This document shows positions 1-64,000 of a DNA stretch of 64,000 bases, one piece after another. Source of the stretch: Paramacrobiotus metropolitanus (lineage: Eukaryota > Tardigrada > Eutardigrada > Parachela > Macrobiotidae); NCBI RefSeq assembly GCF_019649055.1, contig NW_026570252.1, forward strand, positions 62,001 through 126,000, read 5' to 3'. The notes beneath the pieces are model-generated. The model was not told the DNA's origin. It did no database searches and saw only the letters and a program-made list of their open reading frames with translations. A program made the position numbers and the translations under genes. Within the stretch, counting starts at the first letter, position 1; each line of letters opens with the position of its first letter.

Positions 1-522
1 GAACCTCCCCATGCAGACAAACATCAGGAAAAATACTTTGTACATAATTTGCGGATACCGCTGTGGCGCAAAGCAACGGTAGCATATAGCCATATACATA
101 CAAGCCCAACATACTGCTTCGAGAAAATAAAGGAAATGTCTAGTGTTTCCGTTTCCCTAAATATGTTGAGAAAGGCCACTTCATTGCGAGTACAGCTCTG
201 CGCTTGTTGTTAACGCAAACTAGTCAAACGAAAAACGTCTAAATTTATACGTAATTATAAACAGCGAAAAAGCAGAGACAAAACCCCTTAGGTAAATTAA
301 TACGAGTGAAAACGAAAAGGAGTCTAAAGAAGACCTCCATCAAAGGCGCCGTAAACGGAAACTGAAAACGAATTACGCGCGTAAGATATGACCATGGATG
401 TTGGACTGTTGTCGAAAATTGCCCACTTAAGAGTCCGCTCTACAAGCAAGTGTGTTGATTTTATTCAATATTTTTCTGCTTTTTCCCCTCAAACATAAAA
501 AGAACATAAAAACAAAATCTGC
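1..522. other. No gene recognised, left edge
   Basis: AT-rich sequence downstream of the first minus-strand gene. No open frame with recognisable content, no RNA gene and no clear repeat was seen. Confidence 0.4.
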
Positions 523-2054
523 TTAAAACTCTTCCCTAACAATCCGCTCTACCCGCATTCCGGGGACTAGCCAATAAGCAACAAGACCACCGACAACACA
601 AACCCCGACAAACACCATGACACCAATGCGCACTGGCTGAACGTCACTGTAACGCAAAAGCAAACCACACACTACTGACGCTGCAAAGAGCACGATAACA
701 AACGCGGCAAGAGCTTTCGGTATTCCAATAACATATCCGTTATTATCATAAAACGCCTGCAACCTCATCCACAACAGATCCCGAAAGTGTATCTTCCTTT
801 TGAACGAGTCTTTCAGTTCAGAGTGTGCGGCATCCGGTGTCGACTTCGAAGACTGCAGTGCCAGTCTGCGCTGCTTTACGTGATCCAGACGCTGTTTCAG
901 GTCGTCGTATTCCCTCAATTGCTCTTCAAACTTTTTGCTACAAAAATTTTCAAAGTAACACTTTCTTGACTAAGCTTCAAGAACGCGTAGAATGATTAGT
1001 GTACTCTGACGACACCTACTGTACATGGAATGTATCGCGCACTCTAGAAAATTTGTTTTTATCGTTTAATATCATCAAACAGACAAATAACTTGGAATGT
1101 TGGTGTGTCTTTTATGCGTGCAACATCCGCCCGACTATTATTGAAGAGGTTAGATATGGCGAATTAAAAAGGGGGTAAGCTGAAGATGTTTAAAGGCACC
1201 GGCACATATGCTATGAGGGTAATTCAGAACCAAAAAGAAAGTTCGTAACGTCCTGAAAACTTAAAATCAGTTATAAAATATGGGAGATATCCCATAAAAC
1301 AGGATCTGATTTACCATGGAATTTTTCTTCTATTAGCCTACACCAAGCCCAAAGGATTTTTGGAAGTTTTAAGATGGGTTAAAAAATTTAAAAAGAAGCC
1401 GTGTAAAGGAAGGCAGTCATTAAGAATTCCGGGAAACAAGACGAAATTTATAGCATTACCCTGTAAAATTGAAAAATAACAGCATGAAAAAATGCCGATT
1501 TGAAGTCTTCTACGGACTTGAAGCTTTTTTACATGGAATTTTCGAAAAGATGAGATAACAACCTAACTTCGGACTGTATCCCATCAAATCATGGGCAGTG
1601 TATTAGCCCTTTTATTCGAGTTTAATTTCTCATGTCTCAGCAACCTGATCTCTCACGCCTAAAAGATTTTTTAGCCAATTTGTAAAATTGGCTGTCAAAA
1701 TGACACCAAGCGATGTCAGGCAGCTGAAGTGCGCGAAAGTGCAAATGAAGCAGATGTATACGAAATCGCCACCAAGTACTTGAATTAACAGATTACAGCC
1801 TTAGTATATCATAATATAATTAAATTTTATTAGTAGCAAACGGTTTTCGAAGGTGCGTACCTTACAAATGGGAAGCAGCGAAAGACAGCCGTCATCTTCT
1901 CCTCATCCGTCAAAGAGGCCGCTTCGCTAAACTTGCCACGCAGGCACAGTAATTCTTCGGGGGTTGTGGCAGGGTTTTCGACGTCTTCCTGAGCCAGTTC
2001 CACTGCAAACAGTGCTAGCAGAATTGTCCCGAACAGACACATCGACAATGGCAT
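523..2054 (-). CDS. Two-exon small membrane protein family, copy 1
   Basis: Family of unknown function, predicted secretory-pathway membrane protein of about 202 residues. Exon 1 runs 2054-1861 and starts at MPLSM, the ATG that aligns with the other copies; upstream ATGs would put residues before the hydrophobic leader. It encodes a signal peptide (FGTILLALFAV) and the family segment EELLCLRGKF..LTDEEKM..VFRCFPF. The donor is AAG|GTACGC at 1861/1860. Exon 2 runs 937-523 after a TTTTTGTAG acceptor and encodes a heptad-rich stretch, two membrane helices and the tail RVERIVREEF. Phase is 2 on both sides and the joined exons total 609 nt (203 codons), which supports the model. The intron (923 bp) is the longest in the family. 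Splicing is inferred, not shown. Confidence 0.6.
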
Positions 2055-2242
2055 TATAAGCACCATTACATTTAAAACAAAATCGGGTATAGTGAATGGC
2101 AAATATTTCGAAGTTTTGATGGGTAATATTATTTTGAAATGGAAGCCCAACAGCGGAAGTAAATTGTGCGACAAGAAAGATGCTGGTAACTTCAACATTT
2201 CTTGTGGAACATGATGAATAGTTCAATACGATGCAAGTGTGA

Positions 2243-2903
2243 CGTGTCTACTGTATTGAAACACCACGCGCAGCCTACACAACCTGCTGTTAGTCTCATC
2301 GACGGCACACTTCTCGTATGCTAAAAATAGTCCTGCGTGCATACGATGTACTTCCGAGATCGGCAACGCGAGTACATGGATCGATTGCCCAGAGTGTGGA
2401 TAGCTTTTCGGTCGGCAGCTAATGGTTTTAATACAGTGACAACGATGCAACCGTGATTATATTATGGCGTGTACTGTTGTACAATGTAATTAATGTGCAG
2501 GATTCTGTCTTTCCGTGTGCCCATAATAAATGTTTTATATAATCTAGATACATAATTTTGCCAGGACTCAGGATTACGCCACTGTTGGCGGCTTTTTGTT
2601 GCGATTTCGTTACATAACAAGCAAGGTCAAAATTAAGATGGTAAGTTATAACGCATATTACGCAAACTTGTACGCTATTTGATGAGCTTCCTTTCTCGCG
2701 CTTGTCCAAGTTACCTATTTTTTGTCCAAGTTACCTATTTTGCTATCCACACTCTGGGCAATCGATCCATGTACTCGCGTTGCCGATCTCGGAAGTACAT
2801 CGTATGCACGCAGGACTATTTTTAGCATACGAGAAGTGTGCCGTCGATGAGACTAACAGCAGGTTGTGTAGGCTGCGCGTGGTGTTTCAATACAGTAGAC
2901 ACG
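2243..2903. repeat. Inverted repeat with 162-bp arms
   Basis: Positions 2243-2404 and 2742-2903 are reverse complements over about 162 bp, separated by 337 bp. Both arms read the same about 60-residue frame on opposite strands, a consequence of the duplication rather than evidence of coding. The element lies just upstream of copy 1, between it and copy 2. Most likely a foldback or MITE-type element. No clear target duplication was found. Confidence 0.8.
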
Positions 2904-3190
2904 TGCACTATTTGATGGTTTGTTGGACTTAATTCAAAGATCGCGAACCGACGGGCGCAATGTCCATTTTTTTGTTAACCATTGTATTCGTACTCTTCAA
3001 GTCTTCTCTCTATTTGTCAAGTGACCGTTGTAGAAAAGTAACTTGCTTTTTTACTTATCAATAGTACCCAACTTTCAATTTTAATGCGCTAAATAGGCAA
3101 ATGTTTCGGTCTTATTTTATCAGTTCTCTTCTTTCTGTTATCACGAAGTACATGTATGTACATGGTAATCAACATAGAATTAGTTGCTAT

Positions 3191-4341
3191 TTAAAGCTCC
3201 CCCTTAACAATCCGCTGAACGCGCATCATCCTAAGCACCAAATACGCAACAAGGCCACCAACAGTGCAAATTCCGAAGAACGCTACGATAACGATGTGCA
3301 TTTGCTGACCGTGCAAGAGGCCAAACAAAAATTCACTCGCTGATGACGCCACTACAATAATCATGAGAAATGCGATAAACGCATTCGGTATTCCATGAAT
3401 AAATCCGTAGGTAACAAAGAGTTCCACGTATTTCATATACAAAACATCCCAAACTCCAGGTTTCTCTCCAAATTGCTCTTTTAGAAATTCCATGATATCT
3501 TCAGCATTCTCAGGTCTCCAGGGGGAGATGAAAGACTCCCGCATCTTAACGCGCCGCTCCAATACATCCATCAACGGCTTCGCCTCTGTTAGTTCCGCCA
3601 TTCTCGCTTCATACCTTTCCCTGCAAACTATACAATATCACAGTCCATTCGCTAATCTTCATGAAAATAAGAAAAAATGCTTTTTTCAGCACAGGATCGT
3701 ATAATGACACTACTCCGCGTAGATTTACCGTTTTGAAATTTTAAGGTAAAATGTAAATTTTGGAGAAACTACTTTAAAAAATATATTGACATAGAACCGC
3801 CTAATGTCGTTAGTTATGCGCAATTCACAGCAAATTGTTAAGAAAAACCGGTAATGACCTCAGGGCCAATTTTAATTCGTCGCAGCTCAACAATCCCATT
3901 TTCCATTGCATTTCTAGGAAATTTGCAGCATATTTTTTACCTGACCAATTCTTTTCTGAAAAAAGAAACGCATAAACTTAATGACTGGAAGCTTATGCAA
4001 AAGTGCTAGACGCTAGTACAGACAGCTACGATATTATTCGGTAACTAACTGCTTTTAAAGCAAGTGTGGAGTATCGTGCGTAACCAAGATGACGGTTCTA
4101 GACAGTTCGCAGACCGCCGCACATACTTTAATAACGGGAAGCATTGAAATACAGCTTCCATCTTCTCTTCGTCGGTGAGAGTGGCCGCTTGGAGAAATTT
4201 ATCATCAAGGCATAGCAGTTCTTCGTGGGTTGCTGTGGCGGTGTTTTGGGTGTCATGACTGTCATCCCGCAAAAGTTCCACGGCATCATCCGCAGATACT
4301 GCTGGCAAAAGCGCCCCAAACACGTACAACAACACTCGCAT
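3191..4341 (-). CDS. Two-exon small membrane protein family, copy 2
   Basis: Same unknown family as copy 1, about 214 residues. Exon 1 (4341-4127) starts MRVLLYVFGALL, a signal peptide, and ends with EELLCLDDKF..LTDEEKMEAVFQCFPLLK at an AAA|GTATGT donor. Exon 2 (3620-3191) begins after TAGTTTGCAG. The ATG at 3601 is internal; the spliced frame enters through ERYEARM. It encodes a hydrophilic linker, two membrane helices around 'PNAFIAFLMIIVVASS' and 'MHIVIVAFFGICTVGGLV', and the tail RVQRIVKGEL. Phase-2 junction, 645 nt joined (215 codons). The intron is 506 bp. A longer acidic insert follows the signal peptide than in copies 5 and 6. Confidence 0.65.
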
Positions 4342-6270
4342 CTTGAATACCATTTCGCTTGAACTCAGAATAAAATACTGCAAGCAAGGATAGTATGAAT
4401 TATCATAATGGTTGATAAAATTTTGAATTGGAAGCCCAAGAATGGAAGCACAAAACGCTACAAAAAACGCTCGGTAATTTTCACACTAACGGGTAGAACT
4501 AAATCGATACTGCAAGAGCGTTCCTCCACGCACCGTCTTCATAGCCTAACTTTACCCGTCGCTCGCAATAACGCTAGTCTTACACTCGTACTGTACGTAC
4601 GTTGAGCACATGTATCATCGTTTACTGCTGTATGTTCCTCGGCTCGCACTGCTTCTACTATAATTATTATGAGATGCCGGCGACGGCAAGAATCGATTGC
4701 CAACTGCTATGCATACGGCAAGTATTTATTTTCCCATCGAAAATCGCTGTGCTACAGCGGCTGCAGTGTAAAATAGTAAATTTGTGCTACAGTTCTGAAA
4801 TGTGAGCTGCACTATGTACTGTGTATGGCCAATTGCTTAAAGTCGTACCGGCACAAATTTTATAATATACTGTCTGAATTAATAAGGAAATATGTATGTA
4901 ATTGTTAAGCCTTGGGCTGGCGCAAGAGGCTTCAAAAAATGCAAACTAAATCAACAAAAAAAACATTAAGGTGTACGTCTGTACCGACTGTACTTACATA
5001 ATAATATGTCAATAGCATTAATGTTGGCCGCGACATGTAGCATGCACGACACGAATGCAATTTGCACATTGTTTATTGGTATCTTGCACTAGCCTGCATG
5101 CCAAGAAAAGAAAGAAAACAATCCAAAACGGCGTGAGAAATGCAGGAAAGCAAACGTGTGCACGGATACTATACCATACACCGGCATATTTCACTGAAAT
5201 ACTGCGCTATTAATGGCAGTGATAGATGCAGTTTCCTGTTGTTCTTCCAAGAACTGTGCTATATCTTTACCTGAGCCGTTGCTACCATCAGAAACTTACC
5301 GTTGTACTTATCATCCCTCAAAAGCTGTCTTTAAACTGCTTTTTCCCTGTTTTCTAACTGTTATTTGCCACAAAACCGTTGTACATTCAAAAGATTTTTG
5401 GAATTTCTTTGCATTGTTCTATCGTAGTAAGCGTCACAAAGTCAGCCACAAGACGGTTGTCCGTGGGATCCCAGCGTCGAGAGGGCGATTCCGTGAGGCA
5501 TAGGCAAAAATGGCAGTGTAGAGGAATCCATGCCGCTGGCTACCGGGTGTGATCGACGTAGCACAGCCACTGCGCCATCGCCGCTGTTGGCGAAAATCAA
5601 GATACTGTACTTGAGCTTGATCCAACCAGGTAGGCGGCGGTGGGGCAGCTGTCCTGTGTGCAGAGGTTTCTCTTCTGACACAAGCCTGGTTTCAGAAACG
5701 TCGTACTGGCGACGAATTGTTGCCATGATGTTCATGACCGTAAGATCTACTGCACAGATGCGCCGCAGAAGCACTTGCGTACAAGACTAATCCAAGAACC
5801 CTAGTATAAGTTGGTATTTTCGCCACATCAGTGATTGCAAATTAGCATCTGATGTTGTCGTCTGACGACCACAGAAACGCGCTTACATTAAACCTAGTTT
5901 TAGTTTTCTTGACTGATATGGTCTTTGTGCTTTAATCTACCGAGTATTTTACAGAAATGCTGCGTATGGCATAATGAATCAACGACTTGAACATTTCTTT
6001 AGCGAACCCAAACGTCGAACACCAAAATTTATTGAAATGCATGTAGTCTACGGCTTTACAATAGATAAAATCATGCACATAACAATACACTTCATAGAAC
6101 ATAAAAATTAGTGTAAATGTGGTTATGTGGATAGTTAGTAAGCGGGAAGCCTTTGCAGAAGTCAATCTGATTTTAAATATGCAAAGGTCATAAATAAACT
6201 CAGTATACTCCTTTGCAATTCCTAATAATCCGTCGAGCGCACGTTACAGATTCAGGGTGCATCCATTAAC
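4342..6270. other. Intergenic, no gene recognised
   Basis: Spacer between copies 2 and 3. A minus-strand frame at 5442-5774 has one hydrophobic stretch (LKYSILIFANSGDGAVAVL) but lacks the family motifs and a splice partner. Nothing else is supported. Confidence 0.35.
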
Positions 6271-7042
6271 TTAAGCAGCCTGCGAACGTGGAAGCATGCG
6301 CCAAAACTTCCCACTAAAGAGCAAACGGGCTAGCCGAGGGTTCATGTAGCACCATCGCACAACATACGCGACAATTCCAATCCAGTGCACGACCAAACCA
6401 ATGCCCATGACAGAAGTAGCAATACGAAGCCAGCATTCCGGTTTCATCAAGAAGGTTTCTCATCTGTCGGTGGGATTGTCCCCAGACTGGCTTTTTTCGG
6501 ACTGTTGTGGCACATCAACAACGCCGAGATGCTATTGGAGACGCCTCAGCAACATCTGCAATTCAACGACAACTTTTTCCTGCTGTTGCACGCGTCGTAC
6601 ACGTCGCCAACTTGCGCCTACAAAGCAGCGATACTTGGTTAAACCCGAGGAAAGAAAGGAACAAATGTTCGGAACGGATCCGATGCTGCCACAGGATTTG
6701 ACGACAACTGAGGCGCATTTAAAGACATCTGAAGAATGCAAACTGGCTAGTTACTCTGCCTGCCCAGTGAGAGACGAACATATTTATGTTGTGCAGCACG
6801 TGCAAGTTCAAATTCGCATGCCAGTACGATTACCTCAAAAGCGGAAGACAGTGTACAAATGCTTCCATTTTTTCCTCGCCATCTTTTCCTAGCAGAAACT
6901 GTTCGTCCATGCACAATAGATCTTCGGATTTTGTTGTGCTATCTGCAGTGCTTCGCCCGACGCCGCAAAGTTGGTCAGGTTGTTCCGTTGCCAATAATAC
7001 AGGCAAAAATACCCCAAACACACAGAACCTTATGTGCTGCAT
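6271..7042 (-). pseudogene. Two-exon membrane protein family, copy 3, degenerate
   Basis: Exon 1 (7042-6834) looks normal: it starts MQHIRFCVFGVFLPVLL (signal peptide), has DLLCMDEQFLLGKDGEEKMEAFVHCLPLLR, and a donor GAG|GTAATC in the usual phase 2. Below it, about 6609-6271 in one minus-strand frame, is a degenerate exon 2: a charged heptad-like stretch (RRVRRVQQQEKVVVELQ), a hydrophilic linker, a membrane helix (SVMGIGLVVHWIGIVAYVV) and a basic tail. That frame is interrupted by TAG and TGA, and the best acceptor (TTTGTAG, exon from 6617) has the wrong phase. The sequence of the second part is strongly diverged, so homology of exon 2 is inferred from order, spacing and architecture. Confidence 0.45.
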
Positions 7043-8061
7043 TTCGACTAAGATGGCTAGGGCAGTCAGAAAACACTTTTCAATACGAAAATTATTCACT
7101 ACGTAAGAAATCGGTGGTACTTTATGGACGCGCGACGATTGTTGGTGTATGCATAGGTTCTACTCGATCGCAACCGTTTTACCGCCATCTGTCTCGTTCA
7201 TAGCGGGTATGTTGACATAAGCTTCCGCCGCGGAAGGGCACTCTGCACCGACGTGCTTCCAGCAATGTCTTTTTTTCATCTGAGTACATTTTGTACAACT
7301 ATCCGTTGCCAAGAGCACTGTCGGCGCTGTCGACGAGTAAGCGATCCTTCGGTTTCTTTTGATGATAGATGGCGTTACAAGCTAGTGCAGCGATGCTTAC
7401 CAGCATAACAAAGGCGTTCTTATTATATGATAAAAAATCACACAACCTGTCTGCGTTGTCTAGATAGGAGTACTTGAAGCGGTAAAAATACAGGGTTACA
7501 GGTGCAAAATACTGGGTGATTGAACAAAACGTCGAGCAAAAGATTGAACATATACGAGCTATATTTTCAGATTGAGGCGTATTCTGTTTCGATGTGCGTT
7601 TATTTTTCGCGAAAAGTGGTTGGAAGAAAATTAAGTTTATCATTTTTTTGTATGTTTTAAAAAAAGACTGCCTCATAAAGATTGCTTGTTATTGGCTACG
7701 TATGATTATGAAAAGGTTTTGGTACTGCTATTGTAAGTACAACTCAATGCAGAACGCTAAAGCTACTGTCCACTACAATCCAAATGAGTCAAAAAGTTAG
7801 TTCTTTCACTCATTTGACCCTGTAGCACAATAACTTTGGTCCTTGAAACATTTATTTATAAGATCTTTTTTTTTCTGTGAGACCAGTTTGTGGTACATCT
7901 TGTTGGGACCAGCATGGCTACCGCAGCGGAAGTTGAGCTTAACCCTCGCTCCGGTCTGCAAATGCTCGCCAACGTGCATTTTTCTATTAAAATCTGTTTT
8001 ATTCGAATATTGGTACAAAGCTAAGGTTGCACCTGTATAGTCATACTTATTAAACGTCTGC
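7043..8061. other. Intergenic, one unassigned single-helix frame
   Basis: Spacer between copies 3 and 4. The minus-strand frame 7299-7676 ends with a single hydrophobic segment (NAFVMLVSIAALACNAIYH) followed by a charged tail, but most of its N-terminal part looks like translated AT-rich DNA. It is not supported as a gene. Confidence 0.3.
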
Positions 8062-8464
8062 AACCGTCCAAAACGACCGGTCGTCTGAGACGACCGACGG
8101 TCGTTTCAGCCTCTAAACCGTCCGAAGCGACCGGGGGTCGCCAAAACGACCGCCGTTAATTTTGCCCTACCAGTTTTTTTCGCTCTTTCAGTCGCAAACA
8201 AAACAAATGAATGTAATTTCGTATCCGGTCGTTCCGGACACGAAATCACACTCCGGCAGGAACGAGTGGATACGAAGTTACACTCCGGCCGGAACGACCG
8301 GATACGAAATTACATTCATTCGTTTTGTTTGCGACTAAAAGAGCGAAAAAAACTGGTAGGGCAAAATTTACGGCGGTCGTTTTGGCGGACCCTGGTCGTT
8401 TCGGACGGTTTAGAGGCGGAAATGACCGGCGGTCGTCTCAAACGGCCGGTCGTTTTGGACGGTT
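8062..8464. repeat. 403-bp foldback element built of CG-rich GACCG motifs
   Basis: The segment begins AACCGTCCAAAACGACCGG and ends with its reverse complement, CCGGTCGTTTTGGACGGTT. The whole unit folds on itself around about 8263, including the inner blocks CTACCAGTTTTTTTCGCTC and its complement. Near-complete palindromy with a few mismatches, and base composition unlike its AT-rich flanks, indicate a non-autonomous foldback transposon (MITE-like). No coding capacity. Confidence 0.85.
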
Positions 8465-8516
8465 ACAAATGTCCCTGCAATAATTATAAGGTATGAAATT
8501 TATTGTTAGTCAAAAG

Positions 8517-8943
8517 TCAAAACACTTCCTTAATGATCCGCTGCACTCGAGGGAGTATCCAGCCAATAGCCCAGACACGGACAATGTACACCAAGAAAGC
8601 CACCATAAGAGCAATGTATATTCGCCGACTGCCGTAGCGGCGCCAGAGCACAATACCAAGTACTGATACCAACATGCTGATGACAAAAACCACTGACACA
8701 GTATTTAGCATCTCAGGAGCCCATCCAGGACTGTTCCAGAACGTTAGCAGCCGCACCCACACGATGTCCCAAGCACCTAATGCATCTTTCCGTAGCTCTA
8801 GTGATTCAACATTTACGGCATTCCATGGGAAACACGAAGATTGCTGTGCGGTTGCTAAGACAAGCAGCTTCTCGATGCGCTCGTTGCTCAGCTCCAGATC
8901 GGCGATACGTTGTTTCACCTGAATCCATGTTGTAATCTTTTCC
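8517..8943 (-). pseudogene. Two-exon membrane protein family, copy 4, orphan exon 2
   Basis: A complete second exon: acceptor GTTGTGCAG at 8944, then EKITTWIQVKQRIADLELS (heptad-rich), two membrane helices ('LNTVSVVFVISMLVSVLGIVLW' region and 'IYIALMVAFLVYIVRVWAIGW') and the tail RVQRIIKEVF. Its 427-nt length fits the phase-2 junction of the family. No exon 1 was found in the upstream 200 bp, and beyond that a truncated LINE (9182-9889) occupies the place where exon 1 would be expected. The exon frame is fully open, so this is either recent loss or a distant, unseen exon 1. An ATG at 8966 reads in frame but lies in the intron of the family model. Confidence 0.55.
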
Positions 8944-9181
8944 CTGCACAACGCATACATAATCACGATTTCCTCGTTAAAATGAAAAGGAGGAGCGAAA
9001 TCGATAGATTCCGACTATGCCATTTTAATTTGGTTTATATAGGGATTTAAATAGAAATTCAAGTAAAATTAACGGCTGGAAGCAAATAGCATTAATCAGG
9101 GAAAAGAAATCTGCACTCGGTGTAGTTAAAAACTAGTATAATCAAATTTGTGGCCCAAAAGCTTTTTCGTTCAGGCATGAC

Positions 9182-9889
9182 CTAATCCAGATAGGTTTGG
9201 AAACAGTCGATGGTTCTGTACGCATCCTTAGGTAGCTTGAGTTCATTCCACAAACTAGCCGTCAGGAAAGAAAAGCTCCGTTCGCTTGAAAAAGTCCGTC
9301 TATCAGATAATTCCGTCCCAGTTGGCTCCACACCATATGGATGTTCTTCCAACGCCGTTATTTGCCTCGTTCTACCTGCAACACAATCAGAAGCAGAAGA
9401 TTTCTCGCGAAATTTGAAAAACCTGCTTCCATAAGGAAGCAGACCAAATAACAGTTTGTACATCAGTACCAATGATTTTCGTATTCGGCAGAGCAACAGA
9501 GATTTATACCCGGCTTTCTTAAGCGTATCTGGGTATTCAAAAGTACACGGCCCGAGTCGAATGGTTTTCAAAAATCTGTATTGACAATCTTCTATCGCGT
9601 CTACCAACAACTTTTGCTGGTAAAATGTAACAGTGCTGCCATATTCGGCTATCGGTCTCACAACTGAATCGTACAGTCTCCTTCGTGCAGCACTATTCTG
9701 AAACGGGAAAAGCGCATTTAGATACCGTATCCGTTTTTTCATACGACTGGCTAAATTATAGCAATGACACTGCCAACTGAGATGGCGATCTATGTGGAGT
9801 CCTAAATATTTGGCTTCCTCTGCTACCGGTATACTTTCGTTGTGCAGAATATACAAACTGTTTAAGGTCAAACTGAATGGCGCTATCAA
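9182..9889 (-). mobile_element. 5'-truncated LINE, reverse transcriptase C-terminal part
   Basis: A 235-codon frame corresponding to the region after the catalytic motifs of a LINE reverse transcriptase. It holds the thumb signature KYLGLHIDRHLSW, then ASRMKKRIRYL, RRLYDSVVRPIAEYG and a C-terminal SFSFLTASLWNELKLP. No YxDD motif or endonuclease is present, so the copy is 5'-truncated and dead as an autonomous element. It is of a different lineage from the element at 13.8-17 kb (jockey/CR1-like by motif style, inferred). It lies upstream of the orphan exon 2 of copy 4 and may have displaced its exon 1. Confidence 0.8.
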
Positions 9890-10006
9890 CGAGAAATCTT
9901 TTATAGCTCTTTATTAGTTATTTTCGTGTTCCTTCCTAAGGCTTCCTTTACCTTATTCTACTGTGTACATCATAAAAAAAGCACAACACTGATTGCGACT
10001 CAAAAG

Positions 10007-10833
10007 TCAAAACTCCTCCTTGACAATCCGTTGAACGCGCAGCCCGGGGACTATCCAAGCAGAAATCAGAGCGCCGACGATGCACATTCCGAAAAGCATC
10101 ATAAAACCGATGTAAATATGCTGCTGATCGTTGTTGTAATTGGGCCACAGCACAAAACGGAACAGCAACAGTACCACGACAATGGCGACCACAGCAGCTA
10201 AAGAAGCATTTGACATGTCCAGAATCCGCCCGATATTCCATGTGCTCGGCTTTTTCAGTTCATGGTCTGCCATGTCGGTGGCACGCGAAGACCCCTGTTT
10301 CATAACCATGAGGAAACGCTCTTCCAGGTGATTGGTGCGCTCTTCCATATGAATGACAAGCTGTTTGAGCTGGTGGAAATCCCTAATGTACGTTTCGAAA
10401 GTTTCCCTGCAAACTTTCACAAAGTTAACACGAGCTGAAATTCTGGATGAAAAGGAAAAATAATAATTACGCAAAAAAATTCGCTGCAGTACTTTCTGAG
10501 AATTACGCATGTATTCGGTTCTTTAGAGGAATGAAATAGAATGGGAATAAATTAAACGGTCGAAAAGGAGAAGTCATGATGGCATTGGAAACTAGTTGTC
10601 GTTAAACGTGGAATAACATAAGCTTTCCGACCGTACCGTAAAAGAGGGAAGCACTGCAGCACAGCCTGTATCTTCTCCACATCGGTCCACGTAGCCGCTT
10701 CGGCAAATTTGCCTTGCAGACACAACAATTCTTCCAGTGTTCGCGTGGCAGTTTTTTGGTCTTCTGCATGCAGCTGTCTGGCCACAAATGCTGCAAGCAG
10801 GAAGGCTCCGAACAGATACCATGTCACCGGCAT
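10007..10833 (-). CDS. Two-exon small membrane protein family, copy 5
   Basis: The best-preserved copy, about 198 residues. Exon 1 (10833-10637) starts MPVTWYLFGAFLLAAFVA, a signal peptide, followed by a short acidic stretch and EELLCLQGKF..TWTDVEKIQAVLQCFPLLR, with donor ACG|GTACGG. Exon 2 (10406-10007) follows acceptor GTTTGCAG and encodes ETFETYIRDFHQLKQLVIHM (coiled-coil-like), a polar linker, two membrane helices (about residues 130-152 and 163-184 of the joined protein) and RVQRIVKEEF. Phase 2, 597 nt joined (199 codons). The intron is 230 bp. Pair of conserved Cys flanking the DEEKM-like helix is shared by all copies. Function unknown. A single-pass or hairpin topology is possible. Confidence 0.7.
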
Positions 10834-11577
10834 TTTGCGTCCCACGGCGCTTCAATCACGGACCTGTATACTGGACAAGCATAAATTAGGAAAGTCTATT
10901 TGGGTGTTATTTTAAAACGTATTCCAAGGATTGGCGAATCACCGAAAAAACAGTGATGATGATTTTATGCTGTCTTAGACAAAACCCCGGTAATTGCAGG
11001 CCGTTTCGTGTAGAACTGGATCAATATTGCGCAGCTTCTATTGAAATATCACGCGCTGCCTCCTTTTGCCTGTTGTAAAATTGCGTGGTTATTAAGTAAT
11101 TACTGTGTGCCGAGTATAATCCTTGACTTTACTTCGACGTTCCTCGGCTTTTGCTGCTACCGTATTAGATGCAAGCTAACACAAGCGATCGATTACAAGC
11201 TGACGGTATATTAATTTTTCACAGTTAATCACCCCGATAGTGCTGCCGCAATGGCACTATGACTATATGGCCTGCTTATTAAATATGCAGTAGAAAACGT
11301 TGCAGAATGTTTGAAATCTTTTTTATCGGTTTTGTCCATAAACGTAACTGTGAACGATCGATCTGAGGTGAGGGATCACTCGTTCTTACAGGAAAAATTC
11401 TGCAGGTGCATTGCTGTACTACATAACAAGACCGCTAGTTTTTGTCTGATTTACTCTATTCGTATTTTATTTGTATTCCACAATCCACCGTCACTCAGGA
11501 TCACATGTAAATACCACCTACAATTACTCTGCGCAGCAATTTTTTGGCAGTCTTAAATATCTTTTTATTACTTAGAG
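10834..11577. other. Spacer of the duplicated unit, no gene
   Basis: AT-rich spacer between copy 5 and the single-exon paralogue. Blocks of it recur at about 19.0-20.8 kb in the second unit, for example the AACTGGATCAATATTGCG and GTATAATCCTTGACTT blocks, which marks it as part of the segmental duplication. Confidence 0.5.
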
Positions 11578-12066
11578 CTACCGGCGATCACCTTCCCGCA
11601 CTTCCGGCAACATCCACCGAAAAATATGGACAACCGCGACGCTGATCAGCAGAAGCATGCCGACGCTGAGCAGAGAATGCTGCCCGCTAAAGCGGCTACA
11701 CATCAGAACGGCGAAGACCAGAAGACAGCAACCGGCGACACCGATACCAGTCAGTAGGCCGGTGTGCTGTGTCTGCTGATTATCTTTTTTGTCCTGCGTC
11801 CCATCCAGCGCTGGTTCCTCAAGGTCGACGGCATCGCCCACAATATCATCAGGATTAGGTATGACGCCTTCTGCTGTTTTTCTGTGGCCCGGCGGTTGTC
11901 GCTCGGCAAGATTGCGTTCCATTTGGGCGGCTGGTGCCGTAGAATCTGGTAAGGCGGCATACAGTTGTGCCGGCACGACTAGTATCACGGTCAGTAATGC
12001 TGCCAGAAACGTTACAAAGTCGTGCCGCGATGAAGCCATTCCGGAGAGGAAAACGTCCTTCAACAT
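11578..12066 (-). CDS. Single-exon signal peptide/two-helix membrane protein A
   Basis: A 162-residue protein of unrecognised family. It has an N-terminal hydrophobic leader (FLAALLTVILVVPAQLYA, about residues 19-36), a Pro/Asp-rich ectodomain with a 'PDDIV' motif, then two membrane helices (GLLTGIGVAGCCLLVFAVLM and SVGMLLLISVAVVHIF) and a charged tail (LPEVREGDRR). The 20.9-kb protein aligns end to end, including the leader, which fixes the start at 12066. The order leader, hydrophilic part, helix, short loop, helix, Trp-x-x-Pro, charged tail mirrors the two-exon family next door (WIVPGLRVQR versus WMLPEVREGD). Distant relationship is an inference. No introns apparent. Confidence 0.65.
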   Translation of the reverse strand: MLKDVFLSGMASSRHDFVTFLAALLTVILVVPAQLYAALPDSTAPAAQMERNLAERQPPGHRKTAEGVIPNPDDIVGDAVDLEEPALDGTQDKKDNQQTQHTGLLTGIGVAGCCLLVFAVLMCSRFSGQHSLLSVGMLLLISVAVVHIFRWMLPEVREGDRR

Positions 12067-13766
12067 GCCTATCGCTGTAATACAAGTACTTTCATCAGGA
12101 TCAGAGATAGGACGTCAACATGCTTTGTGTCTAAATGTGCAGCATCCGATTTAGATTGTGGCCAAACACAGCGCACGTTTATTACCAAGTTCTTATTCAC
12201 AAATCATAATTTGACACAGCACGCTTCGGAACTGCAAGTAATCAGCCTGCTCAATGGCAACACTGAGAGAAGGAGCTATAAAATGGTTAAAATTGCGTGC
12301 AGTAACAGGTAACTGTATAAAGAAACCAATAGAGTAACAGACTTAATCACAGCAGACAGAGCGATGCGCCTCATTCGGTCGAATAAACATGTACTGCGTA
12401 AACAGCCATACAGCGCTGTGGCAGAACAACAACCGTTTCCCGGTAGAACTGCCGGTTCATCTCGTTGTGTGACATAGCTTGCAAGTATAGTCCATGAAAA
12501 CAGGCGCCGTGTATTATCAGCGAGGTTTCCTGTCTAATTAGGGGATTCAATAGCGCCGCAAGGCAGAGTAGACCTGGTGTCTCCCTCGCTTGTTTTGCCG
12601 CTGCGTTGGCGTGTTAAGGTTTCCCAGAAACTACTTCGGAGTTGTTGTATTATGTGATTACGAGATGGAGTACCGGTCGTAATCGATATCGACCGGCTTG
12701 ACTCTGAATGCGCTCACACAATTTTAAAGTACAATCATGTTGTTTTAATTTCCTGTCGTGGCAACCACAGCAATACGCTACACGGGTGGTGTTTCAGTTA
12801 TCAAATCAGTCGTGATGGGGCGGCGAGCGAGCCGATTTGCTATAAACAGCCTTTCTGTCAGGAAACAAATTATGTTTTATGGGTTAATCAGATAATATGT
12901 GGAATTTTGACAACTGCGCTGAAAACTAATAACTCTATAGAAATAGTGAACTAACAAACAGCAGAAATGAGCGGTCTATTCTAATGGCTTTGCACCCTGT
13001 CTATCAAAATCTGCTGGAGAAAGCGTATAACAATACGGTTCAGCTCAAAGTTGATACTATTATTACGGCACAAGAGCAGACAACCCCAAAGGGACTTCAA
13101 GTCTGGTCGAACAAAAACATTGACCTGCGCACCAGCATAAACAGAGAACACTTAACATGTGCATATATAAGATAGAAAGCGAATATTCTCATCACAAGGA
13201 AATTCGTATCGTTGGACCCTGCAAACTATCGCACGGCTAAAATCAAATATAACAGTGCCTCTACCAGCTGTTGCACGGGGCACAAAATTCCAACTCGTTG
13301 TGTGTTATCCTTTAATACCGGAAGCCGATTCTGTGGATAGCGGCACACGTTTCCTGCCTAATTAGTTGAGAGGATAATGCCGCTAGGCAGAACAAAGACC
13401 GGTGACTCTCTCGCCAGCTATGCCGCTGGGTTTGGGGTTTAAGGTTTTAATAACCTCAGTCTTCAGACATGTTATGTCATACGATTAGGAGATAAAGTAC
13501 TGTACTGACACCCTGAACTCGGAGAAAGTTTTAGCTGTGCAGCCACGCGTACGTTGTACGACTGCGTTCACTGCTCACATACACGGCTTGCAACTGCATG
13601 CAGACTGCTGGCTATTGGCTGAACGCAGTCGGCTTTAATTGACCTTTAAATCCACCTGTCTACAGTACCGTGCTGCTCATTTTGTACAAAATTTCTCCAA
13701 GTGCAGGGTGTCAGTACAGTACCGGTAGCAATCGATATGGACCGGCTGACTGGGACGTCTTTACAC
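12067..13766. repeat. Intergenic block with tandem repeats of a duplicated spacer
   Basis: Two diverged copies of one spacer occur here, at about 12,460-12,730 and 13,300-13,770. A third lies at about 21,680-21,945 in the second unit. Shared blocks include TTTCCTGTCTAATTAG, GCCGCAAGGCAGA and ATCGATATCGACCGGCTTGAC. The copies lie beyond the single-exon gene in both units. No gene supported; the plus-strand frame 12984-13175 has no recognisable content. Confidence 0.6.
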
Positions 13767-13775
13767 AATTACGAC
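13767..13775. repeat. Left target site duplication (9 bp)
   Basis: AATTACGAC directly precedes the retrotransposon and is repeated at 16983-16991 directly after its poly(A). The paralogous empty site at about 12,717 reads ACACAATTTTAAAGTACA before the same TTTTAATTTCC flank, which confirms the junction. Confidence 0.75.
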
Positions 13776-16700
13776 ATTTTTTTTTTCTTTTTAATTATAC
13801 GTTAATAAATTTCTATAAAATTTTTGTGTATCTGATTTTCTGTGGACTACATTCCTGTGTATTCTTTTGGGCTTTATTTCTGTGCCCCTGAATGGCAAAT
13901 TTCCCGCCATTCAGTATGGAGGGTGGCCGCGGGACCATAGTCTGGTAGCAAGTCTCCAGAAGCTGTGTGGTGGCAGCTGTCCCGCGGACATCCAGCGACC
14001 ACCAGCCATGCACTAGTAAGTTCCTTTGTACTTTACCCCTCAATCATTGTGCTGCCTCCTATCCTTTCTTTTATGGCTGCTGCTACTACATCGAATCTGC
14101 ATTACAAGAAAGATGGCACGTTGGATTTGCGGTTTAAAACATCCAGGGCTGCACGGGGAGCCCAACAAGGTCCGCCAATGCCAACGGGTTCCTCCGCTGC
14201 GCCAGTCTTCCTTTCCCAATTGCAGACGCACCCGCCTATGCCTTCACGTCTTCCGAAGAATGCTCGGTTTGTCTGCGCACAAGCCTTTGGCCACGCCTTA
14301 AGAAAGTGCTGTTCGCAGAATGTGTTTGAGTCATGGAGAGAGCTCCTCCTGTTCCCTAAGAAAGCATTCGTCCTACCTGCTACACGCCAGCTGCGAAAAG
14401 AATCCCTTACGACAGTGATTAAGCGCAACGTTAGCAGCTTATCTGCTACCACCCCCCTCATGGCTCAACAGCAAAGACGAGGCAGTAGAAGCACATCACA
14501 GTTCGACGCGGAAAGAATGTGGAGACAAGTAGCTAGTGCTTTTCAGTGTGAAAATACAAAAGGGGCTATTCGGGCTGTCATCTCCCAAGACTCTGTAGCG
14601 CCACTAAACCAAGCCACCATTACTGCCCTACAAGAAAAGCACCCTCCTCGACCAGCAGCAGCTCAGCTACCTTTACCGCCCCATGCAGAAACCCCATTTC
14701 CCGTTTCGCCCAAAGAAGTAATGAACAGCGTTTACAGTTTCCCGGCAGGTTCAGCAGGAGGATACTCTGATCTGCGTCCCCAACATGTGAAGGATATGCT
14801 AGGCAGACGGGATGATGTGGAGAGTGATCTCTGCAGTACACTGATGCAGTTCATGGACTTGATTCTAAGCGGCGGTGTCCCCGATGACGTTTGTCCTTAT
14901 TTTTACGGAGCGAAACTGATCGCACTCAGTAAGCCTGACGGTGGTATTCGTCCTATCGCAGTTGGGGACACACTGCGTCGGATGGCATCAAAAATTGTGG
15001 CGGCGAGATGTCAGGATGAAATTGGCCGTTTACTGAAACCTATTCAGCTCGGTTTTGGAACGAAAGGAGGAGCAGAAGCAATCGTACACGCGACCAGCCG
15101 CTTTTTGCAGTTTAATCACGGCGGAGTGCGGATACTGGTCAAACTTGATTTCCGCAATGCCTTTAATATGATCGGCAGAGATGTAGTATTACGCGCAGTA
15201 AGCAAGTACATCCCTGCATATTTTAACTACTTTATGAAGTCATATGGAGAATGGTCACATTTACTATGCGGAGATGAATTATTGATGTCACAGTGGGGAG
15301 TGCAGCAAGGAGATCCAGTTGGTCCACTGGCTTTTTGTCTCGCAGTTTTGGAGCTCCTGAGGAAGCTGAAAAGCATTTTGAAAGCTGCTTACCTGGATGA
15401 TGTCACGTTAGGAGGCACTGAAGAACAAATCATAGAAGATATCGAAACGGTTATTCAAGAAGGTGCTGAGCTGGGACTGGTTTTGAATTTTTCGAAATGC
15501 GAAGTCTTTATTTTTGGTGGTGACGAGAACGAAAGATCGCAAGCAAAAGAAAATCTGCTTCGCAAGTGGCCGCAACTCATCATTCTGGAACAGGACAATT
15601 TCTCAGTTTTAGGAGCAGCTTTGAACGAAGTTTCGGTGCCCGTTTATTTGAAGACCAAAATCCAAGATTTGAAAGTTATGGTGGAACGTTTACAGTTTTT
15701 GCCATCACATCACGCACTTTATTTGTTGAGAAATTGTTTCGCGATTCCGAAGTTAATTTACCTGCTACGTACAAGTCCATGTTACGAATGTCCGGACATG
15801 TTACGAAGTTTTGATGAAATCCTACGTGGCGCAGTGCAAAGGATTACCAACGCAGACATATCTGATATTTTATGGCTACAGATGAATTTGCCAGTTGGAC
15901 GGGCGGGTCTCGGAATTCGAAGCGCAGATATGCTAGCTCTTCCCGCTTTCATAGCGTCGGCATATTCTGTGCAAACCTTGGCTTCCGGGATTTTTCCAGC
16001 CTATGATGGTGATTTTATTGATGCTGTAGTTCAGAAGTGGGTTGATCGCTACGCGTGCACGCCACCGGACGAATTGGCTCGTAAGCATCAGTCGGCATGG
16101 GATGAACCTGGTATCGAACTGATGTATTCTTTTGCGCGTTTACATGCATACAGTGATAATGTGAAGCGAGCAGTTTTCCTGGCTGCATCTGAGCCGGAAT
16201 CTGGCGCATGGTTAAACGCCTTACCCGTCCCATCACTCGGTAATTTTCTCAATGATGAGCAGCTGCGAATAGCTGTTGGCCTCCGATTTGGCATGGACAT
16301 TGTTCGGGAGCATCAGTGTGTGAGCTGCGGAACCAGAGTGCAGCCAAATGGACATCATGGTCTTTCTTGCTTGTACAGTAAAGGAAGATGGAGTCGGCAT
16401 TGTGAAATGAACAGGATTGTGGAAAAATCGTTCTCGGCAGCGGGTGTTCCGTGCCAATTGGAACCTCCGGGGATGTGCGGACTGAACGGCAAACGTCCGG
16501 ATGGTGTTACTCTAGTTCCTGTGCGGGACGGCCAGTATGTGGTGTGGGATGCTACGTGCTCCTGTACGGTTGCGTCTTCTTATGTGGACCGTTCTGCAAG
16601 GCAGGCGGGTTCAGCGGCACGAGTAGCTGAATCTCATAAACGGAACCACTACCGCTTCTTACAGCCGCCGTATTCCTTTTATCCTGTTGTATGCGAAACC

Positions 16701-16984
16701 TTTGGAGTGCAGAGCGAGTCGACGAAGGAACTTTTTAAGTTTTTAGGTTGTAGAATTTTTGAAAAAACGGGTGAAGCGCGTTCGAGTTCGTTTTTGAAAC
16801 AGCGCTTCAGCATTGCCGTTGTTCGTGGTAATGCGGCGGCAGTTTTGGGCACTTTGCCGCGTGTTAAACAGTTCAATAACGCTAATGATGGTATTGGATG
16901 TTTTGGTAGTACCTAATTTTGTAGCAGTAGTGTCTGGTTAATACTGTCATAATTATAAAAAGGTATTATATTTAAAAAAAAAAA
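13776..16984 (+). mobile_element. Full-length non-LTR retrotransposon with poly(A) and TSD
   Basis: About 3.2 kb element on the plus strand with one long open frame, a short 3' UTR ending in a run of A (16974-16984), and a 9-bp direct duplication AATTACGAC at each side. It splits a spacer whose uninterrupted relative is present at about 12.7 kb. The open frame without stops and the intact TSD suggest a fairly recent insertion. It lies between the two units of the segmental duplication, which lengthened unit A. Confidence 0.85.
13965..16916 (+). CDS. Retrotransposon ORF: reverse transcriptase plus restriction-like endonuclease
   Basis: A 983-residue polyprotein. Reverse transcriptase motifs are seen in order: GGIRPIAVGDTLRRM (about 325-340), motif A KLDFRNAF with Asp395, motif B QQGDPVGP (447-454) and motif C YLDD (476-479). 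The C-terminal part has a CCHC-like knuckle (CVSCG ... HHGLSC, ending Cys802) and a PD-(D/E)XK-like nuclease signature: KRPDG (843-847), WDATC (861-865), and a downstream Lys/Tyr-containing SHKRNHYRFL. This order (RT, zinc knuckle, restriction-like endonuclease) is that of the R2/NeSL/Hero type of elements, not of APE-type LINEs. No N-terminal C2H2 fingers are evident. The start may instead be the in-frame ATG at 14073. No frame breaks. Confidence 0.85.
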   Translation: MWWQLSRGHPATTSHALVSSFVLYPSIIVLPPILSFMAAATTSNLHYKKDGTLDLRFKTSRAARGAQQGPPMPTGSSAAPVFLSQLQTHPPMPSRLPKNARFVCAQAFGHALRKCCSQNVFESWRELLLFPKKAFVLPATRQLRKESLTTVIKRNVSSLSATTPLMAQQQRRGSRSTSQFDAERMWRQVASAFQCENTKGAIRAVISQDSVAPLNQATITALQEKHPPRPAAAQLPLPPHAETPFPVSPKEVMNSVYSFPAGSAGGYSDLRPQHVKDMLGRRDDVESDLCSTLMQFMDLILSGGVPDDVCPYFYGAKLIALSKPDGGIRPIAVGDTLRRMASKIVAARCQDEIGRLLKPIQLGFGTKGGAEAIVHATSRFLQFNHGGVRILVKLDFRNAFNMIGRDVVLRAVSKYIPAYFNYFMKSYGEWSHLLCGDELLMSQWGVQQGDPVGPLAFCLAVLELLRKLKSILKAAYLDDVTLGGTEEQIIEDIETVIQEGAELGLVLNFSKCEVFIFGGDENERSQAKENLLRKWPQLIILEQDNFSVLGAALNEVSVPVYLKTKIQDLKVMVERLQFLPSHHALYLLRNCFAIPKLIYLLRTSPCYECPDMLRSFDEILRGAVQRITNADISDILWLQMNLPVGRAGLGIRSADMLALPAFIASAYSVQTLASGIFPAYDGDFIDAVVQKWVDRYACTPPDELARKHQSAWDEPGIELMYSFARLHAYSDNVKRAVFLAASEPESGAWLNALPVPSLGNFLNDEQLRIAVGLRFGMDIVREHQCVSCGTRVQPNGHHGLSCLYSKGRWSRHCEMNRIVEKSFSAAGVPCQLEPPGMCGLNGKRPDGVTLVPVRDGQYVVWDATCSCTVASSYVDRSARQAGSAARVAESHKRNHYRFLQPPYSFYPVVCETFGVQSESTKELFKFLGCRIFEKTGEARSSSFLKQRFSIAVVRGNAAAVLGTLPRVKQFNNANDGIGCFGST

Positions 16985-18152
16985 TTACGACGTACATGTT
17001 TTAATTTCCAGTCTTTACAAGAGCGATGAGTGAAGCGAGCAGGGCCTCCATAGCCATTGCCGCGCATAAACTTTTGCAGATGGCTCTAGGGACTTACTTG
17101 CACCTCTGTTCACTATTGGCGCCACCTCGTTTTTTAAAGGCACAACTTTTCGATAATTCAGTGAACGCACCCCGGAGTATGAAAAGCTGGATTCACCCGT
17201 TTTAGAAAGAGAAAAAACTATCTCGTTACTGTGGTATACCTCCATTTTTTCTCTTTCGAAAAATTTTTAGGATATTCCGATATTATGTACAAGCTTTGAG
17301 ATTCATTTGCACTGTATTAAGGTAATGTAATGTGACTAATGTCTGTTGCCAAGTATCACCTGTAACTCTCCACCAAGTACTGCGTTCAAAGATAGATAAC
17401 GCTCACTCTTTTGCGTGTGCGACTCTCTAGTAATCAGTCCGAACAGTATTCAACAGCACAAATATACAAAAAGACCACGAAATAAACAGGAGGCAAGGAG
17501 AACGGATCCGTAATCTTTCGAAAAATATGGCAAAGAGAACGGATCCGCGCGACGTCAAGGAAAACCGATTGATAGTAAGGTGGAAAACGTAATACACTAG
17601 GTTTCGAAAGTCAGAGTTAACAAAAACAGTTGTTCAGAAAATCTGCCTAAAATATCATAATGTATTAAAAATATTAATAAAAAATATTATTAAAATAAGT
17701 TATGTCGCAAGAAAGAGTTTGCGAGAAATCGATGTTGTGGTGAAAAACAAAAGGAAAACAAAAGTTGGCGCCTGTAGATACAACATGGTGCAAAAGGGCT
17801 GCCAGTAGTAAACAAGTGCCCATAATATCAACCCAATGTTTTGTGGAACGCGCCTATCGTTTTAGCGCAGTGATTTGACGCGAATAAGACGCGCATAGAC
17901 TTATATATAAGCTATGTGATCATTGATCCATATTACATAAGACTGAAAAGAATGAGCGTTGATGTTCAATTTATTAATCACGTGACTTCAGCGGCACCGG
18001 TCGCCTGACTTTCAGGTTTCAAAACGTTAAAGGCTCACCTGAAAAAAATCATTTAGCTATTTCTTTCTTACCTTAATATTTTCTTCATTTTACCTTACCC
18101 TTTTCTGTACATTACAAGCAAAACAACGATGAAAGCAATTGCGGCTCAAACG
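16917..18152. other. Retrotransposon 3' UTR and flank, no gene
   Basis: After the 3' UTR and poly(A) the host spacer resumes at 16983. A minus-strand frame of 76 codons at 17015-17245 has no recognised domain. A direct repeat GAGAACGGATCCG occurs at about 17,500 and 17,537. Nothing else supported. Confidence 0.4.
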
Positions 18153-18988
18153 TCAAAACTCCTCTTTAACAATTCGTTGAACGCACATCCCGGGGACTAT
18201 CCAAGCCGAAACCAGAGCTCCGACGATGCACACTCCGAAAAGCATCATGAAACCGATGTAAATTCACTGATGACCGTTGTTGTAGTTGGGCCAGAACACG
18301 TAACGTAATAGCAACAGTACCATGACAATGGCGATCACAGTAGCAACAGAAGCATCTGACATGTCCAGAATCCGCCCGATATTCCATGTGTTCGAGTTTT
18401 TCAGTCCATGTTCTGCCATGTCTGTGGAACGCGAAGATTCCTGTTTCATATTCTTGAGAAAACTTTCTTCGAGGAGACTGGTGCGCTCTTCCATATAAAT
18501 AACATGATGTTTTAGCAGTCGGAAATCCTTTTTGTACGTTTCAAATGTGCCCCTGCTAAAACGCAAACTCTTACAGAGTGAAATCTTCGCTGAACTTGTA
18601 CGAGAAAAAAATGAAAAGTAATCAAGCAAAAAGAATCGCCGTTGTACTTTCTTAGAGACACGCTGGTATTTTCCTATTTTGAAAATTCAAATATATGTAG
18701 AATACGAGCAAATTAAACGGTCGAAAAGCAAAAGTCAGGATGAACAAATATTTGCCTTTAAGCGTGAATAACATAAGCATTGCGATAGTACCTTAAAAGA
18801 GCCAGACACTGCAGCACAGCCTGCATCTTTTCCTCATCGGTCCATGTCGCCGCCAGGACGAATTTATCCTGCAGACACAACAACTCTTTTTGTGTTGTTG
18901 TGGGAGTTTTTGCGTCTTCTTCATGCAATCCTCCTGCCACGAATGCTGCAGGCAAGAAGGTCCCGAACAAATGCAATGACACCGGCGT
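18153..18988 (-). pseudogene. Two-exon membrane protein family, copy 6, start lost and stop gained
   Basis: Closest to copy 5, with exons of identical length (197 and 400 nt) and a 239-bp intron. Exon 1 (18988-18792) encodes the leader LFGTFLPAAFVA and ELLCLQDKF..TWTDEEKMQAVLQCLALLR with donor AAG|GTACTA. Exon 2 (18552-18153) follows TTTTAGCAG. Two lesions: the codon aligned with the ATG of copy 5 is ACG (18988-18986), and an in-frame TGA at 18266-18264 lies between the two membrane helices. Beyond it the frame continues open to a tail VQRIVKEEF and the family stop at 18153. The reading frame is otherwise preserved, so inactivation is recent or the stop is read through. Confidence 0.75.
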
Positions 18989-20915
18989 TTTGAGTAGCGC
19001 TGCGCTTAAATCGAAGATTTGTATTCTGGGCTAGAATAAATAAATCCAGTTAAGCTTATTTCCGGTAATCTGAAAATTTAATTTAAAGACTGGAGAATCG
19101 CCACAAGAGTAAATTAAACATTTTTTTGCTATCTGAGATGAGCAACGGTAATTGCGACCGTTTAATAAATAATTCTAATACAGCTTATTTCGGGTTATCT
19201 GAAAATTTAATCGAAAGGCTGACGAATCGCCAAAAGATTGAAGGAAACATTTTGTTCTATGCGAGATAAACTCTGTTAATTGCCGCCGATTTATGAAGAA
19301 CTGGATCAATATTGCGAGGCATCTAAGGAACTATCACGTGCTTCCTCCCTTTGCCTGTGGTAAATTGACCAATTCACATATCAAACCACGTGGCAAGCTA
19401 GTCACGTGGTTTCCGTCTCGCATTTTCAGCAGGTGTAGATCGCTGTGTACAACATGCAGTTGCAGCTTAGCTTTAGACACAAAATGACTAGATGAAAATC
19501 GTAGGAATCTCAATATTATCTCAAAAAATGTTTCTTTTACTGCCTTTTATTTACTCCGTCGCTAGTTTCGACTAAAAAATTAATATGAGTGGTGGAGTCA
19601 GTCAAAGAGATCATTCGCGAGAAGAAGATTCAAGTGCGTCTAGCAGCACGGATCATGCTGGCTGGCTAAGCAGTCGTAAAACAAAAAGGTACGATTACAG
19701 CTGAACGCAAATATATTCACGAATCACAAAACATTACAGTTTAATAATTAAATGTAGAAGCTTAAGCAAAACTTGCTTTCATTTTTTGTTTTTTTCTTAA
19801 AAACCGTTGTGTATGGCTCGGTGTGCGACTGTGCGTGTGCAAGACCCAGAAAACTCCACTGTACAGACTACAGATATGCTGGGGTTTGACTTTCCCTACT
19901 CAGCCCTACTGTTCATAAAAATCGTCCGCGTACATTTTTGTAGATTTATCCTAGGGCTTTTTATCTCACAGATAACGATAGCACAGGCTCACAGCTGAAT
20001 TGGCATCCTGCGTTTCGAAATCTGCTACAGCCAGAAAAACAAATCCACCATCATGCAAGCAAAACTGCGCGAGGAAACTCAGCTGTTGAAGAATCAGGCC
20101 TGTGTTTCTCTACATAGTCTGTACTGAAGAGAAAATTCCCTGGCGAAATTTCAAAAAATATGTAACTATCAGGCCACTTAGCCAATTAAAAAAATTTCGC
20201 AGCACTTTTTAAGATCAGAAAAAAAGTGAAAGCAGTGATATACCCAACAAATGCAGCAGCAGTCTCAGCCGACAGCCAGTCTGTACAATCTACACCTGCT
20301 GGACGATATTAGGCAAGCGACCACGTGACAATCGACCAATAGAATGCTAGTCCGTCCTTTATGTGAATTGGTCAATTGCGTGGACAATAATAAAGACGAG
20401 TATAATCCTTGACTTCAGACGCTCTTGCGCTTAATCTGCTTCCACCGTATCCAATGTAGGCTAAATAAGCTAATACAATCGATTACCACCCAAAGGTATT
20501 AAGTTTTCACAGTTAATCACCGCGACAGAGCTACTGCGATGAAACGGAGATTGTGTGCCGTGCTTAATAAATATGCAGCGGAAATGATTGTACTTTGTAG
20601 AACGATTAAAATTTGTCTTTTTCGGCTTTGTCAATATACTGTTTCCCTGTACACGATCAACCCGTTGTTTTTTTACGGACAAATTTTGTAGGTATATGGC
20701 AGTACTACATAGCGTCAGCGCTAATGTTTGTCTGATTTAGCCTGTTCGTTTTTTAATCGTATCCCAAAGTCATTCAGAATCACATGTAAATAACAGCTTC
20801 GAGATCCTGTGGGTAGCACATTCCAGTTTCTGTTGGCATTGAGCGGCGAGAAAATTAAAAATGTCGCAAAAGAATCGCATAAAAAATTTGGCAATCTTCA
20901 GTATTCTCATAGACC
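18989..20915. other. Duplicated spacer, no gene
   Basis: Corresponds to 10.83-11.58 kb of the first unit with extra sequence. Internal near-duplicates of an about 120-bp block occur at about 19,040-19,160 and 19,175-19,290 (ATTTCGGGTTATCTGAAAAT-like). TTTGCCTGTGGTAAATTG and CTGCTGGACGATATTAGG-type segments show local inverted similarity around 19.35 and 20.3 kb (CACGTGGTTTCC near TGACAATCGACC). No coding evidence. Confidence 0.4.
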
Positions 20916-21395
20916 TCAGATTTGCCGGCCATCCCCATCCCCCACATCCGGCAACATCCACCGAAAAACATGGACAACCGCGACACTGATCACCAGAATA
21001 ATACCGACACTGCTCAGTGAATGCTGACCGGTAAAGTGGCTACACAACACAACGGCGAAGACCAGCAGACAGCAACCGGCGATCCCGATACCAACCAGCA
21101 GGCCGGTGTGCCGTGTCCGCTTTTTATCCGTATCATCGACCGTCCCGTCCAGCGTTGCTTCCCCATTGTCGACGGTAAAGTAGACAATATCATCAGGAAT
21201 AGGTGAGGTTGCACCTTTTCCTGATGATATTGTATGCCTTGGTGGTTGTCTCGTCGCGGAAGTGCTTTCCATGTTGACTGCTTGTGCCATATCATCGGGT
21301 TTGGCGGCGTACACGACTGTTATCACGGTGAACAGTGCTGCCAAAATAGCCGCGCTTTCGTACGACGCTAAAACGTTTCCCGGGAAGAAAGTCAT
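20916..21395 (-). CDS. Single-exon signal peptide/two-helix membrane protein B
   Basis: A 159-residue paralogue of the 11.6-kb protein. It has a leader (AAILAALFTVITVVYAA, about 14-30), an ectodomain with PIPDDIV, then GLLVGIGIAGCCLLVFAVVL and SVGIILVISVAVVHVF helices, and a tail LPDVGDGDGRQI. The membrane half is nearly identical to protein A while the ectodomain has diverged, suggesting stronger constraint on the helices. Frame intact. It occupies the same position relative to copy 6 as protein A does to copy 5. Function unknown. Confidence 0.65.
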   Translation of the reverse strand: MTFFPGNVLASYESAAILAALFTVITVVYAAKPDDMAQAVNMESTSATRQPPRHTISSGKGATSPIPDDIVYFTVDNGEATLDGTVDDTDKKRTRHTGLLVGIGIAGCCLLVFAVVLCSHFTGQHSLSSVGIILVISVAVVHVFRWMLPDVGDGDGRQI

Positions 21396-24300
21396 CGGAT
21401 ATTGAACCTGGCCAGAGTCAGCACACGATCATCACGGAAATTTTTCAACTCGCATCATAATTTCAGTCTTCAGGTACTGGGATCCTGCGCAATGGCATAA
21501 AAACGCCCAGGCAGGGAGCCAAAAGTGATTACAAATACACTAACTTTAGAACCGAGCGAATAAACTAATCACAAGAGGCAACACGATTCCCATCATGCGG
21601 AAGAGGAACCATACAACGTAAATACATACATCGCCGTGTTAGAAACGGCATAAGAAGCCGTATAATCACGGTAGGATCCCGATCTACCTCGTTATGCGAC
21701 ATAGCTAACTCCGTGAAAGCAGACGCTGTGGATAGACTGTATGGCTTCCTGTCTAATTAGTGGACTGAATAGCGCCGCAAGGCAGAACCGACCTGCTCCC
21801 TGGCCTGTTATGCCGCTGTGTTTGCGTGTTTACGGCTTGACAATATCAGAGCACTTCAGCGTTGTTACGAGTATATTACATGATTACGAGATGAAGTACC
21901 CGTCGTAATCGATATCGATCGGCTTGACTGTGAATGCGTTTAGGAAGTAGGTGTTTGGATTTGCTGATGTAGTAACCAGCGCGATACGATGACTGGGTCA
22001 CTGGATGGTGCCGGAATTATTAATTCAGCCATCAGGAGGCGGGAAAACAAGCCGATTTACAACTAGTGGCATTCCTGTTCAGGGAAAAATTGTGTTTCAA
22101 GGTCAAAGCATTAACAGGTCTTGGAGCGTAACGTGCACATGTGTACATGTCTTCGTTCTACAAAAAAAGCCACACGAATTTAAACAGTCTGGTCTGGCTG
22201 CTGCACTTGTTGACGATATTTTATCATTTTAATTTTGCCTGAACTGCCAATTCCACGATTAGAAATCGCACGCATGAATGATTTCCACGCCACGCTAAGC
22301 TAATTATTTAGATGCAGAATGTGGTAAACGTAGAACAGAGCAAAAATGTGGGTGGGCGAAACCGTGGAAGCCATGAAATACAAACATTTACACATGTTGG
22401 AATCCTCCTATTAGGATAACAGTAGTTTTTCACATGAATTTAAATTTCATTTACTTTTCCCAGATTTTTAATACAAGTTTAAATGCCTGTTCTGTATTTG
22501 TAAATTAAATGACTGTGGAAACTTACTTTGCGTCGAAACAGTCCACGCACTGACATTTCAGCATAGCGAAATATAGCGGACAGCAGCATACAAGTTGCGC
22601 GCGAAAGTGAGACTGGTTTTGTGCATTTGTTTACTCACAACAGAACGGCGAAGAGATCTTTCTTGCACGGAAAAAGGCAGAAGAAAAGGATACACAGAGC
22701 ACATAAGTTGTTATTCTTAATACGAAAACCACGGCTAGAATAGTTTAGAATACACACTAAATTAAAAAAAGCGGCCACACTGAATTTGTGGCAGTTATGC
22801 AAGTTTTTGGGGCTTTTGATGTTGCTGTTGCGAAGTTTGTCGTAAAAATTATGATAAAATAATCAAACTTTGATAATGCACACAAATGCGAAGACAAAGT
22901 TATAAAATAAATAATGGTTTTGCACCATATCACCCGTATTACGTAGCCGCTATTTGGGTAATAGGCACCTACAGATCATCTCCAAAATTAAAAATAATAA
23001 ACTGTCATCTACTAGCCCGTTTCAGAAACGGGAAGCCGAGAACACTCAGCGTACATAAGCCTCGTACGATACCACATGAAGGGGTTTGCATTAAATCGCA
23101 AATGTGCTTAAAGTACGAAGCAATGCATTGGCCATAGGCTAACATAGCAAATTTTTAACTTCTAAATTCTGTTTGGCCACGCCCTGCTGACCATGGCAGA
23201 TGAAACTATTTTTTTGAGCATACCCTAGTGTCACTCTGCAATCCTGCAAAAAATGAAATTTTTCTGAGGGGGGGGCCCGGTGACGCTACCCTGGTTAGCC
23301 GCTGTTTAGATATCGAAAAACGCAGCTACAGTACACAGTTCGATCGGCACCCGGTATCTGTTCTATCTGGATTCCGGATCGATTTACATGTACATAGTAG
23401 CTATACGACGTTTCTTGGATATGAGAACATTTTTAATGAATTAACAGTCGATTGGGGAAACCTTTTTATTCTTTCGAAACTAACCTCGGCGTAAGCCGTA
23501 ACCTGTCCAGCGCGATCCAGTGGATATATGTTCGCCGGCGCATTCAGAGTGAACGCTGGCCAGAATTTAGTGCAGCGCTGCGCTAACCAGACGTCAGTTT
23601 TCACTGCACACAAACGCCAGATCAGTGCGGTGATGCCCACCAAACGCCGACAGCCGATATCGTCCTAGCACAAAAGAGGGAAAATGGGGGAGATCTAAAC
23701 GGGTCATGCTAAGGCGACATTCACCAGCACAATCCTCGAATCTAAAAACTACTGTTTAAGCGCGAATACAAATCCCTGCTTTTGTGGTCTTTAGAGTTGT
23801 ATATTGTACTGGTGTCTGTTAGAAGCAAACGTCTTTATACAAGTACTGCTGACTCCAGCGCTTTATAACCTACAGCAGTTATTGGCCAAATTTCGAGCCG
23901 GCAGTAAACGCGTTAGTCACAATATCGAGAATTTATGGGAGTTCCATTAGTAACTATTTTGATTGATGGGCTACAGTTGTCGGAAATCATGATCAAAAAT
24001 CAACGGAAAAGATAAAAAGTCGAAGAAATAATTATCGACTGCTTTTTAACGGTAGGCGCATTGACAGCACCGACTCGGTGGCGCAAATGGCTTCCCAAAA
24101 CAGCCTTCAGGTTTAAATGGATCATGCCAGTCAAGAATCAAAGTTCGTTGCACTAGAAGAAGCTTTTCTTTTCCTTTCAGAAATAATAATAATAACAGAA
24201 CTAGTAAGACAAACAAATATTTACTTTAGGAAGCACCAAGTACTTACTATAGTGTGAGGAGGACTGGTAACCAGGACTGGTAACCTACCGTTTGACGTCA

Positions 24301-25702
24301 TCACTCTCGCATACACGGGAGGGCGGCTGCCATGGTGACAGATGCGCGTTTTTTACGGTTTTTGTCAGTTTTCTCAGCATATTTCTTTTCTCTTCTATTT
24401 CTAGCCCCTCATGTTTGGGTTTATAAATTCAATATGATCTGTTAAAATATCGGAAAGCTTTAGAGGAGAAAGGAACTGAGAATATCTTTAAAAAGGGACA
24501 ATAAATCTGTGGGCCTATGGTAAGACAGCACACCAGTGCATTCTGTATGCGACAGTGATGACGTAGTCCACCGTTGCAGAGTCGCTTCCCAGTCCTCTAC
24601 CTATAGTAAGTTCCTGGAAGTACGTATGCACGTTGCGCACGGTGAATTAATTGTTATTCATGAAGCTCGTAATTTTATCGACAGTATTAATTCTATACCC
24701 CCGAGTTACGCTAGCGAATCACGTGCTGTTAAATTGGTACGAGCGGCTTTCTTTAAAGCAAATCAGCGACTGCAGCGCTTTACAGCCCGCAGCCGTTGTT
24801 TAAGTTTCCAGCAAACAACCGATACCTATAAAAAATCTGTAACGTGTATGCCTTTCTGTGATTGTACAGCATGTATCGTAAATTATTTTCGTGGTTAGCC
24901 GACCAGAATGTGTTTACCACGATGCGCAGTAATCCACATTCTGCGTTAAAATCCAGTTTGCGCTGCAAAAGTGAATTATTGTCTCTTCGCTTAGTATATA
25001 GTTCTTTCATGACATATAATTTCGGCTGGTTATTATTATTTTAAATGTATGTAAAAGTATTCTAAATGGCTTCGTATGTTGCTGATGATATTTTATTTTG
25101 GATCTGCGCATGCAGCTAGCCACATGCGAAGTACGGCACGAATAAATCACCGGTCGTTGATTCGAAACAACCTGACAAAATTTTCTGTATTGTAGAATTA
25201 TTATCTTTCTTTAACGACTTTGTCTTTCTGTCAACATCGTTCTGTCTGCCTGGAGGCTGGATGGTAATGGTTGGTGAGGAAGTATGAGTTACATGACACT
25301 GGAGAAAAGCCACGAAAAAATGAAAAAGCGCTAATCTTTTGCTATACTGACACAAAGGTACACACATAGTGAAATAAAAAAGGGGGAAAAGTTTTTTAAT
25401 TTCTCTGTTGTACCGATGCAAAATATTTCAATATTTCTCGCTAGTTTTATGGCTTGAACTCATTAATCAAAAAAGTCCATTTTCAGGTAGCCAGATCACG
25501 TTTTAGAGCTGTCAGCAATCATCTGTACTCAGACAAAAGCAGCCGCAGGTCAAGCCACTTCAGCGATCACCGGTGCCCATATATATATTATACGCAAAGC
25601 AATCTGCGGTAAATCTGTACTCGTAGTTAGAACTTTCAAGTTGAAACCGATACAAGAAAACTTGCTCTGGAATTGACTTAATCACGCTCTTCCGTCGCAG
25701 CC
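21396..25702. other. Gene-poor region with spacer copy and possible relics
   Basis: It begins with the third copy of the duplicated spacer (about 21,680-21,945). A segment at about 23,560-23,600 (CAGCGCTGCGCTAACCAGAC) resembles part of exon 1 of the EB-domain gene (CAGCGCTGCGCTGACCAGAC at 26,020), so a decayed exon copy is possible. The frame at 24536-24898 has no recognisable domain. An interrupted G/C run lies at 23,268-23,280. No intact gene supported. Confidence 0.4.
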
Positions 25703-28700
25703 CTGACCTCAAACTTGAGCTTCCCGAAACAGGCTTTTAGATATCTCTCCCTTGTTCTGGTTGTAATGTATTTGTGCGTCCCGGCAACGCTGTCTCAACT
25801 TGTTGCACCGCTAGGAAGATATACCTGGCTCGACCGTAATAGCCTTCCATCGGTGCTGCCCACCACCCAGGTGAGCGTTATTCACGACCAAGTGCAAGAA
25901 CCGGCGCTGTCCCGGAAAAATGCCGATAATGGGAGCCCGGCTGACGTGGCTTTCGAAATGTCGTGTGCGGGTCTGACATCCGCAGCTGCTCTGCACTGCC
26001 CCTGCGCGGGGATTGGACAGCGCTGCGCTGACCAGACTTCAATCTGCAATGCAGATCACAAGTGTGTTTGTGATTCCGCTCTTGGTTACCAGGATGCCGC
26101 TGGGAAGCACTGCATCCGTTACCCAACCACCAGTAAGTTAAACTGTTTCTGTTTGTTCTTATAAAATGGAACATCCGTGAGCAGTGTTCCAGTTGTTTTA
26201 GTGAAGTAAAATGCAAAATGCAGGTAAAATTAAATTTCTTTGGTTGCTTGTTTGTATATTGAATTATTTAATTAATTAATGATTTTTTAAATAAATAATT
26301 TGTTAAATTATTTAATTTGTTTGTAAAATATTGAAACGTTTAAATCAACTAGAATATCTTAAACTGATTTAAAAAATTTTAAATTAAAATATTTCAAGAT
26401 TTTAAATTGATTTTTAGTACATTGCCGGTGAGCAAAAAAAAGTTTTAGTACATTGCCGGTGAGCAAAAGGGTGTCAGCTAATCGCCGGTTACATTGCATG
26501 GCACCAGTCAATAGTAAATCATCGGTCAGCCGCTTGGTGCGAGGTACGAGCTACGAGTTAATACACTGCTTGCGAGTTAGCAGTCACTGAATCCAATAAT
26601 CACCGGAAGCTGTCTGGTAATTCGGGTCGCTGGTAATATTTAGCACTGGCGCTGTTGTCCGATAATCTTATTATTGCTAACATACTTCGAAGTACTAAAA
26701 CTTTTTATTATCCCATTAAATTTCTAGCTTAAGCTGACGCGTGCCGTAAAATGTGGTCTATAATCTACAACGCAATTGCAGGAATCCGAAAAACGTTAAT
26801 ACGAATGAAATTGTGTTTGCAACATAGCAGTTTAATAATGGGCACGGTTACTGGGGAAATAATGTATTTCTTCACAGCTCCTTTTACCTACCCCACCTGT
26901 CCAGTTTGTCCAGCTTGTCCAACTGTGACGTGCCCAACTTGTCCAACCACCACGACGGCAACGTGCCCAACAACCGCCACTACGACCAGTAAGTTCACTA
27001 CCGTTGTCAGACATTACGCGTATTAGCTTTCGGCAGTATCAGAGCCCACTACTGCAAATTTATTTGGTACCTGACTTTGACCCGGGTTTTTATTAAAGCA
27101 ACTACGATGACCACCACGACGAAACCAACAACGACTACAACAGCACCAGCATTCCCGGCTTGCTCGGCGGCAGGAGCCACCTACGACGGTATAAATACAG
27201 TTGGTAAGTTCTGGTCTAATATGCTAATATGGTCCACCTCCGTAGGCATCTCTTGTTGCTCAAGTAGCTCGTTACAGATCGCATGCTAATCATTCCGTAA
27301 TCTTTCCTTCTGATAAGCTTAACCGATACAGTGCTGTTGCAGCTTGTGGAGACTGTTTCTTCATAACAGATGTGAAGACTATAACGATCATGGCCGATGG
27401 GAGTGGCGTTTCTGTGTGTACGTTCCTGTTGATTGGCTCTCCTGGTAGCACACTGCAGGTGAGGAAACCAAAAACTTTGATGTATTTCAAAATAAAGCAA
27501 TAATTATTTAATAATTGTTGCTTACTGTTTCCAGATAAATCCTGTGACGGTTACCCTGCTGGTAAGCTAAAGGTGCTCGTAATGCACGTGTTGTCACGGT
27601 AAAGATGTATCGTATGTTTGACTTACCAACGGATTTCTACAGACAGCTGCTTTGCTGAGTTGGTGATCTGAACCGAACACCATTAGACCGTCGCACCGTA
27701 TCCTCGGTTGACCGTTCAGTGAGAGAGAACACCAGCTCGTTGTCTCCTTAGACGCGTACACTTCTCTCTCGGCGTGTGTAACCGGCAAAAGGTGGACGGG
27801 TGTAAGGTTGAAATTCAATAACTTTTCGCCGTTTTTGATATGATTCAAAATTAACTGATTTGAAATGAAATGGAATTTAAAATTTAAAAATGAGTTGTTT
27901 ACTTAATTTTTTGTTTGGTTATTTCGAAAAATTTTACCTTATTTTTTCAACTTATTGTAAGAACTTTTAAGCAGATTTCATGATTTCCTACACTCAAAAC
28001 TAATTAAATATTAATTTAAAGAAATTGTTTTCCATTTCAGATCGTTTCAAACGCATTTCAAGTTTATAATTTCAACTTTTCACATTTCAAATCATTTCAC
28101 ATCACATTTCAAACTGGCCCTCGTTTGAATTTGAAATGATTCAATTCGAAGCTTGAAATGTGAAATGTTTTAAATTGTGATTTCAACCCTAGATGGGTGA
28201 ATGGTGGATGTTCAATGAAATCGCGTCCTCGTTTCTGCCAAATCAACCCGTCGGCGTCGATTGATCTGACAACAACGCCCTTGAGTGCATTAAGGCCCAT
28301 TGTAAAATTATATCAATGCAAGCGTGCACATCTCCAGCAGAATGGTGGATGCAGTCAGCCAAATATGTCTTTCAGTCTGGCTGACTATGTCGTCCTACTC
28401 GTTTTCATCTTCTGAGTGATTTTTATATTTTTATAATTAAAATATCACCCTACGGTAGAAGTTACGAGGAGGGCGGTAGTCACGTCGTCAATGGTGAAAC
28501 TGCTTTATTATGCGTCACCAGCCACTAGCCAACCTCGATTATGCGTCACTAGCCACTACTGGCCCAGAGCCAGACAATACATAATTATGCGGGTTTCATA
28601 CAGAGATCGTGTGTTTACTGTTTAGTCACCGATAGCGTTTAAAACGGCTCCAGATGAAACTTATCTAGCTGTAACCATCACAAAAATAGCAGCTTTATTA

Positions 28701-29203
28701 TCGGTAGTAAAGACCATATTCCGCATATTTTTGTTTGAGGTGCTACATACCCAGAGTTGATTGGTTATACCCAGAACTCTGAGACTGGAAGACATTCGAG
28801 ATTAATGTGCGAGACACCCGGCTGGTACAGTAGTAAGTTATTCCTCGGCCCGTCAGCGGGTTGGTTGATGTAATTGGCATCAGGTTCAGTTCCATAAAAT
28901 TACACGCCAACGATGCAACTGAGCAGTATAAAGGTTTCTTGTTATAGAGTTGCGCCGTAACAACCCTGATAATCGAAAAAGTCGCTTACTGCATTGGTAC
29001 AACGGGTTTTACTAATTCCATTTCCGTAGCGGCCAGCAGTATGGTGAGTAGAACGATCATCTCAGCCCAAAGGCAAAAATCATGTGCTAAAACTGGCAGG
29101 AATTCTTTATGTGTTTTGCTTTTTCTAGAGCATTGCCCTCTATTCCAATTTTGCACCGGCTTCCGTCACCTTCCAGGTTTCAGTCATTCCGCCAACTGGA
29201 TGA
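25703..29203 (+). CDS. Secreted EB/EGF-like Cys-rich protein with Thr/Pro/Cys repeats, six inferred exons
   Basis: Predicted exons: 25703-26132, 26878-26988, 27099-27203, 27535-27561, 29030-29043 (14-nt microexon) and 29129-29203. All donors are GTAAG/GTGAG and all acceptors AG; the first four junctions are phase 1 and the last phase 0; the sum is divisible by three (about 253 codons). Exon 1 encodes a leader (YLSLVLVVMYLCVPATLS) and a Cys-rich segment CPCAGIGQRCADQTSICNAD..CVCD, EB/EGF-like. Exons 2-3 encode CPTCP/Thr repeats, mucin-like. The last exon ends VSVIPPTG. The paralogue at 47.8 kb shows the same exon sizes (27, 14 and 75 nt). The codon aligned with its ATG is CTG (25703) here, so the start is uncertain: non-AUG start, undetected upstream exon, or start loss. 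Function unknown. Confidence 0.55.
26412..26468. repeat. Tandem duplication of 26 bp in intron 1
   Basis: The unit TTTTAGTACATTGCCGGTGA followed by GCAAAA occurs at 26412-26437 and again at 26443-26468, with five A between. A related ATCGCCGGTTACATTG follows at about 26,481. Confidence 0.8.
27640..28880. repeat. About 1.2 kb of extra sequence in intron 4 of the left EB gene
   Basis: The right paralogue has only 289 bp between the 27-nt exon and the microexon; here the intron is 1,468 bp. The flanking intron ends align between the paralogues. The extra part includes a strand-symmetric AT-rich block (about 27,800-28,190) with repeated TTTCAAATCATTTCA-like words and GGTTGAAATT near one end versus GATTTCAACC near the other. 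This fits one or more foldback/MITE insertions. Exact ends not determined. Confidence 0.5.
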
Positions 29204-29493
29204 ACTTTCTCTCGGGAAATGTCCAGAGAGATTAGGGCGAAATGCACCGCAATCCCGATACAGGAAAAAAGCCAAAAGCAGGACGAACAACAGACTGGTA
29301 TCTTCGCGGTTAAATTGTGCGCTAATTAAGACTGACTATCGAATTTATTATAAAAGAACTATTTCCATTGGCATGAGTGCCGAGAAAGTCTGTTTCATGG
29401 TTGATTGCTGTGTTATTAGTCTCTATTCGGGCACACACGAGTAGTGTACACGCTGATCTAACTGCGTTTGGCGCACATTTTAGCGCTGATCTG

Positions 29494-29580
29494 ACTGACA
29501 ATTTGATTGGTCAGACACGCCCCTTCCTGATTGGTCAGACTCCACCCCCTTCTCTGATTGGTCGGAACCGAACTGTTCAG
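29494..29580. repeat. Three iterations of GATTGGTC (inverted CCAAT), left arm
   Basis: TTGATTGGTCAGACACGCCC, CTGATTGGTCAGACTCCACC and CTGATTGGTCGGAACCG follow each other at 22-25 bp spacing. ATTGG is a reverse CCAAT box, and the C-rich parts resemble GC-box sequence, but the block lies 3' of the adjacent gene at the very end of the arm. Role unknown. A mirrored copy is at 44,833-44,920. Confidence 0.7.
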
Positions 29581-29662
29581 AACCGAACCGCCCATATTCA
29601 AACCGGTCAGAACCGAGCCGAACCGTTCAGGACCGAACCAAGACCGGCCGAACCGTACTTTA
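29570..29662. repeat. GAACCG short-motif array, left arm
   Basis: About ten degenerate iterations of GAACCG, AAACCGG or GACCGAACC between the CCAAT-like repeats and the 3' end of the gene. The mirrored array lies at 44,755-44,845. Subterminal iterated motifs of this type are common in transposon ends. Confidence 0.7.
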
Positions 29663-29740
29663 CCCCCTTTCTTTTGTTTATTTTTCCCCACCCTCTTTTA
29701 TTTTGTTTTCACCGAATAACAACGAACAAAGTAAAATAAA

Positions 29741-30919
29741 TCAGACCGCATGAACATACGCAGGAGTAGCAGTACAATCTTTGACAAAAATACAATTTCG
29801 GTTAAATTTCTGATGGTCATTGTATGGATCTCCTGGTGTCCAGTTGCTCATTGTAAACCGACAGAAATGACATTTAACTGTATCATCAGATCCGGTGTAG
29901 TACAGTCCGATCCTCGCCATGGCGCCGGCAGAAGGCAGGAGGTGTGGCCAATTTTCAAAAGTACTGAGTGGTCCGTTGGGGTCGTGCAGTGTGGAAACGT
30001 ACTTGTACAGTTCTTCGGCTAAGGTATACACCTGCTCCTGGCCGTCCCAGATGCCCACCATTTCGTCAGGTATACCTGAGAATCCGGACCAGGCTCCTGC
30101 AATGGCACAAGCCATGGTCCCAATGGCATCGGTGCATCCTCCGGTTAACATTGCCGCATGAAGGGTGGCTTCAAAAGGGCAATCGCTGCGTCGACCAATA
30201 GCAGCACAGTAAATGGCAACGGGAACTGCGTCCAATGGGCTGGTGCCATTGCCAATGGCTTTGAACAATTTTTCTTTCGGTTCAGCGCGTTGCGCGTAGT
30301 CCAGCACCATCATCATACGTGCATAAAATTTCTGACGTACAGAATCGGGGAGGGATTTATTGCTGTATTCAACAAGTGCGGAGAGAAACTCAAGCTCCTT
30401 CATCTTTTTATTCTTTAGAACCAGACTGATGGCGTAGGCCTGCAACTGTGCCCCAGCGGCGGCATCATTGGAAGAGTGGGTGAGTCGGGCTACACGGTCT
30501 ACAGAGAAACTCATCTGCTCCGTACGATTGTAAAAGTACAAGGGAAACGCTGTTATCCAAGTGGCAGCGTTACACTCTGTGCCTCGGTTACGGACTGTCG
30601 TAGCCGCAGCGGTCCAGTCTTTTGGGGGAGAATGTTTCCAACTGGCAATAATGGTGGTCAGTTCACCAAAAGCTCGGCGTTTAGTGTAGTTGTGGTAAAA
30701 AATTTGGCTACATTGCCTTGCGGCATTCTCCAAAGAAAAGAAGCCGGTATCCAGTAGAGACTTGGCGTAAGCGTGCGTTATTAAGAATTTCTCCCAGTAA
30801 GTCGAGACCTTGCTCCGCACTCCCGCCAAGTTCATGTGGCAGGAGGTAGGGCGTCTCAAGGGTGTTCCGATGCATTCTCCGATCAGAGCGCCTAATAAAC
30901 AACCTTTGTACTGATCCAT
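29741..30919 (-). CDS. ADP-ribosylglycohydrolase-like/BIR fusion protein, left arm copy
   Basis: Start chosen at MDQYKGCLLGALIGECIG (30919), the typical N-terminus of this hydrolase family; the frame is open upstream to 31000. Length 392 residues. Residues 1-300 follow the family order: GALIGECIG, AKSLLDTGFFSLENAA, LTHSSNDAAAGAQLQA, and GGCTDAIGTMACAIAGAWSG (260-279). The metal-binding TDDT motif seen in active members is absent before AKSLLDTG, and the usual GGDTD is GGCTD, so hydrolase activity is doubtful. Residues about 319-378 form a BIR (inhibitor-of-apoptosis-type) zinc module: FENWP, GLYYTGSDDTVKCHFC (Cys350, Cys353), WTPGDPYNDH (His369) and NRNC (Cys376). Spacing is CX2CX15HX6C, one residue shorter than usual. 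The gene lies inside the giant inverted repeat and points outward. Confidence 0.85.
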   Translation of the reverse strand: MDQYKGCLLGALIGECIGTPLRRPTSCHMNLAGVRSKVSTYWEKFLITHAYAKSLLDTGFFSLENAARQCSQIFYHNYTKRRAFGELTTIIASWKHSPPKDWTAAATTVRNRGTECNAATWITAFPLYFYNRTEQMSFSVDRVARLTHSSNDAAAGAQLQAYAISLVLKNKKMKELEFLSALVEYSNKSLPDSVRQKFYARMMMVLDYAQRAEPKEKLFKAIGNGTSPLDAVPVAIYCAAIGRRSDCPFEATLHAAMLTGGCTDAIGTMACAIAGAWSGFSGIPDEMVGIWDGQEQVYTLAEELYKYVSTLHDPNGPLSTFENWPHLLPSAGAMARIGLYYTGSDDTVKCHFCRFTMSNWTPGDPYNDHQKFNRNCIFVKDCTATPAYVHAV

Positions 30920-31009
30920 GGCGTTCAGAATTGCGAATGAATTCCCATTCCAGACAGCTAAGATAGACCAGCTAAGATAGACGTCGTTTTCAGAAATCAA
31001 ACTGGCGCT

Positions 31010-31440
31010 GACCTAGATTCTTTGTTCCTTACCTAATCCAAACTGGCGCTGACCCGCATTCTGTCTTATTCTCTCTGATTTGACAATGAGCAATCCAAAC
31101 TGGCGCTGACCTAGATTCTTTGTTCCTTAGCTAATCCAAACTGGACCTGACCTAGATTCTTTGTTCCTTAGCTAATCCAAACTGGCGCTGACCCGCATTC
31201 TGTCTTATTCTCTCTGATTTGACAATGAGTAATCCAAACTGGCGCTGACCTAGATTCTTTGTTCCTTAGCTAATCCAAACTGGACCTGACCTAGATTCTT
31301 TGTTCCTTAGCTAATCCAAACTGGCGCTGACCCACATTCTGTCTCGTTCTCTCATTTGACAATGACTAATCCAAACTGGCGATGACCCACATTCTGTCTT
31401 ATTCTCTCTGATTTGACAATGGTTGATCCACACTGGCGAT
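31010..31440. repeat. Minisatellite upstream of the fusion gene, left arm
   Basis: Nine or ten units that all begin TCCAAACTGG(C/A)(G/C)(C/A)TGACC. Two types alternate: a unit of about 41 bp with TAGATTCTTTGTTCCTTAG and one of about 57 bp with CATTCTGTCTTATTCTCTC then GATTTGACAATGA. The array sits immediately 5' of the gene, so it could act as promoter or enhancer. The mirrored array is at 43,016-43,410. Confidence 0.85.
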
Positions 31441-31689
31441 GACCACGTTTTCTTCAGTTACTACGAATTCTCCACAGTTAGTGTTTCGGCACTGGGCTTT
31501 CAGAATGGATTTTGACCTTTCGGAATTAACTTTTACTCCAGCGCAACGGGAATACTGTTTTGGATCGTTCCATTTAAATTCTTTAGATCTGGGGAAATTC
31601 AAATCATCGGCTTTCCCCCCTTTCTTTTGTTTCATTTTTTTCCCACCCTCTTTTATTTCGTCTTCAGTAACAATTATTACAAAAACAGT

Positions 31690-31800
31690 TCAGGCTGCAT
31701 AAACATACGCAGGAGTATCAGTACAGTCTTTGAAAGAAATACGATTTCGGTTAAATTTCTGATGGTCATCGAAAGGATCTTCCGGCGCCCAGTTGCTCAT
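31690..31800 (-). pseudogene. Truncated BIR copy (36 codons), left arm
   Basis: The last 36 codons of the fusion gene are duplicated here, starting exactly at an ATG (MSNWAPEDPFDDHQKFNRN) and ending in the same AYVxAA-stop. The final zinc Cys is Arg (NRNRI instead of NRNC), so the module could not fold as a BIR. The following AATAAAAGAGGGTGGG tract is also shared with the full gene, so the duplication included the 3' end of the gene. Mirrored at 42,612-42,722. Confidence 0.75.
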
Positions 31801-34100
31801 TTTAATGTATTATACTGCCACTACTAAGAAACAATATAAACTGTACGAGTACTGTACCTTGCACTCGTATAGATAGAGCGCGTAAACAGCATGCTTTCTG
31901 AATAAAATCAGAAAGAATCCGGCAGCGCGTGGTGATGTGACTTTTCTCTGAAAGTGCCAAAAGAAAACAATTCTTGCACTTAGAGACTGCACCGCACCGC
32001 ACCGGCTCCAAGCACCGCACCGCACCGGCTCCAAGCACCGCCCACCAACGTTCAGATAGGGTAGACAAACCAGCCATGTACTGTATGTATTTTACTGCTA
32101 CTACGCACAAACAAATGTACGAGTTCTATACTTTGCACTCGTATGGTCAGGACCCGGCAGCAGCCTGCTTTCTGATTAAAATTAGATAGCATTCGGCTGC
32201 AAGCATGCATCTTGTCTATTCAGTCATCGAACTTTGGGGCAGAAGTAACTTATTTTTTTGATTAAAACTACAGATAAGTTTACTTGTACCTAACGAAATT
32301 CAATACTAGGTGTGACAAAATGAGTCAGCATCTGTCATAACCTGTGAGCGTGCAGCCTGTCTGTACAGTCATCAAATGTTGGAATAAAATTAACTTATGA
32401 GGTGATTAACTTTATAGATAAGTTTACTTGTGCCTATGAGCATTGAATACCAGAAGTACATACTGGTCGGCACAAACAAAATAAACGTACATGCGTGACG
32501 TAGTTGCACATCCACCGGGAACAGCCGCGCGCCATCGTCTTGAAGCATACGTTGTTCACATATTGATTAACGGATATTATTAGTATGTATTATAAAATAA
32601 TGACGTACAAAACCAAGCTCCAACCACGAAATAGAGGAACATCATATTTTCTTATGAAATATGTCAAATTCCACGCATATATTCCTTCCCGAAATAGCAC
32701 GTAAAGCGCAACTACACAGGCTGCTGCTCAGGTACCGAAGTGGTTCAGACCGGTGAAGTGATGTGGTTACCTACAATGAATAGTACTTGTTACAACTCCA
32801 CTGCACCAAGGAACAGATATATACATAGATCTCTACAATTACCGTGTATAATGTACCGCACCACACCGGACCCCACACAACACCGCACCATACCGGCTTC
32901 GGCACAACGATACACTGCGCGGTACCGTATAGGTATTGTATGTATTGTACTGTCACTACCCGCAGACAAAATAAATTGTACGAGTACTGTACTTTGCACT
33001 CATATTGACAGAACGCAGCAACCGCCTGCTTTCTGATTGAAAGCAGTTAGCATCCGGCTGCGAGCATGCATTTTGTCTATTCAGTCATCGAACTTTGGGT
33101 CAGAAGCAACTTATTTTTATGATTAAAACTACAGATAAGTTTACTTGTAAAAACAGGAAGGCAATACTAGATGTACATGCTGCAAACAATGAAAGATTTA
33201 CACTGGTCGGAGCAAACTTGGTAGTCGTACCGTGCTGACATCCACCGAAGATAGCTGCGCGTAAGTGTCTTAAAGCATATGTTTTTTGTATATTTAAAAA
33301 CACATAATAAAAATCAATACGATTATAATGACATACAGACACATGCTTCAACTAAAAAAAGCGGTATTTAACCTTTTTTCAATGTGAAATGTGGAATTCC
33401 ACACGTCGACACCATGAAACGGCTAGAAAAAAACAATACTTTTACCTTCACAGCACTGGACCACACCGGACCCAGCACCACGGCGTACCGCAGCCCCGGA
33501 CGCCGCACAGAACCGGACCCGAACCTCATGACAACGCCCAGGCAGAGTAGCCATCATGTACTGTATATACTGTACTTATACTGTATACTGTAATACTGTA
33601 TACTGTACCACTACTCACAAAGAAAGATATATTGTACGAGTACTGTACTGTTTACTCAGATGGTCAGAGACGCACACAGGAAGCTGTTTGATTGCAATCA
33701 GATAGCGTCCAGTAGCGACAAGGCTGCCTAGGCCTGTCTGTTCAGACATCAAACTTTTAGGCAGAAGCAGCTTATTTTTCTGATTGAGACTACAGATAAG
33801 TTATACTTATACCTATGAAAATCTGTAATAGATGTACATAGAAAAAACAACACCGTGTATATACTGTACGGCACAAGCATTTCAGTTGTACATTTACCGT
33901 GACGCATGTATCCACTGGGATGGAAACTGTCTTTAAACATAAGGTGTTTGCATATTTACGAACAGATATTAGTAATATTTTAATGGGTAATAGCCGCCAA
34001 GATAATGATTGCATGCGCCGGTACACTACCAGAAAGTCAATATTTAATCAATCAAAAACAACCGAAATCAAAAGCAGTAGAACGCGCTTCTCTAGTTAAG
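31801..34100. repeat. Four degenerate long modules, left arm
   Basis: Modules of roughly 300-700 bp share ordered blocks: a CACCGCACCGG-type C-rich array, TGTACGAGTACTGTAC (about 31,840, 32,980, 33,634, with a shorter form at 32,117), GCCTGCTTTCTGATT, CATCGAACTTTGGG, ACAGATAAGTTTACTTGT (about 32,270, 32,413, 33,130, 33,790), CACTGGTCGG and CATCCACCG. No coding capacity seen. Mirrored at about 40,320-42,611. Confidence 0.75.
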
Positions 34101-37100
34101 GCTCGAATTCTACGGTCCATGAAATGCAACAGTTTACGCAGAGCCAGAGCGAAATACCCCCCAGTCTCAATCACTAAAAGATGAAAAAGTATCCGTTATC
34201 CAAAAACTGATATGTTCGGCGCTTGGAATTTTTGCAAGCTGAGCAACATGTCCTGGTTTCTTACAGCTGCCGGTGACATGCGGCTGTACACCAACTAGTT
34301 GCTTCACACAGCAGCAGTTTATTGGTAATTAATATAATCAATTAACTACAGATACTGTGCTTCAACCACAAAGGAGCGGCAATAAATATTATATTTTGTG
34401 ATATGTAGAATTCTACACATTGATTCCATTTCCATTAATCTGCACAGCACAATGCTGCCGCTCAGTCTCATGTTCAGGTTACGCGTATGAGTTGTGAAGA
34501 TTTTGTACAATTCCATTCTCAAATACGTACACCTTTTTTCTCATAAAATATATTACAGTTTTTGGACACCATAATTTCCAAAACAAATAGACATTTACCG
34601 TGTACAGTATGGAAGTTTTGATTTGCAAAATTGCATACCCAATACATAGAATACAACGTTAAAACATGGAGTTTTTCTCATCAGAAATTTGTAAGATTTT
34701 ATTCAGTGACAATACTACATAAAACTACGTTAACTTCCTCCCAAATTGGCACCGTTAAATTAGTTTTTAAATACATTTTTCTTGATATTTTCAAAATTTT
34801 TCGCTTAAAACGCAAATCAGTGGAGCCGCCGGGGACTAGTAAGTACTTTATTATTACACAGACTGCATGACTGGGGCCAGCATATTCATTTGACCACGAC
34901 CAGTGGTCAATCATCAGCTCATGGCGCTATAAGAATACATACCCTGTTCCAATAACAAAACTCGAACCAAAACAGCATCAATATAAGTGATAATAAGATC
35001 CAAATTAAAACAATAAGAACAAGCACAATACCAAGTAAAAATTCATGTTAAACGTTAGCCATCAACGTAAACTGCAACTTCTGCACTAATGCACAGTATG
35101 TTCGCAGTCCGTGTTTCGATTTATCGATGCGCAGTGTTTCATAGTAATAATCAAGTATTGAACACATGTAAGGGTTTAGTAAGTGTTGCAACTATGACGA
35201 TTTGCAAGCAAACGGAAGCAACCGGCTGCCTGAAACGGTGTCAATGCACTGACTTTGTAGGTATTTACTCCCCTACAATTTTACACTGCAGTTGCAATTT
35301 AAAAAAAAAACCAATATTTTACTGGTTTTGGTGTACTATTTTTCTAATAAATATCCCAGGGGTTTTAATATTTGTTCATGTAAGTGCAGAAAATTATTTT
35401 TGTTAAGACTGGCTCGGAGAAAGTTGAGTTGCGGGTAAATAATTATCAAGTTTTACAACGGAACTCGTTAAAATAATGAGGATGTCGAAGTACCGCGTAT
35501 GCCTCCGACCGCGGTATGCTCTGTGTTTTGCACTACCCTCTTGGGTGGATGTTGAATATTGCAACACCCACAATTTGTTTGTTACTTCCTGTGTTCACTG
35601 GGTATTTCTTTGTTAAAATCAAATTTATATTTTTTGACGTATATAACTTAGGACTATATACGCTCCAAATGCAACCCTTTTTGATGCCGCGCAAAGAAAC
35701 GGTTTTTAGCCCTACGTATACGAATTATGTGCTAACAAAATGTCATTACACAAAGCAAAAATTTTTTTACTTTAAATTTGATATTTTAATCAAATTTATG
35801 AGGACGTACTAAAGCAAGTGCTAGAAATGCGCGAAACTAAAATTTTTTCTGCATGTTGACAAATTTGTCTTTATGTGCAATTGTGCATAACACTGTAATC
35901 AATTACACTTTAAAGAAAAACAATCAGTACCGTGTTGGCCGGGTTACTTACCATAAATACACAAGCATCGAGTTGTGTCTGTGTATACCAAGTGCGTAGC
36001 ATACTTGTACCGTAAGTAATCGCAATTGATACCGCAAATACAGTACTAATTACCACTAAAGTACTAAAACCGAGTTCGAAAGTCCGCGCAAGTGAAGGTT
36101 TTGGTTCGTGTTCACAAATTTGTTCAGATGGTGTACCGGGTCACTGCCCTGAAGTACAGAACGATCGAGTTGCTGAAGACTCATGCGTATATCCATGTGT
36201 GCAGCACGCTGGCGCCATACGTATTTAATATCAAAATAGCAACTTCCGACACCGTTGGCCTGGTTGAAGGTTTTCGGACAAAAACACAAAAGTGTCGTAC
36301 TTATCTGGGTGCACAAGTATGACTTTATCCGTCAATTGCATTTCTGCGTTCATTGTACTGCAGTAGCCGGCATACTATAATATAATATCAGCCATTTTCT
36401 AAGAAGTTGCGAAAAGTGTAGCGAAGCCGTGTATCAACTCTCACCGAGTACATACACATCAGTTTACCAGTGACAGCTGGAGTGGTGACGTAATTGGTGA
36501 TTGGTCACAGTAACTTTTCTAAAGAAGCGCTAAGAGAAGATATACTTGTACTTACACATACGCCGCGTAAACACCACACCGTCGGGACGCGCAGATTGTC
36601 CACAGGCCGATAGCGCAGAATATAATTTATATATACTGTATAATTATTAAACACTTCTGTAATAATGTATTGTAAAACTAACTGAAAAGAGTTAGATAGT
36701 TATTGTACTGTCACGGCAAACAAAGAGATATGTTTTGTACTATACTTCACGGTGACATGTTTATATGGTTACACACGTTCTTACCAATTTTTCGCAAGTT
36801 TTCAGAACAAGTGCAAGGAGTTTTGTATTTTGATTGAAAAACTCCTAAAAATGTTACGCAGAAACTCAAAAATACATCGAAAACATGCATTTTCAAAACC
36901 AAAAACGAAGTTTTTTAAAACGTTCCATAGGAAAAGCACACAAAGTGGTAACAAAACAGGAGATTTTAAAACAGAAAGACGGAGTTTTCCGTATGACTTT
37001 GAAACTCTAAGTTTGTAAAACTATTCATCCATATAACGCATAAAATTGCCATTTCCCGGAGTTTTTTGAAAATTATTATTCGGGTGAATAGCAGCAAGAA

Positions 37101-37148
37101 ACCTGAATCAGCACATGCAAGCATTTCCAGTCAGGAGTATGTTAGAAA
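34101..37148. other. Unrecognised AT-rich inner arm, left
   Basis: About 3 kb with only short frames, none with recognisable content on either strand; the frame at 35516-35812 is hydrophobic but shows no family. Mirrored at 37,301-40,319. It may be structural or a diverged element core. Confidence 0.45.
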
Positions 37149-37300
37149 TATTAAGAGCAAAGCGACCCGGGTCGCTACGTTCGGTTTAAACAAAACATAT
37201 AACCTCTGTTGGTAATTCCGTTGGCTTCCATGCTTAACGGTTTGAGTCTAAATATGTGGGATTCGGATCAGTTGTATGCGAACAACGACTTTGCCCTATT
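37149..37300. other. Unique spacer at the centre of the giant inverted repeat
   Basis: About 152 bp that do not pair with each other, flanked by GAGTATGTTAGAA and TTCTAACATACTC. It contains a perfect 16-bp palindrome AGCGACCCGGGTCGCT at 37161-37176. No coding capacity. Confidence 0.75.
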
Positions 37301-40300
37301 TTCTAACATACTCATGACTGGAAATGCTTGCATGTGCTGTTTCAGGTTTCTTGCTGCTATTCACCCGAATAATAATTTTCAAAAAACTCCGGGAAATGGC
37401 AATTTTTATGCGTAATATGGATGAATAGTTTTTACAAACTAAGAGTTTCAAAGTCATACGGAAAACTCCGTCTTTCTGTTTTAAAAATCTCCTGTTTTGT
37501 TACCACTTCGTGTGCTTTTCCTATGGCGGCAACGTTTTAAAAAACTTCGTTTTTTGGTTTTGAAAATGTATGTTTTTCGATGTATTTTTGGAGTTTCTGC
37601 GTAACATTTTTAGGAGTTTTTCAATCAAAATACAAAACTCCTTGCACTTGTTCTGAAAACTTGCGAAAAATTGGTAAGAACGTGTGTAACCATATAAACA
37701 TGTCACCGTGAAGTATAGTACAAAACATATCTCTTTGTTTGCCGTGACAGTACAATAACTATCTAACTCTTTTCAGTTAGTTTTACAATACATTATTACA
37801 GAAGTGTTTAATAATTATACAGTATATATAAATTATATTCTGCGCTATCGGCCTGTGGACAATCTGCGCGTCCCGACGGTGTGGTGTTTACGCGGCGTAT
37901 GTGTAAGTACAAGTATATCTTCTCTTAGCGCTTCTTTAGAAAAGTTACTGTGACCAATCACCAATTACGTCACCACTCCAGCTGTCACTGGTAAACTGAT
38001 GTGTATGTACTCGGTGAGAGTTGATACACGGCTTCGCTACACTTTTCGCAACTTCTTAGAAAATGGCTGATATTATATTATAGTATGCCGGCTACTGCAG
38101 TACAATGAACGCAGAAATGCAATTGACGGATAAAGTCATACTTGTGCACCCAGATAAGTACGACACTTTTGTGTTTTTGTCCGAAAACCTTCAACCAGGC
38201 CAACGGTGTCGGAAGTTGCTATTTTTGATATTAAATACGTATGGCGCCAGCGTGCTGCACACATGGATATACGCATGAGTCTTCAGCAACTCGATCGTTC
38301 TGTACTTCAGGGCAGTGACCCGGTACACCATCTGAACAAATTTGTGAACACGAACCAAAACCTTCACTTGCGCGGACTTTCGAACTCGGTTTTAGTACTT
38401 TAGTGGTAATTAGTACTGTATTTGCGGTATCAATTGCGATTACTTACGGTACAAGTATGCTACGCACTTGGTATACACAGACACAACTCGATGCTTGTGT
38501 ATTTATGGTAAGTAACCCGGCCAACACGGTACTGATTGTTTTTCTTTAAAGTGTAATTGATTACAGTGTTATGCACAATTGCACATAAAGACAAATTTGT
38601 CAACATGCAGAAAAAATTTTTAGTTTCGCGCATTTCCTAGCACTTGCTTTAGTACGTCCTCATAAATTTGATTAAAATATCAAATTTAAAGTAAAAAATT
38701 TTTGCTTTGTGTAATGACATTTTGTTAGCACATAATTCGTATACGTAGGGCTAAAAACCGTTTCTTTGCGCGGCATCAAAAAGGGTTGCATTTGGAGCGT
38801 ATATAGTCCTAAGTTATATACGTCAAAAAATATAAATTTGATTTTAACAAAGAAATACCCAGTGAACACAGGAAGTAACAAACAAATTGTGGGTGTTGCA
38901 ATATTCAACATCCACCCAAGAGGGTAGTGCAAAACACAGAGCATACCGCGGTCGGAGGCATACGCGGTACTTCGACATCCTCATTATTTTAACGAGTTCC
39001 GTTGTAAAACTTGATAATTATTTACCCGCAACTCAACTTTCTCCGAGCCAGTCTTAACAAAAATAATTTTCTGCACTTACATGAACAAATATTAAAACCC
39101 CTGGGATATTTATTAGAAAAATAGTACACCAAAACCAGTAAAATATTGGTTTTTTTTTAAATTGCAACTGCAGTGTAAAATTGTAGGGGAGTAAATACCT
39201 ACAAAGTCAGTGCATTGACACCGTTTCAGGCAGCCGGTTGCTTCCGTTTGCTTGCAAATCGTCATAGCAAACCCTTACATGTGTTCAATACTTGATTATT
39301 ACTATGAAACACTGCGCATCGATAAATCGAAACACGGACTGCGAACATACTGTGCATTAGTGCAGAAGTTGCAGTTTACGTTGATGGCTAACGTTTAACA
39401 TGAATTTTTACTTGGTATTGTGCTTGTTCTTATTGTTTTAATTTGGATCTTATTATCACTTATATTGATGCTGTTTTGGTTCGAGTTTTGTTATTGGAAC
39501 AGGGTATGTATTCTTATAGCGCCATGGCTGATGATTGACCACTGGTCGTGGTCAAATGAATATGCTGGCCCCAGTCATGCAGTCTGTGTAATAATAAAGT
39601 ACTTACTAGTCCCCGGCGGCTCCACTGATTTGCGTTTTAAGCGAAAAATTTTGAAAATATCAAGAAAAATGTATTTAAAAACTAATTTAACGGTGCCAAT
39701 TTGGGAGGAAGTTAACGTAGTTTTATGTAGTATTGTCACTGAATAAAATCTTACAAATTTCTGATGAGAAAAACTCCATGTTTTAACGTTGTATTCTATG
39801 TATTGGGTATGCAATTTTGCAAATCAAAAACTTCCATACTGTACACGGTAAATGTCTATTTGTTTTGGAAATTATGGTGTCCAAAAACTGTAATATATTT
39901 TATGAGAAAAAAGGTGTACGTATTTGAGAATGGAATTGTACAAAATCTTCACAACTCATACGCGTAACCTGAACATGAGACTGAGCGGCAGCATTGTGCT
40001 GTGCAGATTAATGGAAATGGAATCAATGTGTAGAATTCTACATATCACAAAATATAATATTTATTGCCGCTCCTTTGTGGTTGAAGCACAGTATCTGTAG
40101 TTAATTGATTATATTAATTACCAATAAACTGCTGCTGTGTGAAGCAACTAGTTGGTGTACAGCCGCATGTCACCGGCAGCTGTAAGAAACCAGGACATGT
40201 TGCTCAGCTTGCAAAAATTCCAAGCGCCGAACATATCAGTTTTTGGATAACGGATACTTTTTTATCTTTTAGTGACTGAGACTGGGGTATTTGGCTCCCG

Positions 40301-40319
40301 CTATGGGTGACCTGTTGCA

Positions 40320-42611
40320 TTTCATGGGCCGTCGAATTCGAGACTTAACTGAAAAAGTGCGTTCTACTGCTTTCGATTTTGGTTTGTTTTTGATTGATAA
40401 AAAATTAACTTTCTGGTAGTGTACAAGCGCATGCAATCGTTATCTTGGCGGCTATTACCCATTAAAATATTACTAATAAATGTTCGTAAATATGCAAACA
40501 CCTTATGTTTAAAGACAGTTTCCATCCCAGTGGATACATGCGTCACGGTAAATGTACAACTGAAATGCTTGTGCCGTACAGTATATACACGGTGTTGTTT
40601 TTTCTATGTACATCTATTACAGATTTTCATAGGTATAAGTATAACTTATCTGTAGTCTCAATCAGAAAAATAAGCTGCTTCTGCCTAAAAGTTTGATGTC
40701 TGAGCAGACAGGCCTAGGCAGCCTTGTCGCTACTGGCCGCTATCTGATTGCAATCAACCAGCTTCCTGTCTGCGTCGCTGGCCATCTGAGTAAACAGTAC
40801 AGTATTCGTACAATATATCTTTCTTTGCGAGTAGCGGAAGTACAGTATATACAGTACATGGCTACTCTGCCTGGGCGTTGTCATGAGGTTCGGGTCCGGT
40901 TCTGTGCGGCGTCAGGGGCTGCGGTGCGCCGTGGTGCTGGGTCCGGTGTGGTCCAGTGCGGTGAAGGTAAAAGTATTGCTTTTTTTCTAGCCGTTTCATG
41001 GTGTCGACGTGTGGAATTCCACATTTCACATTGAAAAAGGTTAAATACCGCTTTTTTAGTTGAAGCATGTGTCTGTATGTCATTATAATCGTATTAATTT
41101 GTAATATGTGTTTTTAAAAATGCGAAAAACATATGCTTTAAAACACTTAAGCGCGACTGACCCCGGTGGATGTCAGCACGGTACGACTACCAGGTTTGCT
41201 CCGACCAGTCTAAATCTTGCATTGTTTGCAGCATGTACATCTAGTATTGCATTCCTATTTTTACAAGTAAACTTATCTGTAGTTTTAATCATAAAAATAA
41301 GTTGCTTCTGACCCAAAGTTCGATGACTGAATAGACAAAATGCATGCTCGCAGCCGGATGCTAACTGCTTTCAATCAGAAAGCAGGCGGTTGCTGCGTTC
41401 TGTCAATATGAGTGCAAAGTACAGTACTCGTACAATTTATTTTGTCTGCGGGTAGTGACAGTACAATACATACAATACCTATACGGTACCGCGCAGTGTA
41501 TCGTTGTGCCGAAGCCGGTATGGTGCGGTGTTGTGTGGGGTCCGGTGTGGTGCGGTACATTATACACGGTAATTGTAGAGATCTATGTATATATCTGTTC
41601 CTTGGTGCAGTGGAGTTGTAACAAGTACTATTCATTGTAGGTAACCACATCACTTCACCGGTCTGAACCACTTCGGTACCTGAGCAGCAGCCTGTGTAGT
41701 TGCGCTTTACGTGCTATTTCGGGAAGGAATATATGCGTGGAATTTGACATATTTCATAAGAAAATATGATGTTCCTCTATTTCGTGGTTGGAGCTTGGTT
41801 TTTGTACGTCATTATTTTATAATACATACTAATAATATCCGTTAATCAATATGTGAACAACGTATGCTTCAAGACGATGGCGCGCGGCTGTTCCCGGTGG
41901 ATGTGCAACTACGTCACGCATGTACGTTTATTTTGTTTGTGCCGACCAGTATGTACTTCTGGTATTCAATGCTCATAGGCACAAGTAAACTTATCTATAA
42001 AGTTAATCACCTCATAAGTTAATTTTATTCCAACATTTGATGACTGTACAGACAGGCTGCACGCTCACAGGTTATGACAGATGCTGACTCATTTTGTCAC
42101 ACCTAGTATTGAATTTCGTTAGGTACAAGTAAACTTATCTGTAGTTTTAATCAAAAAAATAAGTTACTTCTGCCCCAAAGTTCGATGACTGAATAGACAA
42201 GATGCATGCTTGCAGCCGAATGCTATCTAATTTTAATCAGAAAGCAGGCTGCTGCCGGGTCCTGACCATACGAGTGCAAAGTATAGAACTCGTACATTTG
42301 TTTGTGCGTAGTAGCAGTAAAATACATACAGTACATGGCTGGTTTGTCTACCCTATCTGAACGTTGGTGGGCGGTGCTTGGAGCCGGTGCGGTGCGGTGC
42401 TTGGAGCCGGTGCGGTGCGGTGCAGTCTCTAAGTGCAAGAATTGTTTTCTTTTGGCACTTTCAGAGAAAAGTCACATCACCACGCGCTGCCGGATTCTTT
42501 CTGATTTTATTCAGAAAGCATGCTGTTTACGCGCTCTATCTATACGAGTGCAAGGTACAGTACTCGTACAGTTTATATTGTTTCTTAGTAGTGGCAGTAT
42601 AATACATTAAA
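40320..42611. repeat. Four degenerate long modules, right arm
   Basis: Mirror of 31,801-34,100. Differences from the left are mainly length changes in the (TACTGTATAC)-type runs near 40,830 and a few substitutions. Confidence 0.75.
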
Positions 42612-42722
42612 ATGAGCAACTGGGCGCCGGAAGATCCTTTCGATGACCATCAGAAATTTAACCGAAATCGTATTTCTTTCAAAGACTGTACTGATACTCC
42701 TGCGTATGTTCATGCGGCCTGA
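42612..42722 (+). pseudogene. Truncated BIR copy, right arm
   Basis: Mirror of 31,690-31,800: 36 codons starting MSNWAPEDPFDDHQKFNRN, with Cys to Arg at the last zinc ligand. The frame is open and preceded by ACATTAAA. Confidence 0.75.
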
Positions 42723-43015
42723 ACTGTTTTGGTAATAATTGTTACTGAAGACGAAATAAAAGAGGGTGGGAAAAAAATGAAACAAAAGAAAGGGGGGAAA
42801 GCCGATGATTTGAATTTCCCCAGATCTAAAGAATTTAAATGGAACGATCCAAAACAGTATTCCCGTTGCGCTGGAGTAAAAGTTAATTCCGAAAGGTCAA
42901 AATCCATTCTGAAAGCGCAGTGCCGAAACACTAACTGTGGAGAATTCGTAGTAACTGAAGAAAACGTGGTCATCGCCAGTGTGGATCAACCATTGTCAAA
43001 TCAGAGAGAATAAGA

Positions 43016-43410
43016 CAGAATGTGGGTCATCGCCAGTTTGGATTAGTCATTGTCAAATGAGAGAGAACGAGACAGAATGTGGGTCAGCGCCAGTTTGGAT
43101 TAGCTAAGGAACAAAGAATCTAGGTCAGGTCCAGTTTGGATTAGCTAAGGAACAAAGAATCTAGGTCAGCGCCAGTTTGGATTACTCATTGTCAAATCAG
43201 AGAGAATAAGACAGAATGCGGGTCAGCGCCAGTTTGGATTAGCTAAGGAACAAAGAATCTAGGTCAGGTCCAGTTTGGATTAGCTAAGGAACAAAGAATC
43301 TAGGTCAGCGCCAGTTTGGATTGCTCATTGTCAAATCAGAGAGAATAAGACAGAATGCGGGTCAGCGCCAGTTTGGATTAGGTAAGGAACAAAGAATCTA
43401 GGTCAGCGCC
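43016..43410. repeat. Minisatellite upstream of the fusion gene, right arm
   Basis: Mirror of 31,010-31,440, with units ending CCAGTTTGGATTAG and containing AAGGAACAAAGAATCTAGG or GAGAGAATAAGACAGAATG. Confidence 0.85.
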
Positions 43411-43494
43411 AGTTTGATTTCTGAAAACGACGTCTATCTTAGCTGGTCTATCTTAGCTGTCTGGAATGGGAATTCATTCGCAATTCTGAACGCC

Positions 43495-44671
43495 ATGGAT
43501 CAGTACAAAGGTTGTTTATTAGGCGCTCTGATCGGAGAATGCATCGGAACACCCTTGAGACGCCCTACCTCCTGCCACATGAACTTGGCGGGAGTGCGGA
43601 GCAAGGTCTCGACTTACTGGGAGAAATTCTTAATAACGCACGCTTACGCCAAGTCTCTACTGGATACCGGCTTCTTTTCTTTGGAGAATGCCGCAAGGCA
43701 ATGTAGCCAAATTTTTTACCACAACTACACTAAACGCCGAGCTTTTGGTGAACTGACCACCATTATTGCCAGTTGGAAACATTCTCCCCAAAAGACTGGA
43801 CCGCTGCGGCTACGACAGTCCGTAACCGAGGCACAGAGTGTAACGCTGCCACTTGGATAACAGCGTTTCCTTGTACTTTTACAATCGTACGGAGCAGATG
43901 AGTTTCTCTGTAGACCGTGTAGCCCGACTCACCCACTCTTCCAATGATGCCGCCGCTGGGGCACAGTTGCAGGCCTACGCCATCAGTCTGGTTCTAAAGA
44001 ATAAAAAGATGAAGGAGCTTGAGTTTCTCTCCGCACTTGTTGAATACAGCAATAAATCCCTCCCCGATTCTGTACGTCAGAAATTTTATGCACGTATGAT
44101 GATGGTGCTGGACTACGCGCAACGCGCTGAACCGAAAGAAAAATTGTTCAAAGCCATTGGCAATGGCACCAGCCCATTGGACGCAGTTCCCGTTGCCATT
44201 TACTGTGCTGCTATTGGTCGACGCAGCGATTGCCCTTTTGAAGTCACCCTTCATGCGGCAATGTTAACCGGAGGATGCACCGATGCCATTGGGACCATGG
44301 CTTGTGCCATTGCAGGAGCCTGGTCCGGATTCTCAGGTATACCTGACGAAATGGTGGGCATCTGGGACGGCCAGGAGCAGGTGTATACCTTAGCCGAAGA
44401 ACTGTACAAGTACGTTTCCACACTGCACGACCCCAACGGACCACTCAGTACTTTTGAAAATTGGCCACACCTCCTGCCTTCTGCCGGCGCCATGGCGAGG
44501 ATCGGACTGTACTACACCGGATCTGATGATACAGTTAAATGTCATTTCTGTCGGTTTACAATGAGCAACTGGACACCAGGAGATCCATACAATGACCATC
44601 AGAAATTTAACCGAAATTGTATTTTTGTCAAAGATTGTACTGCTACTCCTGCGTATGTTCATGCGGTCTGA
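43495..44671 (+). pseudogene. ADP-ribosylglycohydrolase-like/BIR fusion, right arm copy, two frameshifts
   Basis: Same sequence as the left-arm gene except for two single-C deletions: CATTCTCCCCAAAAG near 43,790 (left copy has five C) and CGTTTCCTTG near 43,868 (left has three C). The first shift causes a stop at 43,858. The second does not restore the first frame by itself, but downstream of it the original frame is open again to 44671, including the complete BIR. One more substitution (Ala to Val in CPFE-T-LHAAM) was noted. Either this arm's copy is inactivated or both lesions are homopolymer sequencing errors. Confidence 0.8.
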
Positions 44672-44754
44672 TTTGTTTTACTTTGTTCGTTGTTATTCGG
44701 TGAAAACAAAATAAAAGAGGGTGGGGAAAAATAAACAAAAGAAAGGGGGTAAAG

Positions 44755-44920
44755 TACGGTTCGGCCGGTCTTGGTTCGGTCCTGAACGGTTCGGCTCGGT
44801 TCTGACCGGTTTGAATATGGGCGGTTCGGTTCTGAACAGTTCGGTTCCGACCAATCAGAGAAGGGGGTGGAGTCTGACCAATCAGGAAGGGGCGTGTCTG
44901 ACCAATCAAATTGTCAGTCA
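44755..44920. repeat. GAACCG array and CCAATCAG iterations, right arm
   Basis: Mirror of 29,494-29,662. CCAATCAGAGAAGGGGGTGG, CCAATCAGGAAGGGGCGTGT and CCAATCAAATTG follow the CGGTTC array. Confidence 0.7.
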
Positions 44921-44973
44921 GATCAGCGCTAAAATGTGCGCCAAACGCAGTTAGATCAGCGTGTACACTACTC

Positions 44974-47811
44974 ACACGGTTTGTTTTCCGGTAACAATAA
45001 CGGTATGTCTCACTCAAATTTACCGTTTTTCTGCCTGTACCGTATCGTAGAAAACGATAGAAAACCGTATACATATACAACTTTAAGAAATACAAAAAAA
45101 ACCAGATTTTTTGTACCGCAAAGTTGGTACTAACAAAGTTATTCTTGATGGCGAAATAATTCGTGGAGGCAACCATACAATACCAACTCATATTCTGGTT
45201 TTCTTGCGGAACGGCTCCTGCTGAATCAGGGCCGTCTAGCTGAACAAAACAAATATAGCCCTGCCAAATATCTCCGCTTCAAACCGAACTAGATAGAGAA
45301 GAATTAGAGAGAGATTTCTCCGGGACAAAAAAAAATGCTTCTATCGAAAGGTGCGAAATGGAACCATAGACTGAGCCAGTGAAGCACAGCATTTTTGTTA
45401 TCCTGGTTGGTTAATTACATTTCGGCGTTTGCAATAATCAGAAACCAGAAATATTATTAGTGTAATAAATATACTGGTTTTTGCATTGTTTTCTTCTCAT
45501 TTTCTCAGAACTCTGGTTCGGTACGGTGTCCACAAGCTAGTGGGTCCATAAGCAAAGCTTTTCAGAGAACTGATCGTATCACGAAAACTGGTACATTTTT
45601 TCACCATCTATTCTTTTTTCGCTATAATTACACAACCGGAAACTGCGCCAACGAATTTTAAAGCCCAAAGTGAACTAATCGTTTGGCTACAGAATATAGC
45701 AAAACAACGCAAATAAAAATGTAGGGAAGCGGGCGAAGGTGAGTATGTTGTAGTACAAGAACGTGTACTTAGTGCCGGATACTTCCTTTATTCCTTAAGG
45801 AAAGAGTACATGGTACCAAATTCTTGTACATCTACAAAACAATTCGCTTGGAGCACTCCCAGTTACTCTTTATGGCATTTGATAGCCGCATGATTTGCAT
45901 ACATGCATGGGTGTGAAAACCGTTGGTTAGCGCAACATCCGGTTGCTTGATTACGGGTGAAATAAAATTCCAAATGTTTTACCGCAGGGAGGCGTACGAA
46001 AAGTCTCATTATCAATTTCATCCATTCTAGGATGAAGCGCGCATGAGGACGAGGATCCGTTTCACATCAAACCCGGTTCCAAGTTTCTTTCAAAGGTAAA
46101 ATAAATATTTAACATTTTCGGAATTCAATTGAACGTTCCGGAAACATGGAAATTAGGTCCGGAATAAGAGCTTTTAGCGCTTTTCTTGCCACGTTTTCAT
46201 GCCAGATTTGGAGAAGGTCGGTTATCAACGAAAATTTTGGTACGCATCTGTTTGTCTAAACTTTTGGAATTTTATCTCCCCTACCGGATGTTAAATGCGC
46301 AAACGATTTCACGCAGTATTATTTGTTTTTTCGAATGCCATAAAACAATGCAAAAAGGCCTTTGGTGTGCACCAAAGGAAAGGGTTATGTAAATGTGTGC
46401 CCTAATTCGGTATACCAACTACCATGTAATTTACCGGCACATCTTCTGTATTACCAGCGAAAAACAGCCAGTGAGTTTAAAATGCAATCTGGTTAATTGC
46501 AAATCTTAGCAGAATGCCGCAGCTTTGATTGCGTCAAAACGCTTGCCGCACTGAATTTCCAACAAGGCCTGAATGGTGGAAAATACGAGTATCATCTAAA
46601 ACTGCATGCGGCAGACTCAGCATAGGGAGAGGTATCTTTTACAACGCAGTACGTATACCACTTTCAGAATGCAACGGGATCAAACACTTGCACGGAAAGG
46701 CAGCTGGGCGAGAAAGGGACTTAAGTTGTTATTCACAATGAAAGCGCTAAAAGAACGTTAACAATTTACAGATACTTTGTACTTTTTGCATTATTCGACC
46801 GAAGCGTAGCGTTCTCTATGTTTAGCGTTTATGAAAGTTGTGGATGTCTGTCGACCACCTCCACCTTACGCACATATGCTCGCCCCAAAGGAACGAACTA
46901 ATAATGTTTATTTTAATACCATATTATTTACTTACTTTTTAATTTATTTTAATATTTTTCTTATACCTTTGTTAACCACAGTCCACAGGTAAGCATTCGA
47001 AAAATAAATTATATTTCTTTCTAACTTTGTATAATATGTTTCATTTTGTTTTAAATTGATTTCATTTCGAATCGTTTCGTCTAACAAATTCCGTAGTTCG
47101 TTTCACGATAATTTTTCCATTAAGAATTATCATTTTTTGCACGTAAAGATCACGCAGATCGCTTCGGTAGAAGCCGTTCGATTTTATATATGCACCGTTT
47201 TTCCAACCTCCTACAAGTTGTGAAAAGAAAATAATGCAGGTAGCACTCTATGCACAACCGGTTGGTAAACCGTGAACTGGCACACCTTGTTATGTATTAA
47301 TTATCAGCAGGAGTGATTGACAGCAGGAGCTCTGTCAAGTCCGTTCTGTTTTCCGGGAAGTTAATGGATTAAAACATAACAAGAATGTTTTTTTTAACTG
47401 CTGCGCTGCACGAATGCAGAACATGCCCATTAACTCGCCGGTGCACCCAGCCCGTTTATTTTTATGCAACATAGGCCGAGCAATACCGAAAATGTTCTTT
47501 TTTTAAGGAAGATTTTTAATGGTGGTCGCTTACCCGATAACATGACTTAATCAATCAGTGTGATTCTTTTACCCTACGATAGCTATACCGTAATTACAAC
47601 GTTACTGTAGTTTTCGGCTATCACCCGTCAAAACCTTGGGCAAATCGGTCAGCGTTGAGCAGTGTCAATTTTTATTACGTACTCGTAGCATGTAATCTTG
47701 CTGCATTTGCAGCCATTTATTACAAGAAAACCGGCACCGGAAGTTGGAGCAACGATTCGTACTCTCACAGTGCCAAAATTAATTTTATTCCGATGCGTCC
47801 ACCGATGCCGA
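44974..47811. other. Intergenic, right flank of the inverted repeat
   Basis: No gene supported. At about 45,915 a GAAAACCGTTGGTTAGCGCAA then CATCCGGTTGC block resembles the arms of the foldback element at 61.6-62.6 kb, so a fragment of that family is present. A short inverted pair (GTACAAGAACGTGTAC and GTACCAAATTCTTGTACA) lies at about 45,755-45,830. Confidence 0.4.
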
Positions 47812-50800
47812 ATGATGACCTTCACCACGAGCTTTCCGAGGCGGACTTTCAATGCAGTCTCTTTGGTTCAGCTCATAATGCTGTGCTGCGTCCCAGCGAC
47901 GCTCTCGTAACTGATTGCACCGTTGGGAAAATATACCTGGTTGAATCCGCCAGTCTTCCGTCTGCCATACCAACGCCCGCGAGTGTCACCAATGACCAGG
48001 TGCAGGTCCCGGCGATTTCCCGAAAAAAACGCCGACGACGGAAGCCCAGCGGATTTCGCATTCAAAAATTCGGGCGCCGGTATGACCTCAGCCGCTGCTC
48101 TGCGGGACCCTTTCCCAGTGATCGGCCGGCGCTGCGCTGGCCAGGCGTCGTTCGGCAATGCCAATCACAAATGCGTTCGCGATGCCGCTCTTGGATGCCG
48201 GGATTGCACGGGCACCCACTGCATTTGATACACAACTACCAGTACGTAAGTTCAACTGCTCTGATGTGTTTGTAGCCTGTATTAAAAATAATGTGAATAT
48301 CCTAATCAATTTTTCCGGGGTTCAGGTTAAGAAAATCATTGTTTTCCGAAAATTTAAGTGAACTCTGAAATGAATCTGCAAATTTTGTATTTCGCTAATC
48401 ATGTTACCGGAAGCAGGTTTTCCCCAAGCTTATCCCGATTCCCACTGCGCTACGCCCCATAAAATCATAGATGATTATTACTAGACTGATAAATCAAAGT
48501 AATTATGCAGGGTACAACTTAGTATTTCAGAATTTTCATCAATAGCCGACCGAAGCGAAAGCCTTTTATGTTATAAATAACCGGATTTTAGGCGTTCATA
48601 TCGCTCACGTCGGTCACCCAGGATTTCAAAAAACGATTTATTTAGAACTATTTGTATTTACGGAACTTATGTAATTTAAATATAGATTTCAACTAGATTA
48701 TTGAATATTTTTTAAAAGAAAAAATTTTGAGTTGCGAAAATCGAAATTAATAAATGACAATTTAATAGTAAAATTGCCGACCGTTACTGCACTCTTCCGG
48801 CGCTTCAGTTCGGTTTCTTAATACCAAAGAAATAACGGTGCCCTTTGCCAGTATAACTCAGACGATAAGGCCTTGCACCACCCGTGCCTGACGACTGTAG
48901 AGTTTAAATATTGTGGCCTGCCGGGCCGTAGTATGGAGTTGGATGTAGCCCGTGACTTTGTGTTTGTCGCTGTCTTGAAGAGCTAAAAGTCACTCGACTG
49001 CTTGTACATTGTAACCTGCCTCTACATACGATGAGCAGTGCAAGTAATTGCACACGAAAAATATATATACAGCACATACCAACACGCTCTAAGGTCCGCC
49101 GCATCTTGTAGACTGCAACATTGAGCGATCGTGTACAGTTAGTACACCTGCTCGGTAGCCTTTACCGGCCTTACAGAGACTTTTCATCTTAACTAACCAA
49201 AATAAAAGTTTTGCAAACTGACCCTTTCACTTACATACGTACACCATACAACAGGCGACTTCCGGTGGTTGTGCATTGTTGAAATTTTTTTGGTAATTTC
49301 AGTTTTTTTAGCCGTTGTTACGGAAACATCTTTCTCGATTCCGTTGATTCCGAGAAAATTATTAGCGATGACACCGCATCCGCTGGCTTTTACCCACAGC
49401 GAGGTTGTCTACTCATCCCTAAGGGGCAAGTTCACCGCCAATAATAATTGTCGTCATTACTGGTACAGCGGTTTAATTTTTGACAGCGCTCTTCCTTCCC
49501 TGCCCGGTAGCTACTTGTCCAACGGTGACGTGCCCAACCTGTCCAACAACTGCCGCTACGACCAGTAAGTTTGTTAACGTAGCCATAAGCCGTAGGAGCG
49601 TTCGACGTCCGTCAATGATACGAGCAAAATTCCTGACATTAGCAAATTACATAATTCAGTAACTGAGTTTTAACCGGAGTTTTACTAAAGCAACTACGAC
49701 GACCACCACGACAACACCAACAACGACTACAACAACAGCAGCATCTGAGACTTGCTTGGCGTCCGGATCCCGTTTGTGGCTGGAATACATTGGCTGGCCC
49801 TATATGTAAGTTCACATTATTCTGGTCGTTAATACGGTTCGCCACCTTAGGTTTCTGTTGTTCGTTTAAAATTTTAATAATCTTTTCTATATTTCTGGCA
49901 ACCTACAGCAGTAAGGGTGGGTGTATGTGTGCAGTACTTGCTGTACTACCGCTGCCTACAGATAAAATCAGTAAAATTTTTACAACTGTAAAAGTATACG
50001 TATGTGAACGCAAGAAGCCGAAGCCACTCATTTTCTGTAAGGCTGTAAGGCTTATTTTCGCCGCTGTTTTTGACTCGGCGGAAATAGACTGTCAGCTCGT
50101 TACAGTAAGCACGACTACGCATCATACAGTGAAGTGCTGCAGCTTGCTCGCTGAATAGGTAGAAGCGTAACCGATTCAGTGTGGTAGTGGTTTGTGGACA
50201 GTGTCATTTCCTAACAACCGCGAAAAAGACTGTCCACAATCATAAGCGATACTGGTCACGTGTTCGTTCATGCTGATTGCACCGCCTGGTAGCACACTGA
50301 TAGTGGGGACAGTCAACAACTTCCATGGATTTCCAAATAATTATTACCACAACACTGTTTATTTTGCAGATAACTCCTGTGGTGGATAACCTAATGGTAA
50401 GCCTTTTTTTGACACACAGTCCACTCCGGCTTAATGAATCGATATTCACGTACTGAATTTGCCAGCGGATTTGTATGACAGGCGTTTAGTTCAGCCGGTA
50501 ACGCGAAAGTTTTGAACTATTTCACTACGTTTAACTCGATAGAATTTCGCGTCAACGACGCAGCTAACCATTCATCCATAATAAAGCTCCTTCCTGCAGA
50601 CATGCGACCTAACGGCTTTGATAATCGAAAATGTCCCTACTGCCAAGACACCGGCGGAACCCCTTTTACAACTGCCATCACCACAGCGACCAGCACTGCG
50701 GTGAGAAAAAAGTACCAAGTCAGTCCAGTTGCCAGAACGAAGTGCAGAACCTGGCAATAATCCTGGATGTGTTCTTATTCTAGAGTGTTGTGTTGTATAG

Positions 50801-50858
50801 CTATTATCAAACCGTTGCCGTCTCATTCGATGCCATGGTCATTGCACCACCTGGATGA
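47812..50858 (+). pseudogene. Paralogue of the EB-domain secreted protein, decayed
   Basis: Homologous exons in the same order: 47812-48241, 49511-49564, 49691-49805, 50371-50397, 50687-50700 (microexon) and 50784-50858. It has the ATG that the left copy lacks. Lesions: TAA at 47908-47910 right after the leader (CVPATLS, where the left copy has Gln), length changes that shift the frame within exon 1, loss of several Cys (for example DPF where the left has CPC), an exon 3 that ends in the wrong phase, and TAA at 50388 in the 27-nt exon (Tyr codon on the left). Splice sites remain recognisable. The terminal exon ends MVIAPPG versus VSVIPPTG on the left. Confidence 0.75.
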
Positions 50859-51460
50859 GTGTTCTCTCTCGGGAATAATCGGAAGGAATCAGTGCGATAA
50901 AAATGTCCCCGATATTGAAATACGCCACAAAGCGATCATCAAGTTGATTTCATCTCGGTCAAATAGAGCGATAACAATAGAGAAGCATAGCATTAAGGAC
51001 TTTTTGTCAAAATATTTCAAAGGCTGTTTGTCGCTACGGAGTCCCGGGAGGGCTGTTTCAAAGTTGTTTGCTGTGTTATGAATACTGAGGTGCTACCTGA
51101 GCCCAGTACGTCCTTTAGTACTCTTCTAGTTTTCATACTTGGGTCACTTTTAATGTATGTCTTCATATTTGGGCCCGCGGTCGCTGGTACGACCGCACAT
51201 GTGACGCACTACATGGCTGCCCGACAATCGTGTACACCTCCGCGTCTGCCGTCTGGTCATTGGTGCACTAGTTTCGATTCGAAAGTTGTATGAGCAGGCG
51301 TTTAGTTCAGCCGGTAACGGGAAAGTTTTGAACTATTTTACTGCGTTAAACTCGATAGAATTTCGCGTCAACGACGCAACTAACCATTCATCCATAATAA
51401 AGCTCCTTCTGGCAGATATGCGACCTAACGGCTTTGATAATCGAAAATGTCCCTACAGCC
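50480..51460. repeat. Direct repeat of about 165 bp
   Basis: The block starting GCAGGCGTTTAGTTCAGCCG (here with an initial ACAG) at about 50,478-50,645 recurs at about 51,294-51,461 with few changes, ending in TCGAAAATGTCCCTAC and CCAAGACA. The first copy is the intron just before the microexon of the pseudogene; the second lies 815 bp downstream. Confidence 0.8.
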
Positions 51461-51477
51461 AAGACATTGTTTCGATT

Positions 51478-51528
51478 GTTTCCATAAAAATTGTATTCGA
51501 AACTTTCGAATACAATTTTTATGGAAAC
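51478..51528. repeat. Perfect 25-bp inverted repeat with 1-nt centre
   Basis: 51478-51502 (GTTTCCATAAAAATTGTATT then CGAAA) and 51504-51528 are exact reverse complements with a single C between. It follows the second copy of the 165-bp repeat directly. It could fold as a hairpin in RNA or cruciform in DNA; it may mark a template-switch event. Confidence 0.9.
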
Positions 51529-51612
51529 AAATTCAACACTGTATTCTCTACCGGTCACAAAGACTTATGCAAGTGCAATTTGTTGGTGCCTGGTAAGTTA
51601 TCGCGCGCGTAA

Positions 51613-54111
51613 GTTTGCATGCGTTATTGCGGCATACAGCTTGAGTACCATTTTTTTAACCGCCGGATTAACGCAATTCCAACTGGCATATTGCTGAACA
51701 GGCTTCGCATGCCGCGCTGTGCGTACAGCTGTTAATCAATCGCTTCCTTGCGGCAGTCTGTTAAAAGGACTAGATTCTCGGTCCGGACGCAGCCGCTCTG
51801 TGTAATTCTGGAGCGGAAAAAATCAGTGAATAATTAAGAGTGTTATTAGTATGCCATACAGCCAATACAGAGTATGAATTATGCACACCAAGCAGACATC
51901 ATCAGTCATAAAACGCAGGGAACGTTAAATATCGTTATATCATAGCCGTCCGCCTAACTTGTAAGTTAAACAGAGATCGTGGAGTGCGTGTACATGCACT
52001 GCCACGCACCCACATTGCTCGGTGTTGCATGTAGCCTATGCGGTGCTCAGCAGGGGAAAAAAATGGCAGGACCAGACAATATGCGGACAGACGGACCAAT
52101 CGGTACAGTTTAGCTTCATATCATGGCTGCACACAGCGTCTCTGCTACCTGGGTGACGCTCCGAGCGGATTGAAAGAATTTAAGGTGACCATAAATTCCC
52201 GATATACTGTTCTAGAGCGACAAATCCACTCTTTTCTAAACAACCCGATGATCAACCAATTCGATTTCTCGAAGCGAAAATTTTAGTAACGAAACTCTTA
52301 TTATTCATTTTAACTGTAAACATAAATTTTCTTTTTTCTAAACAATCCCGAGAATTACGGTTGCGGGATTTCAGACCCGCAACTAACTAGATAGGTTGCG
52401 CTTCTCTACAGTAGAAGAGGTTTTCGGGCGTTGTGTATTACGGCCGCGTATTTAACTGAATGTAACCCGTAATCAAGGTGATGAAATCTTAAAGTGCTTA
52501 TTAATAACTCTCACGTGCGTGGCTGGGAGATGAATACACAGTACGGCAGTTTCTTACTGAATGGCTGACTGCTTATAAATATTACATACTCGGCACTGCA
52601 ACGATGCAATTATCCCAGCACACCCTTTCCTCAATATTTGCTGTGCTGCAACACAGTCGCGGAAAATCGATAACGCTCGTGCATTGTAAAATGCGTTTAC
52701 ACAGACAGCAGTAAATAAAAGACCACGTCCAGCAATTATTTTCGGCTTTCAGTTTCTTGGCAACGTCAGACGTCTTTCTTAAATTTGTATGCATCGCCAT
52801 TCCATCGATAACTTCTGTTTCCCTGCGAGTTTTCCTGATTCAAAAGCTGCGTCGCGTTGTGATCTTGTTCGGGTCTGTCGTTTTGGTTAAATAATATGAG
52901 TTTGGGAAAGCTGCCTGTACAAGCGTATCCGGCGAAGGAGCGAACATCAGGACGACGCATATCAGTCAACGACCTGTCGCACCCTAGGTCATTGGGATCG
53001 GGCCTTCCGGGGCATCGCGTACAGTCTGGTAAGGGCGTCGTGAACTGGAATTATGCTGTTAGGCAAGTCCACCCTCGAAAGGGGTAGGGTGGTCCCAAAG
53101 GAAGCAAACGAGACACTGGCTAAGAAAACGCAAACGAGACACTGGCTAAGAAAACGAGCTGACGTCGGACGCAAAAAAACGTAGGCCGCACAGAAATAGT
53201 GTTACTGACGCGGGTGAATGTTTCTAAGCGGTTCACCGTGCATGTTTTCTAAGCGGTTCTCTGTCCTGACTAGCTTACCATGAGCGCAGCATGGCTGCCA
53301 GCATGACTGTGCGCATTTCTCGGAAGCTGTGCGGTCTGATAGCAGCCCTATTTACTGGAACGTTTCGTACGAATGGAAGAACGGAACGACAGAAGAACGT
53401 AAACTTAACTCATGATAAGAAGCTTCTTGGCCTGGTGATCTGGTGTTTCTCGATTTCGGTAATCGTAATCATAGTGGTGCTTTCGTGACCTCGCATCCTT
53501 TTCAACGTGAACAGCTATCTGATCCCTGGAAGCGCTGTACATATAAGCAGTTTCAGTTGAGGTCAGTTAAAAGCGAGCGGAAAATCTCATAAGAAAGTGT
53601 AGCGAAGTGTTTTTTTGAGCTACTCGTATGTGTTTTTCTTAGAATTCTGTTCATTGTTCAAAATGGTGCGCGTCCGGGTGCCCTCCCTAATTCAGGCATG
53701 CTGACGGTAGGCGAGACTGGAAAGTGTCTTTTGCTGCAGAAGAGTTTCTGATTAATGGTTGCTGGCCGAAAGCGCCACATCAATCATGTTATCGGAATCC
53801 AGCAGAAGGGCGGATGCCACGTAACCGTTTCTTCAAATCGTCATCAGCGTTACTGCCTGCGGCACTTTAGAAGCTTCTACCTTTCCGCGCCAGCCGTTCG
53901 GTCGGATCCCGTAGCGGCAGTCCTTAACCTTGCAATAACTATAATTAAGTATTCCTAGCAATTTTGCTGTTAGTGAGCAGAGGGTGTTTAATCGCATACG
54001 GCCAAAACACTTATTTGTGACTTCAATAGTTTTGTGCAAAAATTGACATTAAAACAGCCAGGCGTATTAAAAATTACGAAAAATGCGCTTAAGAGTTGAA
54101 CGGGCGTTAAT
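51613..54111. other. No gene recognised
   Basis: Only short frames. A 25-bp tandem duplication (AAACGAGACACTGGCTAAGA then AAACG) lies at about 53,108-53,157, and TTTCTAAGCGGTTC occurs twice at about 53,220 and 53,248. Confidence 0.4.
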
Positions 54112-54183
54112 TTAGGAACAAAATTCGTAAGCGCTTGACGATAGTAAAGAAAGTAAGAAACCATAGGACACAATAATTTTTTT

Positions 54184-54396
54184 TGAACTTACAACCCTAG
54201 AGGCATAAGACATCCTTATTTTGGGATAACGTGTAGACATTGTGGAATCAATGGATTGCCGCACCTGGTCAGACAGAACTGTTAGCGCAGTTTTGCTGAA
54301 AGGTTGATGCGGATCCGTAACCATCAACTCGTTTACCTTTCTGCCGGTGACGAGTGCCTTCTCAATCGCGCCTGCGCGAACAGTTACAACAGCCAA
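54184..54396 (-). other. Candidate coding exon, unrecognised
   Basis: A minus-strand frame starting MAVVTVRAGAIEKALVTGR and running to MSYASRV with balanced composition, followed by a good donor (GTT|GTAAGTTC) at about 54,190. It could be one exon of a minus-strand gene, but no partner exon or domain was identified. Confidence 0.25.
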
Positions 54397-55129
54397 AAGT
54401 TACCATTGTTCTGCCAAAGGCGTCATTTGCACGAACTTGGCAGAATATCGTGTACTATCATATTCTGAATGTTAATGACAGTCCGCGTAACGCGTTTGCT
54501 TTCTAGTAATATGCTTCGCATCCGCCCAAGCCGAATCACAGCGTCCATATCCGTACTCACCTTCAGGTAACTGACCGAAGATCAATTTTGTTCGGTTAAG
54601 ATGTTATCCTTGCAATAACACAGCAACAACATAGCAGCATTGATTACTGGCAATAGCTGCTGCTGTTTTGGCTCCAGTCACTGCTGCAGCTGCGCGACCA
54701 CTGACGTCGGGGAGTATCGCTTCACGCCGTGCCGGGTTTCCTTTGGTGCGTTCCCGCGAAATAACCAGTGAGGGTGATCATTTGGAGACGGGGCGATTCA
54801 CAACGAGCAAGGTGTTGCAGCGCTCCAAACAGCTCATGCGTCCGTGTGGTACGAATGTGAAAAATCGATTGTACAAGCTTGTCCGGTAATTTCTGTCGTA
54901 AAGGTACAGAAAGCACATATTTAGCGCAAAGTCTGCGCTATAGCGATTGCCACTACACTACGTTTGGCGTAACACGCAAATTTGTGTATTTCGCAGTTTT
55001 GAACCGGCAGAAATTACCGGACAAGCTTGTACAAAGACGGAGACGTGGAATAAGCACTAATCAGTATTTGCAAAATACATGAACGAGTTACATCGACGGA
55101 GTGGACCGTTAAGTGTATTTGCTGGCAGT

Positions 55130-56470
55130 AACAGTAAGTTAACCGGCACACCGACGATTTGCTGACGGTCATCTTGCTGACCGACAACTTGCTGACGACT
55201 ATTTGCTGACTGACAAAAATGTTGACCCGACAGTTAGTTGAAACAACAAATCGCTGAACGACATTTTGCTGAACGACAGTTCGCTGACACAGACGATTTG
55301 CTGACGACATTTTGCTGACTGACAGAATGTTTACCCGACCATTTGCTTACTTAACTAAATTGTTGACCGACATTTTACTGACGGACGTTTTATAAAAATA
55401 CCGAAAACTCGCTGACCACAAATTTATTCTGTTACCCATCAAATCCTTGTGAAACACAATTCTTTATCACGCGTTTTTTTTTCAAAACTTCACCTAAACA
55501 CGTTTTGAGAACATTTAAAGAAACAAAAGTTCATTAAAAATTCCGCTCTTTCAACGGAACCCTCAATTTGGGGGATTATGATCGGATAACACAACCACTT
55601 CTCCTGCTCTTCACAGCTACCGGCTTATGCAGCAATCTGATAATTCCAGTCGTCCATTTCTCCTTTTTTCTACTAGCGCGCACGAGTGAATTTCATAAGA
55701 CATCTTTGAAACCAACGAAAACTAAGAAACCTAAGAAATCTAAGAAGCCTAAGAAACCTAAGAAACATAAGAAACCTAAGAAACCTGAACAACCTAAGAA
55801 ACCTAAAAATAACCTAAGAGTAACCTCAGAAACATAAGAAACTTAAAAACCTAAGAAACCTAAAAAAATTGAAAACCTAAAAATAACCTAAGAGTAACCT
55901 AAGAAACCTAAGAAACCTAAATAAACCAAGAAACCTAAAAAAAACCTAAGAAACCAAAGAAAATTAAAAACTTAAGAAACCTTAGAAACCTTAGAAACCT
56001 AAGAAACCGGTTATTATTATTAAAACATTTTTAACAGTTATTAATAAATAATTTATATTTGCTGAGACAATAACATACTCGTGAACTTAATACGGGGTAA
56101 AAAAAAGGCAAAACGTTATATTTCAATCATAATTGTCACAGTATTGCTCCCTTTTTATGAAACCAACGAAGATTCTAGTTTTCGCGTAAATATCGCTATG
56201 TGCGTTGAACTAGTCAGCAAATCATCGGTCAGCAAGTTTTCGTCTTCTACAAGGGGTCGGTCAGCGAATTGTCGATTACCGAACTTTCGCTGACCGACAA
56301 GTAAGCTGTCGTTCAGCAAATTAATTTCAGCAAAATGTCGGTCAGCCAGTTTGTAAAAAAACGAACTGTCGGTCAGCGATTTGTCAGTCAGCAAGTTGTG
56401 GCAGTCAGCAACAAGTCGGTCATCAAATTGTCGGTCAGCGAAATGAAGGTCATAGAGTTGTCGTGCTACC
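55130..56470. mobile_element. Foldback element with GCTGACCGACA-type iterated arms
   Basis: The left part (about 55,140-55,420) carries a dozen degenerate iterations of TTGCTGACNGACA. The right part (about 56,205-56,465) carries the same motif in reverse complement (TGTCGGTCAGCAA). The centre holds a microsatellite. This is the layout of foldback transposons with iterated termini. No coding region identified. Confidence 0.7.
55716..56010. repeat. Microsatellite AAGAAACCT and derivatives
   Basis: About 290 bp of imperfect CCTAAGAAA units (some CCTAAAAATAA) in the centre of the foldback element. The apparent Lys/Pro-rich frame across it is a product of the repeat. Confidence 0.85.
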
Positions 56471-56580
56471 AAATTAACCACGTTGGCAAAAATTAATAGA
56501 AAAAAAAATAAAACAGAGCATGAACAAATATCAGGTAATTTGCTTTGTACATGCTAATTTTTATTAAAGGTAGGTTTATA

Positions 56581-56940
56581 CAATGTACGACAAAAAGAGG
56601 TTGAACCGATCAGTCGGTCCGCGCCACTCCGCGGTTCAAAATAACCTCGCAACGACATGCCACCACTAAACCTTGGACGCTTACTCACTACTTTCAGACG
56701 CTCGCGCTCCGTGAATATCAAAGTGCAGCTATACTAGTTGCATATCAAAAGGTGTAGAAAAAAATTTTAAACTTTTTGATACTAAACCTGTGGCTGTTTA
56801 TGGCGAACAGCACAAATTCTAGCCATTTTGCTTTCTCGTAGACTTAAGCATAGATTGCAAGCCAAACGGTTATGCGCGTTGCGAGGTTGTTCTGAACCGC
56901 GGACCGACTGATCGGTTCAACCTCTTTTTGTCGTACATTG
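56581..56940. mobile_element. 360-bp MITE flanked by TA
   Basis: Starts CAATGTACGACAAAAAGAGG and ends with the exact complement. The terminal inverted repeats extend for about 65 bp (GGTTGAACCGATCAGTCGGT, with a few differences further in). TA dinucleotides border both ends (56579-56580 and 56941-56942), as for Tc1/mariner-type elements. Non-coding. Confidence 0.85.
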
Positions 56941-56955
56941 TACTTGATTATAAAT

Positions 56956-57042
56956 ACTTGTTACTTTACATACTTGTTACTTGATACACACTTGTTACTT
57001 GATACATACTTGTTACCTGATACATACTTGTTACTGAATATT
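56956..57042. repeat. 21-bp tandem repeat TACTTGTTACTTGATACAC-like
   Basis: Four to five units just after the MITE and before the nuclear receptor exons. Confidence 0.8.
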
Positions 57043-57148
57043 TCTCAATGTTAAATTTAAGTGATTTTGAAGTCTTATAACGGAAGTTTATGCTTTCCGT
57101 TGCGTTCAGGGTTTTCACACCGTTTTTTAATAATCCCACGTGTCGTAG

Positions 57149-58868
57149 CTCTCTTCGGTACCCGTCGGGATGCCGTGGAGATTCTAGAGTCAAAGCTGCC
57201 CAGCCGTTTCGTCCATTCTCTGCACTGTCCATCTACCACTGACACATATTGGAAGGTGGTTGAAGCGAGGAATAGCGCGCTGGAGAAGGTGATTGCTGGG
57301 GTAACGACGGCGTACGAAGCCGCCTACGGCGACCAAATTGCGGCTTTCTCCATGTTCATGATTTCGGCGCTGCGGGACGGTCTCGTGCCGGTTAGTTTCT
57401 TTCCAAATGTGCAAATAGGTCTCATCAAACATTACCAATTGAATTTACTAGGATTAAATTAACACTGGAGGTACTCTGCGTATTATTCACAGTGCTCTTT
57501 ATAATGCCGCCGCGCCGGTATTCAAATCCACTAAGCGTGCGCGTACTAACGCAAGCGACTGCTTGGTGTAAAACATCGTTGAGAAAAACTGAAAATAGTT
57601 TGAGAATATGTTTTATACCGCGTGCAATGTGCTTTTTTCATCTGTTTACTAAGCATGTCAAATGATACAGCATCAGCCGCAAGCCACACCGTCGCACTGG
57701 ATCAAGCTGCTCGCAATTTATATGCAACAGACAGTTCAACGTTTCTACATGTTCGCATCGCTACTGTTTGGTTTTGACGAGCTATCGCCGGACGATCAGC
57801 GGACCTTATTGGTGGAAAAGCACTTAATAAGCTGCTTGGTTGGCAATTCACCGGTGTTGCCGGTTCTTCGCTCACTTATTGCATGCCGCATGGATTTTAT
57901 GTTTTGCAGGTGCACAGTGCAAATTACTTTCACAAGGGAGAATATTATAGTTTGCTTCCTGGTACCGACCAGCTGCATTTTTCCAAATACGTTCTGGAAT
58001 CGCTGGAGTTCGATCCGGATTTCTTGCGTTTCGGGGATTCGTTCTATGCGTCATTTAACAGCATTGGTTTGACCTTAGTGGAGATTTACCTGCTGTTAGC
58101 CGCGGCTGTTTTCTATCCTGGTAAATTAAAGCGCCGAGCAGCATCTTTTAGTTGATAGATGGTATTAATATTAGAATAAGTTATTTCGCGCTATACATAA
58201 TATTATTTACGAAACCGAAAGTGCAACCATAAAATTAGTTTTCAACATCGCGTTGTGTAATTTAAAATTTTTCAAAAACTGGTAAATAATTAATTTTTGA
58301 CATTTTCTCAACATTTTGTGGCTTCGCTTGTTCGATTTGCAGTAATCACGAAAGCGACAAATAAAACATTGATGGGACAGCTCCACGCGCTGTACATGGA
58401 CGCGTTGTATTATTCCATCGGAAAACGCTTGAATGTCGCCGACCGCGGTCAGATATACGCGAAAGTGCAGAAGATTATCAACCGATTCCCGCTGATCGAC
58501 ATCATCTCTGTCAACTACCTTCAAAGCGTCAATATGAATATTTCACCGGTGCGATCGCGTTCACTAGGCTTTAAAGATTGCTGTTTAAGGTAAGCTGCTG
58601 CCAGAAACGTAGAACGTGTTTTCGGTAAACTACCATGATGCTGATAAATCACGATAACTTAGGCAGTGACATTAATGTTCTATGTTTGATAAGGAATAGT
58701 AACTTCAGCACTCTCGCGTCAACACTTATTACAAATGTATGCATGCTGTACATTACGCCAGACATTACCAACAAGTTTTTTCAGGTATTAACTCTTACGT
58801 CATTCTACAAATACGCTGTAGAGAGAGATCTCTATGCCGGAATTCTTCCCTACCTCGCTGTTTTTTAA
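57149..58868 (+). CDS. Nuclear receptor ligand-binding domain, five inferred exons, 5' part not found
   Basis: Exons proposed: 57149-57390, 57677-57838, 57910-58120, 58343-58527 and 58785-58868. Exon 1 starts like the DBD C-terminal extension (GTRRDAVEIL) and continues as hinge. Exon 2 has the helix 3-4 signature FGFDELSPDDQRTLL, preceded by QQTVQRFYMFA. Exons 3-4 carry HSANYFHKGEYY, SFNSIGLTLVEIYLLLAAAV and the helix 10/11 region HALYMDALYYSIGKRL..INRFPLIDII. Exon 5 would supply helix 12 (LPYLAVF), without the usual acidic AF-2 residue. Phases agree (0, 0, 1, 0). Order and motifs match E75/Rev-erb-like ligand-activated transcription factors. No zinc-finger DBD was seen upstream in the window. 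Acceptor of exon 2 and donor of exon 4 are weak choices; alternatives are an acceptor at 57653 and a stop at 58591. Confidence 0.65.
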
Positions 58869-61576
58869 GAGCTGTTCATACCGTTTGGTTGTAACATTTT
58901 TGCATTGATCCCTCGTTTGCACAGTTCTAGAGTAAGCACCGTGGGAGTCCACACTGGAGCACGAAGTACACGGTCACCTGCGAAATCTACCACTCGTGCA
59001 AGTGGGAAAGGTTCAAACGCTTGAGACTGTAAACCTACATCGGCCCGCTGCACCGCGGTGGTCACCTTAAAGATGTCCGCGGGAGGAAAATGGACATTCG
59101 TAGGCCGTATACATCAGTGCATCTGTGCAGTCGAACAGCGCTCATTACACCCGGCAATCCAACCTGCTGCATTCTGTTACTTTTCTGCATTTTTTCGAAG
59201 ATAGCACATAGATTTCTTTTGTCTTGCGTTATTTTTAAGCATTTTACTTAGAAGTGCTGCTCCCGCTTTTGGATTTATTGAATTTTCGATTGCTTATGCC
59301 CACTGCCTAGAGAAAAGATTTTCTTCATTACTGCACGTTTGTTTTAATGGGTCTGTCGTGTTTAGAATGTGTGTAGCAAATTTATTATCTTAAAAATCTT
59401 TTACCGTTAAGTTTAAGTTTACTCATTGAACAGACAAACCCTTAAGACACTTTCAGTGTGGCCATAGTTAGTAGACGAAGAATTAAAAAACGACAAGGCA
59501 ATTATATTGCACAAGTTAAACAACAAAAATCGTTATATTTTACAGGAATTCTTAATTTTAAGCAAAAGCAGCCAATATAGACAGGTGAATTTTAGCAAAA
59601 CCACAGCTAAAAATATTACCTGCTGGAACTATCTGCATATATTTTCTGCAGCCGGTGAGCTGGACCTGGATTTATATATTTTCTGTTGGACTATATATCT
59701 TCTGGTGGATATGCAGAGTATATGGCAGCATATATTTTCTGCTTGACCCTGCTCGTGAGCGGTGATGAGGAAGTTACACTTAGAAAAATCTAGGATCCAC
59801 ACAGCTGGGGAATAATACGTAATATTATTACTAATATATACGTGTGCAGAGTTGCAATGAACACTATTGTGATTGCGAAGTTAATACTGATTTCCATAAT
59901 CGGTATTTCACGATCGGCGGTTTGTATTGTTTCTTTTTTTCCGGTAAATTTCCGGACTCTGTCCGGCATCAGATTTATTAACCTGTTAAGAGCCCCTTCA
60001 GGCCCAGTAATCGATGCGTCTGACAACGGAAAGGGCATCGTGGCTTGCTTGCCATGAATGTGTCCGCGGAAAATGTCGTTTGGATGAAGTTTCCATCATT
60101 TGTGCCTGCATGCCTGCGTCGGCGGTGTCTTGCATATTCGCCTCTTCAGGGAGTGTTTGATTGAAGTGCAGTGATGCGATGCGCGCAAAATGATTGTAAG
60201 GGAATTGACTGATGATCCTCAAAGCCGGTAGCATACCAGTTCGACGAGGTTAATCATTACCATGCAGAATGTGCAGAAATTGTCGAGGTGTCACCGGCAA
60301 CTGTGGAGAAAAATAGCAATTTTGTCCTGTATAAAAACCCCACTGCGTTAATTTCACCCTCATCATCTTTCTTTGGATTTTGTATTCGGCTCACAAATCT
60401 GCTCAATTTTCTTTGACTTAAATCATGTGAGAATTCTGTGAAGCGCCTTTTTAGCACCTTTGAAACAGCTTAGTATCGGCGAAAACCAGCAGATCGCCTT
60501 TCAGAAGAGTTGTATAAGAAACATCCAGAGCAGTTTTCCTTGATGTTATTAACATTTCTACATCTGTCGGTTGGAGGAGAACACCTAGCTATCACGATAC
60601 GTTACCGCAGTTAAACTTTACAGGTACAGTGTACATACAAATATTACCGATCGTAAGTATCTCCGGCATTTAGCATTTGCAAATAGTTGCATTACTTAAA
60701 TTATGAAAATGCCAGGCAGCGTGTTCTCATGTGGAGTTAACGCAAATTTTATTATTCAAATTAGCAAGAACTAAATATAATGTGTTGGTCACGTTATATA
60801 TACTAGAGTAGCTGGATGATAACCTTGGTAATGATTCGTGATGGTTATAAATCCCGGGATTAGATACGCAGTTTTGTACAAGTCAGTCTTGTATAATTTC
60901 CTACGTAAAATTGCGGGTGCTGCAATGTTTTCGCTTAAAACATTAGCTGTTACACTTCATTCAATGCGCTCTGCAGTTTCATAATCCCTCGCTACACTGG
61001 CTTCTTTCCTGCCACCACGATCTGGCGGTAAGGGTTACTTTTCAGTTTTTTTACATCGCAGATTTTTCCGGTTACATAGATCTGCATTTCCTGCGCACCA
61101 GAAATGCTAATGCATTTAGGCACGCAGACAATACGGGGCGTGGCGCGTCGAATGCCCGCAGTATGAAAACTGGATTAGCTGGTGAAACTTGTACGGCTCG
61201 ATCGAGGGGCACTACACAGTTTGCGTACGCTGCGTGGTGATGCTTTCTCGTACACAAACTCGGTGGTGAAACTTGATCGAGCCGAATCAGAATCCATTCT
61301 TGCATTAAAAGGGAATTACGGCACAGGATTGTGGTTAGTGGCTAATCTCAGGTTACAAAATCAGTACTATAACGAGCGACTTACCATATCACCCACGCAC
61401 CATTTCGCAACGTCGTAACGGGATTTACCAAAAACGAAGTAAATTGCCTAACCACGCTCTCACGAGTCACGGCATTTGGAAACGTGCGGCTGCTTTTCAA
61501 GAAAGCAAGCATTAAAGGTAGTGGCCCGGTACATGGCATCCAAACTGGGATACATACACTAAAACTTGCGCTTTCT
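58869..61576. other. No gene established
   Basis: The minus-strand frame 59790-60038 contains one hydrophobic stretch (INFAITIVFIATLHTYILVII) and could be an exon, with a possible GTATAT donor after it; nearby frames at 59998-60234 and 60257-60457 do not join it cleanly. Nothing recognised. Confidence 0.3.
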
Positions 61577-62648
61577 CGCACTCCAAATCACTTTAGAATG
61601 ACATAAAGTATAACAAAAAGTTAAATGATTTGAATACATTGTTCTGAAAACCGTTTAACTGCGCAACATCCGGTTGCCGAGATGTAGTGCAACAAAACGG
61701 GCGATAAGTTTAAATGCATTGTCGTGCACCAAAAGCCTGGTTATTACCCGATCTTCTTGAAACTTTGCTGTAAAAGACACATGACCATAAAGTCGAAAGT
61801 GAACCAACTTCAGATTCATAGCATTTTCCCATAATTTAAAATTAATTTTAAAAATTTTGAAATTCATTTTAAAATCGGAAAATAATGCTGTGAGACTTGG
61901 CCCATTTTCGCTTTTCCCACTTTCACCCCACCCCCACCTTCACAGTTTAATTCCCAACCCAGCCCAACTCCGGCTACTCAAATTTTCAGCCCATCTCACC
62001 TTTTGGACCTCATCTTCATCCCCATTTTTTACAGGCTCAGCGCCGTTAATTTTGCAAGTTTTCCGTATAGCATAGAGTTGCCGGGCGAAACAAATGTTGG
62101 TTCCCAAGAAAATATGTTCACTTATTGATAAAATCCGCGCGGAGCGCGGAAAATTTTTTGTTTTTGGAGCTCGAATGGCGCATTTTTACATGCTCCTAGC
62201 CTGAAAAACAGATGAAAATATCAACATTTTTTATTTTTATTTGTTTTCTGGATCCCACCCCATCTTCTAACAATCCCAGCCCATCTCACCTCGTCTGCGG
62301 CTCTTTCCCACCTCATCCTCATTTCCACCTAAAAGGTGAGATGGGCTGGGAAAAATGGGGAAAATTTTCACCTCACCCAAAAGATGGGCCAAGTCTGCAG
62401 TGAGTGTGAACCGGAAATTAGTTCACTTTCGACTTTATGGCCATGTGTCTTTTATAGGAAATTTTTAAGAAGATCATGTAATAGCCAGACTTGTGGTACA
62501 CAACAATGCATTTAAACTTTTCACCCATTTGTTGCGCCATGTCTCCGCAACCAAATGTTGCGCGCGCAAATGGTTTTCAGAACAATGTATACAGATCTTT
62601 TAGCATTAAAATGACTTAAAGCATTACAAAAAAGTGATTTGGAGTGCG
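61577..62648. mobile_element. Foldback element of about 1.07 kb
   Basis: The outer ends CGCACTCCAAATCACTTT and AAAGTGATTTGGAGTGCG are exact complements. Further blocks pair in order: ACATTGTTCTGAAAACC, AAATGCATTGT, and AAAGACACATGACCATAAAG with one mismatch in the other arm. The inner part has another pair, CCCAGCCCATCTCACCT (about 62,275) and AGGTGAGATGGGCTGGG (about 62,334). The C-rich segment 61,915-62,390 repeats the CCCATCTCACC motif. No coding region. Confidence 0.8.
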
Positions 62649-63385
62649 CGACCTTGCGCGACCGTACTTCCTACCTTGCAGTAATAATGAAATTCATCCT
62701 TAGAGATATTGAAGTTTTGTTTAACTGTCATTTTGCAGGTATTCAAAGTACTGAAGGTACTCAAAATTGAGAAAATACAATTCCTGATGTCCGAGACTTT
62801 TCAGCCTGTAAATTTCCGATTTTCTTGGTGTTTGAGCCTGGCAGTGTACCTTTCACATTCGAAGCAGCAAAACGTGTCAAGCTGACGTGCCTTCGGAGAT
62901 GTCGCGCTTAAACAGTGGCTTCCGGTGCATTGAGCGTAATTCAGTTTTGTCTAAATATATATTGCACGAAAGGAAGCGATGTGCTACCATTTTCCTTTCA
63001 CATTCATTAGAGGTTTGCGCTGTGCTCGTTCGTTCTTCCGTCTGGGAGAACCACCGTAATTTGCCAAAATCCTTATAGCTGACATTTAATATATTTCTAA
63101 TAAAGCTGGTAGGCTGACTGTTCAGAGAAGCAGTGCTTCCATTTCCTGAGCGAAGCTGCAATCTCTTTACATTGCACTGATTGCAGCACTCAGGGTTTTC
63201 TCGTGTGGCTACTCGTTGTGATGTACCCGGTGTGCGTTAGCTTATCTAGACGGTATCGCTTATCTTTATTGTTCGATTATTTTTTAACAGGTTCGCTTTT
63301 AACAGAATTCCTGCCGCTGCTTTCGTGCCTGGGCCAACGTAATCCACTGAAAAATAAAAGTCACCACGAGGTTGAGTTCTCTATC

Positions 63386-64000
63386 ATGAGAACTTTGGAG
63401 GATGTTAAAAATGTCTCGGCTAACAGTACAACCCGAACGGGCACCGATGTAATAAGCCTTTCGGAATTAATTAAATTTTCCTCTCCAACACTTAGCGCGG
63501 TTCTCGGAATTCGGATAACTGTTGCTGTGCTGTCGTTTCTACTCAATGTTGCCCTGTTGAGTATACACATTATCAAGCCAGCGTATATCAATAATTTCAC
63601 GATGTACCTCCTATTCCTGTACGTCTCCAACACCGTGTATTTGGCCGGTGCGTCGCCGATTATGTTTCTGGGTGATGCCTACGGCATTTCCATCCGTTCC
63701 TTTGGCGTGCCCATCTGCGTGTGTTTTGCAAATTTTCACTGGGTGATCAGTGTCCTTCCGGTTATGGGGCACGTGTGGATTGCCTTGAATCGGCTATGGG
63801 CTCTAGAATTTCCCATTAATTACCATCGGTATCATTCAAAAAAAGTGGCCGGTTTAATTTGCCTGGCTACAACGCTGGTCGTACACTTGTACAAGCTGCC
63901 TCTACTGCTCCTGTTTAAACCGCTGCCCTATCAGCTCGCGCCGGATGCATCCCCATGGTGCGGCAATCCCCAACTCCCGTTTTTACGGTGGGCCCCTGTC
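63386..64000 (+). CDS. 7TM receptor (GPCR-like), N-terminal part, runs off the window
   Basis: An open frame of 205 codons to the window end, starting MRTLEDVKNVSANSTTRTG with two N-glycosylation sites (Asn-Val-Ser and Asn-Ser-Thr). Helices seen: about 35-57 (LGIRITVAVLSFLLNVALLS), 69-90 (MYLLFLYVSNTVYLAGASPI), 107-133 (VCFANFHWVISVLPVMGHVW) and 150-170 (VAGLICLATTLVVHLYKLPL). After helix 3 the sequence NRLWALEFPINYHRYHSKK has the position of the DRY-type motif, with NRL in place of DRY. Class A rhodopsin-like is most likely. A splice acceptor TTTTTTAACAG upstream (63,291) leaves open an additional 5' exon. Ligand unknown. Confidence 0.7.
   Translation, partial: MRTLEDVKNVSANSTTRTGTDVISLSELIKFSSPTLSAVLGIRITVAVLSFLLNVALLSIHIIKPAYINNFTMYLLFLYVSNTVYLAGASPIMFLGDAYGISIRSFGVPICVCFANFHWVISVLPVMGHVWIALNRLWALEFPINYHRYHSKKVAGLICLATTLVVHLYKLPLLLLFKPLPYQLAPDASPWCGNPQLPFLRWAPV

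Follow-up and report, generated by a model that had tools for sequence, protein, structure and literature searches.

A probable lineage of palindromic, end-duplicated Polintons in the tardigrade Paramacrobiotus metropolitanus

Introduction

Polintons (Mavericks) are thought to replicate much like adenoviruses; to our knowledge, direct evidence for such replication in animals is thin, and we know of no animal in which extrachromosomal Polinton replication has been observed. Among adenoviruses, symmetric defective genomes comprise the end-duplicated DNA of incomplete particles and a symmetric recombinant from Ad12 cells, and such genomes were reportedly treated by Daniell in 1976. In the linear replicons of Streptomyces, arm replacement is known. 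Foldback elements, which are Mutator-like and generate 9-bp target-site duplications (TSDs), replicate without a protein-primed polymerase, as does Galileo.

According to PMC6431247, Polintons encode a protein-primed PolB, and the commonest ends of vertebrate Mavericks are given in PMC8097293 as 5'-(AGT)2//(ACT)2-3', with a TSD of 6 bp. Galileo, classed in the P superfamily, has a TSD of 7 bp (PMC3573991), and one Galileo paper mentions inverted-repeat expansion as reported for Polintons. In the titles and abstract beginnings of the open-licence literature, we recognised neither a Polinton that is palindromic or end-duplicated nor an ADPRH-BIR gene in a Polinton, and this literature search yielded no earlier description of a head-to-head doubled Polinton end with near-identical halves.

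Here we analyse a 64,000-nucleotide stretch of the P. metropolitanus genome (hereafter, the window), which contains a block that is very probably a palindromic, non-autonomous Polinton/Maverick. It probably belongs to an old lineage of palindromic, end-duplicated Polintons that would be moved by helpers and kept symmetric by a hairpin-like step in replication or repair.

Results

The element proper is a palindrome of 15,533 bp (29440–44972), consisting of a left arm that starts with AGTAGT (29440–37162, plus strand), a right arm that finishes with ACTACT (37289–44972, minus strand) and an unpaired centre (37163–37288) that would form the loop of a hairpin. We set these bounds because the outermost G/C pair is part of the target duplication CACACG, the two copies of which lie at 29434–29439 and 44973–44978. 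Alignment of positions 29439–37162 with 37289–44973 gave 98.1% identity over 7,743 columns around a centre at 37206; the arms differ at 93 of 7,706 aligned sites. The two near-identical arms of about 7.7 kb described in an earlier, sequence-only reading are thus upheld, whereas the 152-bp spacer given there is corrected to 126 bp by BLAST. Inverted blocks of 1,265, 1,108 and 733 bp are 100% identical and the genome holds six further complete palindromes, such that chance can be dismissed as the source of the symmetry.

In total, at least seven palindromes with AGTAGT-type ends are complete in this genome (those of the window, C37, C58, C114, C5, C23b and C22). The AGTAGT motif is exact at 11 of their 14 ends and altered by one base at the other three (C114 right, C5 left and C22 right). 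Six of the seven are enclosed by a perfect 6-bp TSD (CACACG in the window, GGTCTA at C58, ACCGTC at C114, GATCTG at C5, TTTACT at C23b and ATTTCA at C22), and at C37, four of the six bases agree. The ends and the 6-bp TSD of the window palindrome constitute the Maverick/Polinton end signature. When the flanks of this palindrome are joined, they match continuously over the junction at 13 other places with 86–91% identity, although just the last 20–30 bases of the left flank fall within that repeat; both of the paralogous empty sites that were read, out of the 13 places, contain a single CACACG. The ends, TSDs and empty sites show that the palindrome was inserted as a unit. The view of these giant inverted repeats as parts of a mobile element, for which other copies, empty sites and target duplications had been proposed as checks, is borne out by the finding of all three.

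Near its outer end, the left arm carries an intact open frame of 423 aa (29741–31012, minus strand) that combines an ADP-ribosylglycohydrolase domain (PF03747, E 2.6e-34) with a BIR domain (PF00653, E 1.2e-15). The right-arm counterpart of this ADPRH-BIR gene (43402–44671, plus strand) is broken into two frames (43402–43860 and 43844–44671), and the window left arm holds the only intact copy among the palindromes. In both arms, the gene adjoins a minisatellite with units of 41–57 bp (30998–31444, between the gene and an ORF241 remnant, and 42968–43416 on the right); these minisatellites are also present in single-gene Polinton copies. Further inward, tblastn detected a 5' remnant (residues 1–49) of ORF241, the second Polinton gene, at 31457–31603 (plus strand) and 42809–42955 (minus strand). 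Then comes a junction scar formed by an older ADPRH-BIR 3' fragment, which on the left (31611–31805) is about 80–82% identical to the arm's own gene, with a coding match at 31696–31800 on the minus strand, and on the right occupies 42612–42716 (plus strand). The rest of the left arm (31806–37162) consists of iterated non-coding modules, also found in other palindromes. An origin of the modules from the PolB end was rejected, as they matched none of the Polinton pieces compared, and a search of Rfam gave no match within the window.

To the non-coding tandem modules of the window arms, the sibling elements add decayed Polinton genes. Each arm of C114 contains, collinear and mirrored, the 3' end of ADPRH-BIR, ORF159, TBP and ATPase residues 1–78, and the same arrangement holds for the ADPRH-BIR, TBP and ATPase remnants in each arm of C58. 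Gene remnants above threshold occur only in the right arm of C22, the centre of which is occupied by a Gypsy element; this centre and the inner stretches of C5 are unmirrored where read. Another palindrome copy, C517, makes up an entire 12.6-kb contig. In C5 and C23b, ORF159 is present in the left and right arms with an open frame in each, and, because ORF159 has also been under purifying selection (dN/dS 0.16, C5 versus C114), the palindrome lineage is not purely passive. The palindrome copies of ORF159 are 36–43% identical to that of the Polinton C113 (tblastn) and 30–36% to that of C13 (tblastx, full-length matches), a comparison on which a C13-family Polinton was rejected as a closer parent than C113. 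A protein database search with ORF159 returned seven candidates, none at E ≤ 0.001.

The genome contains many coding Polintons, with PolB, rve integrase and A32-like ATPase. In C113, AGTAGT ends lie 18.2 kb apart with TIRs of about 115 bp (99% identical), PolB (PF03175, E 2.7e-43) is close to one end, ADPRH-BIR adjoins the opposite end, and rve integrase (E 3.5e-12) and TBP (E 5.5e-20) are also encoded. The end region of the window palindrome is 95.8–96.9% identical to those of C23, C78 and C113 in ungapped comparison and 87–93% by gapped BLAST. PolB had no match in the palindrome stretches read, nor at palindrome places among 70 genome matches. Likewise, no rve integrase match reached E 1e-3 within the palindrome stretches, and none lay at palindrome places among the 150 matches listed, in a search that matched the control loci L023 and L025.

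The sequence-only reading had taken the ADPRH-BIR gene for a captured gene forming a new system. That claim, and host-gene capture generally, is rejected: a listed integrase match is found no more than 10 kb from at least 43 of 69 ADPRH-BIR loci, a total that takes in weak and partial matches, with a chance expectation of about 1.8% per locus. Because of this proximity and the place of the gene at the C113 end, ADPRH-BIR is, judging by position, the resident terminal gene of the coding Polintons of this genome, and it enters the palindromes together with Polinton ends. The 26 loci without a listed integrase nearby comprise six palindrome arms and 20 others, among which C17, C244 and C11 have a Polinton TBP-ATPase stretch near ADPRH-BIR. 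In alignment with ARH3 (2qty), TDD corresponds to WEK and GGDTDT to GGCTDA, so that the protein departs from what we take to be the metal-binding segments of active ARH/DraG ADP-ribosylhydrolases; E74, K75 and C293 are invariant across six aligned BIR-fused copies. The product is probably a pseudo-hydrolase under purifying selection. Among IMG/VR viral contigs, 90 stretches matched the search pattern, none of which was confirmed as ADPRH-BIR.

In a tree of 22 end sequences, the two arms are sisters in the window palindrome (support 0.998), C37 (1.0) and C58 (0.999). The palindrome copies of ORF159 form one clade in a tree of 12 sequences (support 1.0), with arms 99.1% identical in C5 (support 0.899), 100% in C23b and 95.1% in C114 (support 0.865), compared with 82.8–95.9% between loci in the five pairs computed and 53% between C114 and C113. 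Of the 23 inner 250-bp blocks, 20 are 96–100% identical between the window and C37 palindromes, compared with 81–94% for the outer blocks; their end regions, 86.9% identical overall, are altered in the left and right arms alike. The end region of the window palindrome is closest to C23 and C78, and that of C37 to C60, the C37–C60 node having a support of just 0.668 within a clade with C58 supported at 1.0. Arm divergence reaches 3.5% in C5, 2–6% in C22 and 0.4–2.3% in C114, each of which has an end mutated at one base. In the window, 57 of 95 mismatches fall within a patch of the left arm (33154–34183) where the arms differ by 5–10% and the right arm mostly equals C37; this patch of about 1 kb shows that homogenisation is incomplete.

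Discussion

We propose that one Polinton end (terminus, ADPRH-BIR, ORF241, ORF159, TBP and the start of the packaging ATPase) would have been doubled head to head, with loss of the opposite end carrying PolB, integrase and the rest of the Polinton. In the palindrome, the ends that would be required by a Polinton integrase are preserved, and its insertion was that of a single unit; from these shared ends, which provide the link to the integrase, we infer mobilisation in trans by coding Polintons. During protein-primed, linear, extrachromosomal replication, the displaced strand could fold back along its full length as a hairpin, across which copying or mismatch repair would render the arms identical. 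Some process has very likely re-homogenised the arms, and hairpin replication is the route that we favour, with chances we judge slightly short of even. By the same step, a Polinton end newly gained by one arm would be transferred to its partner. Such copying would explain how the window palindrome and C37 can have ends from different Polinton lineages while the two ends of either palindrome match.

Alternatively, ordinary chromosomal gene conversion could have homogenised the arms after insertion rather than during element replication, as it does in Y-chromosome palindromes, a possibility that we consider real but rather doubtful. It would accommodate the clumping of more than half of the mismatches in about 1 kb, the identity of the arms over kilobases and the 94–99.6% arm identity in all elements despite their unlike ages. 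Weakly opposed to it is the mutated end base of the most diverged palindromes, C5 and C22, which resembles drift after insertion; this argument is weak because C114, with low divergence, has a mutated end base as well.

The remaining explanations fare far worse. Fold-back repair or local inversion-duplication of an inserted single-ended element, separately at each locus, would make arms most similar within their own locus, as they are, but it is very improbable given that perfect TSDs enclose the whole palindrome in six of seven cases, with unmirrored flanks, that the TSD is single in the empty sites, and that the palindromes form one old clade with members mirrored wherever both sides were read. 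Palindromes are also a recognised class of assembly artefact, from chimeric palindromic reads or joined haplotypes, and C517, being a complete contig, could fit such an origin; with unmirrored flanks, exact TSDs, arm differences of about 1%, empty sites and seven loci embedded in contigs that range in length from 442 kb to 3.5 Mb, we give an artefact hardly any credence. The slimmest prospect is a foldback, Galileo or Mutator-type element that acquired a host ADPRH-BIR gene. The long, internally repetitive inverted repeats and short centre recall such elements, making the suggested foldback likeness a fair analogy of shape, but the 6-bp TSD and AGTAGT/ACTACT ends, compared with TSDs of 7 bp in Galileo and 9 bp in foldback, rule out family membership, and the siblings mirror Polinton genes, to which ADPRH-BIR itself belongs.

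A self-symmetric, end-duplicated lineage with exact insertion sites is the kind of trace that adenovirus-like replication might be expected to produce, and its marks can be tested, namely hairpin DNA, arm homogenisation and end swapping with helpers. Tentatively, these elements may be a stable lineage of "satellite" Polintons of an animal germline, which would live off coding Polintons, swap ends with them and renew their symmetry in each round through a hairpin of a protein-primed linear replication intermediate. In that case, the genome would preserve a record of how a virus-like transposon gives rise to defective genomes, and transcripts of these elements could form long double-stranded RNA directed against the helper. 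The lineage also illustrates one way in which a genome can retain a giant palindrome. The Polintons of P. metropolitanus emerge as carriers of a TATA-binding protein and an unusual terminal gene, predicted to encode a pseudo-ADP-ribosylhydrolase with a BIR domain.

Compared with known systems, the window element shares AGTAGT//ACTACT ends and a 6-bp TSD with Polintons/Mavericks (as described for vertebrates in PMC8097293), but it is one end mirrored, with inverted repeats of about 7.7 kb instead of the roughly 115 bp of C113. Like the foldback and Galileo elements of Drosophila, it has giant inverted repeats that are internally repetitive and separated by only a short centre, and, as in Galileo, there are copies that are chimeric between subfamilies (PMC3573991); its ends and TSD length differ from theirs. 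As in Streptomyces arm replacement, the ends of a terminal-protein-capped linear DNA would be exchanged and then become common to both arms, although the bacterial process lacks TSD-forming integration. The symmetric defective adenovirus genomes likewise present a protein-primed linear genome with one end doubled head to head, whereas the tardigrade palindromes derive from an animal transposon and form an old lineage integrated in the germline.

A palindromic insertion with Polinton ends

The assembly searched comprises 169.8 Mb in 533 contigs, in which the window is G000:C32:62001-126000. Within the window palindrome, 29439-37162 aligns with the reverse complement of 37289-44973 at 98.1% identity over 7,743 columns (BLAST), and the exact inverted blocks include stretches of 1,265, 1,108, 733 and 640 bp. 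The element proper, 29440-44972, reads AGTAGT...ACTACT, with CACACG at either flank. When the flanks are joined with a single target site duplication (TSD), 13 other places in the genome match across the junction uninterrupted at 86-91%, by way of a repeat that reaches just 20-30 bases into the left flank. Two of these places were read, on C63 and C47, and both run through uninterrupted with one CACACG each. The TSD and the empty sites with a single CACACG show that the block was inserted whole into one member of a dispersed repeat family, duplicating 6 bp of target.

The repeat surrounding the palindrome is MITE-like (29410-29439 and 44979-45063; 13 other places), and several of its copies have a second, inverted match close by. 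A second, short dispersed repeat is found within the arm modules, at window 33976-34320; it recurs at no fewer than 29 further places in the genome (71-84% identity). Outside the palindrome, a 991-aa open frame on the plus strand (13941-16916) is a retroelement with a reverse transcriptase domain (PF00078, E 6.2e-19), and 55708-56008 holds a tandem array of ~33 units of the 9-bp repeat GAAACCTAA.

The end signature of the palindromes is that of Polintons. For vertebrate Mavericks, PMC8097293 gives (AGT)2//(ACT)2 as the commonest end motif and a TSD of 6 bp. The same AGTAGT end starts the single-gene (Polinton) copies C23, C113 and C78, with the variant AGTAGC in C438. Inward of ADPRH-BIR, the fused ADP-ribosylglycohydrolase and BIR gene, C113, C78 and the part of C23 that was read carry ORF241, ORF159, a TATA-binding-protein (TBP) domain protein and a Pox_A32-like ATPase, the last matched below the Pfam cut-off (E 1.4e-4 in C78, 9e-3 in C113). 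C113 and C78 run on into ORF96, ORF345 and an rve-type integrase. C113 has its opposite end 18.2 kb off, at 63385; the TIR spans ~115 bp (99% identity), the flanks read CAGGCG vs CAGACG, and PolB (PF03175, E 2.7e-43) is close by. Genome-wide, 70 PolB matches and at least 150 integrase matches were found. The TBP domain (PF00352, E 5.5e-20; C113:77764-78351, minus strand, = L024:2764-3351), carried by the coding Polintons of this genome, is to our knowledge unusual for a Polinton.

Sibling palindromes double one Polinton end

The two halves of one window arm matched at least 125 and at least 102 genomic stretches. Reading these matches, together with a third search using a piece of the C58 arm, revealed six more palindromes that are complete and have ends of this type: C37 (526129-546921; TSD matching at 4/6) and, each with a perfect TSD, C58 (660290-673567), C114 (284360-295043), C5 (1716039-1736132), C23b (C23:272430-279721) and C22 (1375934-1400346). 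C517, a 12.6-kb contig broken off in the right arm, is an additional mirrored copy, and the outer part of C1:1838049-1843204 is mirrored. The centre of C22 is occupied by a Gypsy-type element, in C5 an inner 3.5-kb stretch of the left half does not pair with the right half, and C37 carries an additional inverted segment. A PolB gene fragment (C23:279902-280495) directly adjoins C23b, outside it; this may be a case of one Polinton-type element nested in another.

C113 has ADPRH-BIR at one end only. In C114, each terminus leads inward through the ADPRH-BIR 3' end, ORF159, TBP residues 160-196 and ATPase residues 1-78. Both arms carry ADPRH-BIR, TBP and ATPase in C58, ADPRH-BIR and the ORF241 start in the window palindrome and C37, and ORF159 in C5 and C23b; in C22, TBP and ATPase were above threshold in the right arm only. 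Integrase, PolB, ORF345 and ORF96 were not found in the palindrome stretches read. The integrase, ORF345 and ORF96 queries matched the control loci L023 and L025; for PolB, queried without a control locus in the arm search, 0 of the 70 genome matches fell at palindromes.

Arms evolve together and ends change

Whole-arm identity is 99.0% in C37, 98.1% in the window (patch of mismatches included), 98.6/98.1 in C58, 99.6/97.7 in C114, 98.2 in C23b, 96.5 in C5 and 98.0/94.1 in C22. In a tree of 22 end sequences, the two arms are sisters in the window, C37 and C58 (support 0.998-1.0). For ORF159, arm pairs are 99.1% identical in C5 (support 0.899), 100% in C23b and 95.1% in C114 (0.865), with 82.8-95.9% between loci (five pairs computed; C517 contributed one arm only). 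The ORF159 tree, built from 12 sequences, unites all palindrome copies in a single clade (support 1.0), and C114 ORF159 is only 53% identical to that of Polinton C113; the lineage is therefore old.

The mismatch list for the window arms has 95 entries by our count (93 in a separate pairwise alignment): 57 cluster in a patch of 1.03 kb, 25 border the centre and the remaining 13 lie in other parts. Of 58 sites compared in this patch, the right arm shares the base of C37 at 43, of C517 at 36 and of C1 at 38; for the left arm the figures are 8, 18-20 and 16, respectively. The left arm thus holds a diverged or foreign stretch.

Between the window palindrome and C37, 20/23 inner 250-bp blocks are 96-100% identical, the remaining three being at 95%, at 90% and gapped; of the eight outer blocks, seven are at 81-94% and one is gapped. 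With gaps counted (BLAST), inner pieces reach 92.4, 94.7 and 98.8% and the end 83.5%. Across the 1.46-kb end region the two are 86.9% identical. The window end is nearest to C23 (96.9%) and C78 (96.5%), and that of C37 to C60 (94.7%; node support 0.668, in a clade with C58 at 1.0); an integrase match lies no more than 5 kb from each of C23, C78 and C60. Within each of the two palindromes, both arms bear the same end. The change point lies at about arm position 2,000-2,250, where Polinton homology stops (2,177). Immediately inside it, both carry an older 195-bp fragment of the ADPRH-BIR 3' end, which we read as the scar of an earlier end beneath the present one; in C114 and C517 such a fragment is all that there is of the gene.

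ADPRH-BIR and ORF159 under selection

The ADPRH-BIR genome search gave 104 matches, which group into 69 loci when weak and partial loci are counted. At least 43 of the 69 have an integrase match no more than 10 kb away, mostly at 3.6-4.9 kb (~1.8% expected per locus); at the palindrome loci C32 (window), C37 and C58, no integrase match listed is that close. Among palindrome copies, only the left window copy is intact (29741-31012, minus strand); the right is frame-broken (43402-44671), and those of C37 and C58 have stops or breaks. dN/dS is 0.11-0.27 in 11 of 14 pairs, two involving the left window copy, and 0.48 and 0.59 in two close pairs; one pair is saturated. The zinc ligands of the BIR motif are invariant in 6/6 BIR-fused copies aligned, as are the altered ARH metal-site residues (window vs ARH3: TDD to WEK, GGDTDT to GGCTDA). 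We therefore read the protein, from its sequence, as a putative pseudo-hydrolase fused to a BIR domain. Changed metal sites yet purifying selection mark a conserved pseudo-enzyme in window 29741-31012 and the Polinton copies, which might bind ADP-ribose signals and apoptosis proteins for the Polinton's benefit.

ORF159, with no Pfam family and no relative found in the database search, is an open frame across the 142 residues aligned. This holds for both arms of C5 (1716396-1716821 and 1735407-1735832) and for both of C23b (C23:272806-273204 and 278921-279319), the latter with a deletion that keeps the frame. It is interrupted by one stop in the C114 right arm and frameshifted in C114 left and in C517. 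C5 vs C114 gives dN 0.090 and dS 0.578: ORF159 was under purifying selection inside the palindrome lineage. An open ORF159 with low dN relative to dS counts against a purely passive element.

Origin of the symmetry

The window block is a unit insertion with Polinton ends and a TSD, a duplicated end, homogeneous arms and mosaic ends. Coding Polintons, with C113 as a putative helper, would mobilise the palindromes in trans, and arm symmetry could be restored via a hairpin formed during protein-primed linear replication, a source that we entertain tentatively, at slightly short of an even chance. Chromosomal conversion as the source of symmetry is a lesser, though serious, possibility. The two lowest arm identities (C5, C22) coincide with a mutated end base, as would be expected if arms are reset when the element moves and drift afterwards; the argument is weak, because C114 also has a mutated end base. 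We consider the window block a real, unusual variant of Polinton, with an architecture that is new as far as the open-licence literature searched reaches; the closest mechanistic precedent is the symmetric defective DNAs of adenoviruses.
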